Shown: positions 1 to 46,954 of the stretch, piece after piece | Numbering within the stretch: the stretch's first letter is position 1 | How the letters are laid out: every line of letters starts with the position of its first letter | Assembly: GCA_028281705.1 (NCBI GenBank) | Contig: JANQJH010000078.1 | Span: 1 to 46,954, forward strand | Direction: 5' to 3' | DNA length: 46,954 bases | Source: Verrucomicrobiales bacterium | GTDB taxonomy: Bacteria > Verrucomicrobiota > Verrucomicrobiia > Verrucomicrobiales > DEV007 | Made by a program: the position numbers and the translations under genes | Notes under the pieces: generated by a model | What the model was told of the DNA's origin: nothing | The model's database searches: none | What the model saw: the letters and a program-made list of their open reading frames with translations, nothing else

Positions 1-1140
1 CCCTGGCTCGTAAACGTCCCCGCAAGCCTCTCCGACACAGGTAAGCGAAAGCGCGAGTTCTTCGAATCGAAGCGCAAGGCGGAGGCGCGAATCCGCTGCT
101 TGAGCAGAGTTTCAAGGACGGGAATCAAACAGGGCTGAGCTAGCAAAAGCTCTGGAGCCCTACGGCGCAAGCCTCTGGGAAGCAGTGAACTTCTTCGTTG
201 CGATGCAGAGCCAGTTCCTGCCAGCCCTTGGTGAGCATCAGGCCTCGGTTGAGGATGCGATTCGGTTCTTCCTCAAGCACCAGGCGGAAAGAGTCGCAAG
301 CCGGGAGTTCTGTGCAGCGTTCGATGAATTCAAGGCCGCCAAAACCAATCGACGCCAACGGACGAAAGATGATTACACCCACGTCTCCGGAAAGTTGGCG
401 AAGCACTTCAAAGGCAAACTGCTGGCCGACATCACGGCACACGATATCGACGCCGCTATCAACCAAGAGTGTCCTGGCGAATATGGCCGCCGGAAATTCA
501 TGGCCGTGTTGAAGACCTTGTTCAACTGGTCAATCCGAAGGGATTATCTCTCCACGAATCCAGTCCTGAAAATCGATCCCGTCGAGCTCCGCCCCTCCCA
601 GAAACCGATCTTCACCAATACCGAGGTCATCCAGCTACTCACCCACTGCACCGACGAACTCCTCCCCTACTATCTCTTCGGCCTCTTCTGCGGCATCCGC
701 CCGAAGAGCTTCAGCGCCTGGAGTGGCGGCACGTGAACATGAAAGAGGGGCACATCTACGTTCCCGAATCGGCCTCCAAGACGTGGGAACACCGCTACGT
801 CGATCTCCCAGACAACCTACAAGCTTGGCTCGAAGTCTACGGCAGAAGTCGTTGCGGCTGGATCTGTCCAGCCAACTTCGCTGAGAAACACCGAGCCAAC
901 TACCAACTCGCCGGCTTCACCAGCTGGAAACAGGATGTCATGCGACACACCTTTACCAGCAATCATCTCGCCCATTTTGGTGATCTCGACGGGCTACTCC
1001 AGGCAATGGGTCACCGCTCGAGCCCTCAGACCCTCTGGCGCTACTACCACCGGGCTCGGACGAAGTCGGAGGCTGCAGAATACTGGGCAATCGGTCCCAC
1101 TATTCGAGAGAAATCGGCGCCCCTCGAAGTGGTTCTCTAA
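1..1140 (+). pseudogene. Broken tyrosine recombinase (island integrase), 5' end outside the window
   Basis: This is a phage-type integrase that would cut and rejoin DNA at an attachment site, but it is broken. The reading frame enters from outside the window (frame 1, WLVNVPASLSDTGKRKRE), shifts near 113-119 and shifts again near 697-700. An extra A in the run TTCAAGGA, compared with the second copy at 18695, explains the first shift. One missing base in the codons for GIRPEELQRLEW explains the second. The central part (185-700) carries the SAM-like core-binding domain. The C-terminal part (700-1140) carries the catalytic domain: box I Arg in GIRP, then DVMRHTF with Asp at the usual HxxR histidine position, then MGHRS and the RYYHRA tyrosine. 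All catalytic pieces are visible, so it decayed recently or needs frameshifting. The frameshifts could also be sequencing errors, which raw reads would settle. Confidence 0.85.
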
Positions 1141-1142
1141 GG

Positions 1143-1181
1143 TTCCGTCGCCCCCTTCCGTCGCCCCCTTCCGTCGCCCCC
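1143..1181. repeat. Three perfect tandem copies of a 13-bp unit
   Basis: The unit TTCCGTCGCCCCC occurs three times without a mismatch, starting two bases after the integrase stop codon (1138-1140). It is a short microsatellite-like array. It may reflect slippage, or direct repeats near the integrase end of the element. No function can be assigned. Confidence 0.9.
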
Positions 1182-1887
1182 TTCAGAGCCTCACACAGAT
1201 TCTGGAAGATACACGATTGCGTTCATCGGACTCTGTCGAATAGAGCGAACCAAGACGTGCATGCGATTCGCCTCACTTCCGAGCTGTCAGCCATCGCGTG
1301 TTCACTCAATTGCTCCAATAGGGAGCGACTGTGAATCTTCTGGCTTTGCCCTCGATGGATCGAATCCAGCCTTCCCACCAACCTCACGGTCAATAGGTTA
1401 CGTAGGCAGGTCAATCGGGAACGCTTCCCGCAAAGCAAGCAACTTTGCACTGGCCTTGCATCTTTTCGGGTTGTGCTCCAGCCCCTTGGAGGAACAGAGC
1501 TTCCGCTACCCGAAGACCCGCAACTCCATACGACTTGTCCCTGGTTCTGCGACAGAGAAGGCGCTAAGACAGGAGTCCTCAGGTATTTACGAACCGGTCG
1601 AGTCCACGACTGGCGGCTCGTTCGTTTTCGCCACCGTGACACCTGGTGGAGGCTGCGCTCCGATTTTCCAGGAGGGGGCGCGTCGGCTCGGCCACTATGG
1701 CGCAATAGGTGTGTTCACTTCAGCTCAACAGTGAAGCCCCCTTCTCGGCCAAGCTAAATGCTGAGGCTGAGCCGGTTTGCACGATGTGTAAAGCCTGGCC
1801 GTCCCACTCGAAAAGAGGGCGCACATGGGATTGGAAAAGCAGAGATTTACATGTTTCGTGAGCTATGAACAATTGGGAGGTGTGGAA
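1182..1887. other. About 700 bp with no supportable gene
   Basis: Long open frames exist on both strands here (roughly 1261-1734 plus and 1223-1705 minus). They overlap each other, have no recognisable domain, low-complexity Ser/Arg-rich translations and no ribosome binding site. I treat the stretch as non-coding or decayed. It must contain the promoter of the downstream TrlF-like ATPase gene, but no convincing -35/-10 pair was recognised. Confidence 0.5.
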
Positions 1888-4848
1888 ATGAATTCTGGTT
1901 CGCGTTGGCATCGTTGGGAGCCACATGTGCACGCCCCCGGAACCGTTCTGAACGACCAGTTCAAGGGCCCTGACCCATGGGAGGCCTACCTCACATCATT
2001 GGAATCAGCGACGCCTGTGATCCGCGCAATCGGCGTTACAGACTATTATCAGACCAACACCTACGAGCGTGTCTGCGAGGCAAAAAAAGAGGGGCGCCTA
2101 CCGAAGTGCGATCTGATCTTTCCGAATGTGGAGATGCGATTGGCGCTTGGCACCGTTAAGGGAAAGTGGGTCAACATACACCTCCTCGTTAGCCCCGAAG
2201 ACCCGGATCACCTTACAGAGTTAAGTAGGCTTCTCGCCCGCCTCTCTTTCGACGCTCATGAAGATTCGTTTTCATGTAGCAGAGATGAACTTGTTCGACT
2301 TGGGAAGCGATCAGAGCCATCAGTCAAGGACGACCATGCTGCACTGATGCACGGTTCGGAACAATTCAAGGTCTCCTTCAAGCAGCTGAAGCAGGTATGG
2401 CGCGATAGTGCTTGGGCAAAGGAAAACACATTAATCGCCGTGGCAGGAAGCCAGACGGACGGAACTTCAGGCGTCAGAGACGGTGCAGACGCCACCCTCC
2501 GGCAAGAGGTAGAGAAATTCGCCCATGTGATCTTTGCCAGCAGCACAGCCCAGCGAGAGTTCTGGCTCGGTCAAAAGGCGGCATCCGAGGACGAGTTAAA
2601 GGAGCGATTCGGGGGCCTCAAGCCATGTATGCATGGTAGCGATGCACACGACCCAGGAAGAGTCGGATCTCCCGACGGCGACCGCTACTCTTGGATAAAG
2701 GGGGCAGTTCACTTCGACACGCTGCGACAAGCATGTATCGATCCAGCTGGTCGGGCATTTGTGGGTGATGAGTCTCCAGCTATTGCTACCCCATCGCTGA
2801 TCATTAAGGAAATTGAAATCAAGGGTACTTCCTGGGCGCAGGTACCAAGGCTGGCGCTTAATCCCGGCCTTGTGACCATCATCGGCGCGCGTGGCTCAGG
2901 CAAAACCGCACTCGCCGACATGATCGCCCTTGCTTGCGACGCTGTCTCTGATCGCCTCAGTTCGGCTTCGTTCCTGAAAAGAGCCGAAGACCTTCTTCAC
3001 GGGGGCTCAGTCTCCCTGACCTGGCAAAACGGAGAGACAGTCACACGTTCCCTCGACCTTTCAGACGATCGTTCTATGGGCGAGTATTCTAGTGCGCGTT
3101 ATCTGTCGCAGCAGTTCGTCGAGGAATTGTGTTCAGCTCAGGGTGTGACCGACGCACTAATGCAGGAGATCGAGCGTGTAATCTTTGAAGCCCACGCGCT
3201 CGCGGACCGCGACGGTGCTGTTGACTTCCAAGACTTGCTCGATCTAAGGGCTACCCGGCATCGGGAGTCTCGCTCACGGGAAGAGCGCACCCTGTTCGAT
3301 CTCTCGGAGCAGGTCAGCGCGGAGCTAGAAAAGAAACAGCTCATTGAGGGATTGAAGAAGCAGATACAGGAAAAAACGAAGCAGGTAGAGTCATACACCA
3401 AAGAACGATCCAAGCTCGTATCGAAAGGCAGTGGAGCGAGAGTGGAAAGGCTAAACGCTTTGACGGCGGCCGCCGACAAGGTGCGGAGCCAATTACGGTC
3501 GATTCACGCACAAGAGCAGTCGCTTCTCGCCCTCGAAGACGAAGTAAGAAGTTTTCGGCGCTTCCAAGCACCTGAAGCACTGCGGAAGGCAAAGGAGAAA
3601 CACAGGCTGAGCGGACTGAAATCAGAGGATGACTGGGCGCCATTCTTACTCGACTACACAGGGGACGTGGATGCCACGATCGCCGCCCACCTTGTTAAGG
3701 CACAGAAGGCGGGTAAAGACCTAAAGGGCGCGGCTCCGACTCCAGCCGATGACGACCAGCAACCGTTGATACCTGCCGATGCGAACCTCGACGAACTTCC
3801 TCTCGCGCTATTAGACGCAGAGATTGCACGCCTTGAGAAGCTTGTGAGCATCGATAAGAACACAGCAAGGAGGTTCTCGGCTGTGTCTAAACGGCTCGCC
3901 GAGGAATCAACGACCCTGAAAGGACTGAAAGAGAAACTCGCTGACTGCGAGGGGGCAAAAGAGCGAGCTAGAGCTTTGGTAGCAGATCGCGAGTCGGCGT
4001 ATGTTAGAGTGTTTGAATCAACACTGGCAGAGCAAGATGTTCTGACGAGTCTCTATGAGCCACTGATGGCTCGTCTTCAAGCCGCCGAGGGAACGCTGAG
4101 TAAACTCTCCTTTTCGGTAAGTCGGGAAGCAGACGTTGCTGGCTGGGCGGATGAAGGCGAAAGCCTTCTCGATCTTCGTCAAAAGGGTTCATTTAAAGGT
4201 CGCGGAAGCTTGCGTCAATATGCCGAAGCCTCACTGAAATCAGCATGGGAGACGGGAAGTGCTGAAGCAGTTAGCGAAGCGATGCAGCAGTTTCGATCCA
4301 GGCACGAAAGCGAATTGCTGGAGCACTCGCCGGTGTTGAAAAGGAATCGACAAGACTATCGGGCCTGGGCCAAGAAATTTGCGAAGTGGCTCTACGGAAC
4401 CAACCACATTTCCATCCACTACAGCATCGACTACGACGGAACGGACATTCGAAAGCTCTCGCCGGGAACACGGGGCATCGTTCTCTTGCTCCTATATTTG
4501 GCATTGGACGACGCAGACGACAGACCTCTGATCATTGATCAGCCCGAGGAGAGCTTGGACCCGAAATCTGTCTACGATGAACTGGTGGGGCTTTTCTTGG
4601 CGGCAAAAAGCAAACGGCAGGTAATCATGGTGACCCACAATGCTAATCTGGTTGTGAATACCGACGCTGATCAAATAGTCGTCGCACACGCTGGAACCCA
4701 TCCTCCCGGCGAACTCCCCCCCATCAGCTACCACTCGGGAGGGCTCGAAGACGCCGACATTCGCACGACCGTCTGCGACATCCTGGAAGGCGGCGCAGAA
4801 GCATTCAAGGAGCGAGCGCGGCGACTACGCGTGCGCCTGGAACGCTGA
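1888..4848 (+). CDS. TrlF-like PHP phosphoesterase domain fused to SMC/RecN-like AAA ATPase
   Basis: A 986-residue protein with an N-terminal PHP metal-dependent phosphoesterase module and an ABC/SMC-type ATPase split by coiled coil. PHP metal motifs are HVH at residues 13-15 and MHGSDAHD near 248-255. Walker A, GARGSGKT, is at about 333-340. Charged heptad-rich coiled coil runs from about 450 to 790. The signature-like LSPGTRG is near 857, Walker B with catalytic Glu (LIIDQPEE) near 880-890, and the switch histidine in MVTHNAN near 915. The architecture matches proteins annotated as TrlF family AAA-like ATPases, often found in defence islands and presumed to act on nucleic acid; the substrate is unknown. 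The start at 1888 is chosen over 1825 because GGAGG lies 7 bases before it. The gene converges on the five-gene operon and sits between integrases, which supports a defence or mobile-element role. Confidence 0.85.
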   Translation: MNSGSRWHRWEPHVHAPGTVLNDQFKGPDPWEAYLTSLESATPVIRAIGVTDYYQTNTYERVCEAKKEGRLPKCDLIFPNVEMRLALGTVKGKWVNIHLLVSPEDPDHLTELSRLLARLSFDAHEDSFSCSRDELVRLGKRSEPSVKDDHAALMHGSEQFKVSFKQLKQVWRDSAWAKENTLIAVAGSQTDGTSGVRDGADATLRQEVEKFAHVIFASSTAQREFWLGQKAASEDELKERFGGLKPCMHGSDAHDPGRVGSPDGDRYSWIKGAVHFDTLRQACIDPAGRAFVGDESPAIATPSLIIKEIEIKGTSWAQVPRLALNPGLVTIIGARGSGKTALADMIALACDAVSDRLSSASFLKRAEDLLHGGSVSLTWQNGETVTRSLDLSDDRSMGEYSSARYLSQQFVEELCSAQGVTDALMQEIERVIFEAHALADRDGAVDFQDLLDLRATRHRESRSREERTLFDLSEQVSAELEKKQLIEGLKKQIQEKTKQVESYTKERSKLVSKGSGARVERLNALTAAADKVRSQLRSIHAQEQSLLALEDEVRSFRRFQAPEALRKAKEKHRLSGLKSEDDWAPFLLDYTGDVDATIAAHLVKAQKAGKDLKGAAPTPADDDQQPLIPADANLDELPLALLDAEIARLEKLVSIDKNTARRFSAVSKRLAEESTTLKGLKEKLADCEGAKERARALVADRESAYVRVFESTLAEQDVLTSLYEPLMARLQAAEGTLSKLSFSVSREADVAGWADEGESLLDLRQKGSFKGRGSLRQYAEASLKSAWETGSAEAVSEAMQQFRSRHESELLEHSPVLKRNRQDYRAWAKKFAKWLYGTNHISIHYSIDYDGTDIRKLSPGTRGIVLLLLYLALDDADDRPLIIDQPEESLDPKSVYDELVGLFLAAKSKRQVIMVTHNANLVVNTDADQIVVAHAGTHPPGELPPISYHSGGLEDADIRTTVCDILEGGAEAFKERARRLRVRLER

Positions 4849-4894
4849 GCCATTCAGGCTGTGAGCCATCAAAAGATGTCGAGGGATATTAGTT

Positions 4895-7567
4895 TTAGGT
4901 CAGGAAAAGGCTCACATGCCCCCCTGGTTGTATAGGGACGACAAAACCACCATCATCGACTTCTGCACCTAACAGTATTGCGGAAGTAAATCCCGGGTCG
5001 CCATCTAGGAAGAGGCGCGATCCGCCGTGGATTGGAGCTTGTTTCAGTATCTTTAGTGGAATATACAATCTCGGTTCGATTGCTAGGTCTCCATCATAAC
5101 TATTTCCAGTCGTCTGCTTCCAGCCCTGGGCTACAAGTTCGGCTGACAGTTGGTATGAACTAGCGGCAATTGCTATAGGTTGCTGCCTCGGGAGCACGGA
5201 TCCAAAATCACGCTCGAACCCGACAATTTCAAAGCGATACTCAGGAGGAAGATTTGAGAACTGATTTTCGCTGTTGACAATTAGAGTCGATTCTCCCTTT
5301 GAAACCACCCTCTCGCCTTCGATCAAATGTACTTCAAATTCATAGTCGTAGCCAAATCCCCTTGGAGCATCTCCGCGCGCAACCACCTCTTGATCGGTGT
5401 AGTAAAACTCCAGAACCGGGTATGAGTTCGACCGCTCAGGAACTACTGCTCCAGGTACGACAGCCACCGTGACGAGGCGAGTCGGAGCATTATTCGGCTG
5501 CGCTCCCTCGACTTGTTCGGCGACCGCACGCCTAATGATCAGCTGGTAGCTTGTTCCCCCCTCGGCTCCGACGTCAGCCATGGTCTTATTCCTCGCATTG
5601 TAGAGGATGTGGAACTCGCTGCTTGGATAGTTGCCCGGTTGTGAAATCGGCTGGTGTGGATTCATTGGCTGCCATCGCGGCATAATTGGTCGAGGAGTGA
5701 ACCAATCTGTCCAGTCGGTCCAATTCGATCTAAGCTCGAAGCCAGGGATGTTCGGGTTCTCGATTGCTTGAATCCGACAGCGCCACTCCCAGGTGTCCCT
5801 GCGCGTCAGACCGATTCCCGGGAGGCCAAGGTGCGGCTCCGAGGGATCTTCCGGTTTTGGAGCAAGAAGAACGCTGCCATCCGACACCACATTCGCTGGA
5901 AGTCTTGCCGTGTAGCGTCCACTCTCGGCCGCGATGCGACGCGTGTTGATCGGCTCACCCCTCAACCAGCTTTGGAGCATCGCGCGCTCTGGATCGGATA
6001 TCTGCCAAGTTCCACCAAGGAGTGATTCGGACAACACCACCGCAAGCGAGCGAGACGTAGATAAGGGTGAAAAAGTGTTGTCAGGTCTCGCGCGCCGCCA
6101 CTCTAGATCAACGTCGAATTCATTCGTTGCGTCATAGATCGGGCGCCTTACGGTTCCCGCCGCACCGGGATCAACGGGATTGCCAGATATCGAGACCCTT
6201 CGCAGGGTCTCCCACTCAAACCGCAGGTTCCACTCAAGCGGTATCACTGACCGCAAAGTTGGCATGGGTGGCGTGATGCTTGATCGGAAGGGAAAAACGG
6301 CCAGTTCGGCATAACCTTTTCTCGGCTTCGTAATGTCGTTATCGCTTTCTTCGATTTGAGGTCCAGGAACGAGATAACGGGCGACAATACAGATTACATC
6401 CTCCTGATCTGCCTCAATCACGCTCATTACAGTTCGCGCTGTCTCGACGGTGGACGCGCCTTCCGCAGTCCCAACGGCAGAACTCTGTTTTTGATAATCT
6501 AGTGTCTCGATGGGCTTGGGCTCCGCAAAGGCTAGTTTTGCGAAACGCAGCACTTGGCCGCTGAGCACATCCATTTGGCTCACCGCGATTCCAGATAGAC
6601 TGACCAATGCGCCATCCTTCAGATCGTCCGCACGAATCTCCCCAAATCCTCGGTGTGTTGGACCATCCTCCGGCTGATCCTGGACGACCAGCTCAAACGC
6701 CATTAGGGATCTTTCATCTTCGTCGCCGAATCCCGGAATCCCCCCGTCGGCTAGAACTAGCTTGTCACCGACGATTCCATCGACTCCAATGACCGGATGA
6801 ACGGTCGCAAGGAGAAAATCGTTATCAAACAGCGGAGGATCCGCACCACCCTGGCCTAAGGCAGCATTAGGAATCCTTCCGCGTGCAAGATCGCTGCCAA
6901 TACCGCTCGCAATCGTGCGAAATCGAGCATTGGCCTCCCGCGACGTTCCCTCGCGTCCAGGCAGCAACAGATCTATATACGTGTCAAGGGACGACAAGCG
7001 GTCATCTGCTTCATGCTCGTACCCAGTCACCGGTTCTGCTGCGGCGAAATAGTCCGCACCCGCAGTCCTTACAAATTGAATAGGAGTTGCGAAGTCTGAG
7101 TAGTCGTGTCGGGTGATCCTCGAATAGGTTGCGCCCACAATTGGAACTCCCTCCGGGTCTACCAGATCCCCGGAATTGGGATCTGAAATCCCGATTACAC
7201 CTCTTACTCCGAACACCGTCCTTGCACTTTCCGGTATTCTGATTCGGTGTTCGATCCACTCTCTAAATGCAAGAAGGAGCGCGGGATTCTCCTCCAACTT
7301 GGGAGTGCGACGCAAGATTCCGAGGACGTAGTCATCGCGGAACTGCTCAGGATCATAGTTGGCCCCTGACGGAGGAGAAGAAGATGAATTCATCAACTCC
7401 AAGACATCTGCGATCACAACCCCCTCAATGCTTTCAAGCGGTATCGTCTCCAGTGATACGATTCGCTGCGGAGAGGGATGCTCTACTGTATGTTGGAGTA
7501 TCGAAGCCACCGACAGATCTCCCCGTGCTTGATCTCGCGTAGTCATTCTATCAATGGGGCTATCCAT
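4895..7567 (-). CDS. Large protein of unknown function, last gene of the five-gene operon (about 890 aa)
   Basis: I do not recognise this protein. It has no signal peptide, no membrane segment and no catalytic motif that I can name. The N-terminal 100 residues look helical. The remainder is rich in Pro, Gly, Asp and beta-type alternation, with a Trp-rich stretch (NWTDWTDWF) around residue 600 that resembles fibronectin- or Ig-like beta-sandwich sequence. The start is set at 7567, where ATGGATAG overlaps the stop codon of the upstream gene by 8 bases, implying translational coupling. An ATG at 7609 would add 14 residues and a 50-bp overlap. It closes an operon beginning with a peptidoglycan amidase. 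A structural or carbohydrate- or surface-binding role is possible, but that is inference. Confidence 0.75.
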   Translation of the reverse strand: MDSPIDRMTTRDQARGDLSVASILQHTVEHPSPQRIVSLETIPLESIEGVVIADVLELMNSSSSPPSGANYDPEQFRDDYVLGILRRTPKLEENPALLLAFREWIEHRIRIPESARTVFGVRGVIGISDPNSGDLVDPEGVPIVGATYSRITRHDYSDFATPIQFVRTAGADYFAAAEPVTGYEHEADDRLSSLDTYIDLLLPGREGTSREANARFRTIASGIGSDLARGRIPNAALGQGGADPPLFDNDFLLATVHPVIGVDGIVGDKLVLADGGIPGFGDEDERSLMAFELVVQDQPEDGPTHRGFGEIRADDLKDGALVSLSGIAVSQMDVLSGQVLRFAKLAFAEPKPIETLDYQKQSSAVGTAEGASTVETARTVMSVIEADQEDVICIVARYLVPGPQIEESDNDITKPRKGYAELAVFPFRSSITPPMPTLRSVIPLEWNLRFEWETLRRVSISGNPVDPGAAGTVRRPIYDATNEFDVDLEWRRARPDNTFSPLSTSRSLAVVLSESLLGGTWQISDPERAMLQSWLRGEPINTRRIAAESGRYTARLPANVVSDGSVLLAPKPEDPSEPHLGLPGIGLTRRDTWEWRCRIQAIENPNIPGFELRSNWTDWTDWFTPRPIMPRWQPMNPHQPISQPGNYPSSEFHILYNARNKTMADVGAEGGTSYQLIIRRAVAEQVEGAQPNNAPTRLVTVAVVPGAVVPERSNSYPVLEFYYTDQEVVARGDAPRGFGYDYEFEVHLIEGERVVSKGESTLIVNSENQFSNLPPEYRFEIVGFERDFGSVLPRQQPIAIAASSYQLSAELVAQGWKQTTGNSYDGDLAIEPRLYIPLKILKQAPIHGGSRLFLDGDPGFTSAILLGAEVDDGGFVVPIQPGGHVSLFLT

Positions 7568-10145
7568 GTATGAATGTGGGCGAAGGTGGAATGTTGGTGG
7601 CTTGCGCATACGCTACTGGAGCGATCGCAGGATCCGAAAACTCAAAGCGGAACACCTCAGGATCGGTCGTCGAGCGCGAATCGACTCCAATTGACTCCGC
7701 GGGGCGAATCTCTGTGCTGCGAAGGATCGCTAACCCATCTGGGGATTCTCTCAGTTCGCATACGGGGAAGCGTGCGCCTAGGGCTACCTTATAGCATAGA
7801 GCAGGATCCCGCTCTGCTACAGTAATCGCCAGATACTCCCAGCCTCCCAGCAATGCACCTCCGGCAGCGCCCTCATGATCTGGGCCATCATAGGGGAACT
7901 CGATTCTCTCATCTGCAGCAGGATCAAACCCGTCGAAGACGGAGTGACCCAAGAACTGCCAGCGATCAGCTTGGGGCTCGACAAACCAAGATTGTGTAGA
8001 AAAGTACGCCAACGGGTCAGCGGCGAGGTAGGAGGCCGAGATTGTTCCATTGGTCACCGCGGATACATCCACGGTCGGACTTCTCCGGAACAGAAGAGCA
8101 TGAAGTCGAACAATCTTCTCTGCCTCCATAGATCGCATTGGTAAGTCTCCCTCCCAAGCAGGGCCCTGAAGATTGTCGAAGTGGAGGGAAGCGCGGTATT
8201 TACCAGTTTGTCCGAGCGGTGTCAGAGCGATAGGCACGTGCTCACGCAATGAAGGAGGTGTAGGCGGGTGTGAAGAGAGGATACGAATCTCGTGCGGATC
8301 AACAGGCTCTGGGGGCGTGAGGGGTGACTCTGAGCTCCGCTTGACGGGGTAGGGTCCCTCCCAGTGTCCGCCAGTCGTTTGAGCGTAGACAAAATATCGA
8401 AAGTCACGACCGAATGGGATCGCTTTTTCACGCGCAAGTTGCAGCGCATGTCCATCTATCTCATCAATCCTGTCCTCCGGCAGTTGAAGTGCAATTAGCT
8501 CCTGCGGCGTCAAAACCACGACTTCGCCGGTTGGCTTGTCAGAATACACCATCAAGGTTTCACGGTAGTCCGGGACCTCTTCTGTGCGATCCGTGCTGAT
8601 CGCCGGGTCTCCGGAGATCCAGAGCGTATCAGGAGCGTGCCTCCTAGCTTCCTCAGGATCTAGTTTTGAATGAACCTTAGGCTTAGGATCCAGCGTTACC
8701 CACGAAGGAGGAACTTGCCCTCCAGTGGTTCGTACTAGCGCAAACGACTTGTGGCGATAATCGGATCCGATATTGGTCACCTTGATTGCAACCTTGCCAT
8801 CACCAGTCGACGCTTCGAACTGCCTCGTCTCCGCGCCATCCTGAAGTCTTAGGATTATCTTGCCATCCTCAACATACATAGCCTCGGGGTAGCTCTCCGC
8901 CCCCTGCTCCAGTGCATTGTTGAAGCAATCTGTGTGATGGGGTGGGTGGTGGGTATTTTCCACAACCTCTCCGTTGTGCGTCCATGTCAGTTTTGCGGTG
9001 ATCTTTGCAAACGATCCGCTTTCCTCATCCCAGTAAGAGGTCGCATCGAAAATGGGGCTTTGAACCGCAAACAGCTCGCCCAAGGGCAATCTCAAAACCG
9101 TGCCTCCAGAGCTGAAACAGTCCAGCTCTGTCCCAGCGGCCACCGCCATTGTGATTTGCTTCAAAGTCTCCTGCCGCTCACTAATCAAAGTGGTTAAAGG
9201 AACCAAGGCAGGTTGCAACCGACTAACGATATCGTAATGAGTGATTTCGGTGCCCACTCGACCGATCAAAGGCAGCGCTTTTTCGGCCAGCTCAAGCGCC
9301 GCCACGAACCGGGGAAAAAACGTTCCCTTAGTTGCGCCATCGACCACGAGTCTGCGATCTTGCTGCAAGGTGGCCGCCCCGAAGAAACTTTCTGACACAG
9401 TTGTGTAGAACGAGGGCAAAAAGGCGTCAATCCACTGATCGATTACCTGCCCATTGTTAGTATATAAGTTTGGCGACAGTGCGAGTTGATCCGTCAAGAG
9501 TCCCCTTGCCGCTGCAAGAATCGAATCACGATCAACCTCATCATACAACTCACTCAGTATTTCCTCCGCCGTCTTCCGCTCCGAGGCCACGGCCGTTATC
9601 GCAGGTGTCGCTGTGATGCCAACGGCATCCCCATCTCCTGGGCCCGATACCTCTAGCCCTTCCAGAGGCTGGACGTCCTTCCGACGGAGCCCAATACTTC
9701 TTTGGTCAACCGCTTCGACTGAGATCGGATCCTCGACCTTCGCCTTCAGTCCGCCTAACAATTGATCTCTAATCTTTGTTTCGTCGTCGTCCTCCCCGGC
9801 AGTGTACTCGACGCGAATTTGTTCGACGGTAATCGTATATGACCCCGGCTTCGCCTTTGTGATCAGAACCCGTCTCGATGCGCCGAACAGGTCAATACCA
9901 TACTGGTCGTCGACGGTAAATTCGTCTTCGTAGACCGTGCCTCCGTCGGCGTTGGAGAGGACAAGATTGAATTTGTCCGAAGGGTGCGGGAGCTTGATGT
10001 CCGCAAGGTCTACGTCGGTCGACAGCACGCTTGGCATCACCCACATGAACCGGAACGACCTGTTGTCATCACCACTTCCAGCCACGTAACAGCCCATCCG
10101 CAGCTCATAGGTTCCCAACATTCTATTTCGTCTCCTCATTCGCAT
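7560..10145 (-). CDS. Large protein of unknown function, fourth gene of the operon (up to 861 aa)
   Basis: Not recognised. There is no signal peptide or transmembrane segment. About residues 20-120 look like a beta-rich domain. A helical region follows from about 195 to 340 (SELYDEVDRDSILAAARGLL onward), then mixed beta-rich sequence with a His cluster (HHPPHHTDC) near residue 405 and several Pro-rich linkers. The frame opens at 10145, three bases after the upstream stop codon. GAGG stands 7 bases before an in-frame ATG at 10139, and AGGAG stands 10 bases before another at 10121, so the true start may be either of these. It overlaps the next gene by 8 bp. The tight spacing says the three giant proteins are made together and probably form a complex. 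Confidence 0.75.
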   Translation of the reverse strand: MRMRRRNRMLGTYELRMGCYVAGSGDDNRSFRFMWVMPSVLSTDVDLADIKLPHPSDKFNLVLSNADGGTVYEDEFTVDDQYGIDLFGASRRVLITKAKPGSYTITVEQIRVEYTAGEDDDETKIRDQLLGGLKAKVEDPISVEAVDQRSIGLRRKDVQPLEGLEVSGPGDGDAVGITATPAITAVASERKTAEEILSELYDEVDRDSILAAARGLLTDQLALSPNLYTNNGQVIDQWIDAFLPSFYTTVSESFFGAATLQQDRRLVVDGATKGTFFPRFVAALELAEKALPLIGRVGTEITHYDIVSRLQPALVPLTTLISERQETLKQITMAVAAGTELDCFSSGGTVLRLPLGELFAVQSPIFDATSYWDEESGSFAKITAKLTWTHNGEVVENTHHPPHHTDCFNNALEQGAESYPEAMYVEDGKIILRLQDGAETRQFEASTGDGKVAIKVTNIGSDYRHKSFALVRTTGGQVPPSWVTLDPKPKVHSKLDPEEARRHAPDTLWISGDPAISTDRTEEVPDYRETLMVYSDKPTGEVVVLTPQELIALQLPEDRIDEIDGHALQLAREKAIPFGRDFRYFVYAQTTGGHWEGPYPVKRSSESPLTPPEPVDPHEIRILSSHPPTPPSLREHVPIALTPLGQTGKYRASLHFDNLQGPAWEGDLPMRSMEAEKIVRLHALLFRRSPTVDVSAVTNGTISASYLAADPLAYFSTQSWFVEPQADRWQFLGHSVFDGFDPAADERIEFPYDGPDHEGAAGGALLGGWEYLAITVAERDPALCYKVALGARFPVCELRESPDGLAILRSTEIRPAESIGVDSRSTTDPEVFRFEFSDPAIAPVAYAQATNIPPSPTFIHG

Positions 10146-10148
10146 ACC

Positions 10149-13100
10149 TCAAGGTGTATCATTCTGTGCCGTGTAGAAGGCGAGCAAACCATCGTAAAGG
10201 GCGAGTTCAGGTCGGCTCGTGTGAAAAAGGGTCTCCGAGGAGGCCGCCGCGGCGGTCTCGTAAGCCTCGCGTAATCTGACTCCGGAGTTCCTTGGGTAAC
10301 TTGTATTCTGACCTTCGGCATCCATCCCGTATTTGTAGGTGACCGATCCACCGATGCAGGTGCAGGGAGTGAGACAGACCCGAAATCCAGCGGAAACGCT
10401 TGCCAAGTAGCCTGCGGTCATTCTACGCTGCTCAGGAAAAACGGTCACGGTCATTCCAACCGCGGCTTCCGCCCAGACCTCGATGACATTCCACCTGATT
10501 CCGAATACGACGACCCCCCCCCTGCCGGCGATACTAAGGGTGACTATTCCAGTTTGTTGGAAATAGATTGGCCGGGTAAGTTGAATCTCGCTAACCAATA
10601 TTGCACCGAGATGGATGCTGCCAGCGAGATAAGCACCGAATGCTCCACTGTCGGATCCCAACATGTCTTCGTAACCTGCTCTCAACGCGACACCAATTGT
10701 GAAGCGCGAACCAGATCGAATCGGTGTTAGGTTTTCTGAATCGATCTCGGCTCTGAACATGATCCCGCCCTGAAGACTGTTGATCGGAATTGGCCAAGGT
10801 GGCGGCCTCCACTTTACCTTCACGGCTCTTCTCCAATTGTCTGGCCGGGGAGGGAAACCCCAGTTGATCTCTAACAATCCAGGCCCGAAAGCCGCTCCGA
10901 TGCTACCAAGGTCAAACGCAAAGCTGCCAAAATCCATTGCAGGGAGCGCAAGGTCTCCTGAAATCCGGCGGCGTCGCCAATCGATAGCGATCATCAAGTT
11001 TGTGAACGGCACTTCTGCAATTGTCAGACTGGTGGCAAACCGAAATACCCCTTCATCGGACATGAAAATTGTCGTTCTCCGGCCTTCGAACACAGAACCC
11101 AGTCCAGGGATCTGAAGGTTCTCAAAGTGCATCCCCGCGAACCAGTCTGACTCAGGTGAGTAACGCCATTGGTCGAGATTTTCTCCCGTCAGCTTGTCCT
11201 TCAGGGCACTATCGTCCAATGCAAGAATGGCTCGCCGCAAACCAGATTGGGTGATCTTGTGCCCCGCAACTATGACTAATTCACTTGCCTCAAGAAATCC
11301 GAGGTTCATCGTTTGGTCTCGCCCGCCATCCTCCGGGGGAGATCCATTTACGCCCACACCGACTAGCCAGTATTTTTCTCGGCTCTGTGTCGAGGCCCCA
11401 CCCGAAACATCACCGTAGACGAAGAATCCAGTAACCGTTTCGCCACTGTTTCCCTCAGACCAGTTCCACTCCACTGTCGTTCGCCCTTGAAGTCTAGTAG
11501 GCTCAGTTGTGTTCCCTTGATTCCACGCTAACTGATCAACCGTAATCCGAACGAAGTTGAAAAGTTTGAAGGAGAGTTCGTTGACCCCAAGTAGGTCGAA
11601 GGAGATGCCCAGCCTTCTCTGCGGATCCCACAGGAAGTCGATCGCTGTTTCCAACGTCGTTGCAGAAGAGAAGTCAAGGTACGGGATTGAAAATGGGATC
11701 TCCCCAATGAATCCGAACGATCGGGGAGTTGTTCCACCGCTCTGATCGGGTCTTCCCAGCCTGAATCCCTTGATACGGAAGTCGAATCCTCGTGGAAACA
11801 ACTCGAGGTTCTTGGCCAGCTTCACTGTAAGAAAGTCGCTCACCCATGTCCCGAGAGGATCATCGAAATCAAAAGACAGTCCCTCAATGTCTAACTCTTT
11901 CAGTCGCCCATCAAACCACTGGCTCACGATAGAGTCTGCTGCTCTTGGATCGAAGATGAGAGCGGCCTTTTCCAATGAAACAGCCCATTTCCGACCTCCC
12001 CTAGGACCACTATACGAGATCGCCACTTGATCCACCTGTACACGCTTGAAGTCTTTCCAATCAAGTTCAATTCCCACCTCTGGCAAACTGGCTCGGAGAA
12101 CGAGTGACTCCCTTCCAGTTTCTTGCTTCTCCCAGCGACCGGTGATATCCACCCAATTTGGACGCTCACCGCCCTCGATTTTTCTCGTAAAGAACGGGAT
12201 ATTCCATAGCACGCGCAAGCGGAGAACTTCGAGTTTGCTCCTGGATATCAGAATTTGGGCTTGGGCTAGGACGAGTTGATAGTCTGCTGCGTTCGGGTTG
12301 GTGAGAGCATCCTGTGCGGGAATCCAAGCAGTTTTCCATTCTTCGCCATCCCTCCTCAAAGTTAGCGCATCCTCAGCATTGGACGGCTGCTCCACATTTA
12401 TTCCATAGCCCACAACGCTCGTAGCCCCCTGGCCGTCGAACCATGAGAGCTTTGCCGGAAGCGATTCCAGAATGGTCTCAAGTGACTCAGGGATCCCCGG
12501 GGGAGCACCAACTCGCCCATTAGCAAAAACTATACCGCACCAATTGGGATCGAGAGGGCTGTTTACCGCACTTGCATCGCCGGAATTTGGTTCGGGAAGA
12601 ATGTGATCCCACCAGTCTTCCACGCGAATACAGCTACCCGCTGCAGGATCATTAATCTTGACTCCCCGCCCACCACCAGGGTCGCAAGCAATCATCGCAG
12701 CGGCTTTGGCCTGCCCAGGAAGATTCCTTACATTCTCAACAAGAATCTGCGTCGGAAACCTGCGGGTAAACTCGCTAGAGAGACCGTTAAGTTGAAGAGC
12801 CCATCCGTAACCCGCCTCAATCGGATTGGGGTTATTATTTGCGAATTCGGTAAAATCCCCCGTTCCAACCTTCCAAAAACGCCTGAGTTCCGAATTTCGC
12901 TTCTTCGCGCCATCCTCCAACCAACGCACTTTCGGTATGTAATCTTCCGCATGTAGCGAACCGATCACCTCCCCGGGCGGGGGGACTTGAGGGAACTCAA
13001 AGGTGACATCAATGTCTTCATAGATGTTCGCATCGTAAGAATCCCCCGACTCCGCAAGTCGGATCAACTCAACAGGGTTTACGTTTGAGACTGGCTTGCG

Positions 13101-14843
13101 AGTCAAAGTCGTCCCTTCATGGAAGTCCAAGATGACGTTCTCTGGTTGGTTCGATCCCCTCCTACCCGCCTCGATCTTGAAGCCTGCGGCAATGTCACCG
13201 TTTAGGGCGAGAGCTGAACTTTCTTTGAGCTCACCGGTTGTCGAGAAATTGAGTTCAACGTATCCAGTTTGCCCTTCTCGTGGAACGTATCCCTCAGTTC
13301 TCGCATCGGTAATTGGCAAAGCTCTAGAACCATCCTGTCTCGGATCGGGGTCGCCTTTGAGAGGAGTTTTTTGAAGCCTCGTGAATCGAATCCGTACATC
13401 GTCAGCACGCGTTTCATCGGGGTGATGTCGGGACACTACGCTCGCAGGGGGGGCGCCCTCATTGCCTTGAACGATCAAGGAGACGTCCCCATAACTCAGA
13501 CAAGGACTGTGATTCGGCTCCACCAGATCCCTGACGAGTGGAGTCCCAAGCGAGATCGATGTCTTGCTTGCTGAGAGAGCCTCTGCCACAATATACCCAA
13601 CACCGTCCCCACCTCCGCTACTGTCTAGGTCTCGCTGCCGGAGTCGGATATCCGAGCCGAACAACCTGGCGCCTCGGTTCGAACGATCCGGCAGTCGGAG
13701 GAGCTGGATTTCTCCCGAGAACTTGATTCTGTGCTGCCCGGCTAACAATCTACCATCGATGCAGGCAGCGCTAGTCTCGTCATCGTTGAGGATCTCAATA
13801 TCGCCCTCTATCGGGCGGACGGCGTAGTCTATCTCGGTCGTGTCAAACGGCCCAGCCTTTAGCTGAGCAATTTGCTGTTTTGCACCTCCGGATCCCGATG
13901 ATTTCAGCCCTTCAAATGCTCGGTTGATCTGTGACCTCCTCGTTTGAAGGTAACGACTCAGTTCTTCGATCCTATCAGCCGGCTCTATGGATGGAGCTTG
14001 CCCCTCTACGTTCCGGAGGAGGGAGCGGTTTACACACTTCCCCTGAAGTCCGACATCTAGGATCCGGGCATCTACCAATGGAGCGTCAAATCTCACCCAG
14101 GGCTCGTGTTCCCTCACCAGAAGATTATCCGCAACCTCAGGTACAAACCGATATCTAGAGCTGAGAAAAGAAAGCGAGTAACGTATCGTCACTTCACCAC
14201 TTGGGGTAACTGGCACATCAGATCCAACAGGCAGATCAGCCGGAAAACTCAGAAAAAGCTCGCGCTCCTTAGACGGGATTATCAACGCGTTCCCAAATTC
14301 AGGAGCTAGGGCGTACCGTACAAGCCAGCTTTGCGGATTGTCCTTAGAGAGGGTCTTTGTAAAACCCAAGGCCGGATCGGAGTAGTCGTGTGCTCTACAC
14401 TGATAGATCTCCTCGCCCACGCGAAATCGTACGCTGCCCAGTTGAAGAGCTTCATCAATTTCACTGCCTGAAGGGTTCTCATCTCCTGACCGAATGCCTA
14501 GCGCGACTTGGCTCAACTCGATGCTCCGAGAATCCAACCATAGCGGCAGGCCAGCAAACCAACTCTGGACGCCCTGATGGACGACAGGGCTTGCGTTTAC
14601 GACCCTAAAGAGGCGTCGGTTGACAATTGAATCTGGATCATTGAGTGAGAAGACGTCTTGCTCGATTTTCGTGACGGCAATGGCGCTGCCTGGCCGCCGT
14701 GCCCGAACTACCAACGTATGGTTTCCACTTGACCCCAACACGACGGTAATAGCTCCATCGCCGTCGGTGAGTGTCGCCCGGTCATCGGATACGGCAATTG
14801 GTGCATCTTTAATCGTGAAATCTCCGTAAATCAGATCACTCAT
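10149..14843 (-). CDS. Giant beta-rich protein of unknown function, third gene of the operon (1564 aa)
   Basis: At 1564 residues this is the largest gene of the window and I do not recognise it with confidence. There is no signal peptide. The N-terminal 60 residues look like a small beta domain. A charged helical patch (SRYLQTRRSQINRAFEGL) sits near residue 300. The last 600 residues alternate polar and hydrophobic positions with frequent Gly (for example GAYLAGSIHLGAILVSEIQL), as in extended beta-sheet or beta-solenoid proteins. The extreme C-terminus carries a Cys cluster (CLTPCTCIGG). The pattern recalls huge beta-rich proteins filed under domains of unknown function such as DUF6603, but I cannot confirm that by eye. 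It begins 29 bases after the lipoprotein stop and ends 3 bases before the next frame opens. A scaffold or fibre role is inference only. Confidence 0.8.
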   Translation of the reverse strand: MSDLIYGDFTIKDAPIAVSDDRATLTDGDGAITVVLGSSGNHTLVVRARRPGSAIAVTKIEQDVFSLNDPDSIVNRRLFRVVNASPVVHQGVQSWFAGLPLWLDSRSIELSQVALGIRSGDENPSGSEIDEALQLGSVRFRVGEEIYQCRAHDYSDPALGFTKTLSKDNPQSWLVRYALAPEFGNALIIPSKERELFLSFPADLPVGSDVPVTPSGEVTIRYSLSFLSSRYRFVPEVADNLLVREHEPWVRFDAPLVDARILDVGLQGKCVNRSLLRNVEGQAPSIEPADRIEELSRYLQTRRSQINRAFEGLKSSGSGGAKQQIAQLKAGPFDTTEIDYAVRPIEGDIEILNDDETSAACIDGRLLAGQHRIKFSGEIQLLRLPDRSNRGARLFGSDIRLRQRDLDSSGGGDGVGYIVAEALSASKTSISLGTPLVRDLVEPNHSPCLSYGDVSLIVQGNEGAPPASVVSRHHPDETRADDVRIRFTRLQKTPLKGDPDPRQDGSRALPITDARTEGYVPREGQTGYVELNFSTTGELKESSALALNGDIAAGFKIEAGRRGSNQPENVILDFHEGTTLTRKPVSNVNPVELIRLAESGDSYDANIYEDIDVTFEFPQVPPPGEVIGSLHAEDYIPKVRWLEDGAKKRNSELRRFWKVGTGDFTEFANNNPNPIEAGYGWALQLNGLSSEFTRRFPTQILVENVRNLPGQAKAAAMIACDPGGGRGVKINDPAAGSCIRVEDWWDHILPEPNSGDASAVNSPLDPNWCGIVFANGRVGAPPGIPESLETILESLPAKLSWFDGQGATSVVGYGINVEQPSNAEDALTLRRDGEEWKTAWIPAQDALTNPNAADYQLVLAQAQILISRSKLEVLRLRVLWNIPFFTRKIEGGERPNWVDITGRWEKQETGRESLVLRASLPEVGIELDWKDFKRVQVDQVAISYSGPRGGRKWAVSLEKAALIFDPRAADSIVSQWFDGRLKELDIEGLSFDFDDPLGTWVSDFLTVKLAKNLELFPRGFDFRIKGFRLGRPDQSGGTTPRSFGFIGEIPFSIPYLDFSSATTLETAIDFLWDPQRRLGISFDLLGVNELSFKLFNFVRITVDQLAWNQGNTTEPTRLQGRTTVEWNWSEGNSGETVTGFFVYGDVSGGASTQSREKYWLVGVGVNGSPPEDGGRDQTMNLGFLEASELVIVAGHKITQSGLRRAILALDDSALKDKLTGENLDQWRYSPESDWFAGMHFENLQIPGLGSVFEGRRTTIFMSDEGVFRFATSLTIAEVPFTNLMIAIDWRRRRISGDLALPAMDFGSFAFDLGSIGAAFGPGLLEINWGFPPRPDNWRRAVKVKWRPPPWPIPINSLQGGIMFRAEIDSENLTPIRSGSRFTIGVALRAGYEDMLGSDSGAFGAYLAGSIHLGAILVSEIQLTRPIYFQQTGIVTLSIAGRGGVVVFGIRWNVIEVWAEAAVGMTVTVFPEQRRMTAGYLASVSAGFRVCLTPCTCIGGSVTYKYGMDAEGQNTSYPRNSGVRLREAYETAAAASSETLFHTSRPELALYDGLLAFYTAQNDTP

Positions 14844-14872
14844 TGCAACTAGGGCTATCTCGGGCTTTAGAT

Positions 14873-16084
14873 CTATGGTGCGGGAGGTGAAACCGTCTGC
14901 GGGGTTGCTTCACCAGCGCGGAGCAACCGTATCGGCTCGGCGGTTATTCTTATAAGATCGCCGGGAACCACGGGCATTCGCTCAAACCTCGCCCCACTCT
15001 CCCCGAGGTAGATCCCACGCGTCCTGGACACTGCGAAGTAGCCGGACACTTTATCCTCACCCAGAACCGTCACGCCGTAATAGGGATCTCGTTGCCCCTT
15101 CGCAAGCGGGCCGAGTGTTGATGTCAGAACATCGGATAGTTCGATCCCTCTTCGCCAGGGCATGATTACCGTCTCGTCGTCTCCGATTTTCACTTTAAAA
15201 TCACGCGGAGCCGGAAGAAATTCGGTCGCGACCAAGTTCCAGTCTCTCGCAAACGAGCTGCCGGCGAACTGATTATAAATTTCAAGTGCGACAATGTCAG
15301 CGGTCTTCCCACGCGCATCTATGAACTTCGGGATTGCTACATCAAACGCCCTTGAGCCGGGATCGAACTTGTTAAATCCAACGGTTCCAAAGCGCATGCT
15401 TATATGCGCCCTTACAACAAAGGCTTGGGTTATTCGCTCCCGGTTGTTGTAGAAAGTGACCCGAAACTCATCTCCATCGCGCACAAAAAGATCGCTAGAA
15501 TCAGAGGACTCAAGTTGAATCTCGCCCAGGATTCCATCTCCAGCCTTGAACGGGGCGTTCGGCGTGCCTTCGTCACCGGTGCGATCACCGAAATGAAGCA
15601 CAAGCTCCCGATCTAATTGGAGCAGCAAGTCAGCGTAGCTACCCCTAAACTCAAACTGCCCCGTAGGAACGTTTCCAATGTCGCTTTGTGAGGCCCTAAC
15701 CATCCACGTTTCCGAACCGTTATTGTGCGTTCTGCTAAAAATGAAGGTCTGGATAAAGTGCTTTGCAGTACCTGCAGAGCTGAACCGAACGTCTCTCTTA
15801 TAAACAAATTTCGTATCGCTAAGAACTTGCAGGAACCTCGGTCTACTTCCGTCGCCTTGTAACGTCATGCTAAAGTGTGATCCGCCCAAAGGACGGTACC
15901 CGTTCTTCTCTTCGAACCTGATTACGAACGATGTCTTGGGGCTGGATCGTGCTGCGGCAAGGAAATAACCGGACTCGAGCCCGTTTCGATGAAGTGGCGC
16001 GCATCCGGCGAGGAGGAAACTCAACGAAACTATCAGTGCGATGACAGGACACCAAGGTTCATGCCTTGAGTCTGACTCAACCAT
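14873..16084 (-). CDS. Lipoprotein of unknown function, second gene of the operon
   Basis: A 403-residue protein with a lipoprotein signal: hydrophobic CPVIALIVSLSFLLAGC, lipobox LAGC, lipidated Cys28 from the chosen start. It is therefore likely anchored in a membrane, probably the outer one. The mature part is beta-rich. Near the C-terminus a segment reading YYGVTVLGEDKVSGYFAVS followed by VVPGDLIRI resembles the SLBB/soluble-ligand repeats of polysaccharide export proteins, but the match is weak. Start: the frame extends to a TTG at 16126. I prefer the ATG at 16084, which gives a conventional signal peptide, although neither has a clear Shine-Dalgarno sequence. It lies 51 bases after the amidase stop. 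It is the only protein of the operon with an export signal, so it could be the envelope anchor or outlet for the other products. Confidence 0.8.
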   Translation of the reverse strand: MVESDSRHEPWCPVIALIVSLSFLLAGCAPLHRNGLESGYFLAAARSSPKTSFVIRFEEKNGYRPLGGSHFSMTLQGDGSRPRFLQVLSDTKFVYKRDVRFSSAGTAKHFIQTFIFSRTHNNGSETWMVRASQSDIGNVPTGQFEFRGSYADLLLQLDRELVLHFGDRTGDEGTPNAPFKAGDGILGEIQLESSDSSDLFVRDGDEFRVTFYNNRERITQAFVVRAHISMRFGTVGFNKFDPGSRAFDVAIPKFIDARGKTADIVALEIYNQFAGSSFARDWNLVATEFLPAPRDFKVKIGDDETVIMPWRRGIELSDVLTSTLGPLAKGQRDPYYGVTVLGEDKVSGYFAVSRTRGIYLGESGARFERMPVVPGDLIRITAEPIRLLRAGEATPQTVSPPAP

Positions 16085-16135
16085 TTGTGTTTTCTGAGAT
16101 AAATTGATTTTCCAGTCCTCCCACAAATGCCCAGC

Positions 16136-16792
16136 TCAACCATCGACGTCCACGGTTGGAGCCTCGCCCTCCTTGCCGGATATCAGCTCACGAGTCTCAA
16201 GCAGTTGGAATCGCTGTGTGACGCAGTCGTAGAGGGCGATTGCTAGCCCCTCAGCGAGCCGAAGGCGGTAGTTCTCATCGGCGAGCCTGGTCTCGTCCGG
16301 CTCGTTGGTGATAAAGCTGATTTCGACTAAGCAAGCTGCGGTCGAGAGAGAATGATTCGCGGGGTTCAACACGCCAAAATTGTTGGCGCGTATTCCCCGG
16401 TCTCGGTACCGAGTTCGCTGTAGTGTCTCTGCTTGCACCAGTTCGGCAAGTCTGTATGAGGCAGCCGTTGTTTGAGTGCCAGTATAGACCCAAGTTTCAG
16501 TGCCCTGAATCGAAGAGTTCTCGTCTCCATTGAAGTGAATGGAGAGAAATGCATCAGCTCTATTGTCCCTCGCGACATGCGCTCGATCTCTTAACCCTAG
16601 GTTTACATCCGTATCCCTCGTCATCAAGACTGACGTGTTTGGCTGGCGGGATAGTATATCTCGACACTTGAGGCCGACATCCAGTGTTAAATCTTTCTCA
16701 AGGGTTCCATTTGGCCCTGTCGCATTGTTTGGGCTAGACCCTCCTATTTCTGTGGTTCCCCCGTGACCTGGATCAATTACAACTGTCGGCAT
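16136..16792 (-). CDS. N-acetylmuramoyl-L-alanine amidase (Amidase_3), first gene of the operon
   Basis: A zinc amidase that cleaves the bond between N-acetylmuramic acid and L-alanine of peptidoglycan. The 218 residues are essentially one Amidase_3 domain. The zinc ligands are visible as His10 (DPGHGG), Glu32 (NGTLEKDL) and His86 (SIHFNGD), and the catalytic Glu157 is in CLVEISFITNE. Unlike host AmiA/B/C enzymes it has no signal peptide, AMIN domain or SPOR/LysM cell-wall domain. It starts at residue 1 with the catalytic fold, as phage endolysins and amidases of injection-type particles do. The start is well supported by AGGAGG five bases upstream, the strongest ribosome binding site in the island. 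It leads the five-gene operon, so local wall opening or cell lysis is probably part of what the system does. Confidence 0.93.
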   Translation of the reverse strand: MPTVVIDPGHGGTTEIGGSSPNNATGPNGTLEKDLTLDVGLKCRDILSRQPNTSVLMTRDTDVNLGLRDRAHVARDNRADAFLSIHFNGDENSSIQGTETWVYTGTQTTAASYRLAELVQAETLQRTRYRDRGIRANNFGVLNPANHSLSTAACLVEISFITNEPDETRLADENYRLRLAEGLAIALYDCVTQRFQLLETRELISGKEGEAPTVDVDG

Positions 16793-17054
16793 TCTTCCTC
16801 CTTTTTGTTATCAACGAGCAGGTGGCGCGTTGAGGTTGATACCCTTCGATTAAACACCGAAGTGATTCGACTAGTCGATCAAAATTCTCTTTTTTCTGTC
16901 GGCCGAGTTCCATTTTTTGTTCCGCCCAAACGATATAAGCGCGCGAAGTTTCACGCTAGCATGAGCTCCTGATAGTCAGTGTGTTGATTCAGTGAGTGGG
17001 CAGGTCTTACTACCTCTCGAAGACCTATAAGCATCTCGGTTTTCCATTCTTTAA
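16793..17054. promoter_or_regulatory. Divergent control region between the five-gene operon and the recombinase
   Basis: This stretch separates the minus-strand operon from the plus-strand recombinase and must hold the operon promoter. It is AT-richer than its surroundings. It contains a hairpin with arms CTTCG/CGAAG (16846-16864) and a perfect 12-bp palindrome TCGACTAGTCGA (16867-16878), 75-86 bases before the amidase start, a plausible regulator site. No consensus -35/-10 pair can be assigned safely. Confidence 0.45.
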
Positions 17055-17082
17055 TACGACATAATATATCTTATGTCGTATG
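17055..17082. promoter_or_regulatory. Perfect 11-bp inverted repeat, putative operator or recombinase arm site
   Basis: The arms ATACGACATAA (17055-17065) and TTATGTCGTAT (17072-17082) are perfectly complementary around TATATC. The TAATAT at its centre could serve as part of a -10 element. The same half-site occurs again at 17140-17150. The position about 90 bases before the recombinase start suggests autoregulation, or binding by the recombinase itself. Confidence 0.75.
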
Positions 17083-17139
17083 ACAGGCTCCTAAATGGCT
17101 GATCTGCATTAATTCAGTTGTCTGTAGGGCAATACCGTG

Positions 17140-17150
17140 ATACGACATAA
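17140..17150 (+). promoter_or_regulatory. Third copy of the ATACGACATAA half-site
   Basis: An exact 11-base copy of the left arm of the inverted repeat at 17055-17082, in direct orientation with that arm and 17 bases before the recombinase ATG. Bound protein here would overlap the ribosome binding site region (GAGGG at 17158-17162), which fits repression by the gene's own product or by an unseen regulator. Confidence 0.7.
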
Positions 17151-17167
17151 TAACTTAGAGGGATCGG

Positions 17168-18184
17168 ATGATGAGGAAGGATGGTGTAAAAATGTCAGGA
17201 GGGCACTCCCGCGCCCGTTCAGAAATCGTCCCTACACACGTGAAGGCGTCCGACTTGCTTCCATCGGATGCGTGCGAAGACCTTCTTGCTTGGTTCAGTC
17301 TATACATGGGTATCGAGCGTCAAGCAGCCTCCAATAATACCCTTAAGGCAAAGAAGTCGGATCTGGAGATCTTCCTTGATTACCTTGATCATATCACCGG
17401 ATCTACCCATCCTGATGATTGGACACGATCGGTCACCCGATCATTCCTCGAACATTTGGAGCAAACTGGTGAGAGAAGTCCTTCAACAATCAACCGCATA
17501 CTCGCAACCCTGAAACACGCCGCGAGGTGGATTCACCAAGATCGGCCATTTCTCGCTGGAAACCCGTGTGACCATATCACGGAACTTCGGGCAGAGGCGC
17601 CAGCATGGAAGGGGCTCACCGACATTGAGATTGCCAGACTAAAGTCGGCTGCTGAACGACGCGTACTTCTCAAGAGACGCAAGACCGATCAGCCTTTCCG
17701 CGACAATGCGATATTCATGGTGTTGCTGTATACCGCTCTGCGAGTCTCCGAATTGCTGGCACTACGGCGGAGTCAGTACGAGGGGACGCACTTTGCCAGC
17801 GTAAGGCGCAATGCACGCCTAGTGACGCCAAAGGTGTTCGTGGCAAGCCACGCTCAAGACGTCCTCGACGGCTACCTCAAGAAGGAGCGCCCGGCGGATT
17901 CGCCCTACTTGTTTTGCACTAGGACGGGCAACTCTCTAGATCGGCAGGCTGTGGATCGCTCGTTGAAGCGCATTGCTACAGCGGCTAACGCCCATTTGCC
18001 CCATGACGAGCACATCAGACTTTCCGCCCGTGTGCTTCGGCACACCTTACTACACAAGGCCGCCAATGAACACGGTGTCGAATATGCAAGGGAGCTCTCA
18101 GGACATTCATCCGATCGCTATATTTGGCGCTACGTGCAATCATCGGACGAGGTCGAAGGCGGAGCAATTGGGGGCTACTTTTGA
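17168..18184 (+). CDS. Tyrosine recombinase (XerC/D-like size)
   Basis: A 338-residue site-specific recombinase. An N-terminal SAM-like core-binding domain (about residues 35-140, NTLKAKKSDLEIFLDYLD) is followed by the catalytic domain: box I Arg in TALRVSEL (about 196), SARVLRHTLLHKAA (box II Arg; the usual HxxR histidine position is Arg), ELSGHSS, and nucleophile Tyr in RYIWRYVQ near 322. GAGGG lies five bases before the ATG at 17168; a second ATG follows directly. It differs clearly from the broken integrase at the left edge, so the island carries two unrelated recombinases. It probably mobilises the segment containing the five-gene operon, or it is a separate insertion. Upstream palindromic half-sites suggest autoregulation. 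Confidence 0.92.
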   Translation: MMRKDGVKMSGGHSRARSEIVPTHVKASDLLPSDACEDLLAWFSLYMGIERQAASNNTLKAKKSDLEIFLDYLDHITGSTHPDDWTRSVTRSFLEHLEQTGERSPSTINRILATLKHAARWIHQDRPFLAGNPCDHITELRAEAPAWKGLTDIEIARLKSAAERRVLLKRRKTDQPFRDNAIFMVLLYTALRVSELLALRRSQYEGTHFASVRRNARLVTPKVFVASHAQDVLDGYLKKERPADSPYLFCTRTGNSLDRQAVDRSLKRIATAANAHLPHDEHIRLSARVLRHTLLHKAANEHGVEYARELSGHSSDRYIWRYVQSSDEVEGGAIGGYF

Positions 18185-18358
18185 ATCTCGACGCCTTTTT
18201 TAGAATATAACTCACAATTGCTAGTTGTGATGCGTTCGTTCAGTTGCACAATCAGACGCGGTTTCACGGGTTTACGATCAGATAACTCTAACGGTTAAGT
18301 TATGTCATCTCAATGACCTGTGGATACTTGACGAGTCCGATTACACTCCAGGGGCACC

Positions 18359-18381
18359 TCAACGGTGGTGAAAACCGTTGA
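18359..18381. repeat. 8-bp inverted repeat downstream of the recombinase, possible attachment region
   Basis: The arms TCAACGGT and ACCGTTGA flank a seven-base loop. No T-run follows, so it is not a standard terminator. The segment AAAACCGTTGAAGGGGCT here nearly repeats AAAACCGTTGAGGGCT in the tRNA-like fragment about 185 bases downstream, so it may be a second attachment-site core. Confidence 0.5.
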
Positions 18382-18550
18382 AGGGGCTATCAACATCCTA
18401 TCATAACATCACGATTCAGCGCCCAGTTATATCCCAATTGATTTTCATTGCAGGTCATTATCATCTCATCCAGAATACGCCCATGTTCAGAAATCCCTCC
18501 AAAATAGGGATTCTGGCAGAGCCCAACGAAGGATCCACAACCAAGAATTC

Positions 18551-18614
18551 AATCTTCAAAACCGTTGAGGGCTTGAAAGGGTCCTGGTTGGTTCGATTCC
18601 TTCCCTCTCCGCCA
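18551..18614 (+). pseudogene. 3' half of a tRNA-Ser-like gene (attachment-site remnant)
   Basis: The segment runs from an anticodon-loop-like CTTCAAAACCG through a long variable arm (GAGGGCTTGAAAGGGTCC) and a T-arm (GGTTCGATTCC) to an acceptor strand and CCA end (CCTCTCCGCCA), as in class II tRNA-Ser genes. No 5' half precedes it and the T-stem pairs poorly, so it cannot be a working tRNA. Integrases that target tRNA genes leave such 3' duplicates at the far end of an island. The integrase fragment that begins 80 bases downstream fits that picture. Read in reverse, it gives the REGIEPT peptide typical of mis-called ORFs over tRNA 3' ends. Confidence 0.75.
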
Positions 18615-18634
18615 ATTTTCCCAGCCCTCCCTGA

Positions 18635-18699
18635 TCGCCAATCGGCCAGACGATTCCAACATCACCCGCCAAGGTGGCGATACTGTTAGGATTCGGCGC
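18635..18699. repeat. 65-bp dispersed repeat, copy A
   Basis: This matches 43763-43827 at about 58 of 65 positions with no gaps by hand alignment. It holds a small hairpin, CGCCAAGGTGGCG. It is non-coding and lies between the tRNA-Ser remnant and the integrase fragment. It may be a REP-like family of this genome. Two copies in one window make chance very unlikely. Confidence 0.85.
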
Positions 18700-19031
18700 G
18701 CAAGGTGGAAGCGCGAATCCGCTGTCTGAGTAGGGTTTCAGGACGCGAGTCAAACAGGGCCGAGCTGGCGAAAGCCCTAGAGCCCTACGGTGCAAGCCTA
18801 TGGGAAGCCGTGAGCTTCCTTGTCGCCATGCAGAGCCAATTTCAGCCAGCCCTAAGCGAACATCAGGCGACCGTCGAAGAGGCGATTCGGTTCTTCCTCA
18901 AGCACGAAGCGGAGAGAACCGCGAGCAGGGAGTTCCGTGCCGCATTCGAAGAGTTCAAGGCGGCCAAATCCAATCGTCGCCACCGGACGAAGGACGACTA
19001 CACCCACGTCTCCGGGAAACTGGAGAAGCAC
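18695..19031 (+). pseudogene. Truncated second copy of the left-edge integrase
   Basis: From about 18695 to 19031 the sequence closely follows bases 78-415 of the window, with protein-level agreement such as GRESNRAELAKALEPYGASL and DDYTHVSGKL. The frame is intact where the first copy has an extra A. The match stops after the Lys-His of SGKLEKH, where the first copy continues with FKGKLLADIT. The N-terminus before EARIRCLSR and the whole catalytic domain are missing, so it is inactive. It shares the orientation of the first copy, 18.6 kb away, and directly follows the tRNA-Ser remnant. It looks like the integrase stub of a second, mostly deleted island. Confidence 0.9.
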
Positions 19032-19079
19032 AGAGGTGGTGGCGGAGTTCAAGACCACCAAACGTTAGGTCTTCATGCC

Positions 19080-19103
19080 GCTTCGCCAACCGCTTGGCGA
19101 AGC
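19080..19103. repeat. 10-bp perfect inverted repeat beyond the integrase breakpoint
   Basis: The arms GCTTCGCCAA and TTGGCGAAGC enclose CCGC. It lies about 50 bases after the point where integrase similarity stops. It could be a relic of the insertion or deletion that truncated the integrase. No poly-T follows, so a terminator is not supported. Confidence 0.7.
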
Positions 19104-19808
19104 ACAACCTCTGACACTGCGCCTCTATCCGAAGATGGCGAGTTTCATGAGGAAATTCATTTTGCTTTGTGCAAAGCAAACATACGCCAATTGTATCAGC
19201 TTCTAATTCTAGGATTCGACATGAACTTTGTAGATGTTAGAAACTAGGGGATGTCATTTGTGAGGCACACTTTCAAGATCCCGCAAGGCCCCTCTCAGAA
19301 GAATGCCAGATGCCGACGGATACCCAAAGGATCTTAGTCGCCCCTAGTGTTGACCCGCCGTACGTCATTCCCAGTTCTGCGCAAATTGCTAAATGGTAAT
19401 GTCCCAGTCAGCATGCGATCACCTCCGGATGTGATGATGGCCAAAAAAATGAAACACTCCATCCATTTCACGATCACATCTCCTCGGATCTCGATCCCCG
19501 ATTCGATTCTGCCGATTCTAGGGGGCCACCATACAATACTCCCGGGCTAACCTCAACATTGAGACTCTATTCCCCACGCTTGCCCTCAGCCAACATGACT
19601 TCGACTGCACAAATGCGGACAACATCAACCTTGCCGACGCGCCTCACCCTCCCGGTCGAATCTCCTGATCATTTCGTCCGGTTCGAATACCCCGCTCAGG
19701 CATACCGGTTTGTCGGGCCATCGTGGGATCGAACGATGTCAATCTGCAAGTTCCGCGATCAGCGGAAACAGATTCCTGCCCACAGTTCTGTAAGAAACGA
19801 AAACCCAA
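19104..19808. other. About 700 bp with no supportable gene
   Basis: Only short frames without recognisable domains occur. A frame at 19559-20002 overlaps the clear MlaA-like gene and is rejected. The stretch is probably decayed mobile-element DNA plus the promoter region of the gene at 19809. Confidence 0.5.
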
Positions 19809-21647
19809 ATGAAACCCATTTTGATCGCCACCCTCTCAAATTTCCTAGCTGCCTTCTCGATCTTGGCACAGGATGTAGCAGATACGCAGATCCATCTGCC
19901 GAGAACTCTGCCAGATCCCCTGGAGCGCTCGAACCGATTCATCTGGGGCCTCAACGTCCGTCTCAACAAGCACGTTGCACGTCCGCTAGGAAAATCCTAT
20001 AGATTTCTAATACGCAAGCCAGTCCGGCAAGGAATCAACAATGTAGCCCAAAATCTCGCGTACCCTAAGCGTGCTTTGAACAATATTCTCGTAGGAAACT
20101 GGGCAGGCGTTCGTGATGAAACCTATCGCTTCCTCGTAGATTCCACGGTTGGAGTGGGAGGCCTGTACAGAGCAAGTAATCGGTGGAAAATTCCTCAGTC
20201 AGATTTGGCATTTGCGGACACACTAGAGCACTATGGAATGGGACCAGGATTCTATCTGGTACTGCCTTTTCTCGGTGCGACAAATGCACGGAACGGCCTC
20301 GGATTGATTGGCGACGTTGCAGCCCATCCATTGACCTACCTTCCACCTTATGGCTACGCACAGCATGGCTTCACGGCAAACAAATTCATCGACCAGATCG
20401 AGGGATTTCACCGTTTCAGTGAGACCGAAGTTGATTCCTATCAGACGGCCAAGTTGGCTTACGATTTCTTGCATCGACGAGGTATTCCCCGTGAGTCCAT
20501 GGGACAGAAGCATCCCCCCTCGCTCGAAACACTAGACGTGATGTTTGTACAGCCTCAGGATCCAAAGTTTATAGAGCGAGTTAAAGAACGCTCTGTCAGG
20601 TCCACAACGACTGGTGAACGCTTGAGATACTCCTGCTGGCTACAACCAAAGTCTGCTTCCTGTATCTACGTGATTCCTGGAATGGGCGCGCATCGGATGA
20701 CCAACTCCGCCGTTTCGATCGCCGAACTAGTGTATCGTCAAGGGATGCATGTGGTCGTGCTGAGCAGCGCATTTCATAGTGAGTTTATTAGAGCATCTCT
20801 CACCGAGACGTTGCCGGGTTATTCTCCATCCGACACCAACGATCTGCATCGCACGATCTTGGAAGTGGATCACGATTTGCGCCGACGTCTTCAGCACCGC
20901 ATGCGCAAGCGTGCTATCATGGGCTACTCAATGGGAGCCTTTCACACACTCGGCATTGCCGCTTCGGACGGCGTTAACCCGCCAGAGTCGCAATTTGATC
21001 GATACATCGCAATCAATCCGCCAGTGAGCCTCGTCAATGGTGCGAAGCAACTTGATGCCTTCTACCGTGCCCCTTTGGAATGGGCTGCAGAGGAACGCAC
21101 ACCCAACATATATAACATGTTCCTTAAGGCGGCATCTCTGTACAAGAGCAACGCTCCACCCAAAGCTACCAGCCCTCCTTTCAACTCGATCGAATCCAGG
21201 TTTTTGATAGGATATATGTTTCGCAAGGATCTAAGAGATATCATTTTCTCATCGCAATATCTGCACAATCTCCGCGTGTTAAAAAATCCGCTTCATCGCG
21301 GACATCGGAAGGCTGTTTACGAGGAAATCATGAATTATTCATTTCAGGATTACTTTGATAAGTTTGTGTTACCTCATTTTATGACTCAAGGAACTATTAT
21401 GAGACGGCATGAATTGGATCGGCTCAATGACCTGCGTTCCTACGAAAGAGCATTACGAGCGAACTCGAAGATTCGCGCCATCACCAATCAGAACGATTTT
21501 CTTCTTGAGGATGAAGATATCCAGTGGCTTCGCCGAACGCTCAATGGAAATCGGCTCACGATTTTTGGGAACGGCGGACACTTAGGGAACCTCGGAAGTG
21601 ATGACTTTAGAGAAGCCATAGAGAGAAGCTTGACGGAACTCGAATAG
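19809..21647 (+). CDS. MlaA/VacJ-like domain fused to an alpha/beta hydrolase
   Basis: A 612-residue two-domain protein. Residues 1-21 are a signal peptide ending in Ala-Gln; there is no lipobox cysteine, unlike classical MlaA. Residues about 35-200 match MlaA (DPLERSNRFIWGLN, VRDETYRFLVDSTVGVGGLY, GPGFYLVLPFLGATNARNGLG), the outer-membrane part of the Mla system that removes misplaced phospholipid from the outer leaflet. Residues about 270-612 are an alpha/beta hydrolase with nucleophile elbow GYSMG (Ser374), acid Asp563 in NQNDFL and His591 in GGHLGN. The fusion suggests the periplasmic hydrolase acts on lipid that the MlaA part handles; that link is inference. No mlaB-F genes are nearby. 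There is no clear Shine-Dalgarno; the ATG is chosen because it gives the signal peptide. Confidence 0.88.
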   Translation: MKPILIATLSNFLAAFSILAQDVADTQIHLPRTLPDPLERSNRFIWGLNVRLNKHVARPLGKSYRFLIRKPVRQGINNVAQNLAYPKRALNNILVGNWAGVRDETYRFLVDSTVGVGGLYRASNRWKIPQSDLAFADTLEHYGMGPGFYLVLPFLGATNARNGLGLIGDVAAHPLTYLPPYGYAQHGFTANKFIDQIEGFHRFSETEVDSYQTAKLAYDFLHRRGIPRESMGQKHPPSLETLDVMFVQPQDPKFIERVKERSVRSTTTGERLRYSCWLQPKSASCIYVIPGMGAHRMTNSAVSIAELVYRQGMHVVVLSSAFHSEFIRASLTETLPGYSPSDTNDLHRTILEVDHDLRRRLQHRMRKRAIMGYSMGAFHTLGIAASDGVNPPESQFDRYIAINPPVSLVNGAKQLDAFYRAPLEWAAEERTPNIYNMFLKAASLYKSNAPPKATSPPFNSIESRFLIGYMFRKDLRDIIFSSQYLHNLRVLKNPLHRGHRKAVYEEIMNYSFQDYFDKFVLPHFMTQGTIMRRHELDRLNDLRSYERALRANSKIRAITNQNDFLLEDEDIQWLRRTLNGNRLTIFGNGGHLGNLGSDDFREAIERSLTELE

Positions 21648-21874
21648 ACGCAGAGCAGATAAATTTTTATTTTCTGTTAGCAGCAGACACCAGTTCATCC
21701 CTGTATTTTCTCGTTTAAGGTGGACGATTGGAACCAGGGGCTGCCGCCTGTTTCTAATTCGGATGGCAGCCTTGCCTTTGCAGCGATTAGAGACCAGTGC
21801 TCACCCTTTTCTCATTATTGTCTGTTAACTAAATGCAATAGGCGCAGAAATCACCTATTAGGCTCTAGGTTCTT

Positions 21875-22234
21875 CTAGCACATGGATCGGGTCGACCAAT
21901 GTGTCTTGCCATCCGGCTTGTTCTCCAGTGTTTTGGTAACGACCTCTTCGACTTTGGCATCGGAGATACTCTTGGGAGTGCCGGAGCGGAAAGCATCGAC
22001 AAGCCCACTGAGCCTTGATTCCAAAAAGCGCCGCCTCCACTTCCCAACGGTGATATTCGTGACCCCCAGCTTCTTCGCTATTTCGACGTTCTTAAGACCA
22101 TTTGCAGCTTCAAGAACGATTCTGGCGCGAAGTGAATCGCGCTGCGCCGTCTTCGGTCGACGAGCAAGTAATGTCAGTTTCTCACGTTCACAATCGGTCA
22201 ATTCGATTCTAGCGACAGGTCTTCCTCTGGACAT
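21875..22234 (-). pseudogene. IS630-family transposase, N-terminal fragment
   Basis: The 119-residue frame holds the helix-turn-helix DNA-binding region of IS630/Tc1-type transposases (SLRARIVLEAANGLKNVEIA, then a second HTH around VTNITVGKWRRRF). It ends shortly after DGKTHWSTRSM, where the full protein would continue into the DDE catalytic domain. None of the DDE residues are present, so it is inactive. No inverted terminal repeats were recognised. It separates the hydrolase fusion from the efflux cluster and marks an old insertion. Confidence 0.85.
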
Positions 22235-22340
22235 AAACTAACATCCACCGATTCAGTTAAATAGCCAGATATTTATATAACGATTTTCTCTGACGGCACA
22301 GTAGTCTTTAGTTGCGGGTCGCCTGTAGAAGATCCACCGT

Positions 22341-23027
22341 ATGACTAAAGTGAAGATTCTAATTGTCGAAGACGATCCCCAAACTGCGGAGTACCTGTCA
22401 AAGGGGTTGCGCCAAGAGGGTTTTTCCACAGACTGGGCTGAAAACGGGCACGAAGGTCTGCTCCTCGCGGGGGAGACCGCTTTTGATGTCATCATAATGG
22501 ACATCATGTTGCCGGGAATTGACGGAATCAGAGTGATCCGTGGCTTGCGCACCCGTGACATCAGTACCCCTGTGCTCGTTCTTAGCGCCAAAGGCTCTGT
22601 TGACGAGCGCGTCGAAGGGCTGCGTGCAGGGGGAGACGACTACATGGTGAAACCGTTCTCGTTTGCCGAGTTGGTTGCTCGGCTGGAGTCGCTTGTGCGG
22701 CGGTCGTCGCACCGGGAAGTCAATACGTTGAGGATTGGCGATATCTCGATCGATCGTCATCGACACCGAGCGTCTATCGGAGGAGTGGAACTCACGCTCC
22801 AACCTCGAGAGTATCTCCTGTTAGTTTATTTCATGCGCAACGCTGGACGCGTTCTTTCCAAATCAATGCTCTTGGAAGCCGTCTGGGGGTTCAATTTTGA
22901 CCCTCGCACCAATGTCGTTGAGACACGGATCTCAAGGTTGCGATCGAAACTCGCCGAGTTATCGGATGGCGATTGGATCGTTACATTACGTGGTCTTGGG
23001 TACCGATTCGAACAGCCTAGAGAGTAG
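22341..23027 (+). CDS. OmpR-family response regulator
   Basis: A 228-residue winged-helix response regulator. The receiver domain (1-115) shows the acidic pair Asp11/Asp12, phospho-acceptor Asp54 (IIMDIMLPG), Ser82 and Lys104 (YMVKPF). The trans_reg_C domain (about 130-225) ends with the recognition helix and wing (RTNVVETRISRLRSKL, TLRGLGYRFE). Family relatives such as CusR/CopR control metal or envelope efflux. It starts the plus-strand cluster and is followed after nine bases by its kinase. It most likely controls the barrel protein and RND pump genes downstream. Confidence 0.95.
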   Translation: MTKVKILIVEDDPQTAEYLSKGLRQEGFSTDWAENGHEGLLLAGETAFDVIIMDIMLPGIDGIRVIRGLRTRDISTPVLVLSAKGSVDERVEGLRAGGDDYMVKPFSFAELVARLESLVRRSSHREVNTLRIGDISIDRHRHRASIGGVELTLQPREYLLLVYFMRNAGRVLSKSMLLEAVWGFNFDPRTNVVETRISRLRSKLAELSDGDWIVTLRGLGYRFEQPRE

Positions 23028-23036
23028 CCCAGCTAC

Positions 23037-24422
23037 ATGAAGTTCCCCAGAACATTGACGGGAAGGCTCGCCGTCTCATACATTGCGTTGACCGTTGCCA
23101 TCAATCTGTTGCTGTTGGCAATTTTGAATTACGGCCTGAAAAGTAGCCTCGAGCGGGGGGTCGATACGTTCCTGGCAGAGATATCCGATTACGAAAGCGA
23201 TCTTTCGACGGAGAAGTTCCTGACTGAAGTGCGGGAAGATTTTGAGGATGATGATTCTCATTCGATTGGCGAAGACTTTTATGTGCGAGCCTTCGATTCA
23301 TCCGGCCAAACGATCTTGTCAAAAGGAATGGCGCCGAGCAACACTCTGAGATCAGTAAGTGATCTGGTTCAATCTGTGGAGCCGGGCAAGCGACAGATCG
23401 ATACGGTAGCGCTGACCGGCGGACGCCGGCTGCGCGTCGTGACCCAGAAATTCCTCGACGGGTTTGCCTTCCAAGCGGGCACGTTTCTCATTCAGGATAC
23501 TGGTTTGGAGCGTCGTGTGTTTTCGCTGGGAATGGCAGGGGTTGTCGTATTGGCGTTCTTGGCCGCGAGCGTCGGTTGGGTCATGGCCCGCCAATCGATG
23601 AAAGGCGTGCGAGAAGTGACCGTGACTGCAAACAACATTTTGCACGGCTCTCTCGAGGCACGAGTCCCGGATAGGAAGGCCCCTGTTGAGGTCGCTCAAC
23701 TGGCTAACGGATTCAATGCGATGTTGGATCGTATTCAAGAGTTGATTGGTGACGTGCAACGGGTCTCGGCCGACATGGTGCATGATCTCCGAAGCCCTTT
23801 AACACGGATTCGCGCGCAAGCTGAATTGGCGCTCCGCGACGAGGACGCAACCTTGGATTCATACAAGGAACTTGCCTCTAAGATGGTGGAGGAATCCACC
23901 ATCTTAGAGGAGCTGATCCACACCACATTGGAGATTATCACATTAGATGCGGGAACACGAAGGGTGAACCCGGAGCGGTGTGACCTCCGGGCACTGGCTT
24001 GTGATGTGCTCGAAATATTTCAAGACGTTGCCGGTGGCCGGGGGATTCGCCTGAAAATCACCGGGAAGAAGGAGGCGATCATCACTACAGATCCCTCGAT
24101 GTTTCGACGGGTCTTGGTGAATCTGATTGACAATGCGCTGAACTATTCTCCGGATGAAGCGGAAGTGACCGTGGGCCTTCGGTCTCAGGATGAATCCGTT
24201 ATCCTCACCGTGACCGATTCAGGCCCTGGTATCCCTGATGAGGAGAAAGCTCTGGTTTTCCAGCGCTTTTATCGATCCGATACTTCCCGTAGAACTCCGG
24301 GGGCCGGTCTGGGACTGAGCTACGTGCTCGCTGCTGTTGAGGCGAATGGTGGGGATGTCGGCCTGGAAGATGGGCCGGGAGGAGGGACGCAGGTGACCGT
24401 TCGATGGCCTGCCGAGGGCTGA
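23037..24422 (+). CDS. Sensor histidine kinase
   Basis: A 461-residue inner-membrane kinase paired with the preceding regulator. It has TM1 at about 10-33, a periplasmic sensor loop of about 130 residues rich in acidic residues, TM2 near 160-182, then HAMP. The HisKA phospho-acceptor is His249 in DMVHDLRSPL. HATPase motifs are N box LVNLIDNALNYS, G1 DSGPGIPD, F box FQRFYRSD and G2 GAGLGLSYV. The acidic sensor loop (DFEDDDSHSIGEDFY) would suit cation sensing, as in CusS/CopS, but the ligand is unknown. A perfect 16-bp inverted repeat lies inside the coding sequence just after the HisKA helix. Confidence 0.95.
   Translation: MKFPRTLTGRLAVSYIALTVAINLLLLAILNYGLKSSLERGVDTFLAEISDYESDLSTEKFLTEVREDFEDDDSHSIGEDFYVRAFDSSGQTILSKGMAPSNTLRSVSDLVQSVEPGKRQIDTVALTGGRRLRVVTQKFLDGFAFQAGTFLIQDTGLERRVFSLGMAGVVVLAFLAASVGWVMARQSMKGVREVTVTANNILHGSLEARVPDRKAPVEVAQLANGFNAMLDRIQELIGDVQRVSADMVHDLRSPLTRIRAQAELALRDEDATLDSYKELASKMVEESTILEELIHTTLEIITLDAGTRRVNPERCDLRALACDVLEIFQDVAGGRGIRLKITGKKEAIITTDPSMFRRVLVNLIDNALNYSPDEAEVTVGLRSQDESVILTVTDSGPGIPDEEKALVFQRFYRSDTSRRTPGAGLGLSYVLAAVEANGGDVGLEDGPGGGTQVTVRWPAEG
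23875..23910. repeat. Perfect 16-bp inverted repeat inside the kinase gene
   Basis: The arms CCTCTAAGATGGTGGA (23875-23890) and TCCACCATCTTAGAGG (23895-23910) are exact complements around GGAA. In RNA this would be a very stable tetraloop hairpin in the middle of a coding region. The encoded residues, about 280-291, fit a normal kinase helix. Confidence 0.95.
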
Positions 24423-24451
24423 TGCGACGTCCGGCAAGGCGCTGAGGAATA

Positions 24452-24476
24452 TGACCAAATGGTGATCTTCTGGTCA
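24452..24476. promoter_or_regulatory. TGACCA-N13-TGGTCA inverted repeat before the barrel-protein gene
   Basis: Six-base perfect arms spaced by 13 bases lie between the kinase stop and the start of the barrel-protein gene (24490 or 24511). This is a candidate binding site for the OmpR-type regulator encoded just upstream. Short arms make chance possible. Confidence 0.4.
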
Positions 24477-24510
24477 GCCTACGGTTATCATGGTGGTCGA
24501 GCATCGCATC

Positions 24511-25485
24511 ATGACTCTAAATCAACACCGCATCGCTCTTTTCGCAGGGATTCCACTTCTTTCATCACTGACAACGATTTCTAGCTCGGCTGGGGAGACG
24601 GACTTTCAGATGGCTAGCTCGGCTGGGGAGACGGACTTTCAGATGGAGGGCAATTTCGAGCTAGAGTTCGAGCCGGAAGCTGACAGAGAAGAATCCTGGG
24701 CTGCCGAACTGGAATTCGAATACTTTCTCGACGCGGACTTCGATTCCTCAGGAGCGGAGATTTCTTATTCCCGGGCAGGCATTGAGATCGAAGGTCCAAT
24801 TCTTGACCTTTCTTACAGCCGTTACGATTTTGATTGGACGGGGGCCAAGCAGATCGGGTTTTCCCGTGGTGCGTCGAATCCGTGGTCGGACCTGCACTCT
24901 CTCTCCTTGAGTTCCTCGGCGCCATTCAGACTTACAGATAACCTGGATCTAATGATAGGAGCAGAGGTGGAAAGTGCTTGGGAATCGGAGATCGATAGCT
25001 CATTTTCTTACGATCTGAGCCTGGGGCTCCAATGGAAATTCTCCGAAAACTGGGGTCTCACGATCGGCGGAGAATATACCTACCATCCCGATACTAGTCT
25101 CGGAAATGAGTTCCTACCGATGATTGCTTTAGCTTGGAGGCAAGATGCCGAAGAGGGTTGGTCAGCCTCTGTCGGAATTCCAACGGAGATTCGGTACATT
25201 TTCAACGGCAGTTCCTCCATTGTCCTGCAGGGAAGTGGTGAAGATGGAGTATTCAGGTTATCGAATGACAGCGCGGTTTCCCCTTCCGGCTATGCGGAAT
25301 GGTCTCAGTTCGGCCTCGGAGTGTTCTACGAGCACAAACTAGATCAGCATTGGAAGCTCTCAATGGGGTTGAGTTATAGCTTTGAGGGCGAATGGCGAAT
25401 CTATGACAAGAAAGGGGATCGGCTCGCAACGGAGGATGTCGGCGGCGCTCTGGGGTTTGGCGTCGGCATCAAGAGGATGTTCTAG
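24511..25485 (+). CDS. Outer-membrane beta-barrel-like protein
   Basis: A protein of about 324 residues with a signal peptide (MTLNQHRIALFAGIPLLSSL). An acidic linker made of a duplicated 11-residue unit (SSAGETDFQMA) follows. The rest is alternating polar/aromatic beta strands ending in Phe, as outer-membrane barrels do (IEIEGPILDLSYSRYDFDW, LSMGLSYSFEGEWRIYD). It resembles DUF6268-type barrels, without certainty. The frame could start at 24490, but the ATG at 24511 begins the signal peptide directly. It lies between the sensor kinase and the RND pump, so it is probably co-regulated with the pump and may assist uptake or exclusion of the same compound. Function unknown. Confidence 0.75.
   Translation: MTLNQHRIALFAGIPLLSSLTTISSSAGETDFQMASSAGETDFQMEGNFELEFEPEADREESWAAELEFEYFLDADFDSSGAEISYSRAGIEIEGPILDLSYSRYDFDWTGAKQIGFSRGASNPWSDLHSLSLSSSAPFRLTDNLDLMIGAEVESAWESEIDSSFSYDLSLGLQWKFSENWGLTIGGEYTYHPDTSLGNEFLPMIALAWRQDAEEGWSASVGIPTEIRYIFNGSSSIVLQGSGEDGVFRLSNDSAVSPSGYAEWSQFGLGVFYEHKLDQHWKLSMGLSYSFEGEWRIYDKKGDRLATEDVGGALGFGVGIKRMF
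24581..24646 (+). repeat. Perfect in-frame 33-bp tandem duplication
   Basis: Two identical 33-bp units (24581-24613 and 24614-24646) begin CTAGCTCGGC and encode an 11-residue acidic repeat right after the signal peptide of the barrel protein. Perfect identity implies a recent duplication that could expand or contract. Confidence 0.95.
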
Positions 25486-25490
25486 CAATC

Positions 25491-26891
25491 GTGGAACGGA
25501 TGCGGCCCAATCCTAAAATCGGGAAGGCTAGGGCTTGGATTTTGGTTCTTGGGCCGGTTTTCTTTGCGCTCAGCCTGTGTTCCTGCCAAAGCGTGGGGAG
25601 TCGTCAGTTGATCAGTGGTGCGGCCGGAGTCGTGCCGACCGTGTGGGAAGTGCCTATCAAGGCGATTCCGACCACCCTTTCCCTGGTGGAACTCGTTCAC
25701 AACAAGCAAATCAGAGCTCTGGTCAAGCACGCCGGCAGGGTAAACCTTGATCTCCGTCAAACGGCAGTCCGCTACGAGGAATCCAGAGCGCTGTTGGGTC
25801 TACCTCGGGCAGCAAGATTGCCCGCTCTCGATTGGACTGCAAGCAGTGCGCGTCGCGACGATGGGGAGAACGATGTCGGCTCAAGTGTTTCTTCGGGATT
25901 TCGGCTAAGCTGGGAGCTTGATCTCTGGGGACGCCTGGCGGATCAGGCGAAGGCAGCGCAATTGGAATACCGGGCGCTTTATCACGATCTAAGGGGAGCG
26001 CGAAATTCCTTGGCTGCCAGAGTGACGAAACTTGCTCTAGAATCGTCCTTCCGGCAGGAATCGCTTACCCTCCAAGAACGCCGACGGGCTTCGCTGGCGG
26101 CGAACCTGGGAACCATTCAGGGGCGATTCGAGCGAGGGCTTGGTACTCTGACGGACAAAGATCTCGCTGCCTCCGCTCTGGCCTCGGCGGAGGCCACGCG
26201 ACGCCAGCTTGAAGAGGACATCGAACGAACCCGAAGAAATCTGGCTGAGGAGTTGGCCAATCCGCAGTTATCCCTATTGAAGCTACCCCGAAAGCTGACC
26301 TTCGTAACCAAACCTGTGCCGGATGTACCTGCACAGATCTTGGTCAAGAGGCCAGACGTCGCAGCAGCCTTTGATCGGGTCGTGGCGACTCAGTTCACGG
26401 CATCGGCGTCATTCAAGGATTTGCTGCCGAGTTTTAGCCTAGCGGGGAACCTTGACCAGGGCGGTATCAACTTGAGCGAGGCACTCAAGGCGGATCCAGT
26501 ATGGTTTCTCGTTGGCAATATCACGGTTCCATTAATTGATGGCGGCCGTCGACGCTCGCAGTTGGAAGCCGATCGCCTGGCTGCGAAGCGTGCTGGTCTC
26601 GCCTATCGGGAAACTTTGGTGAAAGCGGTTGTCGAGGTGGAGAATTTTCTCGGATTGGAGAGGATGCTCTCATCCCAACTCAATTCGCTGGAGCTAGCCG
26701 CCAAACACGCCCTGCAGAATCGCTCAAGTGTCGAAGAACGCTATAAAAGAGGACTAACGGATATTCTCAACCTCCTAACGGCCCAACAGACGTCCTACGA
26801 CGCGAACCAGCGATTGCTCAAAGCCCGCTATCAGTGTGCTGTTAACCGGATTGATATAGGGCTAGCAATGGGTCTTGATACAACGCCATGA
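25491..26891 (+). CDS. RND outer-membrane factor (TolC/NodT family lipoprotein), pump 1
   Basis: A 466-residue outer-membrane channel subunit of a tripartite efflux pump. Its N-terminal signal contains LSLCSC, which likely makes it a lipoprotein at Cys30 or Cys32. Two long TolC-type repeats follow with typical motifs (LSWELDLWGRLADQAKAA; VGNITVPLIDGGRRRSQLEA; ERYKRGLTDILNLLTAQQT). It starts with GTG at 25491, with an ATG three codons later. The stop overlaps the adaptor start in ATGA, so the genes are translationally coupled. Confidence 0.93.
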   Translation: MERMRPNPKIGKARAWILVLGPVFFALSLCSCQSVGSRQLISGAAGVVPTVWEVPIKAIPTTLSLVELVHNKQIRALVKHAGRVNLDLRQTAVRYEESRALLGLPRAARLPALDWTASSARRDDGENDVGSSVSSGFRLSWELDLWGRLADQAKAAQLEYRALYHDLRGARNSLAARVTKLALESSFRQESLTLQERRRASLAANLGTIQGRFERGLGTLTDKDLAASALASAEATRRQLEEDIERTRRNLAEELANPQLSLLKLPRKLTFVTKPVPDVPAQILVKRPDVAAAFDRVVATQFTASASFKDLLPSFSLAGNLDQGGINLSEALKADPVWFLVGNITVPLIDGGRRRSQLEADRLAAKRAGLAYRETLVKAVVEVENFLGLERMLSSQLNSLELAAKHALQNRSSVEERYKRGLTDILNLLTAQQTSYDANQRLLKARYQCAVNRIDIGLAMGLDTTP

Positions 26892-28063
26892 CTCGAGTCA
26901 ACGGAAATATTTTATCGCTGGCAGTCGGTGCGCTTGTTTTCGTAGGTGCGATTCTTTGGGCATTAGGACGCGGATCGATCAAGACTCCAGCGGTCTCCAG
27001 CGAAGTCTCCGCCAGATTCCCGATAGTGAGTGTACTTACACGATCGCCCCAAATTCACCAGCCGATCATTTCTACCTTTGGAACTGCTCGTGCCGAATTC
27101 GATGTCACACTAACGGCGGAGACTTCTGGCATCGTACGTTCCGTCTCTCAGATCGCCTACTCCGGAGCTGGTGCCCGTATGGGTGTAGAGCTTGTAAAGA
27201 TCGATGACACTCGTCAGCACGCCTTGTTAGCCGAGGCGCGTGCCAGTCTCGCTCAGGCACGAGTCAACCTGATCGATGAAAAGCTTCAGGGTGAGCAGGC
27301 ATTGTCTGACTGGAAGCGATCGGGTGCCAAAGGAGATCCGCCTGTCTATGTCATCAGAGAGCCTCAGTTGGAATCAGCCAAAGCGAGCTTGGAGAATGCG
27401 AAGGAGGCCGCCGCCGAAGCAGAGAGAGAAGTGCAGAGGACTTCCGTGCGGGCACCATTCAACGCGATCGTTGTCGAGCGTCTTGCGTCTCCAGGGACGT
27501 TCGTTCAGCCGGGCACGAAGTTGCTTCGTCTCTTTGGAAGTGATCGGTTAGAAGTTCGTCTAGCTCTGTCAAAGAAAGATTGGCGGCTCTTGCCACCAGA
27601 GAAAGATCTCCTGGCGAGTTCATGGTCCGTCGAGTTGGAGAGCGCGGATGGGAGAGATCATTGGATGGCCAAGGTTAGCCGTATCGAAAAACATGTGGTT
27701 GAGAATACAAGGCAAAGGGCGTTGGTGGCGGTCTTGGACAATCCTCTGAATCATGAAGTGCCATTGTTTCCTGGAACCTTCGTCCGCGCCTCATTACGCG
27801 GCGTTGCTCGGGAAAAAATGCTCCGCATTCCGACCAGTTCGGTTACGGATCGAGGCGAAATCTGGTTTGTCGAGGACGGCGATGTGTTGGAGAAACGTGT
27901 CATCAGACAGCTACACTCACAGGATGGTCATTTCCTCATACCGGCGTTTCGTGCGGAGCCCGTTCGCTTGTTGATACACCCCATGCTCAGCTACCTACCT
28001 GACATGATCGTCTCTCCCATCGAGGATCAACCCAACATTCCGAATTCCGGCAATGGAAACTGA
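26888..28063 (+). CDS. RND periplasmic adaptor subunit (membrane fusion protein), pump 1
   Basis: A 391-residue HlyD/AcrA-type adaptor linking the inner-membrane permease to the outer-membrane factor. The N-terminal hydrophobic segment (about residues 9-28) anchors it in the inner membrane. A lipoyl-like domain starts near residue 70 (TAETSGIVRSVSQIAYSGAG). An alpha-helical hairpin (about 115-185, LAQARVNLIDEKLQGEQALS) and beta-barrel domains follow. The start overlaps the preceding stop by four bases, and its end overlaps the permease start by 11 bases. Confidence 0.93.
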   Translation: MTRVNGNILSLAVGALVFVGAILWALGRGSIKTPAVSSEVSARFPIVSVLTRSPQIHQPIISTFGTARAEFDVTLTAETSGIVRSVSQIAYSGAGARMGVELVKIDDTRQHALLAEARASLAQARVNLIDEKLQGEQALSDWKRSGAKGDPPVYVIREPQLESAKASLENAKEAAAEAEREVQRTSVRAPFNAIVVERLASPGTFVQPGTKLLRLFGSDRLEVRLALSKKDWRLLPPEKDLLASSWSVELESADGRDHWMAKVSRIEKHVVENTRQRALVAVLDNPLNHEVPLFPGTFVRASLRGVAREKMLRIPTSSVTDRGEIWFVEDGDVLEKRVIRQLHSQDGHFLIPAFRAEPVRLLIHPMLSYLPDMIVSPIEDQPNIPNSGNGN

Positions 28064-31000
28064 AGGTGCCTCCAAAGGGATCATCGCCTGGTTCATTCGC
28101 AATCCTGTTGCAGCAAACCTGCTGATGGCCTTCATCATCGGTGCAGGCTACATGATGGCAGGCGATCTACGTCGTGAGGGTATTCCCGCCTTCCCACTGG
28201 ATCGGGTGACCGTATCGGTTTTCTTTCCTAGTGGGTCACCGAAGCTAACGGAGGAGAGCGTCGTCCTACGAATTGAGAGCGCGCTACGGGGAGCCGAGGG
28301 CGTCAAGCAAGTGACGTCCACCGCCTCGTCCCAAGGAGCATCCATCGTCGTGGAGATGAAGTCTGGCTACGACCTTGACGAACTCCTGACAGAGATCAAG
28401 AGTCGCGTGGATTCCGTTCCCAATTTCCCTCGGAGAGCGGAAAGACCTGTCATCGAAAAGCAGAGATACGACGAGCACGTCATCTCGTTGCAACTCTACG
28501 GAGATGTTTCTCTGGACGTCTTGGAGCCGCTCGCCCGACAGCTGCAGACGAATATCTACCGCCTGCCGGGAGTTCAACGTGCTGATCTCATCGGCTCCCG
28601 TAGTTCCGAGGTCCACGTGGAACTGGACGAAACGGCTCTTCAGAAATACGGGATCGATCTTTCTCAGGTATCAGCGATCATTGACGCAGAATCCGTAACA
28701 GAACTTGGCGGGCAGCTCCGAAGTGCGGATGGCACTTTGTCTTTAAAAGCCGATCAACAGGCTTATTGGCGCCAAGATTTTGAGCAAATCCCGGTCATTA
28801 CCACCGACGCTGGCGTACGTGTGCGGCTGGGCGACATCGCCCGAATCGAGGACGGCTACGCGGACTCCTCTCACGTGTGGTGCCGGTTCCAGGGGATGCC
28901 TTCAATCGGTCTACGCGTTTACAAGGATCCGAATGGAAACTCGGACAGCACTAGCCAGGAAGTCAAGGCTTTCGTGGAAAGTTGGACGAGCCAGGCACGC
29001 CTACCGAAAGGAGTTTCGCTGGCGACTTGGAACGATCGTAGCGAACAAGTGAGCGGCCGAATCAGGCTACTTTCGAAGAACGCCCTTCTCGGGGCCGCAT
29101 TCGTATTCACAATCCTCGCCCTAACAATCGATCCTCGTTTTGCCTTCTGGGTCGCCATGGGCTTGCCCGTAGCTTTCGGGGGTGCCGTACTAGCGATGGG
29201 CAGCTTCTTCGAAATCTCGCTTAACGATCTAACCACTTTCGGAATGATTGTGGCTTTCGGTATTGTGGTCGACGATGCAGTGGTGATCGGCGAGAGCGTT
29301 TACGATGCGAAGAGGAGGAATCGCGACCGTTCGGGTTCCACGCTCCTCGGAGTCCATCGGGTTGCTCTTCCCACCGTTTTCGGTGTGCTGACAACTATTG
29401 CGGCGTTCTCCATGCTACCGCTGGTAGAGGGCAGGATGGGAAAGGTATTCTCACAATTTGCCATGGTGGTCTCGGCAGCTCTGTTTTTCTCGATTATCGA
29501 ATCAAAGCTTATCTTGCCTGCCCACTTGAGCCCACTGCGCACTGAAGTTCCCCCTCGCTCCTTCATTTCGCAGAAATGGGCAGTGCTTCGGGAAGCCGTG
29601 GATCGGTTGTTCGACCTGGCAGCAAGATCCCATGGGAAAATGTTGTGTTGGATACTCCAATGGCGCTACGGGGCTCTTCTGGTCATCTTTGGAGCAGCCA
29701 TATTCGTTGTCGGGCTCATCCAACGTGGGCACGTGAGATCGGTCTTTTTTCCCGATTTCGCTGAAAACGTCATCTTGGGATCAGTCGAAATGGACGAGAG
29801 TTCCGGCTACGGTCTGACGGAACGCAATATCGAACAAATGAACTCGGCTCTAACGAAAGCCACCTTCAATCTCGCTGGAGACAACGGTTTTGCATCCGTT
29901 GTTAGAGCAGTTCATTTAGAGCAAACTAGTGATCTAGCCGGGAAGGTTCAAGTAGAGCTTCAACCTGTTTCGGAAAGATCTGTCAGTGCAGATACGCTCG
30001 TCGATGAGTGGCGTCGCGCAACTGGTCCTCTTGAGGGCGCCACATCGCTGGTATTTACTTCGGATGACTTGGATGATGATGCCGCCTTCGAATTGCGACT
30101 TGATTCGGCGGAACCAGCGGACCTCGTTGCAGCCGTTACGGCACTGCAAGCCGCTCTTCGAAAAGTGCCCGGTTTGTTGGACATCCGCAACAACCTGTCT
30201 TTCGGCCGCTCTGAGATTCAACTAAGTCTCACGGACTTGGGACGTGCCAGCGGGCTAACGCTGGGCTTGCTGGCGGAACAGGTTCAGCAGTCGTTCCTGG
30301 GGTACGAAACTCAGCGGTTCCAGCGTGGCGTCGACGAAGTGCGACTCCGAGTCCGATATCCTGAACAGCTACGCAGTGAATTCTCAGATTTGGAGACGGC
30401 TTGGGTGCGTACTCCGGATGGAAGCCAGCTTCCTTTGACGGCCGTCGCAGATGTCGAGCGAACGCTGACCTTGTCAACCATCCATCGAATCGACGGAAAT
30501 CGAGTGGCTTCCATTACCGCGGGGATGGAGAAATCGATCACTTCGATAGGGGAGATCCGTCGTGTGCTGAATGAAGACATCTTGCCAGCGATCAAGAGAC
30601 AGTTTCCCGGCGTATCCATCAAACAGGCCGGCGAAGCCGAAGAGGAAGAAGAAACGATGGCCTCTCTGCTCAAAGTGCTCCTGTTGGCCATCAGCCTGAT
30701 CTATGTACTCATCGCGATCCCGCTCAAATCGTATACACAGCCGTTGCTCATCATGGCCATCATTCCGTTTGGTGTTCTTGGGGCAGTGATAGGACATTGG
30801 ATCCACGGTCTGCCAATCAGTTTACTCTCGATGTTCGGCATGCTGGCTCTTGCAGGAATCGTTGTCAATGACAGTTTGTTACTCATGTCCACCTACAACC
30901 GGCTTCGACTGGAACGTGTCGACGCAGTTCGATTTGCCTCCTCTCAATTCCCGGATCTTATCGACGCTTCATGCAGGCGATTCCGCGCAATCATCTTAAC

Positions 31001-31220
31001 ATCGATCACTACCTTTGTCGGCCTGGTTCCGCTTGTCTTTGAAACATCCGAGCAAGCTCAGTATCTCATCCCAGCGGCCATTGCCCTGTCCTATGGGGTC
31101 TTGTTCGCCACCATCCTCACTCTCGTGCTCATCCCAATTCTCCTCGCTGTCAGCTCGGATATCGGTTGTCGTCTTTCATCAATCTCTTTCAAAAGCGGGC
31201 TCTCATCTCCCCGAGACTGA
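28053..31220 (+). CDS. RND efflux permease (AcrB/HAE1-like), pump 1
   Basis: A 1055-residue proton-driven exporter of normal family length. TM1 is at about 15-36 (NPVAANLLMAFIIGAGYMM), with two large periplasmic loops and 12 TM segments overall. The proton-relay aspartates appear as an adjacent pair in GIVVDDAVVIGE (TM4). The substrate loop differs from MexB/MexF types and the position beside a CusRS-like two-component pair leaves metal, detergent or bile-type substrates open. It is the last gene of the coupled outer-membrane factor, adaptor and permease trio. Confidence 0.95.
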   Translation: METEGASKGIIAWFIRNPVAANLLMAFIIGAGYMMAGDLRREGIPAFPLDRVTVSVFFPSGSPKLTEESVVLRIESALRGAEGVKQVTSTASSQGASIVVEMKSGYDLDELLTEIKSRVDSVPNFPRRAERPVIEKQRYDEHVISLQLYGDVSLDVLEPLARQLQTNIYRLPGVQRADLIGSRSSEVHVELDETALQKYGIDLSQVSAIIDAESVTELGGQLRSADGTLSLKADQQAYWRQDFEQIPVITTDAGVRVRLGDIARIEDGYADSSHVWCRFQGMPSIGLRVYKDPNGNSDSTSQEVKAFVESWTSQARLPKGVSLATWNDRSEQVSGRIRLLSKNALLGAAFVFTILALTIDPRFAFWVAMGLPVAFGGAVLAMGSFFEISLNDLTTFGMIVAFGIVVDDAVVIGESVYDAKRRNRDRSGSTLLGVHRVALPTVFGVLTTIAAFSMLPLVEGRMGKVFSQFAMVVSAALFFSIIESKLILPAHLSPLRTEVPPRSFISQKWAVLREAVDRLFDLAARSHGKMLCWILQWRYGALLVIFGAAIFVVGLIQRGHVRSVFFPDFAENVILGSVEMDESSGYGLTERNIEQMNSALTKATFNLAGDNGFASVVRAVHLEQTSDLAGKVQVELQPVSERSVSADTLVDEWRRATGPLEGATSLVFTSDDLDDDAAFELRLDSAEPADLVAAVTALQAALRKVPGLLDIRNNLSFGRSEIQLSLTDLGRASGLTLGLLAEQVQQSFLGYETQRFQRGVDEVRLRVRYPEQLRSEFSDLETAWVRTPDGSQLPLTAVADVERTLTLSTIHRIDGNRVASITAGMEKSITSIGEIRRVLNEDILPAIKRQFPGVSIKQAGEAEEEEETMASLLKVLLLAISLIYVLIAIPLKSYTQPLLIMAIIPFGVLGAVIGHWIHGLPISLLSMFGMLALAGIVVNDSLLLMSTYNRLRLERVDAVRFASSQFPDLIDASCRRFRAIILTSITTFVGLVPLVFETSEQAQYLIPAAIALSYGVLFATILTLVLIPILLAVSSDIGCRLSSISFKSGLSSPRD

Positions 31221-31308
31221 GAGATTTCCGATCCCGCTGCCATCTCAACTTCCTCTTTTCCGCATCTTTCTAGCTAGCCCCTAACCGCAAACCTGTTGAT
31301 TAGATTTA

Positions 31309-31376
31309 GATCTAACTTTTTTGTTAGTATTACTCAAAGTTAGATCATTGAAAGCCAATGATTTAACAATTGTTAA
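31309..31376. promoter_or_regulatory. AT-rich cluster of GTTAG/CTAAC repeats and a 14-bp palindrome
   Basis: Between two convergent gene blocks lie GATCTAAC (31309-31316) with its complement GTTAGATC (31339-31346), plus a perfect palindrome TTAACAATTGTTAA (31363-31376). There is a T6 run but no compact GC stem, so a terminator is unproven. Possibly a protein-binding site. Confidence 0.4.
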
Positions 31377-31480
31377 TGCCAACAATATGCTGCAGCGAGG
31401 CTGGCTTTACGAAGCTCCGAATCGATCGCGCGAAGGAACGATCGGCTGAAAACGTTACGGGATGGAAGAAGTACTGTCGT

Positions 31481-33136
31481 CTACGGTTCCCCGAAGACTT
31501 TCTTCACCACAGCAAGCTGTTCTTCTCCCAGCGCCATGGAATACATCGTTTCCTTGGCCAACTGCAATTCGCCTGACCCGAGAGCATCCGCCCAGGCACG
31601 CTGTTTCGCTTCATTGGTCAGAGCCACCAAGCGCGAGATCTCCATGATGGCGTGATCATGGAGATCGCCCTTCGCTTCACGAGTCGCCCACTGAACGGCG
31701 GCGTCTGGATGGGCTCGGTACCATTGCTCGATCACCAAGGCCTGCGCCCGTTCCGCCTGCTCGCCCTTGAGACTCCTCGCCCATGTCAAGGCAGACGCCG
31801 GATCCACTCGCACTTCTTGGTCCGCAAGGCCTCTGAGCATGCCGTCAGGGGCCATGTAACCGTGGTCGCTCTGGACAAACGCTCGCGCAGCTTCGGGTTG
31901 CTCCTGCAACCAACTCCATTGTGCCTTCTCCATGGCTCTGCGTAGCATCGCCTGATCATCCAAGCCGCTTAGCCACTCACCAATGGCGCCGACATCGATC
32001 GACGCCTGAGTGACCCATTTTTCGAGGATCCTAACAACCGCTTGGTTCTTTGCGCCACCCGGACGAAGACCGTCCACCAGCGCAATACCAGCTTGTAGAT
32101 CTTCATCGACCACATAACCAACGATCCTGCCAATGGCTTGAGCTCGTGCTGGCGCTGGCAAATGCTCCTGGCTCCACAGGAGCGCATCCTCTGGTTCTAT
32201 TTTGGCCCATTCAGCGACCAATGGAGCGCTCATGTGAGCTAACAGTGTGGCGTCATCCACCATGGCCGATGCGAATGCCACGGCGGCATCGAGATCCCTC
32301 TTTGCCCAGATCTTCGATACTTCTTCAACGAGTTCACCTTGCGGCACGCCGCCAAGGGTCTTGGCAAAGTTCAGCGCTTCCTCTGGGTCACGATCGACCC
32401 ACACTTTCGCCACCTCTTTCATAGCGCTCCTCCGAGCATCGGGGTTCATCATCGCACCAATGAGTCGAGTCGCTTCGAGTGTGTCTCCGTCCGCCCACTC
32501 GACCACGCTCTCCATTGAGGGAATGAAGGAGCGAATGCCCCACTCATTCATCAGACGCAGTCCCAGCTCGGGATCCCTCTTCATGATCGTGTTCACACCA
32601 GCCCATCGATAGCTCCTGAAATCCCCTATCGCTGCCTCGTTTGAAAGCATGCTCACCATGCTCTGAAATTCGGTTTCATCCAAACCACGGAGCAGCTGAA
32701 ATACCAAATCGCTCGCTCTCGGTATGGATCCGAGCGTCTCTTGATCCTCTATCAAGTATTCGAACATATGTTGAGGATCCAGCTCACTCCATCGCGCACC
32801 CAACATTTTTAGGAGTTCCCAATCCCCCTCAGCCAAACGAATGAGACGAGGAATCTCGCTGCTACTGGCCGCCTCTGCTTGAGAGGCCAGCCACAGCCAA
32901 CGGTGCGTGCCGTTATGATGCTTGAGGGCTTGCAACCATTCACGATGAGGGCGATCTCGCTCTAGCAAGCGACCCGACTGAAGGCGACCTGATGCGAGTG
33001 GCTGGATGGAGTCCGAGCCTCCCTGAGGTAATCGTTTCGCCCTTCGGAGGGGGCCGCTCACGACCAGACCTAACATCAGGCCAATAATACCTCCCAGCAA
33101 GCCAACGCGTCCCCACTCGTATCGTTTTCCAGACAT
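31481..33136 (-). CDS. Membrane-anchored alpha-helical repeat protein
   Basis: About 551 residues with an N-terminal transmembrane anchor (GRVGLLGGIIGLMLGLVVSG) and a periplasmic body. The body is made of helical repeats of roughly 30-40 residues carrying W-x-x-x-D-P-x-x-A-L/F motifs (KVWVDRDPEEALNFAKTLGG; KIWAKRDLDAAVAFASAM; EWAKIEPEDALLWSQEHL). This repeat family is common in Verrucomicrobiota and of unknown function, perhaps protein binding. The ATG at 33136 has AGGAG seven bases upstream and is preferred over the one at 33142. It starts 11 bases after the stop of the sigma-fusion gene, whose C-terminal half contains the same repeats, so the two likely work together. Confidence 0.82.
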   Translation of the reverse strand: MSGKRYEWGRVGLLGGIIGLMLGLVVSGPLRRAKRLPQGGSDSIQPLASGRLQSGRLLERDRPHREWLQALKHHNGTHRWLWLASQAEAASSSEIPRLIRLAEGDWELLKMLGARWSELDPQHMFEYLIEDQETLGSIPRASDLVFQLLRGLDETEFQSMVSMLSNEAAIGDFRSYRWAGVNTIMKRDPELGLRLMNEWGIRSFIPSMESVVEWADGDTLEATRLIGAMMNPDARRSAMKEVAKVWVDRDPEEALNFAKTLGGVPQGELVEEVSKIWAKRDLDAAVAFASAMVDDATLLAHMSAPLVAEWAKIEPEDALLWSQEHLPAPARAQAIGRIVGYVVDEDLQAGIALVDGLRPGGAKNQAVVRILEKWVTQASIDVGAIGEWLSGLDDQAMLRRAMEKAQWSWLQEQPEAARAFVQSDHGYMAPDGMLRGLADQEVRVDPASALTWARSLKGEQAERAQALVIEQWYRAHPDAAVQWATREAKGDLHDHAIMEISRLVALTNEAKQRAWADALGSGELQLAKETMYSMALGEEQLAVVKKVFGEP

Positions 33137-33146
33137 CGCCATTCTC

Positions 33147-35675
33147 CTAGTCCGTTAATGACAATTCACGAGTATCCGCCTCCGTTAGGTTTGGGTCTCG
33201 GAGTAAGGCACTAACACCTCGTGGATCTTGATCTGCCAGATGACGAAAGGACTCCAGCAAGGCCCGGGCACGGAGTTCTGGAGATTCAATCGTCTTGGCC
33301 CAAGTCCAGGCGCTGTCCGGCTCCACTTCCACAATGCTGGTTACCAACGCATGAGTCGCTTGATCCCGCCGCAACCCATTGGGCAATCCTGCAACCCATT
33401 GAGAGTACTCATAGCTATCCACGCCGGCCCATGAGTTGGCCGCCGCCACAAAGGCGGCCGTAGCGTGTTCAGAGTCAGCCCGTGATTCCGCCCAGTCCAT
33501 TGCACTACGTGGATCAATACTCGCCATTCGCCGCGCCACAATCGCCGTGGCATCGCCCTGTTTCTCCGCAGGCAGTTCCGCAATTCGATCGATCCACTGG
33601 TCGAGCGTGCCACCTACCGAGCGATCCAGATAGGCGAATGATTGTTCTAACAATTCAGCTCGTAAATCAGTTGGAGCTTGCTCCAACAGCGAATCAACCA
33701 TCGTCAACTCATGACCGTTATCGAAAAGGCGTCGAATCACTTGAAAACGTTCCTCGTCATTCAAAACGTTCGGCGACTCCTCCATCCAACGCAAGGCCAC
33801 CTCCGGTTCCTTTGACGCCGTCGTCTTCATGAGGATCATACGAGTTTCACGGATATATTCGGAGTCCTCGGTTTGCTCGCCAAGCCACCTCCAGACGGCG
33901 TTCTTCTCGGCGAATCCCTCGTTCAAGAGCTGATGACTCAAGGCAGGGAGTAAATCCATCCTCGCGGGATGTTCGCGCAGGGTGTCGAGTACCCCCTGCG
34001 CATCCTCTTGTAGGCGATTACCAAGGGCTTCACTCAATCCTTTCAATGAGCCTTGGCCTAGTTTCCCAAGGTTCTGGCCAATCCATTCCAGGGTCCCCTC
34101 GAAATCCGCCTGGGCCGCTTCCCGAAGCACAGCGCTTCCTGTATCACTTGCAAACACAGTAGAGCTCCCACCAATCGACGCCACGTTCAGATGATCAAGC
34201 GCCGCGGCAGGATCACTATGGGCCCACCCAACGAGCACGGACCGCCTGATTGAATCCATTCCTTCAGCAGGCTCTTCCAATTCTTGAGCCCATGCCAAGG
34301 CTTCGGCGCCGTCGGTCTTCGCCCAGGCCATCGCCACGCCGGCGAGCGCATCCGCACGGGGGGTTCCGCTCAAACTCTGAGCCGCGACCAGCGCTCCTGA
34401 GCGATCTTGCTCAGCCATTGCAGCAAAGACCTGGCGGACGCTACGGCTTGATTTTCCCGCCTGACCCAAACCTTGGGTAAGCGCCGCCACCAATTCGGGA
34501 GCCACCTCGGCGATCTCGCCTAACAACTCTTTGATATTGCTCCTCAACTCCGAAGCCTCGGCTTGCATGGTCAAGGCTGCCGCAGAGGAATCCGCTTGCA
34601 CCCATTCACGGAGGCCCTGAGTGACTCGACCAGGATCGTTGATCTGGAGGAAGGCCAAGGCTTCTCTAGGGTCACGAGACATCCACTCGGCAATCAAGGC
34701 GCCACGAAAGGCGCGCCTGCGAAAATCGTCGTTGATCTCTTCGATCGCCGCATACACTTCGGAAAGCGACCCATTCGCCGGTCCGTGATTAGTCATCAAG
34801 GCCTTCCATTCCGCGATGAGACCACCAGCTTCTTCACCTAGCAAGGTGACAGAATCTTTACGTTCTAACGACGGCAAGGTCGATGAACGTTCAGCCGACG
34901 GCCCTTGCAGATAGGACCAGGACATCGGGAGAATGGCACCCAAGAGGAGCGCCCCGGCGAAAACCGTTTTGGATGAAACCATGAGAGTGAGAAGAGACGT
35001 GGTCGCGCTGGTGGTTATACTCGCATGCGCGACAGCGGATTGGATGGACGCCACCGTGAGCGTAGGAGGTACGGCCTCAATGCTGTGCGCACTGATCGCC
35101 GTGCCTAAGGCCGTAGCGGAACAGGTAACACCGCGATGATGAAACCAACGACGCAGGCGCTCAACGGAACGCGCCACTCGCATTCTCGCCGCATCTTCAC
35201 TCACGCCCAGGACAACTCCGATCTGGCGCAACGACTGTTTCTGAAAATAGCGCAAGAGGATTGCCGTGCGTCCAGAGTCATCCAACGATTCCATGGCTTC
35301 CTCTAATAGCGGCTCCAATTCGTTCCAATTGGGCTCCCTCTCGTGGGTCGTATCCGTCAAATTCATATTGTAAGCATCGGTTTCTCGCCGACGACGAGCC
35401 AACTCTTGCCGCCGATGTTTCTTGGCTATGAGGCAGGCTGTCCGATAAAGCCAGACCGCAAGAGACCCAGTAGGCCTAAGCGTCTTCGCTTTTTGAGCCA
35501 GCAGGACGAAGACGGCCTGGACAACTTCCTCAGCGGCCAAAGTATCCTCCAACTGCCGTCGTGCCGCCGAGTAGACAAGTCCCAGATGCGAAGCCACCAG
35601 AGTAGCAAAAGCCGAATCGTCGTCCTCTTCGCAATAGACCTTCAAGAGTTGCCAGGCATCGTCCATTTCACCCAT
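33147..35675 (-). CDS. ECF sigma factor fused to a membrane segment and helical-repeat domain
   Basis: About 842 residues. The first 190 are an ECF sigma-70 factor: region 2 (SAFATLVASHLGLVYSAARR, AAEEVVQAVFVLLAQKA) and region 4 helix-turn-helix (LRQIGVVLGVSEDAARMRVA). A probable transmembrane segment follows at about 225-255 (TVFAGALLLGAILPMSWSYL). Then come about 560 residues of W/D-P-x-x-A-L helical repeats like those of the downstream gene. The topology puts the sigma domain in the cytoplasm and the repeats outside, so it may sense envelope state directly, with release by proteolysis; that is inference. The frame extends to a GTG at 35729; the ATG at 35675 is preferred because it directly precedes the sigma domain. 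No separate anti-sigma gene is present. Confidence 0.88.
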   Translation of the reverse strand: MGEMDDAWQLLKVYCEEDDDSAFATLVASHLGLVYSAARRQLEDTLAAEEVVQAVFVLLAQKAKTLRPTGSLAVWLYRTACLIAKKHRRQELARRRRETDAYNMNLTDTTHEREPNWNELEPLLEEAMESLDDSGRTAILLRYFQKQSLRQIGVVLGVSEDAARMRVARSVERLRRWFHHRGVTCSATALGTAISAHSIEAVPPTLTVASIQSAVAHASITTSATTSLLTLMVSSKTVFAGALLLGAILPMSWSYLQGPSAERSSTLPSLERKDSVTLLGEEAGGLIAEWKALMTNHGPANGSLSEVYAAIEEINDDFRRRAFRGALIAEWMSRDPREALAFLQINDPGRVTQGLREWVQADSSAAALTMQAEASELRSNIKELLGEIAEVAPELVAALTQGLGQAGKSSRSVRQVFAAMAEQDRSGALVAAQSLSGTPRADALAGVAMAWAKTDGAEALAWAQELEEPAEGMDSIRRSVLVGWAHSDPAAALDHLNVASIGGSSTVFASDTGSAVLREAAQADFEGTLEWIGQNLGKLGQGSLKGLSEALGNRLQEDAQGVLDTLREHPARMDLLPALSHQLLNEGFAEKNAVWRWLGEQTEDSEYIRETRMILMKTTASKEPEVALRWMEESPNVLNDEERFQVIRRLFDNGHELTMVDSLLEQAPTDLRAELLEQSFAYLDRSVGGTLDQWIDRIAELPAEKQGDATAIVARRMASIDPRSAMDWAESRADSEHATAAFVAAANSWAGVDSYEYSQWVAGLPNGLRRDQATHALVTSIVEVEPDSAWTWAKTIESPELRARALLESFRHLADQDPRGVSALLRDPNLTEADTRELSLTD

Positions 35676-36138
35676 ACAATGCCGACTAATCGCCAAACCG
35701 AACAACCTTCGAGAAATTTTCTTGAACACTAGACAACAGCGTCCTCACTGGCGCTCACTCACTGGCGCCCTTCACCACCACTCAAATCGATTCAGGCTAT
35801 CTCACACATTTCCCTATTCTGACTTCGCCAAGTAAGGCTGACGCCGCTACATACATGATCACCGGCTGCACCCGGATCTGGCCGACTCCAAGAAAACTTG
35901 GCAATCGTCTGCACCTTCCAACGCCGGTTGTCCTCCGACAGATTTCCATCCAAGCGGCGCAGTGCGTAAACCTCGGCAACCCGGGCCAGCGGTGCCCGCA
36001 CTTCTTCCAAACGCTCGATGTCTCTGTCAGAGAAGCCACCGTCCTTGGCAGCGCCCCATTCGGCGGCGTGAACCTCGCCGTTGCCAAACTCTATCGGAGC
36101 CAACGGTATGATCGATAGATTTCAGGCATCGTTCTTTT
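35676..36138. other. Intergenic stretch with one doubtful minus-strand frame (35792-36103)
   Basis: A 103-codon minus-strand frame starts 36 bases after the pump 2 permease stop and shows no recognisable domain. Another frame overlaps it, and I would not call it a gene. At 35745-35768 a TCACTGGCGC unit occurs twice, 14 bases apart. The promoter of the sigma-fusion gene must lie at the left end of this stretch. Confidence 0.4.
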
Positions 36139-39100
36139 TTAGGGCTTCGTCTGTGGTGCGTGCTCTCTCCCGAATCTCCTCACCAGCACATAAAAGAAAG
36201 GAGCGAAGAAAACACCGAGGAAAGTGGCGGCAATCATTCCGTAGAATACGGCGGTGCCGAGGGCCCGACGCATTTCAGCGCCCGGGCCAGTCGCCAGCAC
36301 CAGCGGAAGCACGCCGAGAATGAACGCCATTGCCGTCATGAGGATGGGACGGAGGCGGAGCTTGGCGGCCTCGAGTGCGGCTTCGAAACGGTCGCGACCC
36401 TCGTCTTCGAGCTGCCGCGCGAATTCCACGATCAGGATGGCGTTCTTGCTGGCAAGTCCGATGAGAACGACCAAACCAATCTGTGTGAGGACGTTGTTGT
36501 CCATGCCGCGAAGCCAGACTCCCCAGATCGCGCCCACCAGACAGAGGGGTACGGTGAGGATGACGGCCAGCGGCAGTCCCCAGCTTTCGTACTGCGCGGC
36601 GAGCAGCATGAATACGAAGAGAATGGCGAGAAGAAAGATCACGACGCTCGAGTTCCCCCCGTTGCGTTCCTGATAGGCGAGTTCCGTCCATTCGTAGGAG
36701 ATGCCCTGTGGAAGACTCTGCGCGGCGAGCTGCTCCATCTTGTCGAGTGCCTGACCCGTGCTGTAAGGCGGCATCGTCGCACCGAGCAGATCGGCTGCCG
36801 GATAGAGGTTGTGGCGCACCACGCGATCCGGTCCGGTGCGCTGTTCCAAATCCATGAGTGTCCCAAGGGGAACCATCTCGCCCGTGCTGTTGCGCGTCTT
36901 GAGGCGGGCGACGTCCTCGGCGGCATTCCGGAACCGCGCATCCGCCTGCGCGGTGACCCGGTAGGTGCGCCCGTAGAGATTGAGTTCGTTGACGAACGAC
37001 GAGCCAAGGTAGACCTCCAGCGTGTCGAAGACGCGGCTGAGGGGAACGCCAAGTTTGAGAGCCTTCTCGCGGTCGATATCGGCGTAGAACTGCGGAGCGT
37101 TGGAGGTGAACGGCGTGAAGGGTTGCGTGATTTGGGGCTGCTGCATCGCCGCTCCGATGAGGCCCCATGTTGCCTGTTCCAAGTTGGCATAGCCCAGTCC
37201 GGCACGATCCTGCACCTGCATCTTGAACCCGCCTCCGTTCCCCAAACCACGGACGGAAGGTGGCGGTAGGACGATGGTCAGCGCGTCCTCGACCACCATG
37301 GTGACGCCGCGAAGCCGGTCGATGATAGCAGGACCGGACAGGTCAGCGGATCGGCGTTGGTCGAAGTCGTCGAAGACCGGGAACAGCACGATGGCGTTCG
37401 GTGCGTTGGAGAAAGTGGCACCGTTGAACCCGGCAAAGCTGACGACGCCGCTCACCCCGTCGACTTCCTTGACCAGTCCGATCAGTTGCCGTGTGATTTC
37501 GTCGCTTCGCTGCAGGGAGGCGCCGGTGGGAAGCTGGGAGGCTACGATGGCGTATCCCTGATCCTGCTCCGGAATGAATCCACCGGGAACGGCGCGAAAC
37601 CCGAAACCTGCAAACGCCATCATACCCGCATAGACGAAGAACATGACGAGCCCGAGCCGCAGAGTCTTGCGGACGGTCCATGCGTAGGCGCGGTTGGAGG
37701 CGCCGAATCCCCGGTTGAAAAGCCGGAAAAACCAGCCCAGCAAGATATCGAGCAGGCGCGTGATCCAGTCCTTCTTGGCCTTGGCCTCGCGCAGGAGAAT
37801 GACGCCGAGCGCCGGGCTCAGTGTCAGGGAAACGATTGTGGAAATGACCGTCGATGTTGCGATGGTCAGCGCGAACTGACGGTAGAACTGTCCGCTGATG
37901 CCACCCAAGAACGCAGTGGGCACGAACACGCCCAGCAGCACCAGCGAGGTGGCGACCAGCGCCCCGCTCACTTCCGCCATCGCCTTGCGCGTGGCTTCGC
38001 GCGGACTCAGTCCGGCGGACAGATTGCGTTCGATGTTCTCGACGACCACGATGGCGTCGTCGACGACGATCCCGATAGCGAGGACCAGTCCGAACAGAGT
38101 CAGATTGTTCAGGGAAAATCCGAACGCGGCCATCACCGCGAACGTGCCGATGAGGGACACGGGAATCGCCAGTATGGGGATGACCGCCGCCCGCCACGAC
38201 TGGAGGAAGACGATCATCACGAGGACGACGAGCAGGACGGCCTCGACCAGGGTTTCGATGACCGCATCGATCGATTTGGAAATGAAGCGCGTGGGATCGT
38301 AAACGATGTTGTATTCCAGTCCGTCGGGAAACTCGGCCGCCATCTCCTCCATCGCACTTCGGATGGCGTCCGCCGTATCGAGAGCGTTGGAGCCGGGCCT
38401 CTGAAATACCGGCATGGCGAGGGTGGAGACGTCATCGAGATACGCCTTGACATTGTAGTCGAGCGCTCCCAGTTCGATGCGCGCGACGTCTTTCAGTTTC
38501 ACCACGCGGCCATCGGCGCCTGTCTTCACAATGACCCTCTCGAACTGCGCCTCATCGTCGAGCCTTCCCAGAGTGGTTACCTGAACCTGAAAGGGCACGG
38601 CGGTATCCATGGGCTCCTGACCGATGGTGCCTGCGGCGACCTGCAGGTTCTGCTGCCGGAGTGCATCGACGACTTCGCCGGGCGTCAGCTCGAACAGAGC
38701 GAGCCGTTGGGGATCCAGCCAGACGCGCATGCTGTATTCGCGCCCTCCGAACAGGCGCACGTCACCTACGCCATCGAGCCTTCGCAGCCGCTCGCGTACC
38801 TGTAGCAGCGCATAGTTGGAGATGTAGAGGAGATCGAAGGTTTCGTCCGGCGAATACATCTGCACCACCAGTAACAAGTCCGGTGATGCCTTCTGCACCG
38901 TCACCCCGATGCGCCGCACTTCTTCCGGGAGCCGTGGTTCGGCCATGGCCACACGGTTCTGCACGAGCACTTGGGCGTTGTCCAAGTCCGTGCCGAGTTC
39001 GAAGGTGACGGTGAGTTCGTAGGCGCCGTCCGAAGTACTCTGCGAATTCATGTAGAGCATGCCTTCGACGCCGTTGACCTCCTGCTCGATCGGAGCGGCG

Positions 39101-39291
39101 ACGGTCTTGGCGATCGTATCAGGCGTGGCGCCCGGATACGCGCCGCGCACGACCACAGTTGGAGGTGCCACCTCTGGAAACTGAGCGACCGGCAGGCTGG
39201 TGTAGGCGAGCGCTCCGATGAACACGATCAGCAGCGAAAGCACGGTCGCGAAGCGCGGCCGGTCGATGAAGAAGAAAGCGAGATGCTTCAT
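36139..39291 (-). CDS. RND efflux permease (MexF/AcrB-like), pump 2
   Basis: A 1050-residue HAE1-type multidrug exporter. It starts with the typical MKHLAFFFIDRPRFATVLSL. It shows the porter-domain motif GAYPGATPDTIAKTVAAPIE, the proton-relay Asp pair in LAIGIVVDDAIVVVENIERN (around residue 405) and 12 TM segments. Sequence style is close to MexF/BpeF pumps, which export chloramphenicol, quinolones and similar compounds. It is the last gene of a minus-strand operon with SDR, thioredoxin, outer-membrane factor and adaptor; its ATG overlaps the adaptor stop (ATGA). Its DNA is clearly more GC-rich than pump 1, so the two pumps are not a recent duplication. Confidence 0.95.
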   Translation of the reverse strand: MKHLAFFFIDRPRFATVLSLLIVFIGALAYTSLPVAQFPEVAPPTVVVRGAYPGATPDTIAKTVAAPIEQEVNGVEGMLYMNSQSTSDGAYELTVTFELGTDLDNAQVLVQNRVAMAEPRLPEEVRRIGVTVQKASPDLLLVVQMYSPDETFDLLYISNYALLQVRERLRRLDGVGDVRLFGGREYSMRVWLDPQRLALFELTPGEVVDALRQQNLQVAAGTIGQEPMDTAVPFQVQVTTLGRLDDEAQFERVIVKTGADGRVVKLKDVARIELGALDYNVKAYLDDVSTLAMPVFQRPGSNALDTADAIRSAMEEMAAEFPDGLEYNIVYDPTRFISKSIDAVIETLVEAVLLVVLVMIVFLQSWRAAVIPILAIPVSLIGTFAVMAAFGFSLNNLTLFGLVLAIGIVVDDAIVVVENIERNLSAGLSPREATRKAMAEVSGALVATSLVLLGVFVPTAFLGGISGQFYRQFALTIATSTVISTIVSLTLSPALGVILLREAKAKKDWITRLLDILLGWFFRLFNRGFGASNRAYAWTVRKTLRLGLVMFFVYAGMMAFAGFGFRAVPGGFIPEQDQGYAIVASQLPTGASLQRSDEITRQLIGLVKEVDGVSGVVSFAGFNGATFSNAPNAIVLFPVFDDFDQRRSADLSGPAIIDRLRGVTMVVEDALTIVLPPPSVRGLGNGGGFKMQVQDRAGLGYANLEQATWGLIGAAMQQPQITQPFTPFTSNAPQFYADIDREKALKLGVPLSRVFDTLEVYLGSSFVNELNLYGRTYRVTAQADARFRNAAEDVARLKTRNSTGEMVPLGTLMDLEQRTGPDRVVRHNLYPAADLLGATMPPYSTGQALDKMEQLAAQSLPQGISYEWTELAYQERNGGNSSVVIFLLAILFVFMLLAAQYESWGLPLAVILTVPLCLVGAIWGVWLRGMDNNVLTQIGLVVLIGLASKNAILIVEFARQLEDEGRDRFEAALEAAKLRLRPILMTAMAFILGVLPLVLATGPGAEMRRALGTAVFYGMIAATFLGVFFAPFFYVLVRRFGREHAPQTKP

Positions 39292-40460
39292 GCGTCAGGA
39301 GCGTTTCCGTTTTGCGCGCTGGATTCGGCGGCCATCCCTACCTTGGTAGGGGAGACGGGCACGCCGTCGCGCAGCAGCTGAATGCGGCTCACCACGACCT
39401 GATCCTCGGTGGAGAGTCCGGACCGGACGATGCGCAGCGAGCCCTCCAGCGGCCCCGTATCGACAAAGCGGCGTTTCACTGTCCCGTCGTCCTGCAGGAT
39501 CCAAGCGAAACGCTTCGACTGGTCGAAACCAAGCGCACTGTCGCGAACAAGAATGGCTTGAAAAGGCTCGCCGACCTTGATCCTCACTCGGGCGAAAAGT
39601 CCGGGCGTGAGAAACTCGTTTTCATTTTTCACCAAGGCACGCAGTTGGGAGGTCGCTGTGCTTTCGTCCAGCTGGTTCTCGGTGAAGTCGAGCGTTCCCT
39701 TGAACTCGAACTCGTCGCTATCGGACACCGCGATAGCGACGGTTGGACGTTCTCCGGCCCGCCCACCTGTCTTTCCCTCGAAGAACATGCGGGTGAACTT
39801 GAGCACCTGACGCTCGTCAACTTCGAAGTAGCAGTGGATCGGATTGTGGGGGACGATGGTTGTCAGCATCGTCGAGTTGGGCAGGCCTCCGGTGATAAAG
39901 TTGCCCGGCGTGACCAAGAACCGGCCGGCAATCCCGGAGATTGGCGCCTCGACGTTGGCGAATTCCCGGTCCAGTTCGGCGGTCTTCACCCCAGCCTGCG
40001 CCGCGAGCAGATCGGCTTCGGCCTGCTCGAACTCGCTCTTGCGGATGTCCGCTTCTTCGCGGGAGATGGCGTTGTCTTTCACCAAATCTTCGGCGCGGGC
40101 CAAGTTGGATCGGGCGAGGTTTCGCCGCGCCTCGGCCTGTTCCACCTTGGCATTCGCCGCCGACAGGGCAGCGTCAAACGGACGCGGATCGATCTGGAAC
40201 ATGAGCTGGCCCTTCTCGACCTTTTGGCCTTCCGTGAAATGGACCGACTCGACATAGCCACTGACGCGAGCGCGCAGATCGACCTCTTCGACGGCGACAA
40301 GCCGGCCGGTGTAGGTCTCTGTCAGTTCGACGTTGCGCTCAACCGGATTGGCAACGCTCACCGGCATCGGCGACGGCGACGGCGGATTCTCGCGGCCGCA
40401 CCCGACGAGAGCGGCTAGCGCCAAGGCGAGCCCGAATGTGTTGAGGAAGGGAAGTTTCAT
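39288..40460 (-). CDS. RND periplasmic adaptor lipoprotein (MexE-like), pump 2
   Basis: A 390-residue membrane fusion protein. Its lipoprotein signal (LALALAALVGC, Cys21) anchors it in the inner membrane. Lipoyl-like halves (RARVSGYVESVHFTEGQKVE and VEAPISGIAGRFLV) flank a long helical hairpin (about 95-160). The open frame runs far upstream to 40877, but the ATG at 40460 starts the signal peptide and overlaps the preceding stop in ATGA, so the longer frame is rejected. Confidence 0.95.
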   Translation of the reverse strand: MKLPFLNTFGLALALAALVGCGRENPPSPSPMPVSVANPVERNVELTETYTGRLVAVEEVDLRARVSGYVESVHFTEGQKVEKGQLMFQIDPRPFDAALSAANAKVEQAEARRNLARSNLARAEDLVKDNAISREEADIRKSEFEQAEADLLAAQAGVKTAELDREFANVEAPISGIAGRFLVTPGNFITGGLPNSTMLTTIVPHNPIHCYFEVDERQVLKFTRMFFEGKTGGRAGERPTVAIAVSDSDEFEFKGTLDFTENQLDESTATSQLRALVKNENEFLTPGLFARVRIKVGEPFQAILVRDSALGFDQSKRFAWILQDDGTVKRRFVDTGPLEGSLRIVRSGLSTEDQVVVSRIQLLRDGVPVSPTKVGMAAESSAQNGNAPDA

Positions 40461-41854
40461 GGCGAGGTGTGTTTCGTTGAGAGGCCACCACCGAGGCCTT
40501 GGATGAGCTGGACGGTGGATTCGAATTGCTGGCCGCGAATCTGCACGGCGCGCCGCTGGGCATTGAGCTGCTCGCGGACGGCATCGACGACTTCGATGGA
40601 ACTGACGAGACCCGCTTCGTAGCGGCGGTTGGAGAGCGCCAACGCCCGTTCGGCGGCCTGAACCGCCTGCGCCTGCGCACCCGTCTGGCCTTGGAGGGAT
40701 GCGAGGTCCGCCAAAGCATTCTCGACATCGACCAGAGCATTGAGGACTGCCTGGCGGTAGTTCGCCACCGCCTCTGCGTATTCGGCGCGAGCCCGCTTCT
40801 CGTTCGCCCGGAGCCGGCCACCTTGGAAGATGGGCAACGTCACCTCCGGACCGAGAGCAAATGTCCGGCTGCTCCAACTTAGGAATTCGCTGGCATTGAT
40901 GCTGGAGAGGCCGCCGCTGCCGATCAGACTCACCTTGGGAAAGTACTCGGCACGCGCCGCCCCAACGCGGGCGTGGGCCGCCACGAGCCGGGCCTTCGCT
41001 GCCGCGACATCAGGGCGCACCGCCAACATCTCCATGGGGACACCGGCGCGAATCGTAGGGAGCCTCGCCGTGAGGCCGCGTTCGGCCAGCCGGAAATCGG
41101 ACGGCGCTTGGCCCACAAGCACGGCGATCGAGTTCTCCAGCCGGGTGCGCGGCCCACGCAGGCTGGCCAGTGCTGATCGCGTGGCGGCGAGCTCGGTGTC
41201 CGCTCGGGCGACATCCAGCTCCGGCGTGATACCACCGTCAAAGCGCCGCTGCGCGAGCTTCAAGTTTTCTTCGCGGGTCTTGACCGCATCCTCCAAGACC
41301 TGCCGTTCCTGATCCAGTGTTCGCAGGGCGAAATAGTTTCGCGCGAGCTGGCCGCGAAGCGCCAGCCTGACATCTTCAACAAGCGCGTCCGCCGCGTCTG
41401 CCTCGGCCCGGCCAGCCTCCACAAGTCTACGCACCCGCCCCCAGAGATCGATCTCCCAACCGAGCGCCAGTCCGGCGCGGTACTGGGTGGAGTAGCTGGA
41501 AAAGAAGCCGCCTCCCAGATCGTTGTCGGAACTGCGGTTGCGCTGTACCGAGCCGCTCGCGTTGACGTTGGGAAACACTTCGGACCGGGCGACGCCCAAG
41601 GCCGCGTAAGCCTGATCGGCGCGCGCCAAAGCCGCTTGAAGCTGCAGATTCCCGCCGTCGAGCCGCTTGGCGAGGCGGTTCAGCTCGCCGTCATGGAAAA
41701 CCGACCACCAATCGGCCCGGAGCGCCGCGCCTTCGCTCCCGCCTTTGAACACCGCCGGTGAGGCCGCGTCCGGCATCCGCAGGTCCGGCGTGGTCTGGCA
41801 TCCCGCCAGCAAGGTCGCGGCCAATGCCGCGCGGAAGAAAGGGAACGCCTTCAT
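40457..41854 (-). CDS. RND outer-membrane factor lipoprotein (OprN/NodT-like), pump 2
   Basis: A 465-residue TolC-family channel with a lipoprotein signal (MKAFPFFRAALAATLLAGC, Cys19) and two TolC repeats (LGWEIDLWGRVRRLVEAG; LGPEVTLPIFQGGRLRANEK; RYEAGLVSSIEVVDAVREQL). The frame is open to 42142, but that extension overlaps the thioredoxin gene. The ATG at 41854 gives the correct signal peptide. The gene follows the thioredoxin stop by 53 bases and overlaps the adaptor by four. Confidence 0.95.
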   Translation of the reverse strand: MKAFPFFRAALAATLLAGCQTTPDLRMPDAASPAVFKGGSEGAALRADWWSVFHDGELNRLAKRLDGGNLQLQAALARADQAYAALGVARSEVFPNVNASGSVQRNRSSDNDLGGGFFSSYSTQYRAGLALGWEIDLWGRVRRLVEAGRAEADAADALVEDVRLALRGQLARNYFALRTLDQERQVLEDAVKTREENLKLAQRRFDGGITPELDVARADTELAATRSALASLRGPRTRLENSIAVLVGQAPSDFRLAERGLTARLPTIRAGVPMEMLAVRPDVAAAKARLVAAHARVGAARAEYFPKVSLIGSGGLSSINASEFLSWSSRTFALGPEVTLPIFQGGRLRANEKRARAEYAEAVANYRQAVLNALVDVENALADLASLQGQTGAQAQAVQAAERALALSNRRYEAGLVSSIEVVDAVREQLNAQRRAVQIRGQQFESTVQLIQGLGGGLSTKHTSP

Positions 41855-41907
41855 CCTAGTGAAGTTCGAAAGGAAGGCTGATTGAGCGGGACCGGCAATA
41901 GATGCCG

Positions 41908-42246
41908 TCAGACAACCTTGTTCAGTTGCTGCTCCAGTGCCGGCTTGCTTGCCACTCCGGACAGATGCGCCACTTCCTCGCCACGGTCGAAGAACACGAT
42001 GGTAGGAATGGAGCGGATCCCGAAGCGCTGCGCCAGTGCAGGCACCTCGTCGACATCCACCTTTGCGACCACCACGCGCTCGCGATGTTCGTCGGCGAAT
42101 TCGTCGAGTACGGGGCCCATCATCTTGCACGGGCCGCACCAAGGAGCCCAGAAGTCGACGAGCACGGGCTTCTCCGAACTACCGATCACCCTGTCAAAGT
42201 CATCGACGGTAGCCGGATGAAGGGTGGAGGATTCTTGTGTTCTCAT
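41908..42246 (-). CDS. trxA: Thioredoxin
   Basis: A 112-residue thioredoxin that reduces protein disulfides in the cytoplasm. Active site WCGPC is at residues 36-40 (DFWAPWCGPCKMM), and the cis-proline loop SIPTIV is near 80. There is no signal peptide. It lies 26 bases downstream of the SDR gene and upstream of the pump 2 genes, an unusual position. It may be part of a response to electrophilic or redox-active drugs that the pump expels and the SDR reduces. No clear Shine-Dalgarno precedes the ATG. Confidence 0.95.
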   Translation of the reverse strand: MRTQESSTLHPATVDDFDRVIGSSEKPVLVDFWAPWCGPCKMMGPVLDEFADEHRERVVVAKVDVDEVPALAQRFGIRSIPTIVFFDRGEEVAHLSGVASKPALEQQLNKVV

Positions 42247-42272
42247 GGTATGTCTTGGGTTGGGTAAGTTGC

Positions 42273-43022
42273 TTATTGTGCCAGCCAGCCACCATCGACA
42301 TTTAGCGATATGCCGGTGACGAACGAGGAGGCAGCGGAGGCGAGGTAGAGCACGGCTTCGGCGATCTCGTCGGCCTTGCCCAGGCGCCCGACCGGGTGCA
42401 TGGCGGCGAGCCCGGTGCGTTCATCGGTGCCTTCTTCGCCCGCGAACCGATCGACCATGGCGGTCTCGATGGCGGCGGGAGCCACGGCGTTCACGCGGAT
42501 GCCTTCCTTGGCGTATTCCATCGCCGCCGTCTTGGTCAACCCTTCCACGGCGTGCTTGGTGGCGATGTAGATGGATGCCCCTGCCATGCCGATGTGACCC
42601 ACAACGCTACTCGTGTTCACGATCGAGCCCCCGCCATGTTGCAGCATCGCGGGGATCTCATGCTTCATCGCGCCGAGAACTCCCCACACGTTGATATCGA
42701 AAATCCGCTGGTAGTCCTCGCGCGTCGCTTCGGTGATCGGCCCCGTGTGTTCGACGCCCGCATTGTTGAAGGCGATATCAAGACCGCCGTATACCTCGAC
42801 CGTCTTGGCCACCAGCGCTTTCACCTCTTCCTCGTTGGCGACATCCGCGCGAACGAAGGTCGCTTCGCCACCTCCGGCTTTGATGGTCTCGGCCACCGCC
42901 TGCCCTTCCGATTCACGCCGCCCGGACACGACGACTTTTGCGCCACGCTCGCCGAACTTGATGGCGGTTGCCTTGCCAATGCCACTGGTGGCACCGGTGA
43001 TGAGTACGATTTTGTTTTTCAT
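42273..43022 (-). CDS. SDR-family NAD(P)-dependent oxidoreductase
   Basis: A 249-residue classical short-chain dehydrogenase. The cofactor motif TGATSGIG is at 9-16, Asp60 in RADV, NNAG at 86-89, catalytic Ser138/139 and Tyr152-x3-Lys156 (YIATK). The length and the final DGGW motif are typical of 3-oxoacyl-ACP reductase-like SDRs. The substrate cannot be read from sequence. Arg35/Arg36 after the second strand suggest NADP(H). It is the first gene of the operon with trxA and RND pump 2, and an operator-like site (43070-43085) lies 48 bases upstream. This suggests a xenobiotic carbonyl reductase controlled by the TetR protein. Confidence 0.93.
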   Translation of the reverse strand: MKNKIVLITGATSGIGKATAIKFGERGAKVVVSGRRESEGQAVAETIKAGGGEATFVRADVANEEEVKALVAKTVEVYGGLDIAFNNAGVEHTGPITEATREDYQRIFDINVWGVLGAMKHEIPAMLQHGGGSIVNTSSVVGHIGMAGASIYIATKHAVEGLTKTAAMEYAKEGIRVNAVAPAAIETAMVDRFAGEEGTDERTGLAAMHPVGRLGKADEIAEAVLYLASAASSFVTGISLNVDGGWLAQ

Positions 43023-43069
43023 GGTTCTTGTGAAGTTGATTTTTGGTTTGATTGAAGAAGAGGATCGAG

Positions 43070-43085
43070 TAGACCAGTCGGTTTA
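43070..43085. promoter_or_regulatory. Putative TetR operator before the SDR-trxA-RND operon
   Basis: The sequence TAGACCAGTCGGTTTA is a near-perfect palindrome (TAGACC against GGTTTA, one mismatch). Its first 11 bases recur at 43709-43719 before the tetR gene itself. Operators of LmrA/QacR-like TetR regulators contain a similar TAGACC half-site. It lies 48-63 bases before the SDR start, within the expected promoter. Confidence 0.75.
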
Positions 43086-43101
43086 AGTGTGGCTAAAAAA
43101 T

Positions 43102-43695
43102 CTACGGGGCTGGGACGAGAGTATTGGCGATGTGGTCCAGAGCTTGTCGCAACGGCTCGGCGCTGCGTGCGAGCACGGCTTCGAGAAGAGCACCCATCCA
43201 GAGGCTGTTGATCAACTGGGCGGTCATCGCGGGATCGGGCACGGGAGCGATGGTTTTCTTCTCGATTCCTTCCCGTAGCGCCTGCTCAGTGATCCCAGAC
43301 CGCTCACGCTGCCCCTGTGCCAGTACTTCCCTCATGGACTCACTGAAGCTGGCGACTTCGGACGCCAGTTTCACGATTAGACATGAGCACTTCCCACCAC
43401 TTTCGAGGAAACAGGCGATGCCCGATTCGTAGAAGGTGAGTAGGCGGGCCCGCGGATTCGGCTCGGGCTCCGACGACAATAGGAGCTGCCGCATTCGGGC
43501 GCTCGCCGATTCCGAGTAGTGCTTCAACAGCTCCACGCCGAAATGCTCCTTGGAGTCGAAATGGTGGTAGAACGAGCCTTTGGGCACATTGACCGCCTTC
43601 AGGATCTCATTGAGCCCCACGGAGTGGAAACTCTTCTCGATCATGATCTCCTCGGCAGCTTCAAGAATGCGCTCTTTGGTCGTCGGCTCGGACAT
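43102..43695 (-). CDS. TetR/AcrR-family transcriptional regulator
   Basis: A 197-residue repressor. The N-terminal helix-turn-helix (residues 8-50: TKERILEAAEEIMIEKSF, VGLNEILKAVNVPKGSFYHH) is a clean TetR_N match. The C-terminal ligand domain is of the type seen with LmrA/YxaF-like proteins and includes two near-adjacent cysteines (GGKCSCLIV). It lies 79 bases upstream of the SDR gene on the same strand, with an operator-like site in that gap and another before its own start. This predicts repression of itself and of the SDR-trxA-pump operon, relieved by a drug-like ligand. The cysteine pair could give redox sensing; that is inference. Confidence 0.93.
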   Translation of the reverse strand: MSEPTTKERILEAAEEIMIEKSFHSVGLNEILKAVNVPKGSFYHHFDSKEHFGVELLKHYSESASARMRQLLLSSEPEPNPRARLLTFYESGIACFLESGGKCSCLIVKLASEVASFSESMREVLAQGQRERSGITEQALREGIEKKTIAPVPDPAMTAQLINSLWMGALLEAVLARSAEPLRQALDHIANTLVPAP

Positions 43696-43708
43696 TTCAA
43701 TTCGAGAT

Positions 43709-43724
43709 TAGACCAGTCGTCTCA
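43709..43724. promoter_or_regulatory. Putative autoregulatory TetR operator
   Basis: TAGACCAGTCGTCTCA shares TAGACCAGTCG with the site before the SDR gene and itself contains AGAC-N5-GTCT. It is 14 bases before the tetR ATG, a position fit for direct autorepression. Confidence 0.72.
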
Positions 43725-43762
43725 TATCGCAAGTATTTTTCTGCGAATTCGTCACCAGTCCC

Positions 43763-43827
43763 TCGCCAATCGGCCAGAGGATCCCTGCACCACCCGCCAA
43801 GGTGGCGACACCGTTAGGATTCGGCGC
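43763..43827. repeat. 65-bp dispersed repeat, copy B
   Basis: The second copy of the element at 18635-18699, same orientation, ungapped, about 58/65 identical. It lies upstream of the tetR gene in an otherwise featureless gap and marks the right boundary of the GC-rich pump 2 block. Confidence 0.85.
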
Positions 43828-44090
43828 ACCGGCCCCATCTCAGTGCCGAACTACCGACCACGAATTGGGCACTGGGCAACGAAACCCGAAACTCGCGTCC
43901 GACCCGGAACCTGAAGACCCACGCTCGCCAGGTCCAAGATATTGCCTTCAGTCCTGGTGGGGAATACTTCGCATCCGCGAGGGCTGACGCCAACGTGCAG
44001 ATTACCCATGTCCCATCGGGCCTCCGCTCCTATCCGCATCTTACACACGGTTCACGGCTCGCCGATGAGGGCGGGGATAAACAAACCAGG
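43828..44090. other. Gap without a supportable gene
   Basis: Only short frames without domain signals or ribosome binding sites occur on either strand. It lies downstream of the M56 peptidase stop and upstream of tetR. No clear terminator hairpin with a T-run was seen. Confidence 0.5.
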
Positions 44091-45857
44091 TTATTTTGAT
44101 GGTGCTCGAAGCTCAGCTTTACGAGCAATGGCGTCCCGATGGGCTTTCAAGTAGGGATCAGTGGCTGCGGCTGAAGGCCCCAACTTGCGCGTGTTCCACA
44201 AGGCCACGAGTTCTCTCACATGTTCTAAATCAGGTTTTGTTGTCCGTATTACTAGCATACGATCTTCAGGCACGAAAAAGCTCGTCGCTTCTCCTGGGAA
44301 GCCGATTCCGCGTTGTTCTAGGATTTCTATGGCTGTGGCGGGCCTATCAAGTTTCTTGATCGGGATGAACAATTCTTGAAAGTCGTTAGGCACTTGAAAC
44401 CGCTCGGTAAACAATTCCTCATCTTTCTTTGAGCCCGGCACGACAATAATCTTTGCGGTTGTCGGACATTTTATCTTTGTGCCAGGCAGAATGCCATTCA
44501 CATCAATATACGGCCCTTCCAATGCATAAGGCGACTTAATCAACTTCCCTTTCTCAACGGGCATCCCTCTAAGAACCAACGATTGCTGGGGTCTATCAAC
44601 TTTGGGGTTGCCAAGCCCAGGAGGGAATAGCCTCTCGCGTTCAATTCTTGCCGACTGGGCAAACCTCTCGGTGGATTTGGTTGTGCCAAGCCCGGGCGGG
44701 AGTTTTCTCTCACGTTCCGCCCTTTCAGAGGGCAAATCCTCCACCGCTTCCTTGAAGGGCAGAGAGATTTCAAGTTCTTTGCTCGGGTCTTCGTCCTGTG
44801 CCCACAGCAAGCAGGCACCTCCAAGGAGCGAAGCCGCAAGCAAACTCAACGAACGCCAAGCGGGAATCAACGGCACTGCTTGTGGTGGCCGCATGATACG
44901 GCGTATCCGTTTTACGACGGCATGATCTGCCATGCTATTCACTAGGGGCAATTCAAAAGCAGTCCCTCTACCAAGCGCCTCTGCCATTTCCTGCAACAAT
45001 CTGGCATAAGCTACCGGTTCAGCACCACCATCCAACACCGCCTCATCACAACAGTGCTCTCGCTCCACCCGCAATGCGTTGGAAAAAATCCAAACGAATG
45101 GCTGATAAAAGAACACACACTCCACTATCCGTTGAAGAAGATTTACGGCATTGTCCCAACGCCGAACATGCATGAGTTCGTGAGTCAGAATCATCTCCAA
45201 TGCATCGGCAGGACAACGTGTTACTAGAGAAGCTGGGAGGACGATGACCGAACGCCAGATTCCCAACACCAGTGGAGTCGCTACCGCATCGGAGACCGCC
45301 ACCCGCACAGTTCGTTTCACACCAAGCCGTTTCGCTAGATCAACGCACCGATTGCTCGTGGCTAAATCATCTTGACACTTCTGGCGTAGGCGAAGGCATC
45401 CAGCAATACCTACCAACGTTAGAAAACTTAGCGTTAGGGATCCAGCTAACCAAATCGCAGGGAGACATTTCTCGAATGGAAGTCCGATACCTTCTTGATT
45501 TGCCAAGATAGTTGCATTTGGCAAAGGCTGATCGGAGATAGATGAGATTAAGTTAGTAGATGGGTCCTCGCTATGGGATGCCAAAGGGGCTCCATGCGAA
45601 GCCGTTGAAGAGACAAGCTCGCCTACTTTAGGGGTAACCCAATGCTTCCCAATCAAGCTAATCCCATAAACGGCCAAGGCGAGAAGACTAATGGCGCTAT
45701 AAATATAACGAATATTTGAATTCGTCTTGGATAGAAAGATGCAGCCAAGTGCCCAAAGGACACCTCCCAAAATCGTCCCCCAAAGGAGAAAGTCGATCAT
45801 TACCAATGCAAGAACCTGCCACCACGCCGATTCAGAAAGTGTGTGTAAGACATTCAT
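44091..45857 (-). CDS. BlaR1/MecR1-like M56 membrane metallopeptidase
   Basis: A 588-residue polytopic membrane protease. TM segments lie at about 15-40, 50-70 and 133-155. Zinc motif HELMH is at 226-230, with the downstream Glu in EREHCCDE (265-272). A fourth TM is near 340-355, then an extracytoplasmic tail. In BlaR1 the tail is a penicillin-binding sensor; here it is a different 230-residue region with two PPGLG repeats (RERKLPPGLG, RERLFPPGLG) and a PGTKIKCPTTAKIIVVP segment of the kind seen on Verrucomicrobiota M56 proteins. It probably cleaves or triggers cleavage of the BlaI-like repressor encoded just upstream, with which it overlaps by four bases (ATGA). The inducer is unlikely to be a beta-lactam. 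Confidence 0.92.
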   Translation of the reverse strand: MNVLHTLSESAWWQVLALVMIDFLLWGTILGGVLWALGCIFLSKTNSNIRYIYSAISLLALAVYGISLIGKHWVTPKVGELVSSTASHGAPLASHSEDPSTNLISSISDQPLPNATILANQEGIGLPFEKCLPAIWLAGSLTLSFLTLVGIAGCLRLRQKCQDDLATSNRCVDLAKRLGVKRTVRVAVSDAVATPLVLGIWRSVIVLPASLVTRCPADALEMILTHELMHVRRWDNAVNLLQRIVECVFFYQPFVWIFSNALRVEREHCCDEAVLDGGAEPVAYARLLQEMAEALGRGTAFELPLVNSMADHAVVKRIRRIMRPPQAVPLIPAWRSLSLLAASLLGGACLLWAQDEDPSKELEISLPFKEAVEDLPSERAERERKLPPGLGTTKSTERFAQSARIERERLFPPGLGNPKVDRPQQSLVLRGMPVEKGKLIKSPYALEGPYIDVNGILPGTKIKCPTTAKIIVVPGSKKDEELFTERFQVPNDFQELFIPIKKLDRPATAIEILEQRGIGFPGEATSFFVPEDRMLVIRTTKPDLEHVRELVALWNTRKLGPSAAATDPYLKAHRDAIARKAELRAPSK

Positions 45858-46246
45858 CGGTCTTGTTGTTTGGGATCAATTCCTTGGGGTTGGATCAATT
45901 CTTCAATCTTTGAGCGATCTGAAGCCGACAGCTTCTTGTCTGAAAGCAGGTGTGCCACCATTTGATGCGCTGAACCGTCGAAGAAATGATCGATCACCTC
46001 CCAAACAGACCGGCTGCTCGCCGTTTCCTGACGCACACGCGCCTGCCAAATGGGGCGACCGCCTTTCTCGACGCGCTCGACCAGGCCTTTCTCACGCATG
46101 ATTTTTAGCATCGTTGCTACCGTCGTTCTCGCCAGATGCCCTTCGTCTTGAAGTGACTCACTCAGGACACTCAGACGTTGCGGTCCAGTCTTCCATAGCA
46201 CTCGCAAAATACGCAATTCTGCTTCTGTTGGTTTCTTTTTTGTCAT
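45854..46246 (-). CDS. BlaI/MecI/CopY-family transcriptional repressor
   Basis: A 130-residue winged-helix repressor (TEAELRILRVLWKTGPQRLS, TTVATMLKIMREKGLVERVE) with a C-terminal dimerisation part. The frame is open to 46291. The ATG at 46246 is chosen because MTKKKPTEAELRIL matches the family's usual N-terminus and the extension would read through the operator. Two palindromes upstream fit autorepression, and the M56 peptidase downstream is the predicted signal receptor. Confidence 0.93.
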   Translation of the reverse strand: MTKKKPTEAELRILRVLWKTGPQRLSVLSESLQDEGHLARTTVATMLKIMREKGLVERVEKGGRPIWQARVRQETASSRSVWEVIDHFFDGSAHQMVAHLLSDKKLSASDRSKIEELIQPQGIDPKQQDR

Positions 46247-46251
46247 GGCGA

Positions 46252-46275
46252 CTTGTTCTAAGTCCTTAGAACAAG
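46252..46275. promoter_or_regulatory. BlaI-type operator 1, perfect 11-bp inverted repeat
   Basis: The arms CTTGTTCTAAG and CTTAGAACAAG flank TC, five bases before the blaI-like ATG. It shares the core GTTCTAA-N4-TTAGAAC with operator 2, centred 44 bases away. On the minus strand a -35-like TTGACG (plus positions 46286-46291) lies between the two sites. Confidence 0.88.
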
Positions 46276-46298
46276 CCTCGCGAGCCGTCAATCCAAAT

Positions 46299-46316
46299 GT
46301 TCTAAATTCTTAGAAC
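46299..46316. promoter_or_regulatory. BlaI-type operator 2
   Basis: GTTCTAA-ATTC-TTAGAAC is a perfect 7-bp palindrome with the same half-sites as operator 1. The 44-bp centre spacing, four helical turns, would let two repressor dimers sit on the same DNA face across the promoter. Confidence 0.85.
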
Positions 46317-46327
46317 GAGGTCATTCG

Positions 46328-46495
46328 ATGGCCAAGGAGTCGCTGAAGCGGAATCCGGCGACCCTGGAGCGGCTCGGGTGTCTCACGGCCGAGAATCTGG
46401 ATCTGCTCCGTCGAGGCCAGACGCCGACCATCGCCGGGGGCCGTACTCAGGCGGGCAGGCAGAGGTTGATCACAGCGATGCAGAATAGCAGTTGA
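46328..46495 (+). pseudogene. Remnant of a gene, 55 codons (MAKESLKRNPATLERLGCLT...)
   Basis: A short frame, ATG to TGA, whose first 38 residues read like real protein (ATLERLGCLTAENLDLLRRG, QTPTIAGG). They recall the segment just before the nuclease-like HNH part of proteins seen in Verrucomicrobiota, where the text normally continues toward a DH-containing motif. Here it changes to a low-information tail and stops. I regard it as a truncated remnant; a small real gene cannot be excluded. No ribosome binding site is visible. Confidence 0.45.
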
Positions 46496-46698
46496 AACTG
46501 CTTGCAGGCTGTGCGGGGCTGAGGGAGGCAGTCGCCGGAGAATCCTGATCCTCGTGGTAATGGTTAGCCAAAAGGCTTTAGAATTCTGGTCCGCTTCGCG
46601 GAATACCTTTTAAAAATCCCGTCCGCTCTCCCACCATCGCTGATCATGAGTTAGGGCATCGGCTCTTCGGGTCTCATCCCGGAAATTGAGATGAGATG

Positions 46699-46884
46699 AA
46701 TCATTTTGCCCTAAATGATTTTGCCTATTCGAACTCTCGCTAGAAAACTTTGGAGGGCGTCGGATGCTGGCGCCGCCGTCTCACGAGAACACCCGATGCT
46801 ATCAGGGCAAGGAGGAAAAGCATGGGCTTGAGGATGTGCTGAGCGGAATCGTGATAAGGCAAAATGATTGAGGGCAAGATGATT
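46699..46884. mobile_element. MITE-like element with 27-bp imperfect terminal inverted repeats
   Basis: Left end 46699-46725 (starting AATCATTTTGCC) and the reverse complement of the right end 46858-46884 match at 24 of 27 positions. The ends enclose about 130 bp without a transposase. The right 93% of the minus-strand frame at 46711-46944 runs through it and is not believed to be a gene. No target-site duplication is obvious. Each end also contains two copies of an ATTTTGCC/ATCTTGCC-type unit, so it could instead be a genome-wide palindromic repeat. Confidence 0.6.
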
Positions 46885-46954
46885 GGGGCGAATGGGTGTT
46901 TCTCGGTATGTGCCGGCCCCTTTCATAAACTTAAACCTAACCAAGAGGCTTTGG

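Follow-up and report, generated by a model that had tools for sequence, protein, structure and literature searches.

An operon-like run of genes for an amidase, a predicted lipoprotein and three large family-less proteins on a mobile island of a Verrucomicrobiales bacterium

Positions 4895–16792 of a Verrucomicrobiales contig carry five co-directional genes, ordered E-D-C-B-A and all located on the minus strand, which include about 3,300 residues of coupled family-less proteins on a mobile island beside a defence-type gene. The operon that bears A–D is a genuine unknown, and its job is most likely in bacterial conflict. Our best guess, weakly held at a probability of about 0.3, is a mobile bacterial-conflict operon in which E would serve as a peptidoglycan-targeting effector. 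The window, the whole stretch of 46,954 nucleotides that was analysed, is one complete contig of a genome of 8.32 Mb in 678 contigs.

Organization of the operon

ORF calls and translation place E (16136–16792, 218 aa) as the first gene of the run. It alone is preceded by a strong Shine-Dalgarno sequence, AGGAGG (16797–16802, minus strand), which is located 4 nt before its ATG. The next gene, D (14873–16126), encodes 417 aa from a TTG or 403 aa from the ATG at 16084, and is separated from E by 9 nt or 51 nt, respectively. C (10149–14843, 1564 aa) follows D after 29 nt, and B (7560–10145, 861 aa) follows C after 3 nt. A encodes about 890 aa from the ATG at 7567 (4895–7567; the longest frame, 4895–7609, has 904 aa) and, given this start, shares 8 nt with the end of B. 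The run looks like a coupled operon, with a 3-nt gap and an 8-nt overlap that suggest selection for coupling. At 53.5% GC, the probability that 1564 codons of random sequence stay open is about 1e-29, as calculated from the base composition, which indicates that frames of this length are not due to chance. A preliminary description of this DNA had proposed five linked minus-strand genes with tight spacing behind a strong ribosome binding site, with which the frames, the gaps and the AGGAGG before E agree.

None of A, B and C contains a 19-residue stretch above 1.6 on the Kyte-Doolittle scale, so that neither a signal peptide nor a membrane helix is evident. All three are lysine-poor and net acidic, and neither RTX nonapeptides nor recognised sorting domains were found in them by sequence inspection and Pfam. 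By eye, C gives the impression of many amphipathic strand-like stretches. D, the second gene product, has LLAGC as its lipobox, followed by Ala at position +2, and is a predicted outer-membrane lipoprotein. A–D show no significant similarity when compared with one another. AlphaFold models computed with no relatives as input are unusable for residues 880–1564 of C (pLDDT 33) and residues 270–417 of D (pLDDT 38).

Searches for families and relatives of A–D

Only E is recognised by the models of Pfam, PHROGs, NCBIfam and PADLOC, none of which matches A–D; no PADLOC defence-system family matches any of A–E. PDB sequence searches with A–D are also without a match, and none of the four has a relative in the conflict or defence models searched. 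The claims of three giant proteins without signal peptide, membrane segment or known family, and of a lipoprotein, are upheld by hydropathy and these model searches and, as a prediction, by the lipobox. DUF6603 was considered as a family for C, and its model (PF20248) is unmatched anywhere in the genome, even at an E-value of 10.

C, searched alone, has no relative in 57 related genomes, in 388 genomes from the same phylum and 307 from the same order (partly overlapping sets) or in phages and plasmids, and no peptide-pattern match in the viral and genome contig sets. A, B and D have no relative in plasmids, phages or the phylum genomes, and none by pattern in the viral contig set. A joined query of B and C finds none in 396 genomes from the phylum of an Acidobacteria record. 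Joined queries are less sensitive (D in a joined query was missed even in its own genome), and D was searched again alone. A weak match to D in another genome (L003/L053) is due to chance, since the matching frame is antisense to a PfkB-type gene. The co-occurrence check suggested in the preliminary description finds no second copy of the five-gene operon in the collections searched. All these searches used single-sequence queries, and they cover two phyla by genome and most other bacterial phyla by exact peptide patterns only, among which more distant homologues may therefore exist. Such patterns catch close relatives only, which makes the empty scans of the viral and genome contig sets weak evidence.

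The amidase and its plasmid relatives

E matches Pfam Amidase_3 at 1.7e-43 and has no signal peptide. Its zinc ligands and catalytic Glu (H10, E32, H86 and E157 in alignment numbering) are invariant in the five aligned sequences. Judged by this match and these four conserved positions, E is a zinc N-acetylmuramoyl-L-alanine amidase with intact catalytic positions, as the preliminary description had it.

The closest relatives of E in the collections searched are signal-less amidase domains in proteins of rhizobial and Paracoccus plasmids. In tblastn, the rhizobial domains reach 46–47% identity in the best cases (about 145 bits), compared with 36% at best (103 bits) for phage endolysins. Phmmer with E gives 131–137 bits for the rhizobial domains versus 87 bits for the highest-scoring autolysin from a related genome, and the alignment reveals an insert, GGSSxNNAxGPxGxLEK, common to E and the rhizobial domains. 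In the tree, whose root is uncertain, a branch with support of 99/97 unites the sampled phage endolysins with most host autolysins and leaves E outside; the position of the Nostoc row (1113 residues, wrongly excised) was disregarded. A scan of the genome contig set based on E returned ordinary amidases only, with unrelated neighbours.

Those of the rhizobial and Paracoccus proteins (L028–L031 and L057) whose frames were scanned combine the amidase with an M15 peptidase, or with a subtilase and a murein endopeptidase domain, and most also contain a GDSL esterase. Neither of the two rhizobial fusion proteins that were translated has a signal peptide. Trypsin-like, trypsin-PLD (phospholipase D) and patatin-like genes often lie beside the genes of the fusion proteins, and in one plasmid a CHAT gene is located a few genes away. 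These GDSL-amidase-M15/subtilase loci may constitute a separate conflict system, a role that is read from their gene content. A more distant Amidase_3 domain stands at the end of an AAA-WD40 protein on a Nostoc plasmid (L059, 1663–8555), where Trypco1, a trypsin-TIR-AAA protein and the AAA-WD40-amidase protein adjoin. The protease-linked company of its relatives appears to be the best available hint to function.

The mobile island

The GC content is 53–55% in the operon and the genes directly next to it versus 59% in a sample of the genome, and the tetranucleotide correlation of the segment is 0.69–0.79 versus 0.84–0.97 for control contigs, which is consistent with horizontal arrival. The composition is similar across all five genes. 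Convergent with the operon, a plus-strand gene (1825–4848) encodes a TrlF family AAA-like ATPase, which scores 691 bits against NF045780 (cut-off 350), placing it in that family, and matches the PADLOC model of Ppl at 2.9e-29; by these matches it is similar to the anti-phage protein Ppl.

Divergent from the operon, a plus-strand gene (17168–18184) encodes an Xer-like tyrosine recombinase (Pfam Phage_integrase, 6.5e-14), which is 36–38% identical to recombinases of Legionella plasmids. Upstream of it lies a perfect 11-6-11 palindrome, ATACGACATAA-TATATC-TTATGTCGTAT (17054–17081), and a third half-site, ATACGACATAA, is present in direct orientation at 17140–17150 (plus strand). The Legionella plasmid relatives also have a palindrome upstream of the recombinase, in the same layout and with different arm sequences: the 11-6-11 palindrome is perfect in L047 and L051 and imperfect in L046, and L048 has one arm only. 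In all three of L046, L047 and L051 a third half-site is located 109 bp downstream. The layout is kept despite the other arms, which makes the palindrome very likely the recombinase's own site and its probable core. Two related Midichloriaceae recombinases are without such a palindromic site. The genome contains a single copy of the palindrome, and the operon is therefore not bracketed by two.

Another tyrosine recombinase gene (64–1140, plus strand; Pfam and sequence), the older of the two, has its frame broken near 700. A truncated copy of its start, 82–83% identical and in direct orientation, lies at 18690–19031 (plus strand). The two bracket about 18.6 kb that contain the TrlF gene, the operon and the second recombinase. 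A mobile setting, which the preliminary description had assumed, is thus borne out by the recombinases, the palindromic site and the TrlF neighbour.

Four further features of the window were recorded. A 13-bp unit is repeated 3.2 times exactly at 1143–1184, directly past the first recombinase. A protein of 612 aa (19809–21647), which is unusually long, combines an MlaA lipoprotein domain with a weak alpha/beta-hydrolase match. A 33-bp unit forms two exact tandem copies (24581–24646) in the start of a gene for an outer-membrane-like protein, and a protein of 860 aa (33147–35729) begins with an ECF sigma factor domain.

Proposed function and alternatives

In the conflict reading, E would be a peptidoglycan-cutting effector that is harmless while cytoplasmic and would act on peptidoglycan only once released or delivered. 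D may be its envelope partner, as an anchor or an immunity protein, and A, B and C, co-produced from coupled cistrons, could assemble into a large complex for binding or delivery. This reading is favored by E being nearer to the rhizobial plasmid domains, with their protease and lipase company, than to phage endolysins, by the Ppl-like TrlF gene next door, and by the peptidoglycan-attacking effectors proposed in a multi-peptidase conflict system (Kaur 2020, PMC7159879). However, the protease, NTPase and EAD domains of the trypsin-linked conflict systems (PMC7159879) are unmatched in A–E by Pfam, and none of the five genes is recognisable as one for a protease, NTPase, TIR, CHAT or WD40 protein, so that the usual triggers of those systems are missing. 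The five include no gene for export or delivery, A–D lack relatives in the conflict and defence models, a second copy was not found, and that the rhizobial loci act in conflict is in turn deduced from gene content.

Three other explanations are each rather improbable. The preliminary description suggested a cytoplasmic particle or toxin complex of A–C that is freed when E lyses the producer. A signal-less amidase and large signal-less proteins do share one operon, but the five genes include no holin-like small membrane protein, A–D have no phage family or relative, and E lies outside the sampled endolysin group and nearest to the rhizobial plasmid domains, which weakens the hint of phage lysis. 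A phage lysis module is not supported. It is similarly doubtful that an unrecognised export route takes A–C to the cell surface or the exterior, with D as outer-membrane anchor and E opening the wall for passage. The predicted outer-membrane lipoprotein and the lysine-poor, acidic composition of A–C would suit this arrangement; the lack of signal peptides, RTX nonapeptides and sorting domains in A–C and of a transporter in the operon argues against it. A strongly diverged known system, such as a DUF6603-type or contractile-injection accessory cluster, would have to lie beyond single-sequence searches, the kind used throughout, and the strand-like stretches seen by eye in C would fit one. It is unlikely as well, as DUF6603 is unmatched in the genome and A–D match no contractile-injection or phage model.

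Slightly less probable still is an undescribed mobile antagonism machine, in which cytoplasm-built A–C would deliver or bind the amidase and the lipoprotein would protect or anchor in the producer. Least probable is a chance stack of co-transcribed genes that have no joint function: the patchwork nature of the island, which contains remnants of recombinases, would fit this, but the 3-nt gap, the 8-nt overlap and the similar composition of the five genes make it very unlikely.

If A–C form one complex with the amidase, they would represent a new bacterial means of attack or defence. Concrete starting points for the hunt for relatives are provided by the clade of the amidase and by the site of the recombinase.

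Comparison with known systems

Pfam and PHROGs reveal no sheath, tube, tail or baseplate gene among those scanned, in which the sole AAA gene is that of TrlF; a tailocin or contractile injection system was accordingly rejected, in line with the absence of such genes claimed in the preliminary description. Its interpretation holds in part: the operon, amidase, lipoprotein, giant proteins, mobility and lack of contractile-injection genes stand, and its hint of phage lysis does not.

Type VI peptidoglycan effector/immunity pairs resemble the start of the operon, where a signal-less amidase is followed by a lipoprotein predicted to be exported; in contrast to type VI secretion loci, no T6SS gene is recognised in the window, and D is longer than the usual immunity proteins of such pairs. 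Amidase_3 phage endolysins share the catalytic family and the absence of a signal peptide with E. However, they are at most 36% identical to it, E stands on another branch, and no holin or virion genes were found here. The xerS-difSL and other single-recombinase/site modules (PMC5357621) likewise have a recombinase gene that adjoins a dif-like palindromic site, whereas the site described here is a perfect 11-6-11 palindrome with a third half-site, and the nearest relatives of its recombinase are located on Legionella plasmids. The plasmid proteins of the GDSL-Amidase_3-M15 (or S8) type share with E the signal-less Amidase_3, an identity of 46–47% at best and the insert motif. Their amidase, unlike E, is one domain of a protein of 825–1651 aa, and their loci show no lipoprotein and nothing that resembles A–D.
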